A stretch of DNA of 64,000 nt from Pseudarthrobacter enclensis (GTDB lineage: Bacteria > Actinomycetota > Actinomycetes > Actinomycetales > Micrococcaceae), in the NCBI RefSeq assembly GCF_030811655.1, contig NZ_JAUSRE010000002.1:1-64000 (forward strand), given 5' to 3'. The notes under the pieces were generated by a model that had not been told where the DNA came from, made no database searches, and saw only the letters and a list, made by a program, of their open reading frames with translations. The position numbers and the translations under genes were made by a program. Of this stretch, positions 1 through 64,000 are shown one piece after another. The stretch's first letter is position 1; each line of letters starts with the position of its first letter.

Positions 1-129
1 CATGACCAAGTGGGTGTTTTGGCTTCCCTCGTCACCCCTGACGCCGGGGTCTGATCAAGGAATACGCCAAGACTCAATCCGCAGGGATGCCAGTAGGCAG
101 ACAGGGAAGAGAGACTCCTCACCGGCTGC

Positions 130-471
130 TCAAGAAAGGTTGTGGATTGCCCCCGCCCACCGCGGGCCGGTGACGGCCCGGCGGACCGCCCTGGCACGCC
201 CGTGGAAGTCGATCTTCGGCATGCGCGGAGAATCCTTGGTTTGGCCATCCGTATCGCTCAAGGCTGTCGACGGTGGGGCATTTGTGGATGTTGTGCAGTG
301 GTCGGTGATCAGGCCCATGCCGGCGTACTCTCGCACAGCGGCGATGCCGGCAACGGCGTCGGTCTTGGTGTCGAAGGGTTTGGAAACTGCCATGATGGTG
401 CCGTCAGGCGCCGTCAATCGGAACCTAAACGTTGATTCCGCGTCGACGAATAGTTCGAACATTCCTGCCAT
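130..471 (-). CDS. DUF1508 (YegP-like) small protein
   Basis: 113-residue protein. Residues 4-55 look like one DUF1508/YegP repeat: it opens FELFVDAESTFRFRL and continues with a T/S-K-x-D-A-x-x-G-I core, the pattern of a small beta-alpha module found singly or in tandem in bacteria. The biochemical role of this family is not established. I chose the ATG at 471 because AAAGGA lies 6-11 nt upstream and the domain starts at once; an in-frame extension to 570 has no recognisable content. After the domain come about 55 residues that are Arg/Pro/Thr-rich and match nothing I know, so the tail may be lineage-specific. The upstream leader holds two short stem-loops (500-517 and 527-544). Confidence 0.7.
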   Translation of the reverse strand: MAGMFELFVDAESTFRFRLTAPDGTIMAVSKPFDTKTDAVAGIAAVREYAGMGLITDHCTTSTNAPPSTALSDTDGQTKDSPRMPKIDFHGRARAVRRAVTGPRWAGAIHNLS

Positions 472-815
472 TGTGATCCTTTCGTCTGCGGGATCATGAG
501 GCTGCGTCCTTGCAGCCAGCCACGCAGGAGGCATCATTGCCTCCGTTTCCATGGTTGATCCCGCGTTCAAATCTTCATCAATTCAGCATGCGTTCCTCGA
601 GTTTCCCGTGGGAACGTCTGCCGGCGCAAGGTTTCGCCCGGCATCCAACCGAAGTAATCCCCCGCTCTCAAGTTCAGCCCAAGGCAATATGCAAAGCTGA
701 AGGCGGTATTGCATCATGCCAATGCGAATGCGGGCGTACCTCCTGGTACTTGGGCCAGGCTTGCCGCCCACCGTCGAACTCCACAGTCCCAGGGCGGCAA
801 CCACGTCCACGTTCG
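472..815. other. Gene-free stretch with two small stem-loops
   Basis: No open frame here has convincing codon bias, start signals or family resemblance. Two perfect hairpins sit close to the start of the DUF1508 gene: GGCTGC/GCAGCC at 500-517 and GGAGGCA/TGCCTCC at 527-544 with a 4-nt loop. Read on the minus strand they would lie in that gene's leader. Neither has a U-tract, so they are not typical intrinsic terminators. Nothing else is supported. Confidence 0.4.
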
Positions 816-1310
816 TCACCTCGGCGGCAGGGGATTTCGCGGTCGTTCCGACGTATGTCCAAAGCGCTCCCGCGCAGTTCGAGCGGACGTACCGAGGGCC
901 GCACCGATAACCTCCCACGAGTCTCCGTTCGCCCGTGCGGTTCTGATGGCAGCGTGTAGCTCGGCCTCGGCCTTGGCGGCAGCGTTACGGGCAGCGGTGA
1001 TCCGGCGGAAGTCCGGAGCATCCCTCTCAGCGTGAGGTGCCGGATTCAGGCGAAGGAGCGTACCGTCCACCCGCAGCGGCGCGGCCAGGTGCTCGACGTG
1101 CAGGACGTAACCTTCGCCGGGCCCGCGCTGTATATAGACGGTGAGGACGGTGTTTCCCTCACCATCGTCAAAGTCCACTTTTCCGTAGCTCCCACTCGGA
1201 CCAACAGGCCATGGGCGCGGCCTCAAGCGCGCTGAAGCTTCGTACTGCGCCAGCTCGAAGACGTGCTCCCCGTCCCGGATATCGGGGTTTTGTGATTTGT
1301 GAGGGCTCAT
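816..1310 (-). CDS. Helix-turn-helix domain protein, function unknown
   Basis: 164-residue protein. The C-terminal third (about residues 110-155) has an acidic/alanine-rich helix, then DSWEVIGAALGTSARTARERFG, a sigma-region-4-like helix-turn-helix pattern common in small actinobacterial regulators (W-x-x-I-G-x-x-L-G-x-S). The N-terminal hundred residues resemble a small beta-rich domain of unknown function with repeated short strands (KVDFDDGEGNTVLTVYIQRG). The start at 1310 has GGAGAA about 9 nt upstream; a longer start at 1370 would add a basic leader without its own ribosome site. It is divergent from metH and shares a 233-bp intergenic region with it, so an effect on metH is possible but not shown. 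Confidence 0.6.
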   Translation of the reverse strand: MSPHKSQNPDIRDGEHVFELAQYEASARLRPRPWPVGPSGSYGKVDFDDGEGNTVLTVYIQRGPGEGYVLHVEHLAAPLRVDGTLLRLNPAPHAERDAPDFRRITAARNAAAKAEAELHAAIRTARANGDSWEVIGAALGTSARTARERFGHTSERPRNPLPPR

Positions 1311-1531
1311 ACTGACCGTTCTCCTTCGAAATTTCCTGCCACTGCGTCGCAATACGTGGGGCCGCAGCAAGGGCTATCCAGCATCAGTACAAGCCACTTT
1401 GGTGCGAAGCGCACGAGTACCCGGTACTTGATCCTCCCTGCAGTGGGTACAGGGCGATCCGACGCAGAAGCCCCAGCCACACCACCCCCGTAGCATCCAG
1501 ACACACAGCGCAACGCAGGCGCCCCCGCCCG

Positions 1532-1543
1532 TAACCTGTTTAA
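1532..1543 (+). promoter_or_regulatory. Candidate -10 box for a leaderless metH transcript
   Basis: TAACCT at 1532-1537 is followed by 6 nt and the metH ATG at 1544. No Shine-Dalgarno-like purine run precedes the ATG. This arrangement predicts transcription starting at or next to the start codon. No convincing -35 is visible. The preceding 220 bp do not show the conserved boxes of a cobalamin or SAM riboswitch that I can recognise. Confidence 0.4.
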
Positions 1544-4500
1544 ATGCCTCGTTTCGCACTGGACATCGAGTCCGTCCCCCGTCCCGCCCGTTCGCAGGAA
1601 CTCCTGGACGCCGTGAACCACCGGGTGGTCATCGCCGACGGCGCCATGGGCACCATGCTCCAGGGCCGTGACCTGCAGCTCGACACGGACTTCCAGAACC
1701 TCGAGGGCTGCAACGAGATCCTCAACGACACCCGGCCGGATGTCATCGCCGACATCCACGACGCCTACTTCGCCACCGGCATCGACGCCGTGGAAACCAA
1801 CACCTTCGGCGCCAACTGGTCCAACCTCTCCGACTACGGCATCGATGACCGCATCGAAGAGCTCGCGCTCAAGGGCGCAAAGATCGCCCGCGAACGTGCC
1901 GAGGCGGCAGAAGAAACAGACGGGCGCATGCGCTGGGTCCTCGGCTCCATGGGCCCGGGCACCAAGCTCCCCAGCCTCGGCCACACCAGCTACGGCTGGC
2001 TCAAGCAGACCTTCGCCCTCCAGGCTGAGGGGCTGATCGACGGCGGGGCGGATGCGTTCCTCATCGAAACCAGCCAGGACCTCCTGCAGACCAAGGCCGC
2101 CGTCAACGGCTGCAAGCAGGCCATCGTCTCCAAGGGCATCCGCCTCCCCATCTTCGTCGAGGTCACGGTGGAGACCACCGGCACCATGCTCATGGGCTCG
2201 GAAATCGGCGCCGCACTCACCGCCCTGGAACCGCTCGGCGTCGACGCCATCGGCCTCAACTGCGCCACCGGCCCGGACGAGATGAGCGAACACCTCCGCC
2301 ACCTCTCCAAGCAGTCCTCCGTCGCCATCGCCTGCATGCCCAACGCCGGCCTGCCCGTCCTCGGCGCCAACGGCGCGCACTACCCGCTCACCCCCGCCGA
2401 ACTCGCCACCGCGCACGAGCAATTCGTCCGCGAATTCGGCCTGGGCCTGGTGGGCGGCTGCTGCGGTACGACGCCGGAACACATGGCCGCCGTCGTCGAA
2501 CGTCTTGCGCCCTTCCGTGCCAAAGCCGTGGCCACCAACAGCGGAAAGCCGGCAAGAATCCCCGAAGAGCGCGAGGCCGGCGTCGCCTCCCTCTACCAGC
2601 ACGTGAACTTCGACCAGGAGTCCGCCTACCTGGCTATCGGTGAGCGCACCAACGCCAACGGCTCCAAAGCCTTCCGCCTGGCCATGCTCGAAGAGCGCTG
2701 GGACGACTGCGTGGACATCGCCCGCGAACAGATCCGCGTCGGCGCCCACCTGCTGGACGTCTGCATCGACTACGTGGGCCGCGACGGCGTCGCCGACATC
2801 AAGGAGGTGGTGAGCCGCTTCGCCTCCGCCTCCACCCTCCCGCTGGTCATCGACTCCACCGAACCGCCCGTGCTGCGGGCCGGCCTGGAACTCATCGGCG
2901 GCCGCCCCGTGGTCAACTCCGTCAACTATGAGGACGGGGACGGCCCGGACAGCCGCTTCGCCCGCATCATGCCGCTGGTCAAGGAACACGGCACGGCCGT
3001 CATCGCCCTGACCATCGACGAACAGGGCCAGGCCCGCACCACCGACGGCAAGGTGGCCATCGCCTCCCGCCTCGTCGACGCCCTGGTGGGCGAATGGGGC
3101 ATGCGGGTCGAGGACATCATCGTGGACTGCCTCACCTTCCCCGTCGCCACCGGCCAGGAGGAAACCCGCCGCGACGGCATCGAAACCATCGAGGCCATCC
3201 GCCAGATCACTGCCAAGTACCCGGGCATCAACACCACCCTCGGCGTCTCCAACGTCTCCTTCGGCCTCAACCCGGCCGCCCGCATCGTGCTGAACTCCGT
3301 ATTCCTGCACGAAGCCGTCCAGGCCGGCCTGACCAGCGGCATCATCGACGCCGCCAAGATCGTCCCGCTCGCGTCCCTCCCGGAGGAGCAGCGCAAGGTG
3401 GCCCTGGACCTGGTCTGGGACCGCCGCGAATACGACGCCGACGGCAACACCACCTATGACCCCCTGGCCAGCATGCTGGACATGTTCGCCGGCGTCGACA
3501 CCGCGGCGCTCAAGGACCAGCGCGCCGCCGAACTCGCTGCGCTGCCCACGGGCGCGCGCCTGGAACGCCGCATCATCGACGGCGAAGGCAAGGGCCTGGA
3601 AGAGGACCTGGACCTGGCCCGCAGCGAAGGCATGACCCCGCTCGGCATCATCAACGACCACCTGCTCGAAGGCATGAAGGTGGTGGGCGAACGCTTCGGC
3701 GCCGGTGAAATGCAGCTGCCCTTCGTGCTGCAGTCCGCCGAGGTCATGAAGAACGCCGTGGCCCTGCTGGAGCCGCACATGGAAAAGTCGGACTCCTCCG
3801 GCAAGGGCACCATGGTGATCGCCACCGTGCGCGGCGACGTCCACGATATCGGTAAGAACCTGGTGGACATCATCCTCACCAACAACGGCTACAAAGTGGT
3901 CAACATCGGCATCAAGCAGGGCATCGCCGAGATCATCGCCGCGGCGGAGGAGCACAACGCCGACGTGATCGGCATGTCCGGGCTGCTGGTGAAGTCCACC
4001 GTGGTGATGAAGGAAAACCTCGCCGAGCTGCAGTCCCGCGGCCTGGCCAAGAAGTGGCCGGTCATCCTGGGCGGCGCAGCCCTCACCCGCGCCTATGTGG
4101 AACAGGACCTGGCCGAGCAGTTCGACGGCGTGGTCCGCTACGCCAAGGACGCCTTCGAGGGCCTGTCCCTCATGGAGCCGCTGGTGCGCGTTGCCCGCGG
4201 CGAATCGCCGGACGACGTCGGCCTGCCGCCGCTGAAGAAGCGCATCCACAAGGGCGGGGCGAAGTTCACGGTGACCGAGCCCGAAGCCATGCCCGGCCGC
4301 TCCGACGTCGCCACCGACAACCCCGTCCCCGTGCCGCCGTTCTGGGGCACCCGCATCGTCCGCGGCGTCTCGCTCCACGACTACTCCGCCTTCCTCGACG
4401 AACGCGCCACCTTCATGGGGCAATGGGGCCTCAAGCCCGGCCGCGGAGAAGACGGGGCCTCCTACGAGGAACTCGTGGAACGCGAAGGCCGCCCGCGCCT

Positions 4501-5185
4501 GCGCTACTGGCTGGACCGCATCCTGGGCGAAGGGATGCTGGACGCCTCCGTGGCCTACGGCTACTTCCCCGTGGTCTCCGAAGGCGAACAGGTGGTGGTG
4601 CTCCACCACGGCGAGGACCACGACGGCGTCCTGGGCCAGGCGGGCCTGCTCGCCCCCGACGGTGGTTCAGGCGGCCCCATCGGCACCGACCGCCTCCGGT
4701 TCGATTTCCCGCGCCAGCGCCGCGACCGGCACCTGTGCCTGGCCGACTTCGTAAAGTCCCGCGAGTCAGGGCAGATTGACGTGCTCCCCGTGCAGCTGGT
4801 CACCGCCGGTTCCAAGATCGAAGAGTTCACGTCCAAGATGTTCGCGGCCAACCAGTACCGCGACTACTACGAGCTCAACGGCCTGGTCATGCAGCTCACC
4901 GAGGCGCTCGCCGAGTTCTGGCACTCCCGGATCCGCAAGGAGCTCGGCTTCGCGGCCGAGGAGCCCAAGGACAAGGCCGGCCTGTTCAAGCTGGACTACC
5001 GCGGTGCCCGCTTCTCGCTCGGCTACCCGGCCTGCCCGGACATGGAGGACCGCCGCAAGGTCACCGAACTGCTCAAGCCCGAGCGCATGGGCGTGGTCCT
5101 GAGCGATGAGCTCATGCTGCACCCCGAGCAGTCCACCGACGCGTTCGTGTTCCACCACCCGGAGGCCAAGTACTTCAAGGTGTGA
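1544..5185 (+). CDS. metH: Cobalamin-dependent methionine synthase
   Basis: 1213 residues, the normal length for full MetH, which transfers methyl from 5-methyl-tetrahydrofolate through cobalamin to homocysteine in the cytoplasm. All four modules are present. The homocysteine domain (about 20-330) has zinc ligands Cys240, Cys306 and Cys307 (GGCCGTTPEH). The pterin-binding domain (about 355-620) begins near IGERTNANGSKAF. The cap and B12-binding domain carries the base-off signature D765-x-H767-x-x-G770, with His767 the axial ligand. The C-terminal AdoMet reactivation domain has the R-x-x-x-GYP motif (RFSLGYPACPD). No separate reductase partner is visible nearby. The gene is convergent with, and overlaps by 11 bp, an ECF-type transporter that may bring in B12. 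The start lacks a Shine-Dalgarno sequence and is probably leaderless. Confidence 0.97.
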   Translation: MPRFALDIESVPRPARSQELLDAVNHRVVIADGAMGTMLQGRDLQLDTDFQNLEGCNEILNDTRPDVIADIHDAYFATGIDAVETNTFGANWSNLSDYGIDDRIEELALKGAKIARERAEAAEETDGRMRWVLGSMGPGTKLPSLGHTSYGWLKQTFALQAEGLIDGGADAFLIETSQDLLQTKAAVNGCKQAIVSKGIRLPIFVEVTVETTGTMLMGSEIGAALTALEPLGVDAIGLNCATGPDEMSEHLRHLSKQSSVAIACMPNAGLPVLGANGAHYPLTPAELATAHEQFVREFGLGLVGGCCGTTPEHMAAVVERLAPFRAKAVATNSGKPARIPEEREAGVASLYQHVNFDQESAYLAIGERTNANGSKAFRLAMLEERWDDCVDIAREQIRVGAHLLDVCIDYVGRDGVADIKEVVSRFASASTLPLVIDSTEPPVLRAGLELIGGRPVVNSVNYEDGDGPDSRFARIMPLVKEHGTAVIALTIDEQGQARTTDGKVAIASRLVDALVGEWGMRVEDIIVDCLTFPVATGQEETRRDGIETIEAIRQITAKYPGINTTLGVSNVSFGLNPAARIVLNSVFLHEAVQAGLTSGIIDAAKIVPLASLPEEQRKVALDLVWDRREYDADGNTTYDPLASMLDMFAGVDTAALKDQRAAELAALPTGARLERRIIDGEGKGLEEDLDLARSEGMTPLGIINDHLLEGMKVVGERFGAGEMQLPFVLQSAEVMKNAVALLEPHMEKSDSSGKGTMVIATVRGDVHDIGKNLVDIILTNNGYKVVNIGIKQGIAEIIAAAEEHNADVIGMSGLLVKSTVVMKENLAELQSRGLAKKWPVILGGAALTRAYVEQDLAEQFDGVVRYAKDAFEGLSLMEPLVRVARGESPDDVGLPPLKKRIHKGGAKFTVTEPEAMPGRSDVATDNPVPVPPFWGTRIVRGVSLHDYSAFLDERATFMGQWGLKPGRGEDGASYEELVEREGRPRLRYWLDRILGEGMLDASVAYGYFPVVSEGEQVVVLHHGEDHDGVLGQAGLLAPDGGSGGPIGTDRLRFDFPRQRRDRHLCLADFVKSRESGQIDVLPVQLVTAGSKIEEFTSKMFAANQYRDYYELNGLVMQLTEALAEFWHSRIRKELGFAAEEPKDKAGLFKLDYRGARFSLGYPACPDMEDRRKVTELLKPERMGVVLSDELMLHPEQSTDAFVFHHPEAKYFKV

Positions 5186-8048
5186 GCTGGCGCCGCTTCC
5201 TGGCCGATGCGGAGGGGGCATGGGCCCAAACGGAGTGTCCGGCCTGGCCGCCGGGTCCCGGAACGCTGCCGGACACCGGCTTCACCCGCCGCAGCGAGGC
5301 CAGGACGGCGCGCCCCACCACGGCGATGCCGATCACCGTGGTGACCGCCCGCAGGGTGTCCCAGCCCGCCGTCGACGTCAGCAGTGAATACAGCAGGAAG
5401 CTGCTGAGGTTGGTGCCCAGCGGCGCGCCCGGAACGTATGAGATGCCCGTGCCGGCGCCCACCGCGAAGGGCCAGAACCACAAGTTCAGCAGCAGCCCGA
5501 ACAGGTACGACGAGACGACGCAGTAGCCCGCCAGCATCCACAGCTCCGCCCTGCCGCGCACCCGGCGGGGGAGCAGTCCGGCCCCCGCGCCCACCCACCC
5601 GCAGGCGAAGATCTGGAACGGCGTCCACGGGCCGATGCCGCCCCACAGCGTGCTGGAGAGGGCGATGGTGGCGGCGCCCAGGAGCAGGCCGAACCGGGGG
5701 CCGAATGCGCGGCCGGCCAGGATCAGCAGGATGAAGACGGCCTCCACGCCGCCGACGCCGGTGCTCGCCACCCGGACGGCGGAACCGACGGCAGCAAGCA
5801 CGCCGAGCAACGCCACGGTGTGCGCGGAGCGGACGGAGCCGTCAAGGGATACCACGACGGCGACCGCGGCCACGGGCGCGATGGCCAGCGCCGCGTACGG
5901 GAGGGCAGCGGTGGCGTCCTGGGGGAGGGCCGCGGCGAGCAGCGGCCAGCAGAACGCGGCCAGGGCGATCAGGTTGGCCGCTGCCAGCACCGTGAGCTCC
6001 GCGGCCCGGTGCATCCGGGGCCGGCGCTGCTTTTGCCCATCCCCAGTCCCGGACGGTTCCCTGACAACAGGTGAGGGAGGGGCGGGAAGCGCAGGCCGGG
6101 GACGCGGGACGAACGGCTCGGGGAGGGGAGGCGCCTCCGTTGCAGGCGCCACGCCATCCCGCATGGGGAGGATCCGGGCGCCCAGGCCATGGACGAAATC
6201 AAGGTCGTGCGTGGCGATCAGGACGGCCGCGCCATCCTCCGCCGCCGCGCACAGGGCTGACGAGACAGCCGCCCGGGCCGAAGGATCCAGCCCCCGCGTG
6301 GGCTCATCGATCAGGAGAACGTCAGGGGCGTCCATGGTCTGCAGGGCGATGGCAAGGATCCTGCGCTCCCCGGCGGACAGGTCCCGGGGATGCTCGTGGC
6401 CGATGGGCATCCGGGCGGCCCCGCGCAGCCGGGTCAGGCGTGCCGCTGCGGAACCGGACTCGAACCGCGCACCGTTCCTGCGGCGCTGCAGCCGCCGTTC
6501 CGCCGCCTGCAGTTCTCCTGCCACCGTGTCCCGGGTGAAGAGGTCGTCCGAGGCATCCGGCACCAGGGTGACCCGGCCGCCGTCGACCGTGCCGCCGTCG
6601 GTGCCTGCACTGCGCCCGCGCTCTGTGCCCAGGGCGAGGGCCACCAGGAGGGACGACTTCCCGGCTCCGTTCGGCCCCACCAGGGCAACGATCTCCCCGC
6701 GGTGCAGGGCCAGGGAGGCGTCACGCACCAGCGGTTTGCCGTCGCGGTGCACGGAAAGGTTCGTTGCGGTCAGGACGGCCGGATGGTCGGGGACGGCATT
6801 GGCCGCCGCTCCCACAGCCTCGTGGGCGGGAGCGGACGGCGCAGCACCCGGCACCAGGGATGCGCCATCGATGGTCCACCAGGAATCAGCCACGGGTACC
6901 AGCGTGTGCGCCCGGTGTTCGGCCACGACCACGCAGACGCCCTCCGCATGGGCCAGGGCATCCAGGACGCTGATGACGCGGGTGCGTGCGGTTGCGTCGA
7001 GGTCGGCCAGGGGCTCATCCACCAGGAGCAGCTGCGGATGGTCCACGACGGCGGCCGCGATGGCCACGAGCGTGGCCTCACCCGCCGAGAGGGTAGTCAC
7101 GGCCCGGTCCAGCAGTGCCGTGACCCCGATACGTTCCGCGACGTCCAGCACCCGGTCCTTGGCGCCGGCGGGCGCCATGCCGCGCAGCTCGAGTGCCAGG
7201 GCGATCTCGTCCCGGACCCGGCTGGTGGCGAAACCGGCCCGCGGGTTCTGCAGGACGACGCCGACCAGCCGGGCGGTCTCCCGCGGCGGGGCGGCGGCAC
7301 GGTCCAGCCCACCGACCTGCACGGTGCCGGAGATGTCCCCGCCGTCAACGTGCGACAGAAGCCCGGCGAGGCCGCGCAGGACGGTGGACTTGCCGGAGCC
7401 TGTGGGGCCGGTGACCACCGCGACCGAGCCACGGGGCGGCGCAAAGCTGTCAACCCTGATGCACGTGTCCGCCACGCGGAACTCTGCGCCGCGGACCACA
7501 AGTGGGGTGCCGCCGTCGGGCCCCTTTCCGTCGCCGCCCCGGCCGCCGAAGCCGCGCAGCTCCAGGGCAGCAGCCACCCGGGCGGCATGTTCGAGGGTGC
7601 GCTCCAGGATCGGGACCAGGGCGCGGGGTCCGAACCGCTCGCCCCGGAGCCGGAACGCCAGGCGCACGGAGGCCGCGGCGTCGGACAGTGCGGGGAGCGC
7701 CGCCCACGCCACCACGAGCATGCGGGCGATGCCCTGCAGGGGGCCGCCTCGGGCCAGCTTCACGAAGCCGCGGGACACGTCCACCCAGGCGTTGAGCAGG
7801 CCGAACGCGAGGATCATTCCGGCGATCGGGAGGGCGGACAGCACCGCTTCCCAGAGCCCGGGAGCTGATACCGGGCCGAGGAACACCACGTGGGCGTACG
7901 GGGCGGGAAGCCGCAGCGGCGGCAGGTTGAGCAGGACCGGGGTGCCGGTGCCCGCTCCATTGAAGAGGGCGCGGTAGAGGACCCGCGCCGCAACGAACAC
8001 GGCGGCGAGGGCCGCCGCTGCGCGTAACGGCGCGGGCCGGAAAATCAT
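5175..8048 (-). CDS. Single-chain ECF transporter (T-A-A-S fusion), candidate B12 importer
   Basis: 957 residues carrying what is usually four proteins. Residues 1-175 form a short EcfT-like membrane part ending in ALELRGFG, matching the EcfT coupling helix. The first ATPase (about 180-400) has Walker A GPTGSGKS (214-221) and Walker B LLVDEP (341-346); the second (about 425-635) has GPNGAGKS (458-465) and LLIDEP (578-583). A Pro-rich linker (635-675) leads to a six-helix substrate-binding S domain (about 680-940) with PWTPFQIFACGWVGAGAG, like the ECF S family that includes the cobalamin protein CbrT. Both ABC signatures read LSAGE instead of LSGGQ. It overlaps the upstream DUF4430-like lipoprotein gene by 4 bp, so they are probably translated together. 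The substrate is inferred from that partner and from convergent metH; a different vitamin remains possible. Confidence 0.8.
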   Translation of the reverse strand: MIFRPAPLRAAAALAAVFVAARVLYRALFNGAGTGTPVLLNLPPLRLPAPYAHVVFLGPVSAPGLWEAVLSALPIAGMILAFGLLNAWVDVSRGFVKLARGGPLQGIARMLVVAWAALPALSDAAASVRLAFRLRGERFGPRALVPILERTLEHAARVAAALELRGFGGRGGDGKGPDGGTPLVVRGAEFRVADTCIRVDSFAPPRGSVAVVTGPTGSGKSTVLRGLAGLLSHVDGGDISGTVQVGGLDRAAAPPRETARLVGVVLQNPRAGFATSRVRDEIALALELRGMAPAGAKDRVLDVAERIGVTALLDRAVTTLSAGEATLVAIAAAVVDHPQLLLVDEPLADLDATARTRVISVLDALAHAEGVCVVVAEHRAHTLVPVADSWWTIDGASLVPGAAPSAPAHEAVGAAANAVPDHPAVLTATNLSVHRDGKPLVRDASLALHRGEIVALVGPNGAGKSSLLVALALGTERGRSAGTDGGTVDGGRVTLVPDASDDLFTRDTVAGELQAAERRLQRRRNGARFESGSAAARLTRLRGAARMPIGHEHPRDLSAGERRILAIALQTMDAPDVLLIDEPTRGLDPSARAAVSSALCAAAEDGAAVLIATHDLDFVHGLGARILPMRDGVAPATEAPPLPEPFVPRPRPALPAPPSPVVREPSGTGDGQKQRRPRMHRAAELTVLAAANLIALAAFCWPLLAAALPQDATAALPYAALAIAPVAAVAVVVSLDGSVRSAHTVALLGVLAAVGSAVRVASTGVGGVEAVFILLILAGRAFGPRFGLLLGAATIALSSTLWGGIGPWTPFQIFACGWVGAGAGLLPRRVRGRAELWMLAGYCVVSSYLFGLLLNLWFWPFAVGAGTGISYVPGAPLGTNLSSFLLYSLLTSTAGWDTLRAVTTVIGIAVVGRAVLASLRRVKPVSGSVPGPGGQAGHSVWAHAPSASARKRRQLTP

Positions 8049-8602
8049 GCCGCGGGTGAGGCCGGCTGGTCGTCCACGGTGAAGAGCAGCTCGAAGCTTT
8101 CTCCCGGCTTCAGCTGCAGGGTGGCCAGGCCCTCCTGCGCGAAGGCCCAGTCACCGGAGACCGGCTTGACCCAAAGGCCCCAGTAGGCAAAAGCCGCAGG
8201 CATCTTGCTGCAGTCCTCGCGGTAGGTGCCGTCCTTGTGCTTGATGTCGAAATCGGCGGCGGGCACGCCGTTCACCCGGCACACCACTTCGTTGGGGTAC
8301 TGCGTGGTGCCCTCGGTCTTCACCTTTGCCTCTTCCAGCACCTTGGTGGCTGCGGTAGGTCCGTTCACCGGCACGCATACGGACGTGTCGGCCGCGGCCT
8401 GCTTCAGGGCGCCGGAATCGACCACGACCTGCACGCCGTTGCTGCAGGACCCGGAGGCGCTGGCTGAAGCGGATGCTGAGGAGGCGGGAGCGGAGGAGCT
8501 GGGCTGGTTGGCGGCCGGCGTGGAGCAGGCGGCGAGGGTAAGCAGGAGGCCTGCGGCGGCGAGGGAACTCGCGGCGGCGGTGCGGGTTTTAGTCAAAGTC
8601 AC
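8045..8602 (-). CDS. DUF4430-like (transcobalamin-type) lipoprotein
   Basis: 185 residues. A lipoprotein signal is clear: basic N-terminus, hydrophobic stretch and lipobox LAAC at about residues 23-26, then a Ser/Ala-rich spacer. The mature part shows TSVCVPVNGPTAATKVLEEA, GTTQYPNEVVCRVNGVP and a C-terminal AYWGLWV...GWAF-like segment followed by LKPGESFELLF, the pattern of DUF4430, a domain related to the C-terminal half of transcobalamin/intrinsic factor. Four cysteines in the mature region could form disulfides. It likely sits on the outer membrane face and hands a ligand to the fused ECF transporter encoded next (4-bp overlap). The start is GTG with TACCCT (8609-8614) 6 nt upstream, so the mRNA may be leaderless. 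The family match is by eye; B12 binding is inference. Confidence 0.7.
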   Translation of the reverse strand: MTLTKTRTAAASSLAAAGLLLTLAACSTPAANQPSSSAPASSASASASASGSCSNGVQVVVDSGALKQAAADTSVCVPVNGPTAATKVLEEAKVKTEGTTQYPNEVVCRVNGVPAADFDIKHKDGTYREDCSKMPAAFAYWGLWVKPVSGDWAFAQEGLATLQLKPGESFELLFTVDDQPASPAA

Positions 8603-8696
8603 GTGTCAAGGGTAGGGCGTTGTGCGCGAGGATCCAGAGGCGGTCTCCTTGTATGACGTTCCCGCTCCACATCCGCCGGGCTGGTGGCACCAAAAA

Positions 8697-8738
8697 GGGC
8701 CGACGGCGGCACTTTTTGGTAAGTGCCGCCGTCGGCCC
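8697..8738 (-). terminator. Intrinsic terminator of the codA-cluster permease
   Basis: A perfect 16-bp stem (8697-8712 with 8723-8738) around a 10-nt loop. On the minus strand the stem is followed by TTTTTGG, and it starts 16 bp after the permease stop codon. It separates the choline cluster from the lipoprotein/ECF operon downstream. Confidence 0.9.
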
Positions 8739-8754
8739 CGTTGGCCTTGCTTTC

Positions 8755-10371
8755 CTAGCTTTCGGTTGCCATGGCGGCGTTGACCGGCACCGCCTCGTGG
8801 GCCGATCCGAGCCGTTCCCCCTGGCCGGCGTGGGACGACGGGTGGGCTGCCACTGCTGCCGCGTGCTCGGCCAGCACTCCGGTGTGGTGCCGGATCTTGA
8901 GCCGGTAGAGCAGCGTCCCGCCAATGATCACTGCGGCCACGAACATCACGCCGCCCCACTGCAGGTACCACTCAAAGGGCGGCACCGAGTTGTAGATCTC
9001 GGGGCGGGGCCAAACGAGGTTGATGGTCATGGCGGCGCCCCAAAGGACCGCGAGGATGTTCACCGGAAGTCCCCACTTGCCCATGCGGAATCCGGGCTCG
9101 GAACCGTCCCCGACGAGGGGCCACTTCCTGGCCAGCCGTTTGCGGAGCAGGGGAACCGTGACCAGGAGGTAGGAGAGGTAGATCAGCACAATGCTGATGC
9201 TGGAGAGGATGGTGAAGATGGCCGGCTGGGTGACGTTGACCAGCAGTGGCAGGATGGCCAGGACGCCGATCACGATGGCGGCCACCGTGGGGGTGCGGCG
9301 GACGGGATCCACCTTGCTGAGCTGCCGGCTGAAGGGCAGGTTGTTGTCCCGGGCCATGGCGAACATCATCCGGATCGCGGCGGCGTGGACAGCCAGGGTG
9401 CAGACCACCACGGCCACCACGATGCAGGCCAGGAAGGCCTTGCCGAAGGGCCCACCCAGGACGGAGAGCACAATGTGCTGCAGGCCGCCGTCGGGGGAGC
9501 CGATCTGCGGGTCCGTGAGGTCCGGTGCCGCCAGGATGCCGAACAGCAGGATTCCCCCGCCCAGCAGGAACGACGCCGTGACGGCGCGGAGGATGGCCTT
9601 GGGCGCCGTGCGCTTGGGGTCCTTGGTTTCCTCGCCCAGGGAGCTGGCCGTGTCGAAGCCGTACATGACGTAGCCGGAGGCCATGGCGCCGATCAGGAAG
9701 ACGCCGAAGAAGCCCAGGTCGTTGCCCTCGCCGAAGCCGTTGGTCTGGAAGAACACCTCCGGCCCGCGGACCACGTGCCAGCCCAGGGCGAGGATCAGCA
9801 GCACGGCAGCGATGAGTTCAACGAAGACGCCGATGCTGTTGATCCTGGTCATCAGCTTCACGCCGAACGCGTTGATGAGGGTGGAGATGGTGATCATGAT
9901 GGTGGCCAGCACCACCCCGTTCATGGCGAAGTCGTAGGGGCCGGTGCCGTCACCGATGAACTGGAAGCCGGACCAGAGCTGCGGCAGGGTGATCTGCAGC
10001 GCCAGGGCCACGGAGCCCAGCGCCATGATGGAGGACAGCAGCAGCAGCCAGCCGGCGAGCCAGGACGAGGTCCCGGACGCCAGCCGCTTGGCCCAGTTGT
10101 AGACGGAGCCGGCTACCGGGTAGCGGCCGGCCAGTTCGGCGAAGCACAGGGCCACCATCAGCTGGCCGACGAACACGATGGGCCAGGACCAGGCATACGC
10201 CGGACCGGCCATGGAAAAGCCAAAGTAAAACAGTTGGAAAACACCGGTGAGGATGGATATGTAGCTGACACCTGCGGCGAAGCTGGCAAACTTGCCGATG
10301 CTTCGGTCCAAGGTCTGGGTGTAGCCGAATTCGTCCATGCCGCTGGAATCAATACTCTTGCTGGGTTCCAA
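8755..10371 (-). CDS. APC-superfamily permease, candidate choline uptake
   Basis: 538 residues with about 12 hydrophobic segments, of the amino acid-polyamine-organocation superfamily. It looks like the amino acid/choline branch: the first helix region has GVSYISILTGVFQLFYFGF, and later GFDTASSLGEETKDPKRTAPKAI, the usual cytoplasmic loop after helix 6. The C-terminal 45 residues are hydrophilic. It is the last gene of a minus-strand group after the betaine aldehyde dehydrogenase and choline oxidase genes, 107 bp from codA, and is closed by a strong terminator. Transport of choline (or a related amine) into the cell for oxidation to glycine betaine is inferred from this context. Family members vary in substrate, so GABA or another amino acid cannot be excluded. 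Confidence 0.75.
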   Translation of the reverse strand: MEPSKSIDSSGMDEFGYTQTLDRSIGKFASFAAGVSYISILTGVFQLFYFGFSMAGPAYAWSWPIVFVGQLMVALCFAELAGRYPVAGSVYNWAKRLASGTSSWLAGWLLLLSSIMALGSVALALQITLPQLWSGFQFIGDGTGPYDFAMNGVVLATIMITISTLINAFGVKLMTRINSIGVFVELIAAVLLILALGWHVVRGPEVFFQTNGFGEGNDLGFFGVFLIGAMASGYVMYGFDTASSLGEETKDPKRTAPKAILRAVTASFLLGGGILLFGILAAPDLTDPQIGSPDGGLQHIVLSVLGGPFGKAFLACIVVAVVVCTLAVHAAAIRMMFAMARDNNLPFSRQLSKVDPVRRTPTVAAIVIGVLAILPLLVNVTQPAIFTILSSISIVLIYLSYLLVTVPLLRKRLARKWPLVGDGSEPGFRMGKWGLPVNILAVLWGAAMTINLVWPRPEIYNSVPPFEWYLQWGGVMFVAAVIIGGTLLYRLKIRHHTGVLAEHAAAVAAHPSSHAGQGERLGSAHEAVPVNAAMATES

Positions 10372-10478
10372 ATTGGACTCCTGGATCAGAAAGCACGATG
10401 GGACAGGCCGCCCTGGGGTGCGGCGGATTAACGCTTGGGGCCGTGGCTGTCGGGAATGCGGGCCCTAAGGCCTGCCGC

Positions 10479-12119
10479 TCAGGCGAGGGCTGACGTCAGC
10501 TCCAACTCGTTCGTTCCATCGACGCCGGTGCGTCCGGCTCGGATCAGGTCGGCACAGCGCTCGCCGATCATCATGACGGTGATGTTGGGGTTCACGGTGA
10601 CGTGTTCGGGCATGACGGACGCATCCGCCACCCGGAGCCCGGTGACGCCCTTGACCCGCAGCTCGGGGTCCAGCGGCGACATGTTGTCGTCGGCCGGGCC
10701 CAGGCGGACGGTCCCGACGGGGTGGTACACGGTGTTGTGGGTCTTGCGGATGTAGTCCTGCAGTTCCTCATCCGTCTGCGCCTCGATGCCGGGCGAGAGT
10801 TCGCGGCCGGTCCATTCCGCCATGGCGGGCTGGGCGGCGATCTCGCGGGCCTTGCGGATGCCGGCCACCATGACGCGCATGTCGTGGCCCTCCGGATCGG
10901 TGAAGTAGCGCGGGTCCACCATGGGCTTGTCGCGGAAGTCGCGGCTGCGCAGCCGGACGGTGCCGCGGGAGCGGGCGTGGGTGACGTTCGGGGTCAGGCT
11001 GAAGCCGTTCTCGGTGGTGGGGTAGCCGTGCCGCAGCGTGTTCATGTCGAACGGGACGGACCCGTAGTGCATCATCAGGTCGGGGCGGTCCAGGCCGTCC
11101 TCGGTGGGGGTGAAGATGCCGATTTCCCACCACTGCGTGGAGGTCTGCACCATGGGCTGCTTCGCCTCGAACTGCACCACGCCTTCGGGGTGGTCCTGCA
11201 GATGCTCGCCCACGCCGGGGGAGTCCACCAGCACCTCGATGCCGTGCGCGGCGAGGTGTTCAGCCGGGCCGATGCCGGAGAGCATGAGCAGCTTGGGGGA
11301 GTCGATGGCGCCGGTGGACACGATGACTTCCCGGTGGGCGGTGAGCCGGTGGGTGCGGCCGAAGGCTCCGTCCACCACGTCCACGCCGGTGCAGCGCTTG
11401 TCCGCGTCGAACACCAGCTGGCGGGCACGCAGCCCGGTCAGCAGGGTGAAGTTGGGGCGGTCCACGATGGGGTGGATGTAGGAGACCGAGCTGGAGGCGC
11501 GGGTGCCGTCCGCCTGCCGGTTGATCTGGAAGAAGTTGGCGCCGTTGACCACGGTGGTGCCGGTGTTGAACCTGGCGCGTGGGATGCCTGCCTGCTCGCA
11601 GGCATCGAGGAGGGCGACGCCGGCAGGGTCCGCCGGGGGCACGTTCATCAGGTGCACGGGGCCTGAGTCCCCGTGGTGGGGTGCGTCAGGTCCGGCGTCC
11701 TCGTTGGTTTCCAGGCGCTTGTACAGCGGCCACGCGGCGTCCGCGTTCCAGCCGGTGGCGCCGTACTTGGACTCCCACTCGTCCAGGTCCTCGCGCGGAG
11801 CCCAGAAGGCGATGCAGGAATTGTGGCTGGAGCAGCCGCCCATCACCTTGGCGCGGGCGTGCCGCATGAAGGAGTTGCCGTTCTCCTGCGGCTCGATGGG
11901 GTAGTCCCAGTCGTAGCCGGATTCCAGCAGTTCCATCCAGCGGTCCAGCTGCAGGATTTCAGGGATGTTGCGGTCGTCCGGGCCCGCTTCGACGAGGGCG
12001 ACGGTGACCTCCGGGTCCTCGCTGAGCCGTGCGGCCACGGCGGCGCCGGCGGACCCGCCGCCGATCACGACGTAGTCGAATCCGCGGTCGCTCACGTCCT
12101 CAATGTTGTCGTAGTGCAT
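10479..12119 (-). CDS. codA: Choline oxidase
   Basis: 546 residues, a flavin GMC oxidoreductase that oxidises choline through betaine aldehyde to glycine betaine with O2, giving H2O2. The sequence follows what I recall of the Arthrobacter globiformis enzyme almost throughout, at the same length. The residues known from that enzyme are in place: the dinucleotide motif GGGSAG (20-25), His99 (covalent FAD) and Ser101 in CSSHNS, Glu312, His351, Val464, His466 (VYHPVG) and Asn510 (TVNPN). These distinguish it from membrane choline dehydrogenase BetA. The ATG at 12119 directly follows the stop codon of the aldehyde dehydrogenase gene, with AAGGAG 6-11 nt upstream inside that gene, so the two are co-transcribed. 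Regulation probably comes from the operator pair at 13679-13718. Confidence 0.96.
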   Translation of the reverse strand: MHYDNIEDVSDRGFDYVVIGGGSAGAAVAARLSEDPEVTVALVEAGPDDRNIPEILQLDRWMELLESGYDWDYPIEPQENGNSFMRHARAKVMGGCSSHNSCIAFWAPREDLDEWESKYGATGWNADAAWPLYKRLETNEDAGPDAPHHGDSGPVHLMNVPPADPAGVALLDACEQAGIPRARFNTGTTVVNGANFFQINRQADGTRASSSVSYIHPIVDRPNFTLLTGLRARQLVFDADKRCTGVDVVDGAFGRTHRLTAHREVIVSTGAIDSPKLLMLSGIGPAEHLAAHGIEVLVDSPGVGEHLQDHPEGVVQFEAKQPMVQTSTQWWEIGIFTPTEDGLDRPDLMMHYGSVPFDMNTLRHGYPTTENGFSLTPNVTHARSRGTVRLRSRDFRDKPMVDPRYFTDPEGHDMRVMVAGIRKAREIAAQPAMAEWTGRELSPGIEAQTDEELQDYIRKTHNTVYHPVGTVRLGPADDNMSPLDPELRVKGVTGLRVADASVMPEHVTVNPNITVMMIGERCADLIRAGRTGVDGTNELELTSALA

Positions 12120-13658
12120 CTAGTTCTCCTTGCTGTGGTCAGCGAACCAGCCGGTGACCTGCGGCCTGGTGTTCTGGTAGATGTGCTTGGCTTCCTGGTA
12201 TTCGGCCAGGCCGGTGGGGCCCAGCTCGCGGCCGACGCCGGACTGGCCAAAGCCGCCCCACTCGGCCTGCGGGAGGTAGGGGTGGTAGTCGTTGATCCAG
12301 ATGGTGCCGTGCCGAAGCCTGCCCGCCACCCGCTGGGCCTTCCCGGCGTCCTGCGTCCAGACGGCCCCGGCCAGCCCGTAGATGGTGTCGTTGGCGATCG
12401 CCACGGCCTCGTCCTCGGTGCGGAAAGTTTCCACCGTGACCACCGGGCCGAACGCCTCGTCGGTGACCACGGACATGCCGCGCTGCACCTGGTCCAGGAT
12501 GGTGGGCAGGTAGTAGAACCCGGCGTCGTACTTCTCCCCGGAAGGCGCCGAGCCGCCGGTCCTCAGCCGGGCGCCTTCGGCGATGCCGCGCTGGACGTAC
12601 TCGTGGACACTGTCGCGGTGTCCTGCCGAGATCAGCGGGCCGGTCTCGGCGTCGTCGTCGAAGGGGCCGCCCAGGCGGATGCCTTCAGCGCGGCGCACCA
12701 GTTCATCCACGAAGCGTTCGGCGATGGATTCCTCGACCACCAGTCGGGCGCCCGCGGAGCAGACCTGGCCGGAGTGGACGAAGGCACCGTTGAGCGCGTT
12801 GTCCACTGCGGCATCGAAGTCGGCGTCCGCGAAGATGACGTTCGGATTCTTGCCGCCCAGTTCAAGCGCAATTTTCTTGACGGTGGCGGCAGCGGTGGCC
12901 GCGATGCGCTTGCCGGTTTCCAGCCCGCCGGTGAACGAGATGAGGTCGACGTCGGGGTGTTCGGACAGCGGTGCCCCAACCTTGGTGCCGGGCCCGGTGA
13001 GAAGGTTCGCGACGCCGTCGGGCAGGCCCAGGTCCTGCATGAGCTGCATGCACAGGATGCTGGTGGACGGGGTTAATTCGGCCGGCTTGAGGACGAAGGT
13101 GCAGCCGGCTGCCAGGGCGGGTGCGATCTTCCAGGCGGCCTGGAGGAGGGGGTAGTTCCACGGTGTGATGAGGCCGCAGACGCCGACCGGTTCATAGACA
13201 ATCCGGCTGACGACGTCCGGATTCCCGGCGTCCACCACACGGCCCGGCTGTTGGCCCGCGAGCCTGCCGAAGTACTCGAAGCAGGCGGCGATGTCATCGA
13301 TGTCGATGCGGCTTTCCACGATGCGCTTACCAGTGTCCAGCGATTCGGCGCGGGCAAACTTTTCCCGGTGCTCCCGCAGGCCGGCGGCGACCTTGAGCAG
13401 GAACGTGCCGCGCTCGGGGGCCGGGACGGAAGACCAGACTCCGGAGTCGAAGGCTGCCCGGGCCGCGGCAATGGCGCGTTCGGCGTCCTCACGGCCGCCT
13501 TCGGACACCATGGCGACTACTTCGCCGTCGGCGGGATTGCGGATCTCCCGGGCGGCGCCGGAGGCTGCCGGTTCCCAGCGGCCGTTGATGAACAGGGTGC
13601 GGGGCGTCTCGGGGAGGGCGCGTGCGGCGGCGTCCCCGTCGGGTGTGGCGTAAGTCAT
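12120..13658 (-). CDS. betB: Betaine aldehyde dehydrogenase (NAD(P)+)
   Basis: 512 residues of the aldehyde dehydrogenase superfamily. It has the substrate-channel Asn (PWNYPLLQAAWKIAPAL), the nucleotide-site sequence SFTGGLETGKRI, catalytic Glu in LELGGKNPNV and catalytic Cys in GQVCSAGARL. With codA directly downstream (stop and start adjacent) the expected reaction is betaine aldehyde to glycine betaine, completing an osmoprotectant pathway. I chose the ATG at 13658: TACTGT (13666-13671, minus strand) lies 7 nt upstream, and TTGAAC lies 17 nt before that. An upstream extension would run through the operators and into the regulator gene. Codon use matches its neighbours. Substrate assignment rests on operon context; the family alone would say only aldehyde dehydrogenase. 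Confidence 0.92.
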   Translation of the reverse strand: MTYATPDGDAAARALPETPRTLFINGRWEPAASGAAREIRNPADGEVVAMVSEGGREDAERAIAAARAAFDSGVWSSVPAPERGTFLLKVAAGLREHREKFARAESLDTGKRIVESRIDIDDIAACFEYFGRLAGQQPGRVVDAGNPDVVSRIVYEPVGVCGLITPWNYPLLQAAWKIAPALAAGCTFVLKPAELTPSTSILCMQLMQDLGLPDGVANLLTGPGTKVGAPLSEHPDVDLISFTGGLETGKRIAATAAATVKKIALELGGKNPNVIFADADFDAAVDNALNGAFVHSGQVCSAGARLVVEESIAERFVDELVRRAEGIRLGGPFDDDAETGPLISAGHRDSVHEYVQRGIAEGARLRTGGSAPSGEKYDAGFYYLPTILDQVQRGMSVVTDEAFGPVVTVETFRTEDEAVAIANDTIYGLAGAVWTQDAGKAQRVAGRLRHGTIWINDYHPYLPQAEWGGFGQSGVGRELGPTGLAEYQEAKHIYQNTRPQVTGWFADHSKEN

Positions 13659-13694
13659 ACCGAGCACAGTAATGGAGATTGAACAACTGTTCAA
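13659..13694 (-). promoter_or_regulatory. Promoter of betB-codA, probably leaderless
   Basis: Reading the minus strand: TTGAAC (13694-13689), a 17-nt spacer, TACTGT (13671-13666), then 7 nt to the betB ATG at 13658. The -35 is part of the proximal operator half, so a bound repressor would cover it. No ribosome site lies before the ATG, which suggests a leaderless transcript. Confidence 0.65.
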
Positions 13695-13718
13695 TACTTT
13701 TCTTGAACAGTTGTTCAA
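13679..13718. promoter_or_regulatory. Twin operators of the choline cluster
   Basis: Two 16-bp sites, TTGAACAACTGTTCAA (13679-13694) and TTGAACAGTTGTTCAA (13703-13718), are exact reverse complements of each other. Each is a 7+7 palindrome TTGAACA/TGTTCAA around two central bases, and the centres are 24 bp apart. They lie between the TetR gene and betB and cover the predicted -35. This is the geometry expected for a TetR/BetI-type dimer pair, probably relieved by choline or betaine aldehyde. Confidence 0.85.
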
Positions 13719-13759
13719 TGCTACGCAAGGGTGACTGTTGTTGCCTTGCTGCAGGATTG

Positions 13760-14386
13760 TTAGGGCTGGCCGGGTTCCTGGTCCTGGCCGGCTGTGCCAT
13801 CCAGCGGCGCGAACGCGATCTGCTCCGTCCGCTCGATGCTTCGCTCGATTGACGCCTTGTCGACGCCGAGCAACGCGGTGAGCCACACGCCGTTCTGGAT
13901 CACCACAATGTCCGACGCCCGCTCCCTGCACACCTCCCACGGCAGCTCCGGCTTGGCGCTGGACACCAGCGCTGCGACACCGTCGATGTACCGGTCGAAC
14001 GCGGCGGCGTTGATCTGGGCGTAGTCCTCGTCGGCCTGGGCGAGGGCCCACAGGTGCAGGCGCAGGGACAGGTAGCGGGTGGTCAGCAGGTCAGCGGCCG
14101 CCACCCGGCGGAGGGCCCTGCGCAGCTGTTCATCCGGGGCCAGCGACGGGTCCGGGGCAACGAGCCGGAGGTCGTGCTCATCAACCCGGCCCAGGGCGGC
14201 CCTGATCAGCGTGGCCTTGTCGTCGTAGTAGTAGTTGACCAGGCCCAGAGCCACGCCGGCCTCGCGCGCCACGGAGCGCATGCTCACCCCTGAAATGCCA
14301 TGACGGGAGAGCAGGTCCATCGCCGCCTCGAGGATGCGGGATTGCCTGTCGGATTGTTCGCCGGAGTTCACGGCACTGGTCCCCAT
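13760..14386 (-). CDS. TetR-family regulator of the choline cluster (BetI-like role)
   Basis: 208 residues. The N-terminal 60 residues are a TetR helix-turn-helix: RILEAAMDLLSRHGISGVSMRSVAREAGVAL followed by LGLVNYYYDDKATL, where the Y-Y-x-x-K recognition signature is plain. The C-terminal ligand domain resembles the BetI branch in position and length. The gene lies upstream of betB-codA in the same direction, and the two palindromic operators sit between them at 13679-13718. The start ATG at 14386 is preceded by TAGTGT (14393-14398) at 6 nt, with no Shine-Dalgarno sequence, so it is also a leaderless candidate. Choline or betaine aldehyde as inducer is inference; a direct comparison with BetI would be needed to name it. 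Confidence 0.85.
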   Translation of the reverse strand: MGTSAVNSGEQSDRQSRILEAAMDLLSRHGISGVSMRSVAREAGVALGLVNYYYDDKATLIRAALGRVDEHDLRLVAPDPSLAPDEQLRRALRRVAAADLLTTRYLSLRLHLWALAQADEDYAQINAAAFDRYIDGVAALVSSAKPELPWEVCRERASDIVVIQNGVWLTALLGVDKASIERSIERTEQIAFAPLDGTAGQDQEPGQP

Positions 14387-14461
14387 GCCGCCACACTATT
14401 GCCTAACCAGCCCGGAGCGCACTTTGCCGGGCTCCGACGGCCCTGTTGGGGGCCCGGTCCG

Positions 14462-15745
14462 TCAGGACTGGGCGTGGTCCGCACGTTCAAGCAGGCGGGA
14501 CACCGCGTACCCAATGACCAGGCCCCAGAAGGCCGCATGGATATTGAAGAGGTTCATGCCGGAAATGGTCACCACGAAAGTCACCAGCGATCCAAGGGTG
14601 AAGCTGGTTGCGAAGGCAGTGACGAAGGCTTGCTGGAGGGCCCGCAACATCGCTATGCCGCCCAGTGCCAGCACAAACTCCTTGGGCGCGGCCAGCATCA
14701 GCCGGGTCAGCGTGGGGGCAAACAGCGCGAACACCAGGGCCAGCAGGCCGTAAGCCACGGCAGCCGTGTATTGGCGCTGCCGGCTTCCCGACGACGTCAA
14801 GAGGGCGTTGGTGGGACCGGTCACGCACGCCGAGACGGCGCCGAAGCCGGCGTTCAGCACAGAAAACGCCCCGGAGGCGATGGCGAAGGCATTCACGGGC
14901 GGGCGATGGCCGGCGGCGCGGAGGACGGCGATGCCCTGGCCGTTTTGCACGAACAACACTGTCAGGGCCAGGGGAACAACCAGCTCAAGCTGGGCGGCCC
15001 AAGTGAACTCAGGGGCGGTGAAAACCGGGGTGGCCAGGAGTGGGCCGCCTGCCGGGAGGTTGAACTGGCCGCTGGCCGCCACGGCAATGCAGCCTGCCAC
15101 CAGGGTGCCCAGGACCGGCGGCAGGAACCTGCCCAGCCTGGGGACTGCGGTGAGCACCAGGAATGCGGCCACCATCGGAGCAGCCACGGCCGGGTTGTCC
15201 TGGGTGGAGGCAACGATGTCTGTGCCGAACTTCAGGAACACCGCGGCCACCATGGCCATCACGAGTGGCATGGGCACTAACGCCATAGCCCGGCGCACCA
15301 CCCCGGTGGCGCCCAGGGCGAGGATCAGCACGCCGGAGGTGAAGAAGGCCCCGACGACTTCGGGGAAGGACAGGTGCTGCAGGGACGGTCCCAGGAGAAC
15401 CGTTCCGGGGATGGACCAGGCGAAGCCCAGGGGCTGCCGGTAAAGGAGCGACATCAGGAGCGTGGCCGCCCCGCCGGAAAAGAGAATGCCAAAAACCCAG
15501 GACGACAGCTGGCCCTGGGTCAGGCCGCCCGCCGTCCCTACGGCCAGGGTGACGGCTATGGGTCCGGAGGCCGCGAAAATGAGTCCGATTGCCCCGTTGG
15601 AAACATAGGAGAGGCCCAGGTCGCGAAGAATCGTGCGCGGGCCCGCGGGCCTGACCCCCGGGCGTTCCAGCAGGGGTTCCCGCGCGGGCGCGGGCGGGGC
15701 CGACCCGACGGATGTGGCTGGCGGGTCGGGGCGGGGGTGGCTCAT
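14462..15745 (-). CDS. BenE-family (benzoate/H+ symporter type) transporter
   Basis: 427 residues with 11-12 hydrophobic segments. The sequence fits the BenE family: early LSYVSNGAIGLIFAASGPIAV, the re-entrant SIPGTVLLGPSLQHLSFPEVVGAFF region, VQNGQGIAVLRAAGHRPPVN and the family's conserved SACVTGPTNALLTSSGSRQRQYTAAV loop. Family members import benzoate or other compounds with protons. There are no aromatic-degradation genes nearby, so the substrate is unknown. The ATG at 15745 has AGGAG at 6-nt spacing; a start 15 residues upstream has no such site. The N-terminal 45 residues are Pro-rich and hydrophilic. Confidence 0.85.
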   Translation of the reverse strand: MSHPRPDPPATSVGSAPPAPAREPLLERPGVRPAGPRTILRDLGLSYVSNGAIGLIFAASGPIAVTLAVGTAGGLTQGQLSSWVFGILFSGGAATLLMSLLYRQPLGFAWSIPGTVLLGPSLQHLSFPEVVGAFFTSGVLILALGATGVVRRAMALVPMPLVMAMVAAVFLKFGTDIVASTQDNPAVAAPMVAAFLVLTAVPRLGRFLPPVLGTLVAGCIAVAASGQFNLPAGGPLLATPVFTAPEFTWAAQLELVVPLALTVLFVQNGQGIAVLRAAGHRPPVNAFAIASGAFSVLNAGFGAVSACVTGPTNALLTSSGSRQRQYTAAVAYGLLALVFALFAPTLTRLMLAAPKEFVLALGGIAMLRALQQAFVTAFATSFTLGSLVTFVVTISGMNLFNIHAAFWGLVIGYAVSRLLERADHAQS

Positions 15746-15834
15746 CGGAACTCCTGGCTGGCGCGGAAAGCCGGAGGCGCTCCGAAGCATAGCTCCGGAG
15801 CGCCTCCGTTCGGGGGTGTCTCCCGGTTTGCGTG

Positions 15835-15921
15835 CTACTTCTTCTGGCCCTGCTTGGCCAGGACGTAGTCATAAACTACTTCCTCGCCGGCTCCATCGGT
15901 ACGCGGACGGGGGTCCAGCAT
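15835..15921 (-). pseudogene. Short coding remnant or very small gene
   Basis: A 28-codon frame ending QGQKK has coding-like composition: TDGAGEEVVYDYVLAKQGQKK uses G/C-ending codons almost throughout and reads like a natural protein C-terminus. It follows the stop of the solute-binding protein gene by about 30 bp on the same strand. No start context is good (AAGGA is 13 nt upstream). It could be the end of a gene whose body was lost, or chance. I do not recognise the parent family. Confidence 0.3.
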
Positions 15922-15952
15922 CAGTTGAGGGGATTCCTTCGTCGGTGGGCCC

Positions 15953-16930
15953 CTATGTTTTCGGCAGGCCCGCCGGGTTCAGTTCGGACTTCTGGATGGC
16001 CTCCGAGGAGAGGCCCCAGCGGTCCAGGATCCGGGCGTAGGTGCCGTCGTCAATCAGGTGGTTCAGCGCAGCCTGCGCCGCGACCGCCAGGCCGTTGCCC
16101 TTCTTGGTGGTGAAGGCGATCTGTGCCGTCAGCGGCCAGCCGCCGTTCAGCGTGCCCACTTCCTTCGTCTTTCCGTCCTGCGCCGCCTTGTACGCGGCAG
16201 CGGCGTTGGGGCCGAACGTCAGGTCCGCGCGGCCTGACTGGAGGGCCAGGCTTGAGGCGGAGTCGTCGTCGTAATACTGGAACTGAACCGGCGCCAAGCC
16301 GTTCTTCCTGTTCTCCTCATCCCAGCGCACCAGGATGGCTTCCTGGTTGGTGCCGGAGCCCACGATGATCCTCTTGCCCGCCACGTCCTTGGCTTCCTTG
16401 ATCTCCCCGATGCTGGAGTCGCTCTTGGCGTAGAAGCCCAGGAGGTCGTTGCGGTAGGTGGCGAAGTCGAACTTTTCCTTGCGCGCCTCGGTGACGGTCA
16501 CGTTGGACAGCACCGCCTCGTACTTGGACGATTCAATGCCCAGTGGCCAGTCCGCCCAGGCGACGGGCAGGACCTCCACCTGCAGGCCGAGGGACTCACC
16601 CACGGCGTAGGCGATATCCACCTCGCTCCCGATCAGGGTCTTGTTGTCCGTGGCGAACAGGCTGAGCGGCGCCGCTCCGCCCGTGGTCACCACAGTGAGC
16701 TTGCCGTCGGCCTTGATGGACTCAGGCACCAGGGCCGCGGCGGCAGGGTCTGTTGAGACTTTGAAGCGGTCCTGTTCGGGGGACAGGTTGAAGGTTTTGC
16801 CGACCGAGTTGGTGGCGGACGGCGACGGCGCTGTCGCCGCCGAGGCGCCGGGATCGGAGCAGGCGGCCAGTCCCAGCAGTGCTGAGACGGCAAGGGCTGC
16901 GACGGCGGCCGGCTTGGTTGTGATGGGCAT
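15953..16930 (-). CDS. Orphan amino-acid-type ABC substrate-binding lipoprotein
   Basis: 325 residues. The N-terminus is a lipoprotein signal with lipobox LAAC at about residues 21-24, then an Ala/Ser/Pro spacer. The rest follows the family-3 solute-binding fold for polar amino acids: KLTVVTTGGAAPLSLF, IGSEVDIAYAVGESLGLQVE, YEAVLSNVTVTEARKEKFDFA and VGSGTNQEAILVRWDEENRKNG. In functional systems such a protein delivers ligand to a permease and ATPase; neither is encoded nearby, so this is an orphan that may work with a distant transporter. Translation starts at 16930 with AGGAGG 5 nt upstream, unusually strong for this window. The ligand cannot be read from the sequence. Confidence 0.88.
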   Translation of the reverse strand: MPITTKPAAVAALAVSALLGLAACSDPGASAATAPSPSATNSVGKTFNLSPEQDRFKVSTDPAAAALVPESIKADGKLTVVTTGGAAPLSLFATDNKTLIGSEVDIAYAVGESLGLQVEVLPVAWADWPLGIESSKYEAVLSNVTVTEARKEKFDFATYRNDLLGFYAKSDSSIGEIKEAKDVAGKRIIVGSGTNQEAILVRWDEENRKNGLAPVQFQYYDDDSASSLALQSGRADLTFGPNAAAAYKAAQDGKTKEVGTLNGGWPLTAQIAFTTKKGNGLAVAAQAALNHLIDDGTYARILDRWGLSSEAIQKSELNPAGLPKT

Positions 16931-17103
16931 GGTTCCTCCTAGGAAGGGCCGAAAGATGCGGCGGGAGTGCGCGTTGCAGCAACTATCCGGCAGCCCCTTC
17001 GAAGGAATCAAAGGCCCGCGAAACCCGGAGATACAGGGAGTAACGGCGGTTCACCGGAGGACCGGCGGGGACATATTCCCGGCAGGGCAACAAGGCCGGG
17101 AGA

Positions 17104-17148
17104 CGGCAAGAGGGGACCGGTCCGCATTGAACTGGTCCCCTCTTGCCG
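17104..17148 (-). terminator. Stem-loop after the DJ-1/PfpI gene
   Basis: A perfect 15-bp stem (17104-17118 with 17134-17148) with a 15-nt loop starts 22 bp after the stop codon of the DJ-1/PfpI gene. There is no U-tract, which is common for high-GC actinobacterial terminators. Confidence 0.65.
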
Positions 17149-17169
17149 CGTCAGGGTCGGCGCGGGTGC

Positions 17170-17868
17170 CTACGACAGCGCCGCCAGGACTTCCTTGGCC
17201 ACGTCCCCGCTGGACTGCGGGTTCTGGCCGGTGATCAGGTTGCCGTCCCGCACCACGTTGGAGGACCAGGCGGCGCCGTTTTCGATCACGGCGCCCTTCT
17301 CCTTGAGGGCGTCCTCCACCAGCCATGGCGTGTTCTCGCCGGTGCCGCCGCCCAGCTCTTCCTCGTTGGTGAAGACCGTGAGGCGCCGGCCCTTGAAGGC
17401 GAACGCGCCGTCGTCGTCCGTTGCGCTCAGCAGCCCGGCGGGTCCGTGGCAGAACGGGGCAATGATCTTGCCGGCCTTGTTGGCTGCCACCAGGATGCGG
17501 CCCAGATCGGCGTCCTTGTACAGGTCCGCCATGGGGCCATGCCCACCGGGCATCACCACGGCATCGTAGGAGGCGACGTCGACGTCGGCCAGGACCAGCG
17601 GGTGGGCGAGCTCGGCGTCGATCTTGGCCAGGTAGTCCTTAAAGCCCTGCGCACGGTCCTCGCCGCCGGCCGACTCTGCGGCAAGGCTCACCTGGTCCAC
17701 GGTGGGCTTCCTGCCGCCGGGGGTGGCGATGTGGACAGTGTTTCCTGCCCCCGTGAGGGACTGATGCGACACCACCAGTTCCTCAGCCCAGTAGCCCGTG
17801 GGGTGTTCGCTGCCGTCCTTCATGGTGAGGGAATCTGCGGCCGATACGACCATCAGGATGTTTGCCAT
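17170..17868 (-). CDS. DJ-1/PfpI family protein (Hsp31/glyoxalase III type)
   Basis: 232 residues of the class-I glutamine amidotransferase-like superfamily. The nucleophile elbow IIAPFCHGPAGLL places Cys140 with His141, and Glu29/Glu30 lie in the early WAEELVV segment; PGGHGPMADL precedes the elbow. This arrangement fits the Hsp31-like branch with chaperone, deglycase or glutathione-independent glyoxalase activity against methylglyoxal. It lies 63 bp downstream of an aldo/keto reductase gene on the same strand, and both could handle reactive aldehydes. A hairpin terminator follows it. Activity is not certain within this diverse family. Confidence 0.85.
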   Translation of the reverse strand: MANILMVVSAADSLTMKDGSEHPTGYWAEELVVSHQSLTGAGNTVHIATPGGRKPTVDQVSLAAESAGGEDRAQGFKDYLAKIDAELAHPLVLADVDVASYDAVVMPGGHGPMADLYKDADLGRILVAANKAGKIIAPFCHGPAGLLSATDDDGAFAFKGRRLTVFTNEEELGGGTGENTPWLVEDALKEKGAVIENGAAWSSNVVRDGNLITGQNPQSSGDVAKEVLAALS

Positions 17869-17931
17869 GGTGTTTCTCCTGTCGTTGCTGACGTGAATGT
17901 CTTTGCTGACGTGAGTGGCCGAAGCCGCTTG

Positions 17932-18804
17932 CTACTTGCCGGCTGCTTCCAGCTCAGCGTACGTGTCGTCGTCGAGCGTGATGCCGGCGGCGGCCATGTT
18001 TTCTTCCAGGTGCTGCACGGATCCCGTGCCCGGGATGGGCATCATGACGGGGGAGCGGCGCAGCAGCCAGGCCAGTGCCACCTGGGAGGTGGTGGCGCCC
18101 AGACGCTTCGCTGCCTCGTCCAGCGGGCCACCCGGCTGCGCGAGCTCACCGGCGGAAATCGGTGCCCACGGGATGAAACCGATGCCGTTCTCCTCCGAGT
18201 AGCGCAGCACGTCCTCGGAGCTGCGGTCGGTCAGGTTGTAGCGGTTCTGCACGGTGGACACGGTGAAGTGCTTTCCGGCCGCTTCGAGCTCCGCCACGCT
18301 CACCTGTGACAGGCCGAGGGCACGCACCTTGCCCTCGTCCTGGAGCTCGCGCAGCACACCGAACTGCTCCTCGGCGTCCACTTTCGGATCGATCCGGTGC
18401 AGCTGCAGCAGGTCCAGGGTGTCCACCTTCAGCTTGCGCAGGCTCAGCTCCGTCTGCTGGCGCAGGTATTCCGGCCGGCCCACCGGGATCCACTTGTTGG
18501 GCCCGGTGCGCGTGAAGCCCACCTTGGTGGCGATCTTCAGCCCCTCCTTATACGGGTGGAGGGCCTCGGCGATGATTTCCTCGCTGATGTTGGGGCCGTA
18601 GGAGTCGGCGGTGTCGATGAAGTCAACGCCGAGTTCGACGGCGCGGCGCACCACGGCCAGGGCGGCCTGGCGGTCTGCGGGCTCGCCCCAGACGCCGTCA
18701 CCCACGATGCGCATGGCACCGAAACCGAGCCGGTGCACGGTTCCCAGGTCCTTGAGGTCGATCGTTGCGGACAGTTCCAGCTGCTTCGTTGAATCATGGC
18801 TCAT
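17932..18804 (-). CDS. Aldo/keto reductase
   Basis: 290 residues with an NADPH-dependent AKR TIM-barrel pattern. The catalytic tetrad is visible: Asp and Tyr in [11 protein letters not shown], Lys in KIATKVGF and His in [10 protein letters not shown]. Cofactor-site residues appear in GFIPWAPIS and the SQVALAWLL / [14 protein letters not shown] region. It resembles the YajO/oxidoreductase subgroup that reduces aldehydes and ketones. It is first in a likely two-gene unit with the DJ-1/PfpI gene downstream, suggesting carbonyl detoxification, and is divergent from an LLM flavoprotein gene. The physiological substrate is unknown. Confidence 0.9.
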
Positions 18805-18943
18805 AGGGGCGGCAACCTCATCAGTGTGCTGAGTATTCCGGAAATCACGAAATAAGCCGGGCCCTGCCGTGGTTATGCCTCAAGTGCCCGCCGTGATCCG
18901 GCCGGCCACTCTTACGAAACGTTCCTGAAAGGCCGCACCTTAC

Positions 18944-19936
18944 GTGACTCTTCCCCTTTCCATCCTTGACCTGGCGACCATCGGCAAAGGCCAGACGGCG
19001 GCGGAGAGCTTCGCGGGCAGCGTGGCCATGGCGCAAAGCGCCGAGAAGCTGGGCTACCGGCGCATCTGGTACGCCGAGCACCACAACATGTCCTCCATCG
19101 CGTCCTCCGCCACCAGCGTGCTGATCGCGCACGTGGCCGCGCAGACGGACAGCATCCGCCTGGGAGCCGGCGGAATCATGCTGCCCAACCACTCCCCGCT
19201 GACCATCGCCGAACAGTTCGGCACCCTGGAAACCCTGCATCCAGGCCGGATCGACCTGGGCCTTGGGCGCGCGCCGGGCAGCGACCAGAACACCATGCGC
19301 GCCCTGCGCCGCGACCCCATGTCCGCGGACAGCTTCCCGCAGGACGTGCTGGAGCTGCAGGGCTACCTGACCGGGCCCACCCGGATCCAGGGCGTCGAAG
19401 CCACCCCGGGCAAGGGCACCAACGTCCCGCTGTACATCCTGGGCTCGTCCCTGTTCGGCGCCCGCCTGGCCGCGCAGCTGGGCCTGCCCTACGCCTTTGC
19501 CTCCCACTTTGCCCCGGCCGCGCTGCAGGATGCGGTGGCCACCTACCGGCGCGAGTTCAAGCCCTCCGCACAGCTCGATGCGCCGCACGTCATTGCCGGC
19601 GTCAACGTGATCGCGGCCGACTCCGCATCCGAGGCACAGGAGATGCTGCAGGCCACCAAGCGCGCCCGCGTCTCCCTGTTCTTTGGTGGCGGTACCCGTG
19701 AATTCACCGACGATGAGGCGGACATGATCCTCGACTCGCCCCAGGGGCGGCACATGGCCCAGATGATGACCTACTCCGCAGTGGGGACGCCGGACGCCGT
19801 CATCGAGTACCTGGACAGCTTCGGCAAGCACGCCGACGCCGACGAACTGATCGTGGCCCACCAGAGCCCCGGCACCAGGGGGCGCCTGCGCTCCGTCGAG
19901 CTGCTGGCCGAGGCCGCCGGACTGGTGCGGGTCTGA
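18944..19936 (+). CDS. LLM-class flavin-dependent oxidoreductase
   Basis: 330 residues of the bacterial luciferase-like fold. It shows the family core [20 protein letters not shown], then [22 protein letters not shown], the [15 protein letters not shown] segment and the C-terminal [16 protein letters not shown]. This is the subgroup annotated in many genomes as alkane-monooxygenase-like or MsnO8-type LLM proteins, using FMNH2. The start codon is GTG at 18944 with GAAAGG about 11 nt upstream. An MFS exporter gene begins one base after its stop codon, so the pair forms an operon. The substrate is unknown. Confidence 0.85.
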
Positions 19937-19937
19937 C

Positions 19938-21401
19938 ATGGCAAACGCAAAAGACGGCGTCGGGTTCCGCTCCGAACGCGGGCCCATCCTTATTGCCCTG
20001 ATGCTCTCCACGGGGCTCGTGGCCATCGACTCCACCATCGTGGCCACGGCGGTCCCCTCCATCGTCCGGGACGTGGGCGGGTTCGCGTCCTTCCCTTGGC
20101 TGTTTTCCGCCTACCTGCTTGCGCAGGCGGTGTCCGTGCCCATCTACGGCAAACTCTCCGACATGGCAGGCCGCAAGCCCCTTATCCTGACCGGGATTGG
20201 CCTGTTCCTGCTCGGTTCGGTGCTGTGCGGGATGGCGTGGAGCATGCCCTCGCTGATCGCGTTCCGCGCCCTGCAGGGACTGGGTGCCGGCGCCGTGCTG
20301 CCTGTCTCGGTCACCATCGCCGGCGACATCTACACCCTGCAGGAGCGGGCCAAGGTCCAGGGCTACCTGGCCAGCGTCTGGGCTGTTTCCTCGGTGGTCG
20401 GCCCCAGCCTGGGCGGCATCTTCTCCGCGCTGGGCATCTGGCGCGGCATCTTCCTGGTCAACGTCCCGCTCTGCCTCCTGGCCGGGTGGATGCTGATCCG
20501 CACCCTCCACGAGAACGTGGAACGCGCCACCCACAAGGTGGACTACGCCGGAGCCGTGCTGCTGGCCGGATCGCTCGGCCTGCTCATCCTGGGCGCCCTG
20601 CAGGGTGGCCAGGCGTGGGCGTGGAACTCCCCCATCAGCATTGGCGTGTTTGTGGTGGGCGCAGTCCTGCTCGGCGCGTTCCTGCTGGTGGAGCGGCGTG
20701 CAGCGGAACCCATCCTGCCCGCCTGGGTAGTGTCCCGGCGGCTCCTGGCCACCACCGCGCTGGTCTCCTTCGGCGTCGGAACGGTGATGATCGGCCTGAC
20801 CTCCTACGTGCCCACCTTCCTGGAGGGCGCCCTCTCATCCTCGCCCCTGGTGGCCGGCCTGGCGCTCGCCGCCCTGACCCTCGGATGGCCGCTCAGCGCC
20901 TCGCAGGCAGGAAAGTTCTACCTCCGGATCGGGTTCAAATCCACCGCCCTGATCGGCATCACTATCTCGGTGGCGGGCCTGCTGATCCTGTCCCTGACCG
21001 CCTCCTCGCCCAACGTGGCACTGATCGCCGTCAGCTGCTTCGTCGTCGGGCTCGGCCTGGGCCTGCTGGCAACCCCCACCCTGATCGCCGCCCAGTCCAG
21101 CGTGCCCTGGCATGAACGCGGCGTGGTGACCAGCACCAACATGTTCGCCCGCTCCATCGGCAGCGCCCTGGGCGTGGCCGTGTTCGGCGCCGTGGCCAAC
21201 GCCATCTACGGCGGCAGCGACGGGGGCAATGCCGCACCCGCCACGGTGATCAGCGCCTCCGGCGCCGTGTTCCTGGCGGCGCTGGTGGCCGGGCTGCTGA
21301 CGGTCGCGGCCGTGCTGGCGATGCCCGCGGTCAAGGCCGAGACGGTTGAGCAGTCCGGGGATGAGGCTGTCGCCAGCCCTGCAGAGGAGCGCAGCAGCTA
21401 A
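19938..21401 (+). CDS. DHA2-type MFS multidrug exporter
   Basis: 487 residues, about 14 hydrophobic segments. Motif C-like and DHA2 features are present: LVAIDSTIVATAVPSIVRDVG at helix 1, GKLSDMAGRKP between helices 2 and 3 and RALQGLGAGAVLPVSVTIAGD in helix 4. These fit the EmrB/QacA drug:H+ antiporters. It starts one base after the LLM oxidoreductase stop codon, so translation is likely coupled. Its stop overlaps the convergent sarcosine-oxidase-type gene by 4 bp. The exported compound is unknown. Confidence 0.88.
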   Translation: MANAKDGVGFRSERGPILIALMLSTGLVAIDSTIVATAVPSIVRDVGGFASFPWLFSAYLLAQAVSVPIYGKLSDMAGRKPLILTGIGLFLLGSVLCGMAWSMPSLIAFRALQGLGAGAVLPVSVTIAGDIYTLQERAKVQGYLASVWAVSSVVGPSLGGIFSALGIWRGIFLVNVPLCLLAGWMLIRTLHENVERATHKVDYAGAVLLAGSLGLLILGALQGGQAWAWNSPISIGVFVVGAVLLGAFLLVERRAAEPILPAWVVSRRLLATTALVSFGVGTVMIGLTSYVPTFLEGALSSSPLVAGLALAALTLGWPLSASQAGKFYLRIGFKSTALIGITISVAGLLILSLTASSPNVALIAVSCFVVGLGLGLLATPTLIAAQSSVPWHERGVVTSTNMFARSIGSALGVAVFGAVANAIYGGSDGGNAAPATVISASGAVFLAALVAGLLTVAAVLAMPAVKAETVEQSGDEAVASPAEERSS

Positions 21402-22531
21402 CGGGAGGCCCGGAAGATCTCTGGTGCGGGCCGGGTCCCGGTGGCAAGGTCTGCCAGGATCCGCCCGATCACCGGGGTGAACTTGAAGCCGTGGCCGGAA
21501 AAGCCTGCCCCGATCACCACCGGCCCTATGCGGTCCAGGACGAAGTCCTCATCCGGGGTGGTGGTGTAGGTGCAGCTGATGGCCTCGAAGGAATCCGCGT
21601 CGACGCCGGGAAGCCACTGCCGCGCATAGTCCTGCAGGGCCGCGAGCTGCCTGGGTTCGGGCAGGAAGTCGCGGTGGTCCGGGTCCACCTCGGGCCCCAC
21701 GCCGTGCCACCCGGCCTTGACGCCCTCGCCCGGGGTCAGCATCCCGTACACAGGGGAGTACCAGCCCCGGTAATCCGGGCCCGGGTAGTGGTTGAAACCA
21801 GGCCACACCGCGCCGGCATCCGCCACACGGAAGTGCGCCGGCTGCTCCTGGGTGACCCTCAGCCTGGGAATCCGGAAGGCTGCTGCGTCGTTGCCCCTGA
21901 CCTTGGCCAGCAGCTTCTCCGTCCAGCCGCCAGCCGTCACGACGGCCTGGGCTGCGGTGACCACCTCCGTGCCCGCCGCCCCTTCGAGCGTGAGCCGCAC
22001 GCCGTCGTCGAACACTTTGAAGTCCACCACCTTGGTGTCGTGCCTGATCTCGGCACCCCGGGAAATGGCCAGCCGCTGGAACGCCGGGAGGGCGGCTTCC
22101 GGGTTCAGCTGGCCGCCGTCGGGCATGTGCAGGACCTGCCGGTCGAACCGGATGCCGCGCCACCGCTCGGTGGCCTCCGCCGGCTCCAGGAACTCGGCCT
22201 CGATGCCCGCAGCCGACAGCGAGTCAAAGACTTTGGGCAGGTCTCCGCCCGGGCCATGGGTGACAATCCCCGTGCGCGCCAGCAGCTGCTCGCCGCTTTC
22301 CTGCTCCAGCTCCTCCCACAGGGCCAGGCCCTCGGCCAGCATGTCCACGTAGTCGGGCTGGTGGTAGCCAGGGTTGAGGTTCCGGGTGGCGCCGTGGGAC
22401 GCGCCAATCTTGTGCGCGGGGCCGAACTGCTCCACCAGCGTCACCTGCCGCCCCCGTCGAGACAGGGCCCAGGCAGCCGCAGAGCCCATGGCCCCGCCGC
22501 CGATCACCACGGTGTCCAACACAGTATTCAT
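21398..22531 (-). CDS. Monomeric sarcosine oxidase / N-methyl amino acid oxidase
   Basis: 377 residues, a flavoprotein of the DAO superfamily. The N-terminal dinucleotide motif is GGGAMGSAAAWAL (11-23). Residues matching the monomeric sarcosine oxidase active site are His46 and Arg50 in GASHGATR, and Cys320 in SCTYTTTPDEDF, the covalent FAD-attachment position. The expected reaction is oxidative demethylation or deamination of sarcosine, N-methyl-tryptophan or a related amino acid, giving H2O2. Glycine-betaine breakdown can yield sarcosine, so a link to the choline cluster 8 kb away is possible, but no demethylase is present here. It is followed upstream by an AEC-type carrier gene on the same strand (37 bp away). 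Confidence 0.88.
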   Translation of the reverse strand: MNTVLDTVVIGGGAMGSAAAWALSRRGRQVTLVEQFGPAHKIGASHGATRNLNPGYHQPDYVDMLAEGLALWEELEQESGEQLLARTGIVTHGPGGDLPKVFDSLSAAGIEAEFLEPAEATERWRGIRFDRQVLHMPDGGQLNPEAALPAFQRLAISRGAEIRHDTKVVDFKVFDDGVRLTLEGAAGTEVVTAAQAVVTAGGWTEKLLAKVRGNDAAAFRIPRLRVTQEQPAHFRVADAGAVWPGFNHYPGPDYRGWYSPVYGMLTPGEGVKAGWHGVGPEVDPDHRDFLPEPRQLAALQDYARQWLPGVDADSFEAISCTYTTTPDEDFVLDRIGPVVIGAGFSGHGFKFTPVIGRILADLATGTRPAPEIFRASR

Positions 22532-22568
22532 CAGCCCTCCAAGCTGCGGTCATGCCTTTGGTCGGTGC

Positions 22569-23495
22569 CTATGCCAGCAGCAGTGCCACGCCAATCATCG
22601 CCGGCACTGCCACCACGGTGGTGATCAGGACGGTGTCCTTGGCGACGGTGAGTCCCGTCTGGTACCGGCTTGCCGCCACGAAGACGTTCTGTGCGGTGGG
22701 GAGCGCCGACGTGACCACCACGGCGAACAGCGCATGGCCGTCCATCCCCAGCGCGAAGCGGGCAAAAGTATAGGCAAGGGCCGGCTGGACGGCGAGCTTG
22801 AAACCGCTCGCCAGCACGGTGTCCACCCGTCTGCCTGCAGCGGCCTGCAGCGGCCGGGTGCCGTTCAGGCTCATCCCGAACGCGATGAGCATGGCAGGAA
22901 TCGCCGCCCCGCCGATCAGGTGGATCGGCTCCATCACCAGCGCCGGGACCTGGAAGCCGGTGCCGGCCACCAGCAACCCCAGGCCGGAACCCACGATCAT
23001 GGGATTGCGCAGGATCATCAGGAAGAACCCCACCACCGTGGTGCGGTGCGTGCTGGTGCTCGAGTCCAGGATCATGAGGAACATCGGGGTGAAGAACGCC
23101 AGCTGGAAGATCAGCAGCGGCGCCACATAGCTGGCGTCGCCCAGGACATATACCGCGATCGGAATACCCAGGTTGGCCGAGTTGGCAAGGGAAGCGGACA
23201 TGGCGGACATCAGCGCCTCGGGAAGCGCCCGCCGCAGCCAAAACCGCGCGATGGTGAAGAAAATGGTGGCCGTGGTGATGGCCGCGACGGCGGTGACCAG
23301 CAGGGGCTCGGCGAATACTTCCTGCAGGTGGGCCTTGCTTAACGTCTCAAAGAGAAGGGCCGGGCTGGCCACGAAGAAGGTGAGGCCGCTCAGGACAGGC
23401 CGCGCGTTATCCCCGAGGATCCGCCGCCGGCCCACGAACCATCCCACCAGGATGATGCACCAGACCACGAAGAACCCTGCCAGCACCCCTAGCAA
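22569..23495 (-). CDS. AEC-family transporter (auxin efflux carrier type)
   Basis: 308 residues with about ten hydrophobic segments. The pattern matches the AEC family: N-terminal VWCIILVGWFVGRRRIL, a duplicated five-helix arrangement, SASLANSANLGIPIAVYVLGD (the conserved N-x-G-x-P half) and TSALPTAQNVFVAASRY in the second half. Bacterial members export or import organic acids such as malate or malonate. It lies 37 bp upstream of the sarcosine-oxidase-type gene and may be co-transcribed with it. The substrate is unknown. Confidence 0.88.
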   Translation of the reverse strand: MLGVLAGFFVVWCIILVGWFVGRRRILGDNARPVLSGLTFFVASPALLFETLSKAHLQEVFAEPLLVTAVAAITTATIFFTIARFWLRRALPEALMSAMSASLANSANLGIPIAVYVLGDASYVAPLLIFQLAFFTPMFLMILDSSTSTHRTTVVGFFLMILRNPMIVGSGLGLLVAGTGFQVPALVMEPIHLIGGAAIPAMLIAFGMSLNGTRPLQAAAGRRVDTVLASGFKLAVQPALAYTFARFALGMDGHALFAVVVTSALPTAQNVFVAASRYQTGLTVAKDTVLITTVVAVPAMIGVALLLA

Positions 23496-23546
23496 AGGAT
23501 GCCTCCCCGGGCATGGGTCAGGTGTCTGCCGGAGTCCACGCTCCGG

Positions 23547-23972
23547 TTACAGGGCGGCGTTGTTAAGCGCGAAGGGCGGGCGCATCATGCCGGGCGTGAT
23601 GCCCTCGGCGGGGTCGTTGCCCAGCTGGATGACCCGGTTGTTTTCGTCCACGTGGACCACGCGCGGCTCGAAGGACTTGGCCTCTTCGGTGGTCATCTGG
23701 GCGTAGGTAATCAGGATGACAATGTCGTTCTCGTGCATCAGGTGCGCCGCTGCACCGTTGATGCCGATCACGCCGGAGCCGCGTTCACCGGCGATGGTGT
23801 ACGTTTCAAGCCGCGCGCCGTTGGTGACGTCCACGATGGACACCAGTTCGCCGGGGAGGATGTCGGCGGCCTCGAGCAGGTCCAGGTCGACGGTGACCGA
23901 TCCTACGTAGTGCAGGTCGGCGTGCGTGACGGTGGCCCGGTGGATTTTGGACTTGAACATTGTTCGATTCAT
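23547..23972 (-). CDS. panD: Aspartate 1-decarboxylase
   Basis: 141 residues, typical of PanD, the pyruvoyl enzyme making beta-alanine from aspartate for pantothenate and CoA. The self-cleavage site is Gly24-Ser25 in [10 protein letters not shown]; Ser25 becomes the pyruvoyl group. Lys9 and the conserved GINGAAAHL and [11 protein letters not shown] segments are in place. Other pantothenate genes (panB, panC) are not nearby. The start at 23972 has no ribosome site; TAGACT (23982-23987) lies 9 nt before it, pointing to a leaderless or very short leader. Confidence 0.97.
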
Positions 23973-24141
23973 AACGGCTCAAGTCTAGACCTGCGGCCCC
24001 CTGACCGCAGTGACGCACGAAACACGGCGACTCCGGATGACGCTCGCGCGCAGTGATGTGTGCCGTCGTTGCGCAGGGGTGCTGGCGCTCAACGACGTGC
24101 TGTCTGGCAGCGCACTCAGGGACAGGTACGACGGCGGCCGG

Positions 24142-25056
24142 TCACCCGGCGTCGTCCGTCGCCACGGCGGCGGCTGCTGCGGCAAGCGTCTCCCGGGCCG
24201 CAAGGATCGCCGGCCGCTGGGCGCTGGAGCGGCGGACCGAGGTAAAGATGGTGCGGTGCGGCTTTCCGGGAAGCTCCAGCAGCTGGGCCGTTGTCCCGCG
24301 GCCGGTCCAGACGAGGTCCGGCATCAGGGCCACCGCGTTTCCGGACTCGATCAGCCGCGCCTGGGCCTGGAGGTCGGCCGTTTCAAAGCGGACGTCGGGC
24401 TCGAACCCTTCGCTGCGGCAGGCCTGTTCGGCCCAATGCCGTGACGCGGCCCCCCGCGGCTCCATGACCCAGGACAGCTCCGCCGTGTCCGCCAGGGAAC
24501 GGATGGCCGGCCTGCCCGGGGATGGTGGGGGAACAGCCAGGCGGATGGCATCGGTGGTCAGCTTCACCTTGTCCAGTTCGGGGTAGCGCGGGGCCGCGTG
24601 GCCCGGATACTGCTCGGCGATCACCAGGTCAAAGTCCCGCGCCCACGTCTCATGCAGTGCCGTTTCCGGCTCACGCTGGATCATCTCGATCCGCACCTCC
24701 GGATACCTGGCGGCCATCCTGGTCAAGGTATCGGGCATCAGCGCCAGGGCGGCGGACTGGAAAACGGCGATCCGCACGGTTCCGGTCACCGTGGTCAGGG
24801 ACGCAGCCAGGTCCGCTTCGGCCTGTTCCATGGTTTCCAGCAGCTGCGCCGTATGCGCCACCAGAACTTCCGCCTGGGGCGTCAGCTGCACCCGCCGTCC
24901 GGTTTTGCGGAGCAGCTCCACGCCCACTTCCTTTTCCAGGAGCGCCAGCTGCTGGGAGACCGACGACGGGCTGTACTGCAGTGCTTCGGCCACCTCGGCA
25001 AGCGTGCCGCGGATGCTTAACTCGCGGAGCAGCCGGAGCCTGCGGACGTCAAGCAT
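24142..25056 (-). CDS. LysR-family regulator, candidate controller of permease and putA
   Basis: 304 residues. The N-terminal helix-turn-helix is RRLRLLRELSIRGTLAEVAEAL followed by YSPSSVSQQLALLEKEVGVELL; the C-terminal type-2 periplasmic-binding fold is the effector domain. It is divergent from the amino-acid permease at 25212. The interval holds a LysR-type box at 25076-25093, only 20 bp from its own start, and the same element recurs before putA. This context makes it a likely regulator of proline (or related amino acid) uptake and breakdown, and of itself. The effector is not visible; proline is the natural guess. Confidence 0.85.
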   Translation of the reverse strand: MLDVRRLRLLRELSIRGTLAEVAEALQYSPSSVSQQLALLEKEVGVELLRKTGRRVQLTPQAEVLVAHTAQLLETMEQAEADLAASLTTVTGTVRIAVFQSAALALMPDTLTRMAARYPEVRIEMIQREPETALHETWARDFDLVIAEQYPGHAAPRYPELDKVKLTTDAIRLAVPPPSPGRPAIRSLADTAELSWVMEPRGAASRHWAEQACRSEGFEPDVRFETADLQAQARLIESGNAVALMPDLVWTGRGTTAQLLELPGKPHRTIFTSVRRSSAQRPAILAARETLAAAAAAVATDDAG

Positions 25057-25075
25057 GATGGATTCCTAACTGAAA

Positions 25076-25112
25076 CTAATGAATATAGGTTAGAAGTAGT
25101 CACTTTATCTAA
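25076..25112 (+). promoter_or_regulatory. Shared LysR-type element upstream of the permease
   Basis: Begins CTAATGAATATAGGTTAG (25076-25093), an imperfect dyad CTAA-N10-TTAG, followed in phase by GAA, then TC and CTTTATCT to 25112. The same 37-bp arrangement is at 26963-26999 before putA. The palindromic half suits LysR binding; the CTTTATCT end could be the -10 region of an activator-dependent promoter. It also lies next to the start of the divergent LysR gene. Confidence 0.65.
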
Positions 25113-25211
25113 CGCAACCCCGCACGCATACTGTTGGAACCGAGTTACCCCCGTCACAGCCAGTTTCCTTGGCGTGCCGCGGCGGGGTAGACCCCAAAGC
25201 AGGAGTTCCTG

Positions 25212-26675
25212 ATGAGCAGTAAAGATTTGAGCCAGTCGATCATGCGGCGCAAGCCGATCGATGACATCGAAGAAGAGAGCAAGCACAGCGGGCTGTTCAA
25301 GTCCCTCGGGCTGTGGCAGCTCACCGCCATTGGTGTTGGCGGCATTATCGGCGTCGGCATCTTTTCCCTTGCGGGATTGGTGGCCGCCGGCAGCGAAGGC
25401 AACCCGGGAGTGGGGCCCGCGGTACTGATCTCCTTCCTGATCGCAGGCCTGGCCTCAGCGGCCGCGGCCCTGTCCTACGCGGAATTCGCGGGCATGATCC
25501 CACGCGCAGGGTCTGCCTACACCTATGGCTACGTGGCACTCGGCGAGGTGATCGGCTGGTTCATTGGCTGGGACCTGCTGCTGGAATACATCGCCATTGT
25601 GGCGGTGGTGGCCATCGGCATCTCCGGCTACCTGGACGCCTTCCTGGCCGGCATTGGCATCCACCTGCCGGCCTGGATGACCTCCACGTTTGACGAAGGC
25701 AAGGGCGGCATCGTCAATATTCCTGCCATCCTGGTCTGCCTCCTGGTCACCTGGATCCTGTCCCGCGGCACCAAGGCCTTCGGCAGGTTCGAGCTCGTCG
25801 CCGTGGCCATCAAGGTGGTGCTGATCCTCTTCATCATCGGGCTGGGTGTCTTCTACATCAACACCGACAACTACAACCCGTTCATGCCCAGCGGCTTCGG
25901 CCCGGTCGTGGCAGGATCCGCCACCGTCTTCTTCGCGGTCTTTGGGTACGACGCCATGAGTACCGCCGCAGAGGAAGCCAAGGACGGCAAGAAGCACATG
26001 CCCAAGGCCATCGTGCTCTCGCTCATCATCGCCATGCTGCTCTACGTTGCCGCCACCCTGGTCCTCACGGGCATGCAGAACTACAAGGACATCGACCCCA
26101 AGGCCGGTTTCGCTTCCGCGTTCACTTCCGTGGGCCTGCCCGTCATTGCCACCATCATTTCGGTGTTCGCGGTGCTGTCCATCCTCACCGTGATGCTCAC
26201 CTTCCTGCTCGGCGTGACCCGCGTGTGGTTCTCCATGAGCCGCGACGGCCTGCTCCCCGGCTGGTTCGCCAAGACTGACCGCCACGGCACCCCGCAGCGC
26301 GTTACCTGGATCGCCGGCATCGCTTCCGCTTTCCTGGCCGGCGTCTTCCCCATCAAGGCGGTCGCGGATCTCACCAACATCGGCATCCTGGCCGCGTTCG
26401 TCGTCGTCTGCCTGTCCGTGATCATCTTCCGTTACAAGCGGCCGGATGCGCCCCGCACGTTCCGCCTGCCCCTGATGCCCGTGATCCCTGCCTTCGGCGT
26501 TCTGGCCTCGGCCTTCCTGATGCTCCAGCTGCACTGGGAAACGTGGCTGCGGTTCGTGGTGTGGCTGATCATCGGCCTGGTGATCTACTTCGGCTATGGC
26601 CGGAAGCACTCCCTGATGAACCCCAACAGCCCGCGCCACCAGGAACTCGCGGACCTCCACGGCCCGCTCACCTAA
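25212..26675 (+). CDS. APC-family amino acid permease (CAT/YfnA type)
   Basis: 487 residues, 12-13 hydrophobic segments. Helix 1 has GVGGIIGVGIFSLAG, the broken-helix substrate motif of the APC superfamily. PRAGSAYTYGYVALGEVIGWFIGWDLLLEY and FFAVFGYDAMSTAAEEAKDGKKHMPKAI match the cationic-amino-acid-transporter-like branch. The C-terminus is hydrophilic. It shares a regulatory element with putA and is divergent from the LysR gene, which suggests that it feeds amino acid to the PutA pathway. Specificity for proline is unproven: the family also moves several neutral and cationic amino acids. It is followed by a terminator at 26779-26809. Confidence 0.85.
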   Translation: MSSKDLSQSIMRRKPIDDIEEESKHSGLFKSLGLWQLTAIGVGGIIGVGIFSLAGLVAAGSEGNPGVGPAVLISFLIAGLASAAAALSYAEFAGMIPRAGSAYTYGYVALGEVIGWFIGWDLLLEYIAIVAVVAIGISGYLDAFLAGIGIHLPAWMTSTFDEGKGGIVNIPAILVCLLVTWILSRGTKAFGRFELVAVAIKVVLILFIIGLGVFYINTDNYNPFMPSGFGPVVAGSATVFFAVFGYDAMSTAAEEAKDGKKHMPKAIVLSLIIAMLLYVAATLVLTGMQNYKDIDPKAGFASAFTSVGLPVIATIISVFAVLSILTVMLTFLLGVTRVWFSMSRDGLLPGWFAKTDRHGTPQRVTWIAGIASAFLAGVFPIKAVADLTNIGILAAFVVVCLSVIIFRYKRPDAPRTFRLPLMPVIPAFGVLASAFLMLQLHWETWLRFVVWLIIGLVIYFGYGRKHSLMNPNSPRHQELADLHGPLT

Positions 26676-26686
26676 TCCCACACCCG

Positions 26687-26765
26687 ACGCGCCATCACCT
26701 ACTGCGCGTTTTCCTCCAACGCCCCATCACCTACTGCGCGTTTTCCCCCAACGCGTTATCAGGTG
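26687..26765. repeat. Intergenic 32-bp repeat array A (2.5 copies)
   Basis: Two units with a 32-bp period start at 26687 and 26719, each carrying CATCACCTACTGCGCGTTTT; a third, diverged start (ACGCGTTATCAGGTG) follows at 26751. The reverse complement of a unit ends in AGGTGATGGGGCGT, which is nearly identical to the shared end of array B at 26827. There is no gene in this 386-bp region between the permease and putA. Confidence 0.75.
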
Positions 26766-26778
26766 AAGCGTCCTGCCG

Positions 26779-26809
26779 AACCCTCTCCCACATTCCGTGG
26801 GGGAGGGTT
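26779..26809 (+). terminator. Stem-loop after the amino-acid permease
   Basis: AACCCTC...GAGGGTT arms form a 13-bp stem with one G-U pair and a 5-nt loop, 103 bp after the permease stop. There is no strong U-tract. It lies exactly between the two inverted repeat arrays. Confidence 0.6.
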
Positions 26810-26826
26810 CGCTGCTTTCCATAAAG

Positions 26827-26936
26827 GGTGGTGGGGCGTTGGTGGTTTGGGGGTATCAGGTGGTGGGGCGTTGGTGGTTTGGGGGTATCAGGTGGTGGGG
26901 CGTTGGTGGTTTGGGGGTATCAGGTGGTGGGGCGTT
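26827..26936. repeat. Intergenic 32-bp tandem array B (3.4 copies, G-rich)
   Basis: Three exact 32-bp units and a partial fourth, with GGGGCG starts at 26833, 26865, 26897 and 26929. Each unit has GGTGGTTTGGGGGTATCAGG, so the plus strand has many G runs that could fold into quadruplexes. The units share AGGTGGTGGGGCGTTGG-type sequence with the reverse complement of array A. No spacers separate the units, so this is not a CRISPR. Confidence 0.9.
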
Positions 26937-26962
26937 TCAAGATGCGAAAAGCATTGGTTTTT

Positions 26963-26999
26963 CTAACCTGTATAGGTTGGAAAAGATCGCTTTATCTTA
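26963..26999 (+). promoter_or_regulatory. Shared LysR-type element upstream of putA
   Basis: CTAACCTGTATAGGTTGG (26963-26980) followed by GAA, TC and CTTTATCT in the same spacing as the element at 25076. Across the 28 bp from TATAGG onward, 21 positions are identical. It lies about 60-100 bp before the putA start, a normal place for an activator site. Confidence 0.65.
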
Positions 27000-27061
27000 T
27001 GTGAGGAGAAGCTCATACTGGTGGAAAGACCCCTCCCACACTAAGAAAGATCGGGAAAACC

Positions 27062-30000
27062 ATGACCCACGTTGCAATGGAACCGGCAGTCGCCAAAGCG
27101 GCCACCCCGCAGACGGTCGACGTCGACGTCCCCCAGGCAAAGGCCCTCGCCGATGAGACGGTCGCCCTTGTCCGCCGCTGGCTGACGGAGGCCTCAAAGG
27201 TTCCCGTTGACGCCTCGGCGCAGCAGCTCGCCGGCGTCCTGAAGGACCCCAACGGCCTGGAATTCACCGTTGGGTTCGTGGACGGCGTGGTCCGCCCCGA
27301 AGACCTGAATGTTGCCGCGCGCAACCTCGCCAAGCTGGCGCCGAAGGTTCCGGCCTTCCTGCCCTGGTACATGCGCAGCGCCGTGGCGCTGGGCGGCACC
27401 ATGGCCCCCGTCCTGCCCCAGGTGGTCATCCCCGTCGCCCGCAAGGTCCTGCGCGAGATGGTGGGCCACCTGATCGTTGACGCCACCGACGCCAAGCTGG
27501 GTCCTGCCATCGCCAAGATCAGGAAGGACGGCATCAAGCTCAACGTCAACCTCCTGGGCGAGGCTGTCCTCGGCGAGCACGAGGCCTCCCGCCGGCTCGA
27601 GGGCACGCACACGCTGCTGGCCCGCCCCGACGTCGACTACGTCTCCATCAAGGTCTCCTCCACCGTGGCCCCGCACTCCGCCTGGGCCTTCGACGAGGCC
27701 GTGGAGCACGTCGTCGAAAAGCTCACCCCGCTGTTCCAGCGCGCCGCATCCTTCCCCAAGGCCAAGTTCATCAACCTGGACATGGAGGAGTACAAGGACC
27801 TGGACATGACCATCGCGGTCTTCACCCGGATCCTGGACAAGCCCGAGTTCAAGAACCTCGAAGCCGGCATCGTCCTCCAGGCCTACCTCCCGGACGCCCT
27901 GTCCGCCATGATCCGCCTGCAGGACTGGGCCGCTGCCCGCCGCGCCAACGGGGGCGCGGGCATCAAGGTCCGCGTGGTCAAGGGCGCCAACCTGCCCATG
28001 GAACAGGTGGAAGCCTCCCTGCACGACTGGCCGCTGGCCACCTGGGGCTCCAAGCAGGACTCCGACACCAGCTACAAGAGCGTCATCAACTACGCCCTGC
28101 ACCCGGAGCGGATCAGGAACATCCGGATCGGCGTCGCCGGCCACAACCTGTTCGACATCGCCTTCGCCTGGCTCCTGGCCAAGCAGCGCGGCGTGGAGTC
28201 CGGCATCGAGTTCGAAATGCTGCTGGGCATGGCACAGGGCCAGGCCGAGGCCGTCAAGAAGGACGTGGGCTCCCTCCTGCTGTACACGCCGGTGGTCCAC
28301 CCGTCCGAGTTCGACGTCGCCATTGCCTACCTGATCCGCCGCCTCGAAGAGGGCGCCAGCCAGGACAACTTCATGTCCGCCGTCTTTGAGCTGAGCGAAA
28401 ACGAGGGCCTGTTCGAACGCGAAAAGCAGCGCTTCCTCGCTTCGCTGGAGGCCCTGGACAACACGGTCCCGCTGCCGAACCGCCGCCAGGACCGCAGCCT
28501 GCCGCCGGTTCCGAGGCCGCACGAGGGCTTCGGCAACACGCCGGACACCGACCCGTCCCTGCCCGCCAACCGCGACTGGGGCCGGGCCATCCTGGAGCGC
28601 GTGCCGTCCTCCACCCTGGGCAGCGCCGCCGTGAAGGCCGCCTTCATCGATGACGAAACCAAGCTCAACGCCGCCATCGGCAACGCGCTGGACAAGGGCA
28701 AGGCCTGGGGCGGGCTCTCCGGCAACGAGCGCGCCGAAATCCTGCACCGCGCCGGCGAGATCCTGGAAGCGCGCCGCGCCGACCTGCTCGAGGTCATGGC
28801 CAGCGAGACCGGCAAGACCATCGACCAAGGCGACCCCGAGGTCAGTGAGGCCGTGGACTTCGCGCACTACTACGCCGAGTCGGCGCGCAGGCTGGACACG
28901 GTCGACGGCGCCACGTTCGTCCCTGCCAAGCTCACCGTCGTCACCCCGCCGTGGAACTTCCCCGTCGCCATCCCGGCAGGGTCCACCCTTGCGGCACTCG
29001 CCGCCGGCTCCGCCGTCGTCATCAAGCCCGCCAAGCAGGCCGCCCGCAGCGGCGCCGTCATGGTGGAAGCACTCTGGGAAGCCGGCGTGCCCAAGGGCGT
29101 GCTGACCATGGTCCAGCTGGGGGAGCGCGAGCTGGGAACGCAGCTCATCAGCCACCCGTCCGTGGACCGCGTCATCCTCACCGGCGGCTACGAGACCGCC
29201 GAGCTGTTCCGCTCCTTCCGGAAGGACCTGCCGCTGCTGGCCGAGACCAGCGGCAAGAACGCCATCATCGTCACCCCCAGCGCCGACCTGGACCTCGCGG
29301 CCAAGGACGTTGCCTACTCCGCGTTCGGCCACGCCGGCCAGAAGTGCTCCGCTGCCTCACTGGTGATCCTGGTGGGCTCCGTGGCCAAGTCCAAGCGGTT
29401 CCACAACCAGCTGATCGACGCAGTGACCTCCCTCAAGGTGGGCTACCCGCAGGATCCCACCAGCCAGATGGGTCCCATCATCGAGCCGGCCAACGGCAAG
29501 CTCCTCAACGCCCTCACCACGCTGGGCGAGGGGGAAGACTGGGCCGTGGAACCGAAGAAGCTTGATGAGACCGGGCGGCTTTGGAGCCCGGGTGTGCGCT
29601 ACGGCGTCAAGCGTGGTTCCTACTTCCACCTGACCGAGTTCTTCGGCCCCGTGCTGGGCGTCATGACAGCCGAGACCCTCGAAGAAGCCATTGCCATCCA
29701 GAACCAGATCGAGTACGGCCTCACCGCCGGACTGCACTCCCTCAACTCCGAGGAGCTCGGTATCTGGCTGGACTCCATCCAGGCCGGCAACCTCTACGTC
29801 AACCGCGGCATCACGGGAGCAATCGTGCAGCGCCAGCCGTTCGGTGGCTGGAAGAAGTCAGCGGTCGGCGCCGGTACCAAGGCCGGTGGCCCCAACTACC
29901 TGGCCGGCCTGGGCGACTGGATCCCCGCAACCAGCACCGCCACGGCAGCCGTCAGCCACCGGGGTGTCCGCCGCATCCTCGACGCAGCCGGCCCCGCCCT

Positions 30001-30556
30001 GGCCCCGGCCGAGCTTGAGTCGGTCCAGCGCGCCTTGGCGTCCGACGCCCAGGCCTGGACTGACGAATTCGGCACCGCCAAGGACGTCTCCGGCCTGAGC
30101 GCGGAACGCAACATCTTCCGCTACCGCAGCCTGCCGGTTACCGTCCGCCTTGCGGAAGGCGCGCCGCTGGCCCACCTAGTCCGGACTGTGGCCGCCGGCG
30201 TGCTGGCGGGCTCGGCGCTGACCGTGTCCACCGCCGTCGAACTTCCCGCCCAGCTGCGCTCCGTGCTCACCGCGCAGGACATCGAGGTGACGGTGGAGTC
30301 CGACGCCGGCTGGCTGGCTTCGGCGGAACGCCTCGCATCGGCAGGCAAGCTGTCCAACGCCCGGATCCGGCTGATCGGCGGCGACGCCTCCGCGCTGGCT
30401 GAGGCGACCGGCGGGCGCCCCGATGTGGCCATCTACGCCCACCCCGTCACCGAGGCCGGCCGCGTGGAACTGCTGCCGTTCCTGCACGAGCAGGCGGTCA
30501 GCATCACCGCCCACCGCTTCGGCACCCCGAACCATCTTTCGGACGCGCTGATCTAG
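27062..30556 (+). CDS. putA: Bifunctional proline dehydrogenase / 1-pyrroline-5-carboxylate dehydrogenase
   Basis: 1164 residues. An N-terminal helical region leads to the FAD proline dehydrogenase barrel (about 100-480), with KLNVNLLGEAVLGEHEA, DYVSIKVSS and GAGIKVRVVKGAN...W in sequence. The aldehyde dehydrogenase half (about 500-1010) has PWNFPVAIPAG, catalytic Glu in LAETSGKNAIIV and catalytic Cys in GHAGQKCSAAS. The C-terminal 140 residues are a divergent, probably structural, tail. The enzyme oxidises proline to glutamate, channelling the P5C intermediate. There is no N-terminal ribbon-helix-helix DNA-binding domain as in E. coli PutA, so control must come from elsewhere, probably the LysR protein at 24142. 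Start 27062 has GGGA about 7 nt upstream. A strong hairpin terminates it. Confidence 0.97.
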   Translation: MTHVAMEPAVAKAATPQTVDVDVPQAKALADETVALVRRWLTEASKVPVDASAQQLAGVLKDPNGLEFTVGFVDGVVRPEDLNVAARNLAKLAPKVPAFLPWYMRSAVALGGTMAPVLPQVVIPVARKVLREMVGHLIVDATDAKLGPAIAKIRKDGIKLNVNLLGEAVLGEHEASRRLEGTHTLLARPDVDYVSIKVSSTVAPHSAWAFDEAVEHVVEKLTPLFQRAASFPKAKFINLDMEEYKDLDMTIAVFTRILDKPEFKNLEAGIVLQAYLPDALSAMIRLQDWAAARRANGGAGIKVRVVKGANLPMEQVEASLHDWPLATWGSKQDSDTSYKSVINYALHPERIRNIRIGVAGHNLFDIAFAWLLAKQRGVESGIEFEMLLGMAQGQAEAVKKDVGSLLLYTPVVHPSEFDVAIAYLIRRLEEGASQDNFMSAVFELSENEGLFEREKQRFLASLEALDNTVPLPNRRQDRSLPPVPRPHEGFGNTPDTDPSLPANRDWGRAILERVPSSTLGSAAVKAAFIDDETKLNAAIGNALDKGKAWGGLSGNERAEILHRAGEILEARRADLLEVMASETGKTIDQGDPEVSEAVDFAHYYAESARRLDTVDGATFVPAKLTVVTPPWNFPVAIPAGSTLAALAAGSAVVIKPAKQAARSGAVMVEALWEAGVPKGVLTMVQLGERELGTQLISHPSVDRVILTGGYETAELFRSFRKDLPLLAETSGKNAIIVTPSADLDLAAKDVAYSAFGHAGQKCSAASLVILVGSVAKSKRFHNQLIDAVTSLKVGYPQDPTSQMGPIIEPANGKLLNALTTLGEGEDWAVEPKKLDETGRLWSPGVRYGVKRGSYFHLTEFFGPVLGVMTAETLEEAIAIQNQIEYGLTAGLHSLNSEELGIWLDSIQAGNLYVNRGITGAIVQRQPFGGWKKSAVGAGTKAGGPNYLAGLGDWIPATSTATAAVSHRGVRRILDAAGPALAPAELESVQRALASDAQAWTDEFGTAKDVSGLSAERNIFRYRSLPVTVRLAEGAPLAHLVRTVAAGVLAGSALTVSTAVELPAQLRSVLTAQDIEVTVESDAGWLASAERLASAGKLSNARIRLIGGDASALAEATGGRPDVAIYAHPVTEAGRVELLPFLHEQAVSITAHRFGTPNHLSDALI

Positions 30557-30570
30557 CACCGGCAGACACA

Positions 30571-30621
30571 AAAAGGTCCGGTGGTTGGCTTGTTTCCACA
30601 AGCTCAACCACCGGACCTTTT
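30571..30621. terminator. Bidirectional terminator between putA and a minus-strand gene
   Basis: AAAAGGTCCGGTGGTTG pairs with CAACCACCGGACCTTTT, extended inward by GCTTG/CAAGC with one bulged T. The A-run on one side and T-run on the other let it stop transcripts from both directions: putA on the plus strand and the zinc-ribbon gene on the minus strand. Confidence 0.93.
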
Positions 30622-30630
30622 GCGTGTCCG

Positions 30631-30945
30631 CTAGCCCAGATACCAGCCGGGCGGCGTCCAGGTGACCGGGACGTTGTGGGCTGAGAAATCCTCGCAGCGG
30701 GTGCAGGTGTAGGCCACTTCGCCGAGCGTGGCCACACTTCCGTCACGTCGGTACGTAGGCGGAATATACGACTCAAGATAGACGAACTCGTCTGTTCGGC
30801 ATTTGTCGCAGGTGGGCTTTCCCACGTATCCGGAGTCTACGGAGGCGCGTCCGGTTCCGAGGGTGTTCTGGCGCGTGGTCGGCCGTGCAGTGGAGTGCTG
30901 GCGTGCGTGCGCAGAATCGAGATGGATGTTCCTGGCTGTCGTCAT
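30631..30945 (-). CDS. Small putative zinc-ribbon protein
   Basis: 104 residues. The second half has two CxxC pairs, CDKC and CTRC, about 35 residues apart with conserved-looking aromatic residues between, a typical four-cysteine zinc ribbon. The first 45 residues are basic, Thr/Arg-rich and probably disordered. I do not recognise the family; nothing in the sequence says whether it binds nucleic acid or protein. The ATG at 30945 is chosen because the ribbon-proximal region starts there; the upstream ribosome site (GGACAGG) is weak. It ends at the bidirectional terminator shared with putA and is followed upstream by a LysR gene. Confidence 0.6.
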   Translation of the reverse strand: MTTARNIHLDSAHARQHSTARPTTRQNTLGTGRASVDSGYVGKPTCDKCRTDEFVYLESYIPPTYRRDGSVATLGEVAYTCTRCEDFSAHNVPVTWTPPGWYLG

Positions 30946-31111
30946 TGGCTGCCTGTCCCCAGCGCTTTTCCGGCATGCGGATACGCGCTTGTTTCGGTGA
31001 ACTGGCCTGCTGCTTGACCTTGGAAAACCAGCATAGGTTAAGCCAGTTCCCCTATCAATGGACACGGGCCCCCTATCTCCCCTAAATGCTGGAAATCGGG
31101 CCCGAAGAGAG

Positions 31112-31966
31112 TTAGGTTTGCCTGTTAATGGTCCGGCCGACAATCGACTGGGTGAGGGCATCGATCACCTCAGGGTTGGCCAGTGGGTTGCGGATCAGGG
31201 TGAAGTCCACATCCCCTACTGCGGGCAGGTCGAAGCGTCGGGTGATGATCTTCAAGTCTTCGGGCACCAGCGAAGTTGGCATGACAGCCACACCGATGCC
31301 GGCCCGGACCGCCGCAAGTACCCCGCTGATCTGCCGGGTGGTGCAGGTGATCCGCCAGGTCCGGCCGTGGGCTTCCAGCGCATCGATGGCCAGTTTGCGG
31401 CTGAGGCTGGGGGCCGGGTAGGCGATCAGCGGCACGGGCGTGCCGGGTTCCAGCAGGGTCTGCTCCAGGCCTACCCAGGAAAACGAGTCGTGCTGGACCA
31501 CTGTGCCGTCCTTCGCCCCCGCCACCCATTTCACGAAGACGAGATCCAGCTGGCCGGCGTTGAGCTTGCGGTAGAGCTGGTCGCTTTGCCCCACTGTCAG
31601 TTCCAGGTTGATCTGGGGGTAGATCTGCCGGAACTCGCGCAGGATCCGCGGCAGTCCGGTGATGGCGAGGTCATCGGCCGTACCGAACCGCAACCGCCCG
31701 CGCATCGCCGAACCGGAGAAGTAGCGGGCTGCGGCGTCATGCGCGGACAGGATGGTCCGTGCGAAACCGGCCATGGCGTCGCCGTTGTCGGTCAGCCGTA
31801 CGTCCCGCGTGTCCCGGGTGATCAGGGTGCGCTTGGCGGCCGCCTCCAGTTTGCGGATGTGCTGGCTGATGGTGGGCTGCGCCAGTCCCAGGCGTTCGGC
31901 GGCCTTGGTGAAGCTGAGGGTGTCCGCCACTGCAAGGAAGGACCGCAGCTGGGCTGGTTCAAACAT
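31112..31966 (-). CDS. LysR-family transcriptional regulator
   Basis: 284 residues. The helix-turn-helix is FLAVADTLSFTKAAERLGLAQPTISQHIRKLEAAA; the effector half has LRFGTADDLAITGLPRILREFRQIYPQINLELTVG. It starts at 31966 with GGGAG before the ATG. It is divergent from the MFS transporter at 32108, with a perfect 8+8 palindrome between them at 31998-32018, the classic LysR pair arrangement in which the regulator controls the exporter. The effector is unknown. Confidence 0.88.
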   Translation of the reverse strand: MFEPAQLRSFLAVADTLSFTKAAERLGLAQPTISQHIRKLEAAAKRTLITRDTRDVRLTDNGDAMAGFARTILSAHDAAARYFSGSAMRGRLRFGTADDLAITGLPRILREFRQIYPQINLELTVGQSDQLYRKLNAGQLDLVFVKWVAGAKDGTVVQHDSFSWVGLEQTLLEPGTPVPLIAYPAPSLSRKLAIDALEAHGRTWRITCTTRQISGVLAAVRAGIGVAVMPTSLVPEDLKIITRRFDLPAVGDVDFTLIRNPLANPEVIDALTQSIVGRTINRQT

Positions 31967-31997
31967 GGGGGCTCCCGTGGTCCAAGGTCCCGGCCGA

Positions 31998-32018
31998 CCT
32001 ATTGCGCTTTGCAATAGG
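31998..32018. promoter_or_regulatory. Palindrome between LysR and MFS genes
   Basis: CCTATTGC and GCAATAGG form a perfect 8+8 inverted repeat around GCTTT. It contains the T-N11-A LysR core (ATTGCGCTTTGCAAT) and sits 32 bp before the LysR start, so it is probably the regulator's recognition site. Confidence 0.7.
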
Positions 32019-32107
32019 AGTTATAGGGACCATAGGTGTCCATAATCTGTTCTGCCAGCCTAGCGTTAAGGGCATCCCAGACCGCCCGCAATCTTGAGGA
32101 CATACCT

Positions 32108-33487
32108 GTGGCACCCCCACCGCCTTCGTCGGCCTCCGTCTCCCAACCCTTCATCGACGCGGCGGGTTCAGCGCCTCCTGGCAACCAAACCCAGCCGATT
32201 CCCGTCATTGCGGAGCGTCTCCCCTGGAAGCACACTTTCATCTCCCTCAAGGTGCCCAACTTCCGGATTTTCGCCGCCGGCCACTTCATCGCGGTCATTG
32301 CCGTCTGGATGCAGCGGATCTCCCAGGACTGGCTGGTGCTGCAACTCTCCGGTTCCGTGACCGCCGTCGGCGTAACCGTAGCGCTGCAGTTCCTGCCCTC
32401 CCTGCTGCTCGGCCCCTGGGGCGGCATGGTCGCTGACCGGTTCGCCAAACGGAAGATCCTCATCCTGTGCCAGAGCGTGGCCGCCGTCCTGGCTGCAACG
32501 CTGGCCACCCTTGCGCTCACCGGTGTCATCATGGTGTGGCATGTCTACGGCATCGCATTGGTCCTTGGCCTGGTGACCGTCCTCGACCAGCCTGCCCGTC
32601 AGGTGTTCGTCAACGAACTGGTGGGTCCCACCTATTTGCGGAATGCCATCAGCGTCAACTCCACCACCTTCCAGCTGGGCGGCCTGATCGGACCCGCCAT
32701 CGCCGGCCTGCTCCTGACCGCTGTGGGGGCGGGCTGGGCCTTTGCCGCCAATGCCGTGGCCTGCTGCTCCACGGTGGCGATGCTCCTGATCCTGCGCAAG
32801 GACCAGCTGTACGTCAACGCGCCTGCCCCGAAGAGCAAGGGGATGCTGCGGGAGGGGCTGCGCTACGCCTTGAGTAAGCCCACCATCTACTGGCCGTGGC
32901 TGATGGCCGGCTTTGTTTCAGTCTTCGCCATGAGCCTTCCCGTCATCCTTGCTGCGTTCGCGGACCACGTCTTCCAGGTGGGTGCCGGCGGCTACGGCGT
33001 GCTCAACGCGCTGGTGGCACTCGGCGCGCTGTCCGGCGCAGTGGCGTCCACCCGCCGTCGTCAACTGCGTCTTCGGTCCGTGGTGTTCTGCGCGGGCATG
33101 TACGGCCTGATGCTCTGCCTTGCCGCGCTTGCCCCATCCATGGTGTCCTTCGGAGCGGTAATGGTGTTGTCCGGATTCTGGTGCCTCATGTTCCTGACCG
33201 GCTGCAACCAGCTGGTGCAGGTCAGTTCCAACCTGGGCATCCGCGGCCGCGTGATGAGCCTGTACATCATGGTGCAGATCGGGGGCCAGGCACTGGGCGG
33301 CCCCATGCTGGGCTCGATCGCCGAACATGCCAACCCGCATGCTGCCCTGCTGGTCTCGGGCGGCGTCCCGGCCCTTGCCGCGATGACCGTAGGCACAATC
33401 CTGGCGCGGAAGGGCTCACTGCGGCTGAAAGTGGACTGGCGGGACCGCCGGCATCCGGTGCGGATTGCCCGCCGGGCGGCTGCCTAG
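32108..33487 (+). CDS. MFS transporter (enterobactin-exporter/MFS_3 type)
   Basis: 459 residues from the GTG start at 32108, which has GAGGA about 8 nt upstream; an ATG 24 codons earlier lacks such a site. The transporter core has about 12 hydrophobic segments: IFAAGHFIAVIAVWMQRISQDWLVLQLSGS, GPWGGMVADRFAKRKIL (motif A between helices 2 and 3) and the DQPARQVFVNELVGP loop typical of the MFS_3 branch that includes the siderophore exporter EntS. The first 45 residues are Pro/Ser-rich. It is divergent from the LysR gene and likely under its control. Substrate is unknown; no siderophore genes are in view. Confidence 0.88.
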   Translation: MAPPPPSSASVSQPFIDAAGSAPPGNQTQPIPVIAERLPWKHTFISLKVPNFRIFAAGHFIAVIAVWMQRISQDWLVLQLSGSVTAVGVTVALQFLPSLLLGPWGGMVADRFAKRKILILCQSVAAVLAATLATLALTGVIMVWHVYGIALVLGLVTVLDQPARQVFVNELVGPTYLRNAISVNSTTFQLGGLIGPAIAGLLLTAVGAGWAFAANAVACCSTVAMLLILRKDQLYVNAPAPKSKGMLREGLRYALSKPTIYWPWLMAGFVSVFAMSLPVILAAFADHVFQVGAGGYGVLNALVALGALSGAVASTRRRQLRLRSVVFCAGMYGLMLCLAALAPSMVSFGAVMVLSGFWCLMFLTGCNQLVQVSSNLGIRGRVMSLYIMVQIGGQALGGPMLGSIAEHANPHAALLVSGGVPALAAMTVGTILARKGSLRLKVDWRDRRHPVRIARRAAA

Positions 33488-33506
33488 GTCCGGCAGGGAA
33501 AACTGG

Positions 33507-33577
33507 AGCGGCTGACGGGAATCGAACCCGCGTATCAAGCTTGGGAAGCTAGCGCTCTACCATTGAGCTACAGCCGC
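33507..33577 (-). tRNA. tRNA-Gly (anticodon CCC)
   Basis: 71-nt cloverleaf on the minus strand. Acceptor arms GCGGCTG/CAGCCGC pair perfectly; D-arm GCTC/GAGC; T-arm GCGGG/CCCGT with the TTCGATT loop. The anticodon loop is TTCCCAA, giving CCC for glycine codon GGG. The anticodon stem CTAGC/GCTTG has one T-T mismatch at 28-42. CCA is not encoded. Confidence 0.97.
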
Positions 33578-33812
33578 AGTGCCGCCGCCTGCGCGGGGCA
33601 GGACTTAGCTTAGCGCAGATTTGGGGGCTCCCCGTGACCACGGCGCGCGGCGGGTCCGTGTCCTTCACCCCGCGTCATCCAGTAACTCTTCAATAACGTC
33701 CGCGGTGCCCGCTAGGTCCGGGCGCAGGCGCTGGCTAACCTGATCCGGGTAGCGGCCGAGTTGGGGGAGGCTGCTATTGCGGCAGCCGACGTCAACCACA
33801 GGAATTTCTTTC

Positions 33813-34274
33813 ATGGCAATGGCAGAGCACGAGGTCCTCATAGAACGCGACGCCACGGCCGTGTACCAATACCTCCTTGACACGACCAACCTCCCGTCAT
33901 GGCGGACCGATGTGCGCAGCGTGAAACTCATGCAGGGCCCCGCGGACGCCAAGGGAGCGGTGTACCGCAAAATGGTGGCCGGCCGCTCCGGCCTGAGCAT
34001 CCCGGCGGAGCTTGAGATCACCAATGTGCGCCCCGGGGCCGAAATCGAGTTCCACATCGTGTCCGGTCCGGCAACCCGGTGGGGCGGTTACTACCTCAGC
34101 ACTGAAGGGGCCGGAACGCGGGTGCGTTTCGCCATGGAAGCGAAACGCCAGGGACGCTTTGGATTCCTCAGCAAGTTGGGGTTCCTTGACGGAATGCTGC
34201 AGCGGCGGGTCAGCGCCGATGTGGCCCAGCTGGCCCGGCTGAAGCACGTGCTGGAACTCGAACCGGCCGTCTGA
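33813..34274 (+). CDS. SRPBCC-family (polyketide cyclase-like) protein
   Basis: 153 residues with the SRPBCC/START helix-grip pattern: HEVLIERDATAVYQYLLDTTNLPSWRTDVRSVKL at the N-terminus, alternating beta strands (AVYRKMVAGRSG, ELEITNVRPGAEIEF, GYYLSTEGAGTRVRFAMEAK) and a C-terminal amphipathic helix RVSADVAQLARLKHVLEL. Such proteins bind hydrophobic ligands; this one looks like the actinobacterial group annotated as polyketide cyclase/dehydrase, usually without a known ligand. The ATG at 33813 has AGGAA about 9 nt upstream; a start two codons later is also possible. Confidence 0.82.
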   Translation: MAMAEHEVLIERDATAVYQYLLDTTNLPSWRTDVRSVKLMQGPADAKGAVYRKMVAGRSGLSIPAELEITNVRPGAEIEFHIVSGPATRWGGYYLSTEGAGTRVRFAMEAKRQGRFGFLSKLGFLDGMLQRRVSADVAQLARLKHVLELEPAV

Positions 34275-34295
34275 GGCGGCCGCTTCACCGCCCAG

Positions 34296-36020
34296 TCACT
34301 GCGCCAGTCGCTGCCCCGTCCAGGGTCCGGCAATGTTCGACGGCGAGGCGAGGCTTCCGGCGCTCAGGTCCCAGTACTGCACGGTGTCATTGGCGCGCCG
34401 GAGCGCGACGCCCGTGGAGTTCAGTCCGGTCACGTTGCGCAGCGCCCGGATTCCCGTGACGTCTGACCATCCGGTGGCTACCGTGGGCCGGGTTTCCGTG
34501 CGAAGCGAAGCGGTGCCCCAGCCGCGGTAGAGCTGTACGCTTCCATCCGCCCCCAGTGCCAGGACATCCTGGAAGCCGTCGCTGTCGTAGTCCACCATGG
34601 AGAGCCGGGAGGCGTAGATGCCCGTGGCGACCGTGACCCGCTGCGCTATGTCGCCGGTCCCCTTGTTGCCGTACAGGTAGAGGTTGCCGGCGCTGTCCAG
34701 GGCCAGGATCTGGGGCATCCGGTTGTTGGCGCACCAGCCTCCCACCGCGAGGGTCAGCGTGTCCCAGCCGCCCGTGCCGAGAGTGATGGGGGCCTGGAAC
34801 CCCCCGGCGGCAATGCCGCGGTACAGCGTCAGGTTGCCGTTGGTCCATTGGGCCAGGACGTCATAGGTGCCGTCGCGGTCCCAGTCGGTGACGAAGACTT
34901 CCTTGGCCCCGCCGAAGCCCGAGCCGATCACCCTGGCCGGCGCATAGGTGCGGGGGCCGGTGGACGCCCGGTCAAGCAGTTGGCCGGCTGAGTCGACGGA
35001 AACGAGGTCACCCGGTCCCTTGATGGCTGCCGCTGCCAGGTTCAGGGTGGGCGGCATGTGGCGTACGGGGGCGTCGCACAGGCTTGGCGGCGGTGGCGGA
35101 AAGGCGCCGCCCGACCCTGAGCTGGCGGACCCTGAGCCGCCCGGGGAATCGATGGTGCCGGCCGGAAGCGTGGCGTAACCGAAGAAGTCCACCACTCCCC
35201 AGATCTGGTACGTGGAGTTGGTGTACGAAATGCCGATGCCCATCACGTTGAACCGTGGATCGAGGAGCATGGCGTTGTGCCCCGGCGAACCCTTCCACCA
35301 CTCGACGAGCTGTGCGGCGTCGCGGTCGGTCCGGATGGCAATGACCTCGCCGGCGCTGCTGGGGCTCAGGGCGCGGGGGTCGGTCCAGAAGCTGGCCCGG
35401 TGCTCGATCACCTCGCGCGTGGCGATGTTATCCGACCAGTCCTGGGCCAACCCGGCCACAGTGGGGTGGTACTTCACCGTGTTCAGCCCGTTGGCTACCC
35501 GGTACTCGTTGATCTTGGTGAACACCGTGAGGATGGCAGCGGAGTTGCTGTCCGGCACGAGGGCCTCCGTTGACGGAAGGGCGGCAGCGGACTCGGGTAC
35601 GGCCGGTTGCGCAGGAGGCGGTGACGCCAGTTCCAGGTCCGGCGCCCACAGCGGCGGGATGGAAGCCGTTTGCGGGGTGGGCCCCGTGGAGGCGGCAGCC
35701 GGTGCCGGCGACGTTACCGCGGAGGCTGCCCCGCTGCCTGCAGGAGCAGGCGCCGCAGTGGTGGGCGCCGGCACGGGGGCGGCACCCGTCAGGGGTGAAG
35801 CGGCACGGATGTCAGGGTCCACGGCAGGGGTGAGGGCGCCGGTGGGCCCGGACACGGCGGCGGACCCCCCGTTGTTGCGCACCAGGGGAGCGGCAAGCGT
35901 GATGCTGGCCGGTCCTGCCGCGCCGGTGGGCAGCGCAGCAGGGGGTGCAGCAGCGTTCGAAGAGACCAGCGCAAACGCACAGAGCACGCCGACGACAGAC
36001 GGTGCCACTAATTTATTCAC
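34296..36020 (-). CDS. Secreted CAP (SCP/PR1) domain protein with VCBS/FG-GAP-like repeats
   Basis: 574 residues. An N-terminal signal peptide (VGVLCAFALVSSNAAA) precedes about 120 residues of low-complexity Ala/Pro/Thr/Ser. The CAP domain (about 160-285) has FTKINEYRVANGLNTVKYHPTVAGLAQDWSDNIA, EVIEHRASFW and SPGHNAMLLDPRFNVMGIGISY, with the His and Glu expected in this fold. After a Gly/Ser/Pro linker, residues 315-560 show repeated D-x-D-x-D-G-type VCBS/FG-GAP blades: TDWDRDGTYDVLAQW, DSAGNLYLYGNKG, DYDSDGFQDVLALGADGS. This pairing suggests a surface or secreted protein; ligands are unknown. It is convergent with the SRPBCC gene, 21 bp away. Confidence 0.85.
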   Translation of the reverse strand: MNKLVAPSVVGVLCAFALVSSNAAAPPAALPTGAAGPASITLAAPLVRNNGGSAAVSGPTGALTPAVDPDIRAASPLTGAAPVPAPTTAAPAPAGSGAASAVTSPAPAAASTGPTPQTASIPPLWAPDLELASPPPAQPAVPESAAALPSTEALVPDSNSAAILTVFTKINEYRVANGLNTVKYHPTVAGLAQDWSDNIATREVIEHRASFWTDPRALSPSSAGEVIAIRTDRDAAQLVEWWKGSPGHNAMLLDPRFNVMGIGISYTNSTYQIWGVVDFFGYATLPAGTIDSPGGSGSASSGSGGAFPPPPPSLCDAPVRHMPPTLNLAAAAIKGPGDLVSVDSAGQLLDRASTGPRTYAPARVIGSGFGGAKEVFVTDWDRDGTYDVLAQWTNGNLTLYRGIAAGGFQAPITLGTGGWDTLTLAVGGWCANNRMPQILALDSAGNLYLYGNKGTGDIAQRVTVATGIYASRLSMVDYDSDGFQDVLALGADGSVQLYRGWGTASLRTETRPTVATGWSDVTGIRALRNVTGLNSTGVALRRANDTVQYWDLSAGSLASPSNIAGPWTGQRLAQ

Positions 36021-36138
36021 AACATCCCCAGCTCTGTTACGCCATCCGGGAGACCATTCCGGCGGCTATCATTCGCAACATTAGCCCCACTGGGCCACAG
36101 CAACAACGGGAAAATGCAGGTGTGGATAACCGATACGG

Positions 36139-36150
36139 TAATTTGGGACG
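36139..36150 (+). promoter_or_regulatory. Candidate -10 box before dcd
   Basis: TAATTT (36139-36144) lies 6 nt before the GTG start at 36151, with no Shine-Dalgarno run. It fits a leaderless dcd transcript. The -35 is not clear. Confidence 0.4.
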
Positions 36151-36726
36151 GTGCTGATCTCTGACCGCGACATTCGTGCCGAAATTGATTCCGAACGGAT
36201 CGTGCTGGAACCGTACGATCCGGCGATGGTCCAGCCGTCGTCCGTGGATGTCCGGATAGATAAGTTCTTCCGGTTGTTCGACAACCACAAGTACGCACAC
36301 ATCGATCCGGCGCAGGAGCAGCCCGAACTGACGCGGCTGGTTGAAGTCGAGCAGGACGAGGCCTTCATCCTGCACCCGGGGGAGTTCGTCCTGGGTTCCA
36401 CCTATGAGACCGTGACACTGCCGGACGACATTGCGGCCCGCCTGGAAGGTAAGTCGTCGCTGGGCCGGCTGGGCCTGCTGACGCACTCCACTGCCGGCTT
36501 CATCGACCCCGGGTTTTCCGGCCACGTCACCCTTGAGCTGTCCAACATGGCCACCCTGCCCATCAAGCTGTGGCCCGGGATGAAGATCGGCCAGCTCTGC
36601 TTCTTCCGGCTCAGCTCCGCTGCGGAGTACCCGTACGGGCAGGGGGAGTACGGCAACCGGTACCAGGGCCAGCGTGGGCCCACTGCCAGCCGCAGCCACT
36701 TGAACTTCCACAAAACCCGGCTCTAG
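36151..36726 (+). CDS. dcd: dCTP deaminase
   Basis: 191 residues, the normal length. It deaminates dCTP to dUTP (or dUMP in bifunctional forms), supplying dTMP synthesis. Visible motifs are [25 protein letters not shown], with catalytic Glu and Ser residues, [21 protein letters not shown] and the C-terminal [15 protein letters not shown] nucleotide clamp. The start is GTG. The gene is convergent with the KhtU-type antiporter gene. Confidence 0.97.
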
Positions 36727-36734
36727 CCGCATCG

Positions 36735-36755
36735 GGGGCGGCTGGCGGCTGCCCC
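36735..36755. terminator. Possible shared terminator between dcd and the antiporter
   Basis: GGGGCGGC/GCTGCCCC forms an 8-bp stem with one G-U pair and a 5-nt loop between the two convergent stop codons. There is no U-tract. Confidence 0.45.
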
Positions 36756-36760
36756 TGCGC

Positions 36761-37942
36761 CTAGACCTGCGGTGCGACCGCCCGAGGCCGGATGAACGGC
36801 CTGGCCAGCGGTTCCACGTAGCGCGCCGCCAGGGGGCCCATCACGGCCATCAGCAGCACGTAGGCGGTGGCCAGTGCCGCGAGGTCATGGGGAACAGCGC
36901 CCGAGGCAACGGCCAGGCCGGCAATGACGATCGAGAACTCACCGCGGGCCACCAGCGCGGCTCCGGCACGGAAGCGGCCGGGCCGGGCTATCCCTGACCG
37001 TCTCGCTGCCCAGATCCCGGTGGCCATCTTGGTGGCTGCCGTGGCCACGGCCAGGACCAGCGCCCATGCCAGCACGGGCGGAATGGATGTGGGATCCGTA
37101 TTGAGGCCGAAGGCCACAAAGAAGATGGCGGCGAACAGGTCCCGCAGCGGCTCCAGGATGCGGGTGGCGTTGTGGGCGGTGGAGCCTGAGATGGCGATGC
37201 CCAGCATGAAGGCCCCCACAGCGGCGGAGACCTGCATGGCGGACGCCGCGCCGGCCACCAGCAGGGCAGCCCCGAGGACGTTGAGCAGGAAGACCTCGGA
37301 GTTCTCGCTGTGGACCGCCTTGGAGACGTGATGCCCGTGCCGCAGGGCCACCATGAGGACCATGGTGACCACGGCCAGGGCAATGCCTACTGTGGTGAGG
37401 CCGCCAAGGAAACCCACGCCGGCCAGGGTGGCTGTCAGGATGGGCAGGTAGACGGCCATGGCGAGGTCCTCGAACACCAGGATGGACAGGACCACGGGCG
37501 TTTCACGGTTTCCGAGCCGGCCGAGGTCCGTGATGACTTTGGCGGCGATGCCGGACGAGGAAATGTAGGTCACCCCGCCCATGACCATGGCGCCCACGCC
37601 GCCCCAGCCGAGGAGGAGGGCAAGCGCAGCCCCGGGCACGAAGTTCAGGACAAGGTCCAGAACGCCCGCCTGCCATGAGCGGCGGAGGCCCGTGAAGAGT
37701 TCGGCCGCTGTATATTCCAGTCCGAGCATAAGCAGCAGCAGGATGACGCCGATCTCACCCGAGAGGTGGGCGAACTCGTGCATGCCTTCCAGCTTGATGA
37801 TGCCGCCGGCTCCGAAAGCGAGGCCGCCCAGCAGGTAAAGCGGGATGGGCGACATCCCGATCCGTCCCGCCAGCCTGGCCAGCAGGCCGAGGCAGAACAC
37901 AACGGCCCCCAGTTCAATGAGGGTCAGGGCCAGCGGGTCCAT
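36761..37942 (-). CDS. KhtU-type cation:proton antiporter (CPA2)
   Basis: 393 residues with 12-13 hydrophobic segments, Na+/H+ exchanger fold of the CPA2 family. LLLLMLGLEYTAAELFTGLRRSW, GGVTYISSSGIAAKVITDLGRL and LVFEDLAMAVYLPILTA are the usual helix pairs; NSEVFLLNVLGAALL and GEFSIVIAGLAVASG follow. There is no RCK/TrkA domain fused at the C-terminus; that part is provided by the neighbouring KhtT-like gene 5 bp upstream. The pair matches KhtTU, a K+(NH4+)/H+ exporter. K+ export is inferred from the gene pair. Confidence 0.88.
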   Translation of the reverse strand: MDPLALTLIELGAVVFCLGLLARLAGRIGMSPIPLYLLGGLAFGAGGIIKLEGMHEFAHLSGEIGVILLLLMLGLEYTAAELFTGLRRSWQAGVLDLVLNFVPGAALALLLGWGGVGAMVMGGVTYISSSGIAAKVITDLGRLGNRETPVVLSILVFEDLAMAVYLPILTATLAGVGFLGGLTTVGIALAVVTMVLMVALRHGHHVSKAVHSENSEVFLLNVLGAALLVAGAASAMQVSAAVGAFMLGIAISGSTAHNATRILEPLRDLFAAIFFVAFGLNTDPTSIPPVLAWALVLAVATAATKMATGIWAARRSGIARPGRFRAGAALVARGEFSIVIAGLAVASGAVPHDLAALATAYVLLMAVMGPLAARYVEPLARPFIRPRAVAPQV

Positions 37943-37947
37943 GTGGA

Positions 37948-38430
37948 CTAACCGTTGCGCAGGATATCGGCCGCTGAGTCAAGGCCCTGCTGGGTGCCGA
38001 CGGCCACCAGCAGGTCACCGGCGTGCAGGACGACGTCGGGCCCGGGCGAAGGCAGCACCTCACCCTCGCGCATGATGGCAACAATGGAGACGCCGCACCG
38101 GGTGCGGATGCAGGCCTTGCCCATGGGCTGGTTTTGGAACGGGGAGTCCGCGGCGATGGAGAACTGCCGGGTGACGATGCCCGGAACGTCCTTGTGCTCC
38201 TCCGCGAGCTTCATGGCCAGGTGGGTGCCGCCCAGCAGGTTGCCGAGCGTTGCCGCCTCGTCGCTGGTGAGCGGAATGGAGGCCTGGCAGGTGTCGGGAT
38301 CGTCCCAGGTGGAAACGATGAGTTCCGTTTGGCCTTCCCGCCGCTCCACCACGCCGATGCGGCGTCCGGAGGCGGTCATGAAATCCTTCCTGAGGCCAAG
38401 GCCCGGAAGGTTGGTTTCGTCCACGTTCAT
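37948..38430 (-). CDS. KhtT-type regulatory subunit with TrkA-C domain
   Basis: 160 residues. The N-terminal half (RKDFMTASGRRIGVVERREGQTELIV) resembles KhtT's N-terminal domain; residues about 85-160 are a TrkA-C (RCK-C) fold: GKACIRTRCGVSIVAIMREGEVLPSPGPDVVLHAGDLLVAVGT. TrkA-C domains bind nucleotides such as c-di-AMP and gate the partner transporter. It is encoded 5 bp before the antiporter gene, so one mRNA is likely. Ligand identity is inference. Confidence 0.88.
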   Translation of the reverse strand: MNVDETNLPGLGLRKDFMTASGRRIGVVERREGQTELIVSTWDDPDTCQASIPLTSDEAATLGNLLGGTHLAMKLAEEHKDVPGIVTRQFSIAADSPFQNQPMGKACIRTRCGVSIVAIMREGEVLPSPGPDVVLHAGDLLVAVGTQQGLDSAADILRNG

Positions 38431-38494
38431 GAATCCAGCCTAGTCCGCCTGGCAACACCCGGCCGGAGAGGCGGCGCGGGCTCCGACGGGGTGC

Positions 38495-39898
38495 TCAGGT
38501 GGCGGGTACGACGGCGATGGGAGCCTTGGCCGGTGACTTCACCGGCAGCAGCACCAGGAGCCCTGCGAGGAGGACCACCATGATGCCCAGGATGCCCCAC
38601 CGCTGGGCCTGGCCGGCGGGAACCAACGGCGTGGCAAGGGTGATGCAGAGCGTGAACAGCGCGGGCGCCAGGAAGCTGACGGCCCTGCCGGTGGTGGCGT
38701 AGAGGCCGAAGAGCTCGCCGGATTCCCCGTGCGGCGCGAGCCGGGCCAGGTAGGCGCGGGACGAGGACTGGGCCGGCCCGACGAAGAGGCAGAGGAACAG
38801 GCCGAAGACCCAGAAGGTGGTGGTGCCGGCCCATCGCATGCCGAAGAAGGAATAGTTTCCGTTGCCCAGGACCAGGATGGCGGTCCCGGCAACCAGGAGC
38901 CCAACGAGTGAGCCGGTGATGATCGCCTTGGGACCCACCTTGTCATCCAGGAACCCGCCGATCACCGCGCCCACGGCAGCCACCACGTTCCCAAAGATGG
39001 CGAAGAAGATCACCTGGGGGAGAGCGAACCCGAAGGTACCGGCGGCGATGACGCCGCCAAAGGTAAAGACAGCCGCCAGGCCGTCGCGGAATACGGCGCT
39101 GGCGAGCAGGAAGTAGATGGTGTGCGGGCTGGTGGCGTAGATGGCCTTGATCCGGCGGAACAGCAGCCCGTAGCTGGCAAGGAATCCGAGCCGCGTGGAT
39201 TGGGCGTCCCGGGGAAGCTCCGGGACGGCGAACAGGACGGGCAGGGCGAAGACGAAGAACCACACCGCGGAGAAGACGGCCACCAGCCGGATATTGAGGC
39301 TGTCCTGCGTGGAGGATCCGAACCAGTCGAAGGCAGGCTGGACGAACAGCTGCAGGACGATCAGGAGAGCCACGATCCCGCCAAGGTAGCCGGCGCCCCA
39401 GCCGAAGCCGCTGACCTTGCCGATATTCTGCGGCGTGGACACCTGGGCCAGCATGGCGTTGTAGTTGACGCCGGCAAATTCGAAGAAGACGTTGCCCAGT
39501 GCGATCAGGGAGACACCGAGGAGCAGGAATTCCGGGCGCGGGAACACAAAGAAGCACAGGGCCGTGAGGATGGCGACGGCGGCCGAGTTCACTCCCAGCC
39601 ACAGCTTGCGCCTGCCGCCCGCGTCCGAGCGCTGGCCCGTCACGGGTGCCAGCAGTGCGATGGCAAACCCGCCGACCGCCAGGGCCGCACCCAGGACTGC
39701 CGAGGCGTTGTCCTCACCACCGAACGCCTTTGACGTCAGGTAGACGGTGAAGACGAACGTGGTCATGACCGCGTTGAAGGCCGCCGAGCCCCAGTCCCAG
39801 GACGCCCAGGCCAGTACCCGGCCTTTGCTGGAGGACCGGGTTCCGGATTCAAGTTCCGAGGCAGGCTGCATTGCTCCCGGCGCGCTGGCGCTGTTCAT
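38495..39898 (-). CDS. UMF1-type MFS transporter
   Basis: 467 residues, about 12 hydrophobic segments. It has the UMF1/Atg22-like opening ASWDWGSAAFNAVMTTFVFTVYL, APVTGQRSDAGGRRK (motif A) and FFEFAGVNYNAMLAQVSTPQNIGKVSGFGWGAGYLGGIV, the hallmark of this family. Such proteins are thought to export or recycle small molecules from the cytosol or vacuole; bacterial substrates are unknown. I chose the ATG at 39898, 7 nt after TACGAT, part of a perfect 16-bp palindrome at 39897-39912. An ATG 3 codons earlier (39907) has AGGGG at 8 nt and is an alternative. Confidence 0.82.
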   Translation of the reverse strand: MNSASAPGAMQPASELESGTRSSSKGRVLAWASWDWGSAAFNAVMTTFVFTVYLTSKAFGGEDNASAVLGAALAVGGFAIALLAPVTGQRSDAGGRRKLWLGVNSAAVAILTALCFFVFPRPEFLLLGVSLIALGNVFFEFAGVNYNAMLAQVSTPQNIGKVSGFGWGAGYLGGIVALLIVLQLFVQPAFDWFGSSTQDSLNIRLVAVFSAVWFFVFALPVLFAVPELPRDAQSTRLGFLASYGLLFRRIKAIYATSPHTIYFLLASAVFRDGLAAVFTFGGVIAAGTFGFALPQVIFFAIFGNVVAAVGAVIGGFLDDKVGPKAIITGSLVGLLVAGTAILVLGNGNYSFFGMRWAGTTTFWVFGLFLCLFVGPAQSSSRAYLARLAPHGESGELFGLYATTGRAVSFLAPALFTLCITLATPLVPAGQAQRWGILGIMVVLLAGLLVLLPVKSPAKAPIAVVPAT

Positions 39899-39912
39899 AC
39901 GATGCATCGTAT
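39897..39912. promoter_or_regulatory. 16-bp perfect palindrome over the UMF1 start
   Basis: ATACGATGCATCGTAT is its own reverse complement. On the minus strand it contains TACGAT, a -10-like motif 7 nt before the ATG at 39898. A regulator bound here would block the promoter and the start codon together. Confidence 0.6.
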
Positions 39913-40093
39913 CCGCCCCTGGCGAACACCCGCGGGACCGTGGCCCCTGTCCCGCGGGGATTCCGCCCACGTGAGCCCGCAGGGCGGGGAAGGCGGCAGA
40001 GCCGCCTTGGTAAACTGAACCCTCCCGGACCTTACTTTTTTGCCGCCTGCTCCAACTTTTGACAATCGAATTCCTGACGTTGCGGAGAATCCA

Positions 40094-43000
40094 GTGATCA
40101 CAGTCCTTGCCGTGCACTTTTCGGTGGCTGTCCTCGCGCCCTTCCTCTTCAGGCTATGGGGCCGCAACGCCTTCTACGCGCTGGCCGCAGTCCCCGCGGG
40201 TTCCTTCGCCTGGCTGATGTTCCAGCATGCACCCATTTATGCGGGTCCCGGGGCAGTCACCGAAACCTTCGAGTGGATCCCCAGCCTCCATCTTGAACTG
40301 GCTTTCCGTATGGGCGCCCTGGCCTGGGTGATGTCCCTGCTGGTGCTGGGTGTTGGTTCCCTGGTGCTGGTCTACTGTGCGCGGTACTTCAAGAGGAAAG
40401 ACCAGGACCTCGGGGCGTTCGGCGCCCAGCTGCTGGCGTTCGCGGGCGCCATGTTCGGCCTGGTCACGGCGGATGACCTCCTGCTGCTGTTCATTTTCTG
40501 GGAATTGACCACCATCCTGTCCTACCTGCTGATCGGCTTCGCGCGGACCCGGCTTGCCGCGCGCCGCTCCGCCCTCCAGGCGCTGATGGTCACCACCGCA
40601 GGCGGCCTGGCCATGCTGGTGGGCCTGATCATGCTTGGCTACTCGGCGGGGACGTACCGCGTCTCCGCCATCCTCGAGCAAGCCCCCGCACTGGCAGGCG
40701 GAGCCACGGCGCCCACGGTGAGCGCCGCCGTCGTCCTCATCCTAGTGGGTGCCATCACCAAGTCCGCGCTGGTCCCCTTCCACTTCTGGCTTCCCGGCGC
40801 CATGGCCGCGCCGACCCCCGTCAGCGCGTACCTGCACGCCGCGGCGATGGTGAAGGCCGGCATCTACCTGGTAGCGAGGCTTGCCCCTGGGTTCTCGGAC
40901 ACCGCCTACTGGCAGCCGGCGGTCCTGGGGCTGGGCCTGTCCACCATGCTGGTGGGCGGCTACCGGGCGCTGCGGCAGACGGACATCAAGCTGATCCTCG
41001 CCTACGGCACCGTCAGCCAACTGGGCTTCCTCACCATGGTGGTGGGCCTCGGCACGCCCGACGCCGCACTGGCGGGCCTGGCCATGCTGCTGGCCCACGG
41101 CCTGTTCAAGGCAACGCTCTTCCTGGTGGTGGGCATCATCGACCACCAATCGGGAACCCGTGACGTGCGCAAACTCTCCGGCGTTTTCCGCTCTTCGCGC
41201 GCGTTGGGCATCGTGGCCGCCATCGGCGCCGCCTCCATGGCCGGTGTTCCGCTGCTCGGCGGCTTCGTCGCCAAGGAGTCGGTGCTTGAAGCCTTCGTGC
41301 ACCACGCCGGGGACGCGCATTCCGGCGCGTGGGATGTGGTGGTCCTGGTGGGACTGGTGGTGGGGTCCATCCTGACGTTCGCCTACAGTGTCCGCTTCAT
41401 GTGGGGCGCGTTCGCGGCCAAGCCCGGCGTGGAACCAATTCCGTTCAAGGCCATCAGGCCCTCGTTCCTGGCTGCACCTGCGGTCCTGAGCCTCCTGACC
41501 GTCGCCTACGGTCTCTGGCCGGCCCCGGTGGACGCCTGGATCCAGCCGTACGCGGCGTTGTTCGCGTCCAAGGCGCCCGACGCCGGCACCCCAGCCGAAC
41601 AGGCAGGTCACCTTGCGCTGTGGCATGGCCTGACGCCGGCGCTTGGGCTGACGGCCGTCACCTTCGCGCTGGGCCTTGCGATGTACGTTGGCCGCAACGC
41701 CGTGGCCCGTGCCCAGACACTGTTGCCTGCGTGGGTGGACGGCGACCGCGCCTACCAGCTGACCATCGGTGCGCTCGACGACGCCGCGGTCTGGCTCACC
41801 GGCCGGACCCAGCGCGGATCACTGTACTTCTACCTTGCCGTGATCCTCAGCGTGGCTTTCGTCCTCCCGCTCGCGGCAATCCTGCTTGGCGGCAACCCCC
41901 TGCCGCAGGGCATCTACCTCGTGGATCCCAACTCCCCGCTGCAGTTGGTGGCAGGTGCAGGCATCGTGATCGGCGCCCTGGCCGCCGTCAGGGCCAACAA
42001 GCGGTTCCTTGCGGTGCTCATGGTCTCCGTGACCGGGTACGGCATTGCGCTGGTGTTCGCGCTGCAGGGTGCCCCGGACCTGGCGCTGACCCAGATGCTG
42101 GTGGAGACCATCATCCTGGTGGCGTTCGTCCTGGCCATGCGCAGCCTGCCGCCGGAACTGCGGGACCGCACCGGCGGCAAGTACCGCGTGCTGAGGGTCA
42201 TCATCGGGCTGGGATTCGGCGTGACCATGGTGTTCGCCGCGATCTTCGCCATGGGGGCGCGGACCGCCATTCCGGTATCGCTGCAGTTCCCGCAGCTTGC
42301 CTATGAAGGCGGCGGCGGCCTGAACGTGGTCAATGTGACCCTGGTGGACATCCGCGCCTGGGACACGTTCGGCGAGATCAGCGTCCTGGCGCTCGCCGCC
42401 ACCGGCGTGGCCAGCCTGATCTTCGTCCGGGGCCGCGGTGACAGGCTGCAGGCCTCCGCGTCGGTGGCGGAGGGAACGGTGGGGCGCTACCACGGTGTGG
42501 ATCCCGGCTCCCGTGACGGTGCGGCCCTGGCCATCAGCCGGAAGTTCGCCGCTGCTGCCCGTGACCCCTGGATCGTGGCGGGCCGGACGCTCGCCCCCGA
42601 GCGCCGCTCCATCATCTTCGAGGTGGTCACCCGGCTGATCTTCCACTCCATGATCATTTTCTCGCTCTACCTGCTGCTGGCCGGGCACAACCTGCCCGGC
42701 GGCGGTTTCGCGGGCGGCCTCACCGCCGGCCTGGCGCTGACCATCCGCTACCTGGCCGGCGGCCGGTTCGAACTGCGGGAAGCGGCGCCGCTTAGCGCCG
42801 GCGCGCTGCTGGGCATCGGCCTGGCGCTGGCTGCCGTCTCCGCCGTGATGCCCCTGCTGCTGGGCGGCCAGGTGTTCCAGTCCGCCATCATCCAGGTATG
42901 GCTGCCTGTGTTCGGGGACATCAAGTTCGTCACCTCAACCATCTTCGATATTGGCGTGTACGTCGTGGTGGTGGGCCTGGTGCTGGATGTCCTGCGCAGC

Positions 43001-43153
43001 CTCGGCGCCGAGATTGACGAGCACCTGGAGGAGCGGTCCCTGGCTGCGGGCCAGGAATTGGACGAGGCCCGGGAGGCGGGCCAGGACCAACCGGAGCAGG
43101 ATCAGGAACCGGACAGGGTTCCTGCCGAGACCACCGCAAAGGGCCATGCATGA
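40094..43153 (+). CDS. mnhA: Mrp Na+/H+ antiporter subunit A with fused subunit B domain
   Basis: 1019 residues. The first 770 match MrpA/NuoL: proton-channel helices with DDLLLLFIFWELTTILSYLLIG, KSALVPFHFWLPGAMAAPTPVSAYLHAA and LAYGTVSQLGFLTMVVGLG. After a break comes a MrpB-type domain (about 840-990) opening RSIIFEVVTRLIFHSMIIFSLYLLLAGHNLPGGGFAGGL. Actinobacterial Mrp systems often carry this A-B fusion. The complex exports Na+ in exchange for H+ for pH and salt tolerance. The GTG at 40094 has GGAG about 7 nt upstream. The stop overlaps mnhC by 4 bp. The first of six genes in a tightly coupled operon. Confidence 0.93.
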   Translation: MITVLAVHFSVAVLAPFLFRLWGRNAFYALAAVPAGSFAWLMFQHAPIYAGPGAVTETFEWIPSLHLELAFRMGALAWVMSLLVLGVGSLVLVYCARYFKRKDQDLGAFGAQLLAFAGAMFGLVTADDLLLLFIFWELTTILSYLLIGFARTRLAARRSALQALMVTTAGGLAMLVGLIMLGYSAGTYRVSAILEQAPALAGGATAPTVSAAVVLILVGAITKSALVPFHFWLPGAMAAPTPVSAYLHAAAMVKAGIYLVARLAPGFSDTAYWQPAVLGLGLSTMLVGGYRALRQTDIKLILAYGTVSQLGFLTMVVGLGTPDAALAGLAMLLAHGLFKATLFLVVGIIDHQSGTRDVRKLSGVFRSSRALGIVAAIGAASMAGVPLLGGFVAKESVLEAFVHHAGDAHSGAWDVVVLVGLVVGSILTFAYSVRFMWGAFAAKPGVEPIPFKAIRPSFLAAPAVLSLLTVAYGLWPAPVDAWIQPYAALFASKAPDAGTPAEQAGHLALWHGLTPALGLTAVTFALGLAMYVGRNAVARAQTLLPAWVDGDRAYQLTIGALDDAAVWLTGRTQRGSLYFYLAVILSVAFVLPLAAILLGGNPLPQGIYLVDPNSPLQLVAGAGIVIGALAAVRANKRFLAVLMVSVTGYGIALVFALQGAPDLALTQMLVETIILVAFVLAMRSLPPELRDRTGGKYRVLRVIIGLGFGVTMVFAAIFAMGARTAIPVSLQFPQLAYEGGGGLNVVNVTLVDIRAWDTFGEISVLALAATGVASLIFVRGRGDRLQASASVAEGTVGRYHGVDPGSRDGAALAISRKFAAAARDPWIVAGRTLAPERRSIIFEVVTRLIFHSMIIFSLYLLLAGHNLPGGGFAGGLTAGLALTIRYLAGGRFELREAAPLSAGALLGIGLALAAVSAVMPLLLGGQVFQSAIIQVWLPVFGDIKFVTSTIFDIGVYVVVVGLVLDVLRSLGAEIDEHLEERSLAAGQELDEAREAGQDQPEQDQEPDRVPAETTAKGHA

Positions 43154-43751
43154 GCGTCAACCTGACCCTGCTGATCGTCATGGGCGCGCTGTATGCCTGC
43201 GGCATCTACCTGATCCTGGAGCGCAGCCTGACCCGGGTGCTGCTGGGCCTGATGCTACTGGCCAACGCAACCAACCTGCTGATCCTGGCGACCGGGGGGT
43301 ACGCAGGGCTGGCCCCATTGTTCGCCAAGGACATCGCCGCCAAGGACTACAACGACCCCCTGCCGCAGGCGCTGATCCTGACGTCGATCGTGATTTCATT
43401 CGCGGTCACGGCCTTCATGCTGGGCATCATCTACCGCACCTGGCTACTGGCCCGCCAGGATGAGATCCAGGACGACGCGGAAGACCGCCGCGTGGCAGCC
43501 ACCCCCAGCTTCGACGCCGAGGACGATGCCGAAGTGCCCGCAGAAACCTCCGAGTTTCCGCTCACCATGCTCGGCTCTGATGGCATGGACGTCTCCGACC
43601 GCGGGGCTTCCGGCGCCGACGCCGGGCTGCAAGCGGACCAGCCGCCGGCCACGGTCCTGGCCGGCGGCCGGGAGATGTCCGCGGAACATGCCGCCGCGGA
43701 AGAAAAGCCCGGCTCACTCAACATTGACCCCAGCCCGGAAGGAGGCGGCAA

Positions 43752-43755
<4 letters not shown>
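43150..43755 (+). CDS. mnhC: Mrp antiporter subunit C with extended tail
   Basis: 201 residues. The first 95 contain three helices matching MrpC/NuoK: LLIVMGALYACGIYLILERSLTRVLLGLMLLANATNLLIL, then LPQALILTSIVISFAVTAFMLGIIYRTW. The usual protein ends soon after; here about 100 residues of acidic, Ala/Pro/Glu-rich, probably disordered sequence follow. Start and stop overlap the neighbouring genes by 4 bp each. Confidence 0.93.
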
Positions 43756-45355
<1,600 letters not shown>

Positions 45356-45359
<4 letters not shown>

Positions 45360-45901
45360 GCCGCAAACGCATATCCCTGCGTCAGGAGCTGCCGCTTCTG
45401 GTCTGGCTGGTGATCGTCTGGGGCGCGCTGTGGCAGGACTTCAGCCCCGGCAACCTCCTGTTCGGTGCGCTGCTGGCAGTCGGCGTCGCCCGGCTCTTCT
45501 ACCTTCCGCCCGTCGAGCTCAGCGGGCGCTTCAACATCCTCTACGCCGTCCCGTTCGCCATGGCGTTCCTGTGGAAAGTGGTGGTGGCCAGCGCCCAGGT
45601 CCTGTACCTGGCCGCCGTCCGCGGACCCAAGGTGACCAACGCCGTCGTCGCCGTGCGGCTGCGCAGCCACCAGGACCTGATCGTCACCGCCACCGGGCAC
45701 GTCATTTCCCTGATCCCGGGGTCATTGGTGGTGGAGGTGGACCGCTCCACCTCCACCCTCTACCTGCACGCGCTCAACATCACGTCCAAGCGGGACGTGG
45801 AGGGCCTGCGGAACGAGGTGAGGTCCATCGAGGCCGGCCTGATCCGCATCATGGGCACCGCGGAAGAACTTGAAGCCGTCCGATTGGAGGCCGCCACGTG
45901 A
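45356..45901 (+). CDS. mnhE: Mrp antiporter subunit E
   Basis: 181 residues. N-terminal hydrophobic segments are followed by the MrpE core LLFGALLAVGVARLFYLPPVEL and VRLRSHQDLIVTATGHVISLIPGSLVVEVDRSTSTLYLHAL, the family's characteristic soluble half. It overlaps mnhD by 4 bp and mnhF by 4 bp. Confidence 0.93.
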
Positions 45902-46176
45902 TGCACGTTGTCCTGGCTGTTACAGCCGTCATTTTCTCGCTGGCCGCGGCCGGAGCCATCATCAGGATTGCCCGCGGCCCTTCGCTGCTGGACCGGGTGC
46001 TCGCGGCCGACGTGCTGCTGGCAATCCTGGGCGGCGCGCTCTGCGTCGACATGGCCGTGAACCGGCACCTGAACAACCTGATGCTGGTGGTGGCCATCTC
46101 CATCATCGGGTTCATCGGCTCCGTGACGGTGGCCCGGTTCGTGGCGGACCGGAGGGTGAAGCCCAATGAATCCTGA
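45898..46176 (+). CDS. mnhF: Mrp antiporter subunit F
   Basis: 92 residues, three hydrophobic helices. RIARGPSLLDRVLAADVLLAILGGALCVDMAV is the MrpF signature with the conserved D-R-V-x-A-x-D. The GTG at 45898 overlaps the mnhE stop; the next codon is ATG. It overlaps mnhG by 11 bp. Confidence 0.93.
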   Translation: MMHVVLAVTAVIFSLAAAGAIIRIARGPSLLDRVLAADVLLAILGGALCVDMAVNRHLNNLMLVVAISIIGFIGSVTVARFVADRRVKPNES

Positions 46177-46570
46177 CTTCTCCGGCCCGGACGCCTGGAT
46201 CGACACCCTCTCCGCGGTGTTCATGGTGGTGGGGGCGATCATGTCCCTGGGCGCTGCGATCGGCCTGCTCCGCTTTCCGGACCTGCTGAGCCGCATGCAC
46301 GCCGCCACCAAGCCGCAGGTCCTGGGCCTGTTCCTGCTGCTGGCCGCCATTGGGCTCCAGCTGCGGACGTGGTGGGTGTGGCCGGTCCTGGCGGTGGCGT
46401 GGATCTTCCAGCTGCTCACGGTGCCCGTGTCCGCACATATGGTGGGCCGTGCCGGTTACCGCACCAAGCATCTGCACCGGGAACTGCTCACTGCGGATGA
46501 GCTGGAGGCCGTAGTGCAAAAAGCCGCCGCCGAGGCTGCCCTGAAGGACGACCCCGGCGGCGGCCGGTAG
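46166..46570 (+). CDS. mnhG: Mrp antiporter subunit G
   Basis: 134 residues, three hydrophobic helices, with GAIMSLGAAIGLLRFPDLLSRMHAATKPQVLGLFLLL, the MrpG hallmark (RFPD-x-x-x-RMHAATK). It closes the operon; no terminator hairpin is evident, and the convergent DUF4235 gene ends 8 bp away. Confidence 0.94.
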   Translation: MNPDFSGPDAWIDTLSAVFMVVGAIMSLGAAIGLLRFPDLLSRMHAATKPQVLGLFLLLAAIGLQLRTWWVWPVLAVAWIFQLLTVPVSAHMVGRAGYRTKHLHRELLTADELEAVVQKAAAEAALKDDPGGGR

Positions 46571-46578
46571 CGCTGCGC

Positions 46579-46842
46579 TCAGACGATGTCCTGCGTCTTG
46601 GCGAACCGGGCAATGGCGCGCTGCGTGCCCCGGTTGGCCAGGACCTGGATGATGGCACTGACGGACGCCGAGATCAGCGCGAAGGTCAGCGCCGAACGCA
46701 GGCTGGTGGGGACGTCCTCGTGTTTGCCCGTGGGCGCTTTCTGCCCGGTGGTCTTTTCCCAGATGGTGTTGACCAGTTTGGTGCCGGCCAGGCCTGCACC
46801 CAGGCTCACCCCGGTCCCGAGCAGCTTGATGAGAAGGTTCAT
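46579..46842 (-). CDS. DUF4235 small membrane protein
   Basis: 87 residues. LLGTGVSLGAGLAGTKLVNTIWEKTTGQKAP followed by SLRSALTFALISASVSAIIQVLANRGTQRAIARF is the DUF4235 pattern, with two hydrophobic segments. This actinobacterial family has no known role. The ATG at 46842 has AAGGAG at 8 nt; earlier in-frame starts lack this signal. Confidence 0.85.
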   Translation of the reverse strand: MNLLIKLLGTGVSLGAGLAGTKLVNTIWEKTTGQKAPTGKHEDVPTSLRSALTFALISASVSAIIQVLANRGTQRAIARFAKTQDIV

Positions 46843-46971
46843 TCCTATTACTCCTTGCGGGCGGAAAACGGACTGCCTCCAGCCTAGCCGCACGCGCGTC
46901 CCGGTCAGGGCAAGGGCGTGGCAAGCCGGGGCGGGTTGATGGACCGGGACACGGCCCAGGCATGCGGGTTC

Positions 46972-47514
46972 CTAGTCCCGCAGGGCCGACCCCAGGATGT
47001 CCCGCAGCGCCTCCACCACCAGGTCATGGTCCTGCAGTTGCGGCAGCCCGGAGACCGCGACCGTAGCCACTGCGCCCACTCCGGTGACATAGATTGGAAA
47101 TGCACCTCCGTGTGCCGCATACCGGGATTGGTCAAACCAGGCGTTGTCCTCGATCCGGCCGCCGCCAAGCCGGCCCCGCAGGCCCACCAATAGGGACGGC
47201 ACCTCGTACCGGGCGGCAGTGCGTTGCTTGGCGCGGATCCAGTATTCGTTGTCCGGAGTGGCACCCGGCAGCGCAACGTGGAACAGGACCTGCTCGCCCT
47301 TGGTGATGTCGATGGCAACGGGCAGGGCCCGCTCCTTGCCAAGCTCCACCAACAGCAGGCCCAGATTCAAGGAGTCATCCGGCGAGAAACCGGGGAATTG
47401 GAGTTCCCGGACTTCAGCCTCGACCCGGAGGATCAATGCTTCCAGGGAGCCTTCGGGCTGCGCGTCGCCGGAATCGGGATCGAACCCGGTCACAACCGGT
47501 GTATTGGCGGTCAT
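46972..47514 (-). CDS. UPF0303 / HbpS-like (heme-degrading type) protein
   Basis: 180 residues. LILRVEAEVRELQFPGFSPDDSLNLGLLLVELG and VAIDITKGEQVLFHVALPGATPDNEYWIRAKQRTAARYEVPSL match the UPF0303/GlcG-HbpS group, some of which bind heme or cobalamin; the function here is unknown. TAGATT (47522-47527) lies 7 nt before the ATG at 47514, with GAGGG closer in, so either a leaderless or a normal start would work. Confidence 0.75.
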   Translation of the reverse strand: MTANTPVVTGFDPDSGDAQPEGSLEALILRVEAEVRELQFPGFSPDDSLNLGLLLVELGKERALPVAIDITKGEQVLFHVALPGATPDNEYWIRAKQRTAARYEVPSLLVGLRGRLGGGRIEDNAWFDQSRYAAHGGAFPIYVTGVGAVATVAVSGLPQLQDHDLVVEALRDILGSALRD

Positions 47515-47609
47515 GGCCCTCAATCTACCCCTGTCCGGTGTAAACTTGACCACGCCCAGCTGGGCGGATATTGAAGCCTTACCCAACCCAAAAAGCATCA
47601 CTAAAAACG

Positions 47610-47730
47610 ACAGGGGAGCGCCGCCGTCGGGCATCCTGGCAGAAGCCGGGCACCGCAGGTGGGCGCTGAGAGTGCGGACAGCCGCAGACCCTCGAACCTG
47701 ATCCGGTTAGTACCGGCGCAAGGGAGTCGA
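47610..47730 (+). promoter_or_regulatory. TPP riboswitch (THI element)
   Basis: The conserved parts are in order: GGGAGCGCC near 47614, GCTGAGAGTGCGG around 47660-47672, CCGCAGACCCTCGAACCTGATC, GGTTAGTACCGGCG and AAGGGAG near 47720-47726. It precedes the ykoEDC genes for uptake of a thiamine precursor. Confidence 0.95.
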
Positions 47731-47784
47731 GTTCTCGGGGTGTCGCGGCCCTACGGCAACGGCCGTGGGCCGGGTCCACTTTCC

Positions 47785-47803
47785 CCTCCTGTTTCCCAGG
47801 AGG
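47785..47803 (+). promoter_or_regulatory. SD-sequestering hairpin of the TPP riboswitch
   Basis: CCTCCTG (47785-47791) pairs perfectly with CAGGAGG (47797-47803), which is the ribosome site 5 nt before the ykoE ATG. When formed it would hide the Shine-Dalgarno sequence, so the switch probably works at the translation level. Confidence 0.75.
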
Positions 47804-47808
47804 ATTAC

Positions 47809-48432
47809 ATGAGCACTGCAGCAATCAAGAAAAGCGCCGGCAAGTCCTGGCGCGTCGTGGACATCGTCGTGGCGGCCCTGGTGGCCATCGCGGGTGGCGT
47901 CATCTTCTGGGCATGGGACCAGGGTGCCGCCGCGCTGTCCGCCCCCATGAACGCCGCCTACCCACCCCTCACCGGGCTGCTGGCCGGCGGCTGGATGATT
48001 CCCGGCGTGCTGGGCATGCTCATCATCCGAAAGCCCGGCGCCGCTATCTTCTGCGAAACGGTTGCCGCTACCGGGGAACTCCTCATGGGCTCGCAGTACG
48101 GCGCGTCCGTCCTCTTCTCCGGCTTGATCCAGGGCTTGGGCGCGGAAATCATCTTCGCCATCTTCGTCTACCGCAAGTTCAACCTGCCCGTCTCCCTGCT
48201 GGCAGGCGCGGCGGCCGGGTTCTTCTGCGGCCTGAATGACTCCTTCGCCCCTTGGGGCTGGAACATCGCCTACTCGGGCGCGGACAAGCTCGCCTACATC
48301 GTCCTCACCACGGTCTCCGGGGCCATCCTGGCCGGTGCCCTGTGCTGGCTTGCCACCCGCGGCCTGGCCCGCACCGGGGTGCTGAGCTCCTTCGCGTCCC
48401 GCAAGGCCGCCACGGAGCCAGTCTTCTCCTGA
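47809..48432 (+). CDS. ykoE: ECF transporter S component YkoE (HMP/thiamine type)
   Basis: 207 residues with about five or six hydrophobic segments. The sequence matches the YkoE family: VDIVVAALVAIAGGVIFWAWDQGAA, GAAIFCETVAATGELLMGSQYGASVLFSGLIQGLGAEIIFAIF and GFFCGLNDSFAPWGWNIAYSGADKLAY. YkoE binds thiamine or its precursor hydroxymethylpyrimidine for import. The ATG at 47809 has AGGAGG upstream. Gene order E-D-C under a TPP riboswitch gives strong functional support. Its stop overlaps the next gene's ATG by one base. Confidence 0.93.
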   Translation: MSTAAIKKSAGKSWRVVDIVVAALVAIAGGVIFWAWDQGAAALSAPMNAAYPPLTGLLAGGWMIPGVLGMLIIRKPGAAIFCETVAATGELLMGSQYGASVLFSGLIQGLGAEIIFAIFVYRKFNLPVSLLAGAAAGFFCGLNDSFAPWGWNIAYSGADKLAYIVLTTVSGAILAGALCWLATRGLARTGVLSSFASRKAATEPVFS

Positions 48433-49979
48433 TGGTCCCCTCCCAGGACGCCGGCGGCGCGGTCCGCCCCGCCGCCGTCAGCGCCCGCGGATGGGGGTGG
48501 CGGCATGCCGGCCGATCCAGGCCCGCCGTCCATGCCCTCGACCTGGACATCGCTCCCGGTGAGCGCGTGCTCCTCCTCGGACCTTCCGGCGCCGGGAAAT
48601 CCACGCTGCTGCATGCGCTCGCCGGCGTGCTGGGGGACATCAACGACGACGGCGAGTCCGGGGACGCCGACGAGTCCGGTTCGCTGCTGGTTGACGGCGC
48701 CGTGCCCCGCGCCCAGCGCGGGCGGGCCGGGCTCATGCAGCAGGACCCGGAAACGCAGGTGGTGCTGTCGCGCGTTGGGGACGACGTCGCCTTTGGTGCC
48801 GAAAACCTCGCCGTACCCCGCGACGCCATCTGGGCGCGCGTGCACGAGGCGCTTGCCGACGTCGGGCTCGCCCACCTCCCGCTGGACCACCCGACCTCGG
48901 CCCTGTCCGGCGGCCAGAAGCAGCGCCTCGCGCTGGCCGGCATCCTTGCCATGCGTCCCGGCCTGATCCTGCTGGACGAACCCACCGCCAACCTGGACCC
49001 GGACGGCGTGCTGGAAGTCCGGGACGCCGTTGCCCGCTGCCTGGACAAGACCGGGGCCACGCTGGTGGTGGTGGAACACCGGGTGTCTGTCTGGAAGGAC
49101 CTGGTGGACCGGATCGTCGTCCTGCAGCCGGGCAGCAGCAGCGAATCCGCCGTGCTCCTGGACGGCCCGCCGGACCGGGTGCTCCGCGAGGCGCGGACCA
49201 TGCTCGCCGCCGCGGGGGTGTGGGTCCCCGGCTATGTGCCGGCCACCCGGACCAGGGATTTGGTACCGGCACCCGGAACGGGAAACCTCCTGCTGGCCGC
49301 CGAACAATTGGCAGTTTCCCGCGAACGTCCCCGCCGCAAGGGTTTCCGCAGGATACCGCCGGTCCCCGTCCAGGACGGGGTGGCCGCCCAGGTCCGCGCC
49401 GGGCAGGCCCTGGCTGTTACCGGTCCCAATGGAGCAGGAAAATCCACCTTCGCGCTGACCCTCGCCGGGCTGCTGGAGCCCGTATCCGGAAAGGTTTCCG
49501 CGAGCCTGGACCTCAGCCAGGGCGCGGGTATCGACCCGTACAAGTGGAAGGCCGAGCAGTTGATTTCCCGCGTGGGGACAGTGTTCCAGGAGCCGGAGCA
49601 CCAGTTCGTGACCGGCAAGGTGCTTGATGAGCTGCTGTTTGGCCCGCGGCACCTGGGCCACGGCGAGGAACGGGTTGACGAACTGCTGGAGCGCCTGCGC
49701 CTCACGCACGTGGTGGACGCCAACCCCTACACGCTCTCCGGGGGTGAAAAGAGGCGGTTGTCCGTAGCCACCGTCCTTGCCGCCAGCCCCCAGGTCCTGG
49801 TCCTCGATGAGCCCACGTTCGGGCAGGACGCCAACACCTGGGCTGAGCTGGCCTCGTTCCTGTCCGAGCTCCTGGACGCCGGCACAGCGGTGGTGTCCGT
49901 CACCCACGATGCCGAGTTCACGGCCGCCCTGGGCGGGGTGGAGCTGCGGATGGCTGCGGCGGAAGTGGTGGCCCCATGA
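48432..49979 (+). CDS. ykoD: ECF transporter ATPase with two domains, YkoD type
   Basis: 515 residues, two ABC ATPase domains in one chain. Domain 1 (about 10-275) has Walker A GPSGAGKS (50-57), signature LSGGQKQR (158-165) and Walker B LILLDEP (178-184). Domain 2 (about 290-510) has GPNGAGKS (331-338), signature LSGGEKRR and Walker B LVLDEP. It powers uptake by YkoE with YkoC. Unlike the fused transporter at 5175-8048, both signature motifs here are canonical. Confidence 0.94.
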   Translation: MVPSQDAGGAVRPAAVSARGWGWRHAGRSRPAVHALDLDIAPGERVLLLGPSGAGKSTLLHALAGVLGDINDDGESGDADESGSLLVDGAVPRAQRGRAGLMQQDPETQVVLSRVGDDVAFGAENLAVPRDAIWARVHEALADVGLAHLPLDHPTSALSGGQKQRLALAGILAMRPGLILLDEPTANLDPDGVLEVRDAVARCLDKTGATLVVVEHRVSVWKDLVDRIVVLQPGSSSESAVLLDGPPDRVLREARTMLAAAGVWVPGYVPATRTRDLVPAPGTGNLLLAAEQLAVSRERPRRKGFRRIPPVPVQDGVAAQVRAGQALAVTGPNGAGKSTFALTLAGLLEPVSGKVSASLDLSQGAGIDPYKWKAEQLISRVGTVFQEPEHQFVTGKVLDELLFGPRHLGHGEERVDELLERLRLTHVVDANPYTLSGGEKRRLSVATVLAASPQVLVLDEPTFGQDANTWAELASFLSELLDAGTAVVSVTHDAEFTAALGGVELRMAAAEVVAP

Positions 49980-50776
49980 GGCAGGAACTGACGCTGCACG
50001 GCAACCATGCGCTCCTGGCCCGCGCCAACCCGCTGAGCAAATTCGTGGCAGTGCTGCTGATCACGGCGGTCCTGGCACTGTCCATCGACTGGGTGTCTGC
50101 ATCAGTGGCCCTGGTCTTTGAACTTTTCCTGTTTCCCCTGGCTGGGCTCACCCTGTCCCTGCTGTGGCAGCGCGGCTGGCCGCTGATTGTTGCGGCCGCC
50201 ATCGGAGGCTGGAGCACGTCCATCCTGGCACCGGACAGTGGAAGGATCCTGCTCGACGCCGGCATTTGGACCATGAGCCAAGGCTCCCTCCAGTTGGGCA
50301 TCGGCTTCCTCCTGCGCGGCTTTGCCATCGCCCTGCCGGCAGTGCTCCTGATGAGCTGCACCGACCCGACGGACCTGGCAGACGCGCTGGCGCAGAAAGC
50401 ACGCCTGCCGCACCGGTTCGTCCTGGGGACCCTGGCCGCGATGCGCCTGGTGGGCCTGATGGCCGAGGAGTGGCAGACCATCGGCATGGCGCGCCGGGCG
50501 CGGGGCGTGGGCTCGCGCGGCAACCTGGCACAGCGGGTAAAGGCGACACTGGGACAGAGCTTCGGGCTCCTGGTGCAGGCAATCCGGCGCGCGTCACGGC
50601 TGGCCGTGACCATGGAAGCGCGGGGCTTTGGCGGCGGCAAGCGGACCTGGGCACGCGCATCCACGTTCAGCGTGCTGGACCTCTGGGTGGTGGCCGGCGG
50701 TGTCCTCGTGGCCGCGCTCGCCCTGGTTGCGGCGGTCACCGCGGGGACCTGGAACATGGTGTGGCTGGGCAGCTGA
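49976..50776 (+). CDS. ykoC: ECF transporter T component, YkoC type
   Basis: 266 residues with about five hydrophobic segments. LARANPLSKFVAVLLITAVLALSIDWVSASVALVFEL begins the EcfT pattern, and MARRARGVGSRGNLAQRV and VTMEARGFGGGKRTW are the two Ala-x-x-Arg-Gly coupling helices. It overlaps ykoD by 4 bp and ends the operon. Confidence 0.93.
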   Translation: MRQELTLHGNHALLARANPLSKFVAVLLITAVLALSIDWVSASVALVFELFLFPLAGLTLSLLWQRGWPLIVAAAIGGWSTSILAPDSGRILLDAGIWTMSQGSLQLGIGFLLRGFAIALPAVLLMSCTDPTDLADALAQKARLPHRFVLGTLAAMRLVGLMAEEWQTIGMARRARGVGSRGNLAQRVKATLGQSFGLLVQAIRRASRLAVTMEARGFGGGKRTWARASTFSVLDLWVVAGGVLVAALALVAAVTAGTWNMVWLGS

Positions 50777-50882
50777 CTTGTGCTGTGGGAGCCCCTATCG
50801 CATCTGCTGGGTAGGAGTGGAGGGCCCGCCCCCATATGGAGCCCGTAGCACCCTCAAGACCGGCGCAGTAACTCATTTATGA

Positions 50883-50895
50883 TATATTTTCGGGT
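50883..50895 (+). promoter_or_regulatory. Candidate -10 box for a leaderless XRE-MurA transcript
   Basis: TATATT (50883-50888) lies 7 nt before the ATG at 50896; the region around it (50875-50890) is unusually AT-rich for this window. No ribosome site follows. Confidence 0.5.
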
Positions 50896-52419
50896 ATGAC
50901 GCAGGAAACCGCCGAACACGTTGCCGCCATGTTGAGGAATGCCCGGAGCGAAAAGGGCTGGACGCAAGGCCAGTTGGCCGCCGAACTCGGCACCAGCCAG
51001 AGTGCTGTTGCCCGGATGGAACAGGGCAAGCAGAACCTGAGCCTGAAGATGATCCAGCGGCTGGAGAACATCTTCGACCGCAGCATCGTCAACGTGGGCA
51101 AGCCGCAGATGACGCACCTGCGGGTGGAGGGCGGCCGCACCCTGTCCGGTGCCGTTGACGTGAACAGCAGCAAGAACGCCGGTGTGGCCCTGCTGTGCGC
51201 CAGCCTCATCAACCGCGGAACCACTGTGCTCCGCCGCCTGGCGCGGATCGAGGAAGTCAACCGCATCGTCGAGGTGCTGTCCAGCATCGGCGTGGAGTGC
51301 ACCTGGCTTAACGACACGGACCTGCGCCTGCGCCGCCCCGCTGTCCTGGACCTGGAAGCCATGGATGTGGACGCGGCACGCAGGACGCGAAGCGTCATCA
51401 TGCTGCTCGGCCCCATGCTGGACGAGTCGCGCGAGTACCGGCTGCCCTACGCCGGAGGCTGCGACCTTGGCACCCGCACCGTGGAGCCCCACATGCAGGC
51501 GCTGCGCGAGTTCGGCCTGTCCGTGGAGGCCACGGCCGGTTTCTACACGGTCCAGGCGCCCCCTGCCGATACCCGCGACCGCTCCTTCGTCCTCACCGAG
51601 CGCGGCGACACCGTCACCGAGAATGCCATCATGGCCGCCGCACACCGGCCGGGCACAACCGTGATCCGCAACGCCAGCCCCAACTACATGGTCCAGGACC
51701 TGTGCTTCTACCTCCAGATGCTGGGCGTCAGTATTGAAGGCGTAGGCACCACCACCCTGAAAATCACGGGCAAGCCGGAAATCGATGCCGAGATCGAATA
51801 CTTCCCCTCTGAGGATCCCATTGAGGCCATGAGCCTCATCACCGCCGGCATTGTCACCAACTCCGAGGTCACCGTGCGGCGGGTCCCCATCGAGTTCATG
51901 GAAATCGAGCTGGCTACCCTGGGCCAGATGGGGCAGAAGCTGGAGATCTCCGGCGAGTACATGGCCCGCAACGGCCGCACCCGGCTGGTGGACGTGACCA
52001 CCAAGCCCTCCGAGCTGCGCGCCCCCGAGGACAAGATCCACCCCATGCCCTTCCCCGGGCTGAACATCGACAACCTGCCCTTCTTTGCCGTCATTGCCGC
52101 CAACGCCCACGGCCAGACCATGATCCACGACTGGGTCTATGAGAACCGGGCGATCTACCTGACGGAACTCAACCGGCTCGGTGCCCAGGTGCAGCTGCTG
52201 GACCCCCACCGGATCTACGTCAATGGACCCACCAAGTGGCGTGCCGCCGAGGTGGGCTGCCCGCCCGCGCTCCGTCCGGCCGCCTGCCTGCTGTTGGCCA
52301 TGCTCGCCGCGCGGGGGGTATCGGAACTGCGGAACATCTATGTCATCGAGCGCGGTTACGAGGACCTGGCGGAGAGGCTGAACACCATCGGCGCCAGGGT
52401 GGAGTACTTCCAGGGCTAA
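50896..52419 (+). CDS. XRE-type helix-turn-helix fused to MurA (UDP-GlcNAc enolpyruvyl transferase)
   Basis: 507 residues. Residues 1-65 form an XRE/Cro helix-turn-helix (RNARSEKGWTQGQLAAELG, then TSQSAVARMEQGK). Residues 70-507 are a complete enolpyruvyl transferase fold. The MurA catalytic residues appear conserved by position: Lys93-Asn94 (E. coli Lys22-Asn23), Arg165 (Arg91), Cys189 (Cys115, in GGCDLGTR), Arg194 (Arg120), Asp392 (Asp305) and Arg460 (Arg397). MurA makes the first committed step of peptidoglycan synthesis. I cannot tell whether this is the essential MurA or a second copy with a regulatory role; an XRE-domain MurA is an unusual architecture. It precedes a YbdK-type ligase gene 69 bp away. 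Confidence 0.9.
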   Translation: MTQETAEHVAAMLRNARSEKGWTQGQLAAELGTSQSAVARMEQGKQNLSLKMIQRLENIFDRSIVNVGKPQMTHLRVEGGRTLSGAVDVNSSKNAGVALLCASLINRGTTVLRRLARIEEVNRIVEVLSSIGVECTWLNDTDLRLRRPAVLDLEAMDVDAARRTRSVIMLLGPMLDESREYRLPYAGGCDLGTRTVEPHMQALREFGLSVEATAGFYTVQAPPADTRDRSFVLTERGDTVTENAIMAAAHRPGTTVIRNASPNYMVQDLCFYLQMLGVSIEGVGTTTLKITGKPEIDAEIEYFPSEDPIEAMSLITAGIVTNSEVTVRRVPIEFMEIELATLGQMGQKLEISGEYMARNGRTRLVDVTTKPSELRAPEDKIHPMPFPGLNIDNLPFFAVIAANAHGQTMIHDWVYENRAIYLTELNRLGAQVQLLDPHRIYVNGPTKWRAAEVGCPPALRPAACLLLAMLAARGVSELRNIYVIERGYEDLAERLNTIGARVEYFQG

Positions 52420-52488
52420 GCATTCACGGTTCGTCATGAACCGCGTGTGACAGTTCCTATGCCCGGCTGCTGCCCGCAGAATGTTCGT

Positions 52489-53715
52489 ATGCGTACATTC
52501 GGCGTAGAAGAAGAACTCCTGATTGTTGATCCGGAGTCCGGAGAGCCGCTTGCCCTGGCTGACGCCCTCCTTGCAGGCCACAACGTGGCAGCTGACGATC
52601 TTCCCGTGGACCGGGATGTCCACCACATCGGGAACCAAGCGGATTACGACGACGAAATGGGCTTGAGTGCCGAGCTGAAGCTTGAGCAGATCGAGACGCA
52701 GACCCGGCCGTGCCTGGAGTACGGCAGCCTGCTGGAACAAATCCGTGCCGGCCGTGCCTTGGCGGACCAGGCAGCAAGGAAGCACGGGGCCCGGGTGGCG
52801 GCGCTCGCCACGTCGCCGGTGGCCTCCCCCAGCCACACGACACCCGATCCCCGCTACGCGAGGATGCTGGAACGCTTTGGCCTCACCGCCCAGGAGCAGC
52901 TGACCTGCGGCTTCCACGTCCACACCTACATCGAATCGCCGGAAGAGGGCGTGGCGGTCCTGGACCGCATCCGCGACAAACTGGCAGTGCTCACAGCCCT
53001 GAGTGCCAATTCGCCGTTCTGGAACGGGGTCCCCACCGGGTTCGAAAGCTACCGGACGCAGGCGTGGAACCGCTGGCCGACGGCGGGTCCGGCGGGCATC
53101 TACAGTACCTATCCTGCCTACCGCCGCGTAGTGACCCGGCTGCTGGACACCGGGGTCATGCTGGACGAAGGCATGCTCTACTTCGATGCCCGTCTGTCCC
53201 GCAACCACCCCACCGTGGAGGTTCGCGTCGCGGATGTCTGCCTTCGGGCCGAGGACGCCGCGCTCATCGCTGTGCTGGTCCGGGCGCTGGTGGAGTCGGC
53301 AAGCCGGGAATGGCGTGGGGACGTGGACCCGGCACCCGTTCCCACCGTCCTGCTGCGGATGGCCTCATGGCAGGCAAGCAGTGAAGGGCTGAGCGGTGAG
53401 CTCCTTGATTTTGGCAACTTCCGCCCCGCCCCGGCCGCGGACGTGGCCCGTTCCCTGGTGGACTACCTTGCCCCCGTGCTGGAAGAGCAGGGGGAACTGG
53501 CCCTGGCCCGGCGTGGAGTGGAGGACATCATTGCACGCGGAACGGGGGCCGCTGAACAGCGCCGCGCCCGCGATAAGGCCCTTGCCGGACCGCCGCCGGA
53601 AGACATGGGGTTCGGCGCGGTGGTCCGGCAGGCCGTGTACGTGACCATGCGCGGTTCGCTGGACCTGGCAGAGGTGGAGACAACGCCCGAGCTCCTGCGC
53701 GTCCGCCAGGCCTGA
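52489..53715 (+). CDS. YbdK-type carboxylate-amine ligase (GCS2 family)
   Basis: 408 residues. The GCS2-type fold is plain: [57 protein letters not shown] and [47 protein letters not shown]. coli YbdK is a weak glutamate-cysteine ligase; the actinobacterial members' substrates are not established. The ATG at 52489 lets the protein open at the conserved MRTFGVEEE; a GTG 14 codons earlier is less likely. It may be in one transcript with the XRE-MurA gene. Confidence 0.88.
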
Positions 53716-53759
53716 CGGCCAGCCCGCGACAATTCATGGGCGACGCACCGTTTCCTTTT

Positions 53760-53819
53760 CGACGCGCAGATTCCCCTTCGCGGCTCACATTCGGGCCGCG
53801 AAGGGGATCGTGCGCGTCG
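53760..53819. repeat. Large intergenic inverted repeat
   Basis: Two 25-bp arms (53760-53784 and 53795-53819) match at 22 positions around a 10-nt loop; each arm has CGACGCGCA at the outer end and CCCCTTCGCGGC at the inner end. Copies of CGACGC/GCGTCG-containing words also flank it on both sides (53729-53738, 53831-53838). It lies between two convergent genes, 24 bp before the metZ stop, and may act as a terminator, or be one copy of a dispersed intergenic repeat. Confidence 0.75.
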
Positions 53820-53842
53820 ATAATGCGAAGGCGCGTCGAAAC

Positions 53843-55051
53843 CTAGATCTGCTTCAGCGCCTGTTCCAGGTCGCGGATGAGGTCCTCCGGGTCCTCGAGC
53901 CCAACAGAGAGCCGGACCACGCCGTCGCTCAGTCCAATCGCCGCCCGCCCCTCCGGGCCCATGGCGCGGTGCGTGGTGGTGGCTGGGTGGGTGATCAGGG
54001 ACTTGGAATCGCCCAGGTTGTTGGAGATGTCGATGATGCGCAGCCCATCCAGCAGTGCGAAGGCGGCTTCCTTCCCGGAGCGTCCACCGGAAGGGGCGAG
54101 CTCGAGGGTCAGTACCGTGCCGCCGGCGCTCATCTGCTTCGCCGCCAGGGTGTACTGCGGATGCGACTTCAACAGCGGATACTTCACCCAGCTGACGGCA
54201 GGCTGCTGTTCAAGCCACTCGGCGAGGCGGAGGGCGGTCGCGGAGGAGTGCTTCACCCGCAGGCCCATCGTCTCCAGGCCCTTGGTCAGGACCCAGGCAT
54301 TGAACGGGGAAAGCGCGGGGCCGGTGTGGCGCATCAGCTGCTTCACCGGCCCGTCGATGAATTCCTTGGTGCCCAGGATCGCACCGCCCATGACCCTGCC
54401 CTGGCCGTCGATGTGCTTGGTGCCGGAGTAGACGATCACGTCCGCGCCCAGGTCACCGCAGCGCTGCAGCAGGGGAGTGGCAAAGACGTTGTCGGCCACC
54501 ACAGTGGCGCCCGCGGCGTGCGCCAGTTCGCTGACCGCGGCGATGTCCACGATTTCCTGCATCGGGTTGGACGGGGACTCGAAGAAGACGGCGGTGGTGG
54601 GCTTGGAAAGGGCTTCACGCCATTGGTCCAGGTCCGGCCCGTCGACGAACACGGTCTCCACGCCCCACCGCGGAAGGATTTCGTTCAGGATCACGAAGCA
54701 GGAACCGAAAAGGGAACGGGCAGCTACCACCCGGTCGCCGGCAGCCAGCAATGCACCCAGCGCAGTGAACACGGCGGACATGCCCGACGCCGTCGCAAAG
54801 CAGGCTTCGGTGCCTTCCAGCAGCCTGAGCCGCTCCTGGAACGTGGCCACCGACGGGTTGCCGTAGCGGGAGTACACGAACCGCTCGTCTTCCCCGGTAA
54901 AGGCTCGTTCGGCCGCGGCCGCGGACTCATAGACGAACCCGGAGTTGAGGAAGAGGGCTTCCGAGGTTTCCTGGAAGTTGGTGCGGTCCAGGCCGCCGCG
55001 GACAGCCTGGGTATCGGGGCTCCAGCCGGAGGCGTCTTGGTTGAAAGTCAC
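53843..55051 (-). CDS. metZ: O-succinylhomoserine sulfhydrylase (MetZ type)
   Basis: 402 residues, PLP-dependent Cys/Met-metabolism family. ASGMSAVFTALGALLAAGDRVV, FFESPSNPMQEIVDI, VVADNVFATPLLQRCGDLGADVIVYSGTKHIDGQGRVMGG (the Lys in GTKH holds PLP) and DGLRIIDISNNLGDSKSLITHPATTTHRAMGP are in family order. The residue pattern is closer to MetZ, which makes homocysteine directly from O-succinylhomoserine and sulfide, than to MetB/MetC. It follows a rhodanese gene with no gap and is under the SAM-IV-type riboswitch at 55768-55855. Confidence 0.92.
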   Translation of the reverse strand: MTFNQDASGWSPDTQAVRGGLDRTNFQETSEALFLNSGFVYESAAAAERAFTGEDERFVYSRYGNPSVATFQERLRLLEGTEACFATASGMSAVFTALGALLAAGDRVVAARSLFGSCFVILNEILPRWGVETVFVDGPDLDQWREALSKPTTAVFFESPSNPMQEIVDIAAVSELAHAAGATVVADNVFATPLLQRCGDLGADVIVYSGTKHIDGQGRVMGGAILGTKEFIDGPVKQLMRHTGPALSPFNAWVLTKGLETMGLRVKHSSATALRLAEWLEQQPAVSWVKYPLLKSHPQYTLAAKQMSAGGTVLTLELAPSGGRSGKEAAFALLDGLRIIDISNNLGDSKSLITHPATTTHRAMGPEGRAAIGLSDGVVRLSVGLEDPEDLIRDLEQALKQI

Positions 55052-55462
55052 TTAGTTCTTCCCGAGGTTGGTGGGCAGGCCGCGGTTCTTCCAGCCATTG
55101 AGGGTGCGTTCGCCGTACCGGTCGGGGTCGCCTTCGAAACCCTCCAGGACGCTGTAGGCCGTGAAGCCCGCCTGCGTGGCTGCGGTGGCTGCGGCGATGG
55201 AACGCTGGCCGGAACGGCACAGGAACACCAGTTCCGTGGCAGGGTCCTGGGGTGCCTGCTCCTTGAGGTCCTTCACGAAGTCGGGGTTGGGGATGCCGCC
55301 CGGGAAGGTCCACTGGATGAAGAGGGGGTCGTTGTCGGTGGCTTTGGTGTCCGGAATGCCAATGTGGGCCCATTCACCCTCGGTGCGGACATCCACCAGG
55401 ACGGCGCCCTGCTCCAGTTTGGCCCAGGCCTCCTGGGGCGTCAGGTCCCCTGCGTAGCTCAT
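55052..55462 (-). CDS. Rhodanese-domain sulfurtransferase
   Basis: 136 residues with a single rhodanese domain: AVLVDVRTEGEWAHIGIP, the active-site loop CRSGQRS with Cys82, and YSVLEGFEGD. It starts immediately before metZ (adjacent, no spacing) and overlaps the DUF1737 gene by 4 bp. Rhodanese domains carry sulfane sulfur; here it may feed the sulfhydrylase, but that is inference from position. Confidence 0.9.
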   Translation of the reverse strand: MSYAGDLTPQEAWAKLEQGAVLVDVRTEGEWAHIGIPDTKATDNDPLFIQWTFPGGIPNPDFVKDLKEQAPQDPATELVFLCRSGQRSIAAATAATQAGFTAYSVLEGFEGDPDRYGERTLNGWKNRGLPTNLGKN

Positions 55463-55722
55463 GCGTGGCCCTCGCCGTCGAACTCGCCCTCCAGTTCGTC
55501 CACGGCAGTGGCCACTGCGGCATCCGCGGATGCGATTGCGGCCGGAAGGACGATGGCCTGCGCCACGATCACGCTGGTGCCGTTGAAGGTTGCTGCCGGG
55601 CTGCCGTGCAGCACGTAGCCGTCCGCCAGCGCAGCCGAGATCCGTTCACAGAATTCACGGTTGTCCGCGCCGGTAATCAGGCGGTAGGACAGTCTTTCGT
55701 CAGGGGCGGGTGCGTCAGACAC
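55459..55722 (-). CDS. DUF1737 protein
   Basis: 87 residues. YRLITGADNREFCERISAALADGYVLHGSPAATFNGTSVIVAQAIVLP matches DUF1737, a small module of unknown role. The GTG at 55722 has AAGGAGAT at about 6 nt. It is first in the metZ operon, downstream of the SAM-IV-type riboswitch, and its stop overlaps the rhodanese gene by 4 bp. Confidence 0.85.
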   Translation of the reverse strand: MSDAPAPDERLSYRLITGADNREFCERISAALADGYVLHGSPAATFNGTSVIVAQAIVLPAAIASADAAVATAVDELEGEFDGEGHA

Positions 55723-55767
55723 GACGGATCTCCTTCTTTCACGCTTGCAGCTCGAATCGGTCGATAT

Positions 55768-55855
55768 GCCGAGTATTCACCTGAGGCACCCCGCCGCGAA
55801 AGGGAGGGTTGCCGACCGGCCAGTCAGGGCTTAACACCGGTACTCATTACTCCCC
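55768..55855 (-). promoter_or_regulatory. SAM-IV-type riboswitch
   Basis: On the minus strand, TAATGAGTACCGGTGTTAAG is followed by CTGACTGGCCGGTCGGCAAC, CCTCC, CGCGGCGGGGTGCCTCAGGTGAATACTC. This matches the SAM-IV consensus core (GAGUx..., GGCAACCCUCC..., GGGGUGCC...GGUGA). GAGTA and TACTC can close the outer helix. It lies 46 bp before DUF1737-rhodanese-metZ, so S-adenosylmethionine likely represses this methionine operon. Confidence 0.9.
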
Positions 55856-55970
55856 AAAAAAATAACACCTGAGGCGCCAACCCGCACCGCCGCCGTCGTC
55901 ATGTTCCGTAATTGAGCGGGCGGCAGGGCGATAAAGTTCTTACCGGGGGCGCCGCCCCGTCTCCAGAGCA

Positions 55971-56928
55971 ATGAGTACGGGGGTCCTTGTCAGCATGCGG
56001 GCACACGTATCGCACCACCACGCCGCCGGCAGGCGGAACCGTCCGTGTTCCGCCGGAACCTTCCTGGCAGCCGCACTGATCGCCCTCGTGGCCCTGTTAG
56101 TCCCGGCAGTGCCGGCCCGGGCGGCAGGCACGGCCCCGGACAAGGGAAAGCCGTGGCTGGGGGCCGTGCTCGCGTGGGGTGAGGATACCGCCGCCGGCTT
56201 CAGCGACCGGCTCGGGCCAGTCCTGCCGTCTTCGGGCATGACATCACCGTTCCCTACCGGGATTCAGAACAAAATGACTTCGACGGCTTCCTCCAGCAGG
56301 CCGCAGCCAAAGGGGCGCACGCCCTGCCAGCAGCCGGCCGACTACCGGAAGGCATTCCGGAACGTGGCGGCGGCGTTCAGGAAGTACGACGGCGGCAGGG
56401 CCACCATGGTGTGGGCGCCGTACCTGGGCACGGGCTACCCCTTCGACCGGAGCCGGAATGCGCCGCAGCCCGGAAGCGAAGGTTTCGCCCTGCTGGATAC
56501 GAACGGCAGCCGCGTTCGCGCTGGCCTTCCTGTCCCGGGGCAATCCCTACCTGGCCAACACCTACGACGTCCGCCTGGCGCTCGTACCGGATGCCGCCTA
56601 CCGCCCCATGTATGACGCACTCTTCGGCCGGACGTACCTGGCCCCCGGCCGGCTGCTCAACGTCCTGGTCCTGGTGGTGGCGGCCTATGCGTTCCTCAGC
56701 GCCTATTGGAAACCGGTGCAGCGTCTACTTGGCTGGTTCCTGATCCCGCTGGGCAGGGCAACGCTTAACGTCTTCATCATGCACGTGGTGCTGATCGCCG
56801 TCGTCGCCAATATTCCCGCGCTCCAGCAGCAAAGCATCTTTCTCAACACAGCGGCCTATGCCGTGGTCCTGGGGCTGTTGTGGGTCATGGTCCGTACCAG
56901 GTTCCTTTTCCGGATCATCCCCACATGA
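55971..56928 (+). pseudogene. Decayed GH26-like / OpgC-type acyltransferase gene
   Basis: Pieces of one gene in three frames. In frame with the ATG at 55971: a signal-like N-terminus, then KGKPWLGAVLAWGEDTAAGFSDRLG as in a GH26-like domain. Near 56215 the sense shifts: FGHDITVPYRDSEQNDFDGFLQQAAAKGAHA is in another frame. Near 56325 the first frame returns (YRKAFRNVAAAFRKYDGGRATMVWAPYLGTGYPFDRSRNAPQPG), with the expected central part missing. Near 56500 a third frame begins, AAAFALAFLSRGNPYLANTYDV, then OpgC-like membrane segments to 56928 (LIPLGRATLNVFIMHVVLIAVVANIPALQQQ). At least two frameshifts and two internal deletions make an intact protein very unlikely. Confidence 0.75.
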
Positions 56929-56930
56929 AA

Positions 56931-56962
56931 AATGCTGCGGCACCTGTGCGTGCCGCAGCATT
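56931..56962. terminator. Intrinsic terminator near 56.95 kb
   Basis: AATGCTGCGGCAC pairs perfectly (13 bp) with GTGCCGCAGCATT over a 6-nt loop. On the minus strand it ends in TTTTTCATG, so it most likely stops the 84-residue gene at 56985-57239; it could also stop plus-strand readthrough. Confidence 0.85.
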
Positions 56963-56984
56963 GATCGTCTACTGCTTGTTGCCC

Positions 56985-57239
56985 TTACACGAGTCCCGGA
57001 TAGCTGCTCAGGATGTAGTCCGCGGCAGCTGGGCCCTTCATGCGAAGGCCCCGGTGGCCGGGTGACACCTTGGTCTTCATCGCGGCCCAGAACTTTGATT
57101 CCGGGCGGGGGGCCTGCTGGTTGATGAAGCACCAGCTCGTGTAGAGCCCGTAAAGGCGGTCCGCATCCAGGGTGGTTTCAGACGCCTGGTCGAAGTAAGT
57201 GGCTTCGTTGAGGAAAATGTCGAACTGCGAATGTGCCAT
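56985..57239 (-). CDS. Small protein of unknown function
   Basis: 84 residues. It has a proper start (AAGGGAC 9 nt before the ATG at 57239), a terminator after it and normal codon use, so it is probably a real gene. DADRLYGLYTSWCFINQQAPRPESKFWAAMKTK resembles the winged-helix tail seen in phage/plasmid primases (L-Y-x-x-Y-x-x-W-C...K-F-x-x-A), but the match is short. Function unknown. Confidence 0.65.
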   Translation of the reverse strand: MAHSQFDIFLNEATYFDQASETTLDADRLYGLYTSWCFINQQAPRPESKFWAAMKTKVSPGHRGLRMKGPAAADYILSSYPGLV

Positions 57240-57366
57240 GACGGCGTCCCTTCGCTCGGTGCTCGGTGCCGCCATTCGGCTACAGCAGCGGACCTCGATG
57301 CCCTGCACGGGGGCAAAGAAGGGTGAATTGGGCCTTTATACCCCTGGCCCAGAAGCGGCGCTAACT

Positions 57367-57409
57367 CCGTATCTACGATGTAGACTTTACTCGTAGACTA
57401 CAGATACGG
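57367..57409. promoter_or_regulatory. Putative TetR operator region
   Basis: CCGTATCT (57367-57374) and AGATACGG (57402-57409) are perfect outer arms; inside lie TCTACGATGTAGA (57372-57384), a 5+5 palindrome, and a second related half with GTAGACTAC. It is 54 bp before the TetR gene at 57463 and is the best candidate for its own operator. Confidence 0.65.
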
Positions 57410-57462
57410 CAAGCGACTGGAGTAACTGGTCGCATGAAGCGCCGGCACTCAGGACGGACAAA

Positions 57463-58167
57463 ATGGCTTCCCCAAAAACGGTGACAACAGCCGGCCGCAA
57501 GGCCCCGCTCAGCCGGGAGGTGGTGCTGGCCAAGGCCTTGGAAATCGTGGATGCCGAAGGGCTGGATGCGTTGACCATGCGCCGCCTGGGCATGGAGCTT
57601 GGCCGGGATCCGATGAGCCTTTACCGGTACGCCGAGAACCGGGCCGCCCTCCTGGATGGAGTCTCGGAACTGGTCCTCAACCAGCTCAACATCCATCCCG
57701 AGGACCCGGACTGGAAAGAGCAGCTCCGGAAAATCGCGCACAATTTGCGCATGCTGGCACTTAGGCACCCCAACGTGGTGCCGCTGCTGGTCACCCGGCC
57801 CCTTTCCACCCCGCTGGGCCTGCGCCCGCTGGGCACGCTGCGGCCCCTGGAGCAGATCCTGTCCCTGCTGGTGGCCGCAGGATTCGAACCGGCCGATGGG
57901 CTGCACGTCTACCGCGCCTACTACGGCTTCCTCTACGGGCACATCCTCAACGAACTGCAGGAGTACGTGGTGGACCCCGAAGAGAACGAAGTCCTGCTGC
58001 GGCTTGGCCTGCACCGCCTCCCCGCCAAGGAGTTTCCAAAGCTGCGCGCCCTGGCCCCGGCGCTGGCGGAGTACGATGGCGCCACGGAGCTTGACCAGGG
58101 ACTTACCATCCTGCTTTCCGGGCTGGAGGCACAGCTTTCCAGGCAGGCTGCCCGTTCCGGTCGCTGA
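57463..58167 (+). CDS. TetR-family regulator with TetR_C-type domain
   Basis: 234 residues. The DNA-binding domain is AKALEIVDAEGLDALTMRRLGMELGRDPMSLYRYAENRAALLDGV. The C-terminal domain resembles the classic TetR ligand domain: LLVTRPLSTPLGLRPLGTLRPLEQILSLLVAAGF and YRAYYGFLYGHILNELQEYV. It likely represses itself through the operator at 57367-57409. The pyridoxamine-oxidase-like gene downstream is convergent; no exporter is adjacent, so the target is unclear. Confidence 0.88.
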   Translation: MASPKTVTTAGRKAPLSREVVLAKALEIVDAEGLDALTMRRLGMELGRDPMSLYRYAENRAALLDGVSELVLNQLNIHPEDPDWKEQLRKIAHNLRMLALRHPNVVPLLVTRPLSTPLGLRPLGTLRPLEQILSLLVAAGFEPADGLHVYRAYYGFLYGHILNELQEYVVDPEENEVLLRLGLHRLPAKEFPKLRALAPALAEYDGATELDQGLTILLSGLEAQLSRQAARSGR

Positions 58168-58173
58168 CGACGG

Positions 58174-58638
58174 CTACTCGAACGAGGCCCGGCGCCGGTC
58201 CTGGAGGCGGGTGTTCCAGACATCAGGCCTGTTGACTTTGAACCGGCGCCCTGTCAGCGCTTTGGCGTTGAGCCTGACGTAATTGGCCTTCTCGCCGGGC
58301 TGCCACGGCTCCAGGCCAAGGCCGTCCACAGCATCCCTGACGGCCTGGTCCTCGATGATTTCCGTGTCGCCCCGGACCACTACGCTCCAGGCCTGCTCAC
58401 TGGAGGGATCATAGCCATCGATTTCCAGGGCTGCCGGCCGTTCCATCCGTGCGCCCCACAGCTTTGAGCCCGGAGCCGTGCGGAAGACGATGCTGCGCAG
58501 ATGGACAACGTAGTTCACCGGGAAGATCTCCGGATGTTCATCCACCACAATGGCCAGCCTGCCCACCGTGTCGGTGTCGAGCAGTTCCCAGCAGTCGTCG
58601 AAGGACAGTTTTTCGATCGGCAGGTTTCGCGAGTCCAT
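58174..58638 (-). CDS. Pyridoxamine 5'-phosphate oxidase-fold flavin/F420-binding protein
   Basis: 154 residues of the split-barrel FMN-binding family: LSFDDCWELLDTDTVGRLAIVVDEHPEIFPVNYVVHLRSIVFRTAPGSKL, then PAALEIDGYDPSSEQAWSVVVRGDTEII. The group includes many F420- or FMN-dependent small oxidoreductases of unknown substrate. The ATG at 58638 has AAGG 10 nt upstream; a GTG three codons earlier is possible. Confidence 0.85.
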   Translation of the reverse strand: MDSRNLPIEKLSFDDCWELLDTDTVGRLAIVVDEHPEIFPVNYVVHLRSIVFRTAPGSKLWGARMERPAALEIDGYDPSSEQAWSVVVRGDTEIIEDQAVRDAVDGLGLEPWQPGEKANYVRLNAKALTGRRFKVNRPDVWNTRLQDRRRASFE

Positions 58639-58698
58639 GATCCACACCTTACGGGTGATCAGTGGGCGGGAAAAGGGACCGCGGCGCCGGGCGCAGGT

Positions 58699-59625
58699 CT
58701 AGTGGATGCCGGCGAAAAGTCCGCTCAATTCCGCTGTCAGTTCCTTCTGGACTGCCGGGGTGCCGATTTGCTTGCCGTCGATCGTGTTCACGGGTGCCAG
58801 CAGGCGGACGCTGGATATCAGCCAGACAGCGTCGGCGTCCAGCAGATCCTGTGGCTCCAGGGGGCCGTACCCCAGTTCCCAGCCTGCCGCCCTGGCGGCG
58901 GCAAAGAGTGCGCCCTGGGACGTTCCGGGCAGGATGCCGCTGTCCAACTGAGGTGTGATGAGCCGCTTAACCGGAGTGCCGTCGTCGGACTTCACGTGCG
59001 CGAGCAGCACGGTGGAGGTTGGGCCTTCCAGGACGCGGCCGTCGGAGGACAGGAAGATGACATCGTCCGCACCCTGCTTGTGGGCATAGCGGAGTGCCGC
59101 CATGTTGACGGCGTAGGAAAGCGTCTTGGCGCCAAGGAGCAGCCAGGGTGCCCGTTCGGCCACATCGCTGTCATAGCCACGGTCAAGGAAGATCACGTCG
59201 ATGCCTGTTTCCCGCTGGCGGCGGCCGGACGCACCCGCCGGGGACGCCTGCACCCAGGCCGTGGGAGCCGGGGCGCCCTCCACCCCGCGGGTCACCACCA
59301 GCTTGACTACCAGTTCATCAGCCGCGGGGTCTGCCGGCGGGTTTTCCGTCCGGTGCCGGGACACGGCAGCAGTGATGGCCCGGCGCCACACGTCCTGCTC
59401 CGGAATGGCCAGGTCCAGTGCCCCCGCAGAGCCGGCAAGCCGGTCCAGGTGGGCCTGCATTTTCCGCACCGACCCACCCACAGCCAGCATGGTTTCAAAG
59501 ATGCCATCGCCCCTGGTAACCCCCAGGTCCGTGACCAGCAGCTGGGGCTTGGACGCATCGGCCACCCGGCCGTCGGGGAAATCGGGGTCGAGGAAAAGGA
59601 GAACCACGGGTGCTGGAGAGGTCAT
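58699..59625 (-). CDS. pabC: Aminodeoxychorismate lyase (PabC), fold-type IV aminotransferase
   Basis: 308 residues of the class-IV PLP family. The PLP lysine is in LLGAKTLSYAVNMAALRYAH; DDVIFLSSDGRVLEGPTSTVLLAHV and the C-terminal AVWLISSVRLLAPVNTIDG are family hallmarks. This fold also includes branched-chain and D-amino acid aminotransferases. The pabB gene 3 kb away on the same strand supports PabC, which makes 4-aminobenzoate for folate. Confidence 0.8.
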   Translation of the reverse strand: MTSPAPVVLLFLDPDFPDGRVADASKPQLLVTDLGVTRGDGIFETMLAVGGSVRKMQAHLDRLAGSAGALDLAIPEQDVWRRAITAAVSRHRTENPPADPAADELVVKLVVTRGVEGAPAPTAWVQASPAGASGRRQRETGIDVIFLDRGYDSDVAERAPWLLLGAKTLSYAVNMAALRYAHKQGADDVIFLSSDGRVLEGPTSTVLLAHVKSDDGTPVKRLITPQLDSGILPGTSQGALFAAARAAGWELGYGPLEPQDLLDADAVWLISSVRLLAPVNTIDGKQIGTPAVQKELTAELSGLFAGIH

Positions 59626-59718
59626 GGCACCAGCTTAGTGCGGCGCCGCGGCTAAGCTGGGCGGAGTGCACCGGCCGGAAGCCGTTCCCCGGAGCCCAAT
59701 CTCCCGGGAGTTATAGAC

Positions 59719-61194
59719 GTGTTGTGGCCTTTTTCGCTTGCCGGCACCGCGCCGACATGGGTAGTGGTGCTCCTGGGCTTCATCGACCTGGCCATCAGGG
59801 TACTCGCCCTGGGCATCATCCCCGGCAACAGGCGCCCCACCACGGCCATGGCCTGGCTGCTGGGCATCTTCTTCATCCCGTTTGTGGGCATCGTCCTTTT
59901 CCTGCTGTTCGGCAACTTCCAGCTGTCCAGCCGCCGCCGCGCGCAGCAGCAGCTGGTCAACGACCGGGTGCAGGCCGGCATCACTGCGCTCTCGGACGCC
60001 GAAAGCGACTACCCGGGCCCGGAGTGGGTCAAGTCCGCCGCTGAACTCAACCGCACCCTGGGGTCGCTGCCCATGGTGGACGGCAACACCGTGGACCTTA
60101 TCCCCGGGTACCCGGACTCCATCCTGGCCATGACGCAGGCCGTGCGGAAGGCGAAGAAATTCGTCAACGCCGAGTTCTACATCATGAGCTCGGACCACGT
60201 GACCAATGATCTGCTCACTGCCATGGAGGAAGCCGCGGAGCGGGGCGTGGAAGTGCGCGTCCTGTTCGACCACATCGGCACGCTGCGCATCAAGGGCTAC
60301 AGGAAGCTGCTCAAGCGCTTGAGGGCGGGCAAGATCCAGTGGAAGCGGATGCTCCCGCTCCTGCCCATCCACGGCCAGTGGCGCCGGCCGGACCTGCGCA
60401 ACCACCGCAAGATCATGGTGGTGGACGGCGAGGTCGCCTTCACGGGGTCGCAAAACCTGATCGAGCCCTCCTATAACAACCCCCGGCACCGCAAAGCGGG
60501 CCGTGAGTGGGTGGAGCTGATGGCATGCCTGCGGGGACCCATCGTCACCACCCTGAACGTGGTCTTCGCCACCGACTGGCTGAGCGAAACGAACGAGTCA
60601 CTGGAACAACAGCTGCAGCTTCCGGCGGATCCCGAGCCCGGCGGCGTCACGGCCCAGGTAGTACCCAGCGGGCCCGGCTTCATCACCGAGAACAACCTCC
60701 GTCTGTTCAACACGCTCATCTACTCCGCCCAGCACCGGATCTCGATCTGCAGCCCCTACTTCGTTCCGGACGATTCGCTGCTGTATGCGATCACCACCGC
60801 GGCCCAGCGCGGCGTCGACGTAGAGCTTTTCGTCTCGGAGAAGGGGGACCAGTTCCTGGTCCACCACGCCCAGCGGTCCTACTACGAGGCGCTCCTGGAA
60901 GCCGGCGTGCGCATCTATCTGTACAAGGCCCCGTTCGTACTGCACGCCAAGCACTTCACCATCGACGACGAGGTGGCCGTCCTGGGCTCCAGCAACATGG
61001 ACATGCGGTCCTTCTCCCTGAACCTGGAGGTCTCGGTGATGCTCCTGGGCGAGGACATCGTCAACAAGATGCGGGCGGTGGAGGACACCTACCGGGACAT
61101 CTCGCACGAGCTCAAACTCGCGGACTGGCTAACCCGGCCGCTCGCTGCACGGTATGTGGACAACGTGGCCCGGTTGACAGCCACGGTCCAATAG
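59719..61194 (+). CDS. cls: Cardiolipin synthase (phospholipase D type)
   Basis: 491 residues. Two N-terminal membrane segments are followed by two HKD motifs: NHRKIMVVDGEVAFTGSQNLIEPSYNN and HAKHFTIDDEVAVLGSSNMDMRSFSLN. This is the pattern of bacterial ClsA, which condenses two phosphatidylglycerols to cardiolipin at the membrane. The GTG at 59719 has GGGAG about 9 nt upstream. The neighbouring genes are unrelated. Confidence 0.95.
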   Translation: MLWPFSLAGTAPTWVVVLLGFIDLAIRVLALGIIPGNRRPTTAMAWLLGIFFIPFVGIVLFLLFGNFQLSSRRRAQQQLVNDRVQAGITALSDAESDYPGPEWVKSAAELNRTLGSLPMVDGNTVDLIPGYPDSILAMTQAVRKAKKFVNAEFYIMSSDHVTNDLLTAMEEAAERGVEVRVLFDHIGTLRIKGYRKLLKRLRAGKIQWKRMLPLLPIHGQWRRPDLRNHRKIMVVDGEVAFTGSQNLIEPSYNNPRHRKAGREWVELMACLRGPIVTTLNVVFATDWLSETNESLEQQLQLPADPEPGGVTAQVVPSGPGFITENNLRLFNTLIYSAQHRISICSPYFVPDDSLLYAITTAAQRGVDVELFVSEKGDQFLVHHAQRSYYEALLEAGVRIYLYKAPFVLHAKHFTIDDEVAVLGSSNMDMRSFSLNLEVSVMLLGEDIVNKMRAVEDTYRDISHELKLADWLTRPLAARYVDNVARLTATVQ

Positions 61195-61210
61195 GGCGGA
61201 AGGCACGTAC

Positions 61211-62485
61211 TTACCCGTCGGCACCTACCCGTTGGCCGCCGTCGTTCCCTGCGTGCTCGGGCCAGCCGCCCTTCCGGTACGCAGGAGTTGCCAGGGCCAG
61301 CACCAGGACCGCCAGGGCGCAGCTGCCGATCATGACGCAGACCATGGACAGCGAGTTTCCGCCCAGGACCCCTACCAGGGGACTGACGAGCCCCGCCACG
61401 CCGGACTGGAGGGCTCCGATGACGGCCGCCGCCGTCCCTGCCATATGCCCGTAGTTGTGGAGGGCCAGGACGGAAGCGTTGGCCGGGATCATTCCCTGCA
61501 TTGACAGGACCAGCCACAGCCCGGCGACCACTCCAAATGCGCCGCCGGCACCGGTTGCCACCACCAGGAGCAGCAGCAGGGCGAAGCCCAGCTGGACCAG
61601 GAGGGCGGCGCGCAGGAGGCGTGACGGCGGAAATTTTCGGACCAGGGCGGCGTTGAGCTGGGCTGACAGCACCAATGCCGCGCCGTTGAGGGCGAAGACC
61701 AGGGCGAACTGCTGGGGGCTGAGGCCGTATTCGTTCTGGAAGACAAAGGGCGAGCCCACCACGTAGCTCATGATCAGGGCCAGGCCCAGGCCCGGGATGA
61801 CTGCCAGGGCCATGAAGTGCCGGTCCCGCAGCAGCGTCCAGTATGCACGGGCCACATGCCTGGGGTGGCCGGAACTGCGCCGGTCCTCCGGCAGCGTTTC
61901 CGGCATGAACTTCACGACAACCGCCACTAGAACCAGCCCGATGAGAGCCAGCGCATAGAAGACGGCGCGCCAGTTCCAGGCTCCGGCGATGGCTTGCCCC
62001 ACGGTCGGGGCCAGGAGCGGTGCCACCCCGATCACCAGCATCAGCCGGGACAGCAGCCGGGCTGCGGCGGAGCCGACGAACCGGTCGCGGATGACGGCGA
62101 GGGCCACCACGGCGGCGGCCGCGTTGAAAAAGCCCTGCAGCACGCGCAGCCCTGTGAGCGTTTCGATGTTTGGCGTCATGGAGCACAACAGCGAGATGGC
62201 GACGTGAAGTGAGATGCCGATGAGCAGCGGCAGCCGCCGCCCAAACCGGTCCGAGAAGGGGCCGATGACCAGCTGGCCGATGCCGGCGCCCACGAGCGTT
62301 CCGGACAACGTCAGCTGGGCGGCCGCCTGCGTGGTGTGGAGGTCCGCCTCCACGGCGGGCAGGGAGGGCAGGTACATGTCCGTGGTGAGCGCCGGAAGCG
62401 CCGCCAGGGCCCCGAGCATGAGCACATACTTGAAACTGCGCGGTGCCTGCCTGCTGGAGTTTTGGGGATGGGATGGTTCCGTCAT
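61211..62485 (-). CDS. Bcr/CflA-family MFS drug exporter
   Basis: 424 residues, 12 hydrophobic segments. MLGALAALPALTTDMYLPSLPAVEADLHTTQAAAQLTLSGTLVGAGIGQLVIGPFSDRFGRRLPLLIG (helix 1 to motif A) and LMLVIGVAPLLAPTVGQAIAGAWNWRAVFYAL are the Bcr/CflA landmarks. It exports drugs or metabolites with protons. It is convergent with cls, 16 bp from its end. Confidence 0.9.
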   Translation of the reverse strand: MTEPSHPQNSSRQAPRSFKYVLMLGALAALPALTTDMYLPSLPAVEADLHTTQAAAQLTLSGTLVGAGIGQLVIGPFSDRFGRRLPLLIGISLHVAISLLCSMTPNIETLTGLRVLQGFFNAAAAVVALAVIRDRFVGSAAARLLSRLMLVIGVAPLLAPTVGQAIAGAWNWRAVFYALALIGLVLVAVVVKFMPETLPEDRRSSGHPRHVARAYWTLLRDRHFMALAVIPGLGLALIMSYVVGSPFVFQNEYGLSPQQFALVFALNGAALVLSAQLNAALVRKFPPSRLLRAALLVQLGFALLLLLVVATGAGGAFGVVAGLWLVLSMQGMIPANASVLALHNYGHMAGTAAAVIGALQSGVAGLVSPLVGVLGGNSLSMVCVMIGSCALAVLVLALATPAYRKGGWPEHAGNDGGQRVGADG

Positions 62486-62622
62486 GCGGCAACCTACCTT
62501 GTGTGGGCGCTTGGGTCCGCCGCATGGCTTGGGCGGGTCAGCTGACCATCAGGTGCCTACCCCCGGCTGGTTCCTCCTAAACGGTCGTCCGCACTGTGGA
62601 TAGGGGAACCGGTCACCTGGAA

Positions 62623-64000
62623 TCAGTCGTCGGGGAAGTCCGCACCGAGGGTGGAGAGCACCCCGTGGGCCTTTGTACGGATCTCCTCATATTCATCGTC
62701 CGGTACGGAATCCGACGTGATGGCGCCCCCGACGCCGAGGGACAGTTCAGCCGTTGCGTCACCCGTCGTGCTGACCACCAGGGTCCGGATGGCGACGGCG
62801 AGGTCCGCCGCCCCGTTGAGCGAAAAGTAGCCGATGGCGCCCGAGTAGAGGCCGCGGGGCCCGGCTTCGAGCTGGTCCAGGATGGCCATGGTGCTGATCT
62901 TCGGGGCACCGGTCATGGAACCGGCCGGGAAGCACGCTGCCACCGCCTCCGCCCGCAGGGCACCGGGAAGGAGGCGGGCGTCGATGGTGCTGACCATTTG
63001 ATGGACCGTGGCGTAGGTTTCGATCGCACACAGCCTGCTGACGGTCACCGATCCGGGCTCGGCAAAGTGGCTCAGGTCGTTGCGCAGCAGGTCCACGATC
63101 ATGATGTTCTCGGCCCTGTCCTTCAGGGACGTGGCCAGGTCGGTGCGCAATTGCCGGTCCTCTTCCGGGTCGGCAGCCCGGCGCCGGGTGCCCTTGATCG
63201 GCTCGGCGCGCATCCCGCCGTCGGACGCTATCTTCAGGAACCGCTCGGGCGAGGTGCTGGCCACAGAGAGTTCTCCCAGCCGCAGGTAGCTGGCGAACGG
63301 GGCCGGGTTCCTCCGGCGCAAGGCCAGGTAGGTGGTCCAGGGATCCAGCGAGGCGGCCGGGATCCGGGCCTCGAGGGTGGTGGTCAGGCAGACCTCGTAG
63401 GTGTTTCCCTCGGCGATCTGGTGCTGGGCGGCGGTGATCTTCTCCCGGTACCGTTTGCCCGTGTCCCGGCTCCGGAAGACAGGCGGTTCAGGAAGTACGA
63501 CGCCGGTGCTGGCGCCGGCTTCCGCTGCTCGGCCAGGATCGGCGCGGATCGCGGCATTCTCAACAGCCGCGCGTGCCTGAGCCAGCCACTCGCCGGCGTC
63601 GGGAGCTTCCAGGGCCAGGAGCCAGACGGCACCATCGGCGTGGTCCAGGACCAGCGCCCGGCCGGCAAAGATCAGGGCGGCATCCGGCGTGGGCGCCGAA
63701 ACGTCGCTGCCGCCGGTTTCACGCTTGAGCTCGTAGCCGAGGCAGCCGAGCCAGCCCAAGGTGAACTCGCCGGGGTATCCGTCCGGGACGGCCACCGCCC
63801 GCCGGCCCCACACAGTGTCCAGCCAGCGGAAGAACGGGCCCGGAACGGTGGCCGTGCACGAGCCCGCCTTGATCCGGCTTACGCCTGCCCGGTGCGTCAC
63901 CAACTGGCCGAACGTTCCGCCGTCGTCCGCCATGATGCTGAACCGGCTGCGCTCCGCTGCCGTCCGTGCTGCCTGGTCCCCCGCGTCCTGTCCAGCGTCG
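62623..64000 (-). CDS. pabB: Aminodeoxychorismate synthase component I, runs off the right edge
   Basis: The gene is open through 64000, so its start lies outside. The visible 459 residues are the chorismate-binding domain: ERSRFSIMADDGG near the right edge, CLTTTLEARI, EPIKGTRRR with Lys of the PIKGT motif that marks PabB rather than anthranilate synthase, DLLRNDLSHFAEPGSV, and FPAGSMTGAPKISTMAILDQLE. With PabA and PabC it makes 4-aminobenzoate. It may be fused to a PabA glutaminase domain, as in some actinobacteria; that cannot be seen here. Confidence 0.93.
   Translation of the reverse strand, partial: DAGQDAGDQAARTAAERSRFSIMADDGGTFGQLVTHRAGVSRIKAGSCTATVPGPFFRWLDTVWGRRAVAVPDGYPGEFTLGWLGCLGYELKRETGGSDVSAPTPDAALIFAGRALVLDHADGAVWLLALEAPDAGEWLAQARAAVENAAIRADPGRAAEAGASTGVVLPEPPVFRSRDTGKRYREKITAAQHQIAEGNTYEVCLTTTLEARIPAASLDPWTTYLALRRRNPAPFASYLRLGELSVASTSPERFLKIASDGGMRAEPIKGTRRRAADPEEDRQLRTDLATSLKDRAENIMIVDLLRNDLSHFAEPGSVTVSRLCAIETYATVHQMVSTIDARLLPGALRAEAVAACFPAGSMTGAPKISTMAILDQLEAGPRGLYSGAIGYFSLNGAADLAVAIRTLVVSTTGDATAELSLGVGGAITSDSVPDDEYEEIRTKAHGVLSTLGADFPDD

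Follow-up and report, generated by a model that had tools for sequence, protein, structure and literature searches.

Does the transporter gene that lies tail-to-tail with metH in Pseudarthrobacter enclensis, together with the lipoprotein gene in front of it, encode an import system for the vitamin used by the neighboring enzyme? A first-pass annotation of the window (the whole stretch of 64,000 nucleotides analyzed here, positions 1 to 64,000 of contig NZ_JAUSRE010000002.1) had proposed a B12 import locus at positions 5175 to 8602. Judged from sequence comparisons and a predicted fold, the locus very probably encodes a one-piece B12 importer with a lipoprotein that would serve as catcher of the ligand.

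Gene organization and domain architecture

The locus consists of two minus-strand ORFs and a plus-strand metH converging on them, and the proposed boundaries were right. The ORFs at 8045 to 8602 and 5175 to 8048 overlap by 4 bp (ATGA), which are shared by the stop codon of the lipoprotein P0002 and the ATG of the transporter P0001. The 3' ends of metH and of the P0001 ORF are convergent and overlap by 11 bp, matching the tail-to-tail layout described earlier. The following features were identified:

1544..5185, plus strand, metH, cobalamin-dependent methionine synthase (clear equivalog match to TIGR02082, 1333 bits; PF02965, PF02310, PF02607)
5175..8048, minus strand, ECF transporter P0001, 957 aa, a single chain in the order T-A-A-S in one ORF
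5274..5996, minus strand, S domain, CbrT-like, residues 685-925, most conserved part of the chain
5997..6128, minus strand, Pro-rich linker joining S to A2, residues 641-684
6129..6788, minus strand, ATPase A2, residues 421-640 (second PF00005 stretch; GPNGAGKSS at 458, LSAGE at 557, VLLIDEP at 577)
6849..7508, minus strand, ATPase A1, residues 181-400 (PF00005; GPTGSGKST at 214, LSAGE at 320, LLLVDEP at 340)
7539..8048, minus strand, T domain (EcfT/CbiQ-like), residues 1-170 (PF02361 below threshold; FRLRG at 132, ELRGF at 163)
8045..8602, minus strand, ORF of the lipoprotein P0002, 185 aa (185 codons)
8048..8452, minus strand, transcobalamin-type beta domain of P0002, residues 51-185 (predicted fold)
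8689..8745, strong hairpin between a permease gene and the lipoprotein gene

All constituents of an ECF (type III ABC) transporter are present in P0001, i.e., two ATPases, a T domain (with a weak score), and a membrane S-component, in agreement with the first description of a complete ECF-type transporter in one chain. The two ABC ATPase domains (PF00005, 133 bits) each contain a Walker A motif, a signature, and a Walker B motif. The T domain matches PF02361 (CbiQ/EcfT) at residues 23 to 169 with 20.2 bits, under the cutoff of 25; the related T protein of locus L106 reaches 38.5 bits with the same model, and a T region was recognized in 35 of the 40 loci L111 to L150 (PF02361, E ≤ 1e-3). Its FRLRG and ELRGF sequences may be coupling motifs. 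For the S domain, PF12822 (ECF_trnsprt) gave 23.6 bits over residues 685 to 925, under the cutoff of 30.7. In an alignment of 46 S domains, 40, among them that of the window, match this family at E ≤ 0.01. The distance between residue 625 and the beginning of S is 51 to 112 residues (median, 59) in 60 related chains.

Conservation of the locus among relatives

A pattern scan of GTDB species genomes, the reach of which is confined to close relatives, yielded 60 loci, 57 of which are related over the whole chain. These comprise 56 loci of Arthrobacter and Pseudarthrobacter (here called Arthrobacter-type loci) and L072, from a distant actinomycete MAG with a chain identity of 44%; L073 to L075 matched the ATPase part alone and were dropped as relatives. 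The lipoprotein gene lies upstream of the transporter gene in 57/57 loci. Since it adjoins the transporter gene in all 56 Arthrobacter-type loci, and since 54 of them encode T, A, A, and S in a single open frame, the arrangement is not a product of chance. The single T-A-A-S frame was also found in three loci of another family of the same order (L112 to L114) and in none of the surveyed loci outside the order (L106 to L108, L110, and L115 onward). L072 has S in a frame of its own, so that the chain is not single-frame there, and keeps the order of lipoprotein, T-A-A, S, and a convergent metH 71 bp away, with an S identity of 66%.

In comparisons with six relatives, constraint within the operon was strongest on the S domain (dN/dS of 0.07 to 0.13), and the lipoprotein was the least constrained in five of the six (0.20 to 0.36). 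The lipoprotein-transporter locus is a conserved, evolving unit. The permease gene upstream was also considered as a part of the system and was left out because a counterpart 5' of the lipoprotein gene exists in only some of the 56 loci, at varied distance.

Relationship of the S domain to CbrT

The name CbrT reportedly goes back to Rodionov 2009. According to the accessible text of PMC6722938, the Lactiplantibacillus plantarum MF1298 plasmid pMF1298-5 carries CbrV, CbrU, and CbrT along with nrdJ, cobA, and cobS; gene coordinates are not given in that text. We took its protein P0007 (locus L151) as CbrT because it is an S-component adjoining T and A-A; the other S-component of the plasmid sits by cobS. 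The window S domain shares 33% identity with P0007 over 170 residues (E = 3e-22 in a five-protein set, with composition correction and masking off), a profile of 46 S domains found P0007 at 9e-25 in the same set, and hhalign of the S profile with P0007 gave 98.6%. The link from P0007 to the solved ECF-CbrT is a match to its chain 6fnp_A at 1.8e-9. A control search of the PDB with the 46-sequence profile recovered neither 6fnp nor a solved S-component for any other vitamin at E ≤ 10; PDB sequence searches with the S domain and with P0002, singly and as profiles, returned nothing useful.

Furthermore, the window S domain matched 12 of 72,556 plasmid records (E ≤ 1e-5), namely, five actinobacterial relatives and seven lactobacillus CbrT-type proteins (39% over 85 residues, E = 3e-6) and nothing else. 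The resemblance to CbrT noted in the first pass was thus found again, with CbrT-type proteins as the only matches outside the domain's own family. Since the seven are near-identical (99.6 to 100%), they amount to about one case. Relatives of the DUF4430 protein P0010 occur in all seven records, near CbrT in only about three of them; for an L. curvatus protein more distantly related to CbrT (54%), the eighth case, no P0010 relative was found in that plasmid search.

Families of other vitamins were matched as well. In NCBIfam, the window S domain matches a single family at E ≤ 0.01, the folate family TIGR04518 (17 bits versus a cutoff of 60). Fourteen of the 46 S members match this family (best, 2.4e-6), and the riboflavin family PF07155 is matched by 12 of the 46. 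Since the CbrT-type P0007 itself exceeds the PF07155 cutoff, we regard these as matches at the level of the superfamily. The structure model of the S domain was poor (58.0) and was used for fold class only: the PDB comparison placed ECF S-components in the top 17 rows (Z = 6.9 to 9.6), with riboflavin S-components first. Overall, the sequence comparisons indicate that the window S domain is closer kin to CbrT than to other S-components.

Predicted fold of the lipoprotein

P0002 has a signal peptide, the lipobox LAAC (Cys26), and a Ser/Ala-rich spacer. Four Cys residues and a Tyr-Trp pair are invariant in an alignment of 39 close lipoprotein sequences, and three of the four Cys residues plus the Trp are invariant in a wider set of 22 beta domains. 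Modeling from the 39-sequence alignment gave a structure with a pLDDT of 90.5, two of the five models being confident and three poor. The 15 best chains retrieved by Foldseek with this model were all transcobalamin or haptocorrin, at modest values (E = 4e-4 to 0.03, 14 to 18% identity, TM of 0.42 to 0.53 by query). In a second comparison with the PDB, the top 15 rows (Z = 9.6 to 10.8, 94 to 98 residues, root mean square deviation [RMSD] of 2.8 to 3.2) consisted of 14 entries for transcobalamin, haptocorrin, or intrinsic factor plus 3u7z, a protein of R. gnavus and the sole bacterial entry among them; the first unrelated entry followed in row 16 with a Z of 6.4. The match to 4zrp_B had a Z of 10.8 and an RMSD of 2.8 over 95 residues with 20% identity, and the top 15 also included 5np4, in which a human beta domain was solved in isolation with cyanocobalamin. 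On the evidence of this model, the assignment of P0002 to the beta-domain fold of the transcobalamin/intrinsic factor family holds.

The first-pass annotation had described a transcobalamin-like DUF4430 lipoprotein. While the transcobalamin likeness is borne out by the predicted fold, the DUF4430 label is not: PF14478 matched neither P0002 nor any of the 22 aligned beta domains nor any other part of the genome. A comparison of the lipoprotein profile with the lactobacillus DUF4430 protein was likewise not significant (0.032 in the five-sequence set; hhalign, 1.5%). NF040672 (NCBIfam SCO2322) was matched by 21 of the 22 beta domains at E ≤ 0.1 (best, 1.2e-8); P0002, the sole exception, had no match at E ≤ 0.1 and stays below the 85-bit cutoff. 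By these sequence matches, the relatives of P0002 appear to belong near the SCO2322 family, and a search of the open-access literature for SCO2321 to SCO2325 retrieved no relevant paper. No alpha/alpha barrel family was found in P0002 with Pfam. The window's genome as a whole is without a PF13243 barrel, unlike the animal carriers and many of the riboswitch-linked relatives described below.

Cobalamin riboswitch matches beside related loci

Of 396 Actinomycetota genomes, 150 have the S domain (E ≤ 0.001). From the top of this list (down to an E of about 1e-23), we took 52 genomes, with 54 S loci, and searched them for the cobalamin riboswitch family RF00174; the remaining genomes, about 98 in total, comprise 21 of equal S strength and all weaker ones and were left aside without consulting their neighborhoods. 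A same-strand RF00174 match 3.4 to 7.3 kb upstream of S was found at 30/54 loci in 29/52 genomes, with 0.15 loci expected by chance within 10 kb from the 130 matches in the 52 genomes; the 54 loci are not independent since the genomes are related. Twelve of the 30 matches exceed the gathering score of 31.5, and 18 are below it (24.2 to 31.1 bits). Some partial matches elsewhere span only 63 to 77 nucleotides. In the 18 genomes with exactly one RF00174 match, this match lies upstream of S in 10. Of the 30 riboswitch loci, 26 were examined for neighboring genes: 22 of these have a same-strand gene for a barrel or beta-domain protein, and in 21 of the 26 the first recognized gene match begins no more than 1.2 kb from the riboswitch.

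Among the 24 loci lacking a same-strand upstream match, 10 are in genomes without any RF00174 match (5 of these belong to the window's order, counting the window's own genome), 2 have a match on the opposite strand at 2.8 to 2.9 kb, 3 start less than 2 kb from a contig end, and 9 have matches elsewhere. Six further S loci were compared with all of Rfam: over the gathering score, a same-strand upstream element was found at L106 and L110 and an opposite-strand element at L108, and there was none at L107, L017, or L072, the latter two having no RF00174 match over this score. No cobalamin riboswitch was found in the window or the whole genome, nor with Rfam at E ≤ 10 in the region 8400 to 9200; only 86 bp separate the hairpin at 8689 to 8745 from the lipoprotein start, too few for a cobalamin riboswitch of full length. 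Since the window's own genome is without an RF00174 match, the riboswitches support the window locus by kinship only. The pMF1298-5 plasmid has no cobalamin riboswitch over the gathering score.

Association with metH and B12 supply

We sampled 120 genomes of the family to which the window belongs. S was found in 7 of them and MetH in 9, and all seven S genomes have MetH, with two MetH genomes lacking S. Three of the six sampled genomes of the window's genus carry both, and three carry neither. This co-occurrence is less independent than it looks because only two genera carry S and neighboring genes can go together. At the Arthrobacter-type loci, metH is convergent within the examined flank (mostly 8 kb) in 38/56, lies less than 500 bp from the transporter gene in 21/56, and never points in the same direction. 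Three of these 38 calls rest on 25 to 28 identical residues at the end of the examined stretch, and a 19-residue metH scrap in L070 was not counted. For 17 of the remaining 18 loci, metH is located elsewhere in the genome; none was found for L022, a draft genome with the locus on an 8.6-kb contig. The gap between metH and S, 71 bp in L072 as given above, is 97 bp in L113.

CbiC, one marker of de novo B12 synthesis, was found in 0/120 genomes of the family sample, and the host bacterium appears unable to make B12. The window's genome also has metE, and methionine synthesis there therefore does not depend on B12. No member of PF06472, which we take to be the family of Rv1819c (BacA-type), was found in this genome.

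Proposed function and alternative explanations

Both surveys suggested with the first-pass annotation, one of the S family and one of the B12-gene neighborhood, came out in favor of a B12 importer at the level of sequence: 30/54 loci lie behind RF00174 matches, and S and metH co-occur in 7/7 genomes. That annotation had also named two observations that would speak against it, of which only one was made: S has family matches to other vitamins (TIGR04518 and PF07155), whereas a lack of co-occurrence with B12 genes was not seen.

From the predicted P0002 fold, the kinship of S with CbrT, the riboswitch matches, the co-occurrence with metH, and the gene order in L072, we consider it highly probable that the product of the locus is a dedicated (group I) importer of the ECF type that takes up cobalamin, and probably related corrinoids, for use by MetH. 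P0002 would be anchored on the outer face of the membrane, where its transcobalamin-type beta domain may catch a corrinoid and pass it to the S domain. S would bring the corrinoid inward, as presumed for other ECF S-components, ATP hydrolysis by A1 and A2 would power import via the T domain, and MetH would consume the imported corrinoid. Since the four ECF parts form one polypeptide, a linker of about 45 residues keeps S attached to the ATPase half, and such a tether could permit undocking of S but not its loss. A beta domain without a barrel is unusual for a carrier, so P0002 may be a weak binder that serves as a lid over S.

A first alternative is that the lipoprotein is an adaptor or assembly factor that binds no ligand, with S alone binding B12 as in the Lactobacillus ECF-CbrT. 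The absence of a barrel partner for P0002 (no PF13243 in the genome) is in line with this, as are the finding that P0002 is usually the least constrained part and the fact that S-components need no helpers to bind substrate; however, its nearest folds are B12 carriers, including the isolated human beta domain with cyanocobalamin (5np4), and the same beta domain occurs in the riboswitch-linked operons of relatives, and we therefore regard an adaptor role as rather unlikely. MetH requires a complete cobamide, and this need, along with the lack of CbiC in the family sample, makes it improbable that the imported substrate is an incomplete corrinoid or another cobamide, e.g., cobinamide, in place of cobalamin, even though corrinoids are not told apart by riboswitch matches or by the carrier fold. 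L. delbrueckii ECF-CbrT moves both cobalamin and cobinamide, as stated in the accessible text of PMC5997447.

The locus might also encode an ECF importer for folate, riboflavin, or another vitamin that merely lies beside metH, the lipoprotein having an unrelated function. MetH also uses methyl-folate, the sole NCBIfam match of the window S domain is the folate family, and riboflavin is suggested by the PF07155 matches and by the best rows of the poor S model. Yet the S profile finds no solved S-component, the S domain resembles P0007, itself a PF07155 match, relatives have cobalamin-riboswitch matches upstream, and P0002 is predicted to have a B12-carrier fold, which together render such an importer very improbable.

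With the B12 importer as the preferred reading, the apparently new feature is a single chain in which an S domain is tethered to its motor, accompanied by an adjacent B12-carrier-like lipoprotein. Neither a carrier-fold lipoprotein with an ECF pump nor a four-part fusion was found among the open-access matches listed, and either may be in print elsewhere. A broader interpretation, which to us could go either way, is that this importer breaks two habits of the ECF class by using an external capturing lipoprotein with the fold of animal B12 carriers and an S domain permanently tethered to the motor, the beta-only lipoprotein being a reduced bacterial transcobalamin that accompanies CbrT-type pumps in at least two phyla. 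If this is true, free diffusion of S from the ECF module is not required for B12 transport, since S is permanently tethered. A CbrT-like S tied to its motor, with the same likely ligand, makes the question of whether S leaves the motor directly testable. The locus would also connect a bacterial uptake pump with the fold of human B12 carriers, and it provides a candidate B12 importer for soil bacteria in whose sampled genomes the synthesis marker CbiC was not found.

Comparison with known systems

BacA and BtuFCD differ in architecture from the ECF chain. Both (BacA as Rv1819c type) are described as bacterial cobalamin importers in the accessible parts of PMC10960864 and PMC5997447. Within the ECF class, cobalamin import has been demonstrated for ECF-CbrT of L. 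delbrueckii (PDB 6fnp), characterized in 2018 (PMC5997447), according to the available text of that paper and of PMC12075633. Its S-component is kin to the window S domain via P0007 of L. plantarum. ECF-CbrT is a group II system of separate subunits in which one ECF module is common to several S-components, whereas the window chain is fused and hence dedicated. The window locus also has a lipoprotein, a word absent from the main text of PMC5997447.

CbrV-CbrU-CbrT of pMF1298-5 (L151) has its own T, a fused A-A, and S, with a DUF4430 gene second downstream, but these are separate chains, unlike the single chain of the window. An ECF module of acI Actinobacteria located behind cobalamin/AdoCbl riboswitches is a predicted cobalamin transporter in the accessible text of PMC5301498; it is likened to the window system by this published prediction and not by family assignment.

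In Streptomyces sp. SAT1 (L106), a riboswitch is followed by a gene for a protein with a beta domain and an alpha/alpha barrel, a second beta-domain protein gene, T, A-A, S, and a convergent metE. This locus is like that of the window in its S family, beta domain, T, and A-A and differs in having T, A-A, and S as separate genes, in the presence of the barrel, and in its neighbor, which is metE and not metH. Transcobalamin, haptocorrin, and intrinsic factor of animals have the beta-domain fold in common with the P0002 model. These animal carriers possess an added alpha/alpha barrel, are soluble, and are taken up by receptors with no ECF pump.

Surroundings of the B12 locus

Three further features of the window were noted.

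8755-14386, minus strand: permease (by family search), two dehydrogenase-like open reading frames (ORFs) and a TetR-like regulator, upstream of the lipoprotein gene
47602-49979, plus strand: TPP riboswitch (search match), then a second ECF-like system (ORFs inspected)
53843-55851, minus strand: SAM-IV riboswitch (86.5 bits) with a downstream ORF

The family search assigned the permease to amino-acid permeases of the urea-carboxylase type. The other ORFs of this stretch, which we take to encode choline-dehydrogenase-like and betaine-aldehyde-dehydrogenase-like proteins and a TetR-like regulator, complete what is likely a choline-to-betaine operon. Downstream of the TPP riboswitch lie, presumably, a YkoE-like S-component and a fused two-ATPase. 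To all appearances the system is of the ordinary thiamin type; headed by its riboswitch, it contrasts with the B12 locus, which has none. Some 0.7 kb downstream of the SAM-IV riboswitch is an ORF which, by its look, we assume to encode a sulfhydrylase of methionine synthesis.

A scrap of metH and barrel-like proteins in related loci

In the Arthrobacter-type locus L070, a scrap of the MetH C terminus (19 residues, 95% identical; 11332-11388) was found 545 bp from the S domain, and a full metH match is present at another place in the same genome. The metH neighbourhood may have been split by insertions in some strains.

On the Lactiplantibacillus plasmid pMF1298-5, a gene annotated as a fucose-binding lectin (29455-30507) sits between the genes for CbrT and the DUF4430 protein; its repeats remind us of an alpha/alpha barrel, and a Pfam search with it returned no match. 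In the Streptomyces sp. SAT1 locus, the beta domain of one protein (8842-11577) is followed by squalene-cyclase-like alpha/alpha barrel stretches. Its domain order is reversed compared to that of animal transcobalamin. The protein may be a B12 carrier that arose by convergence or by rearrangement.
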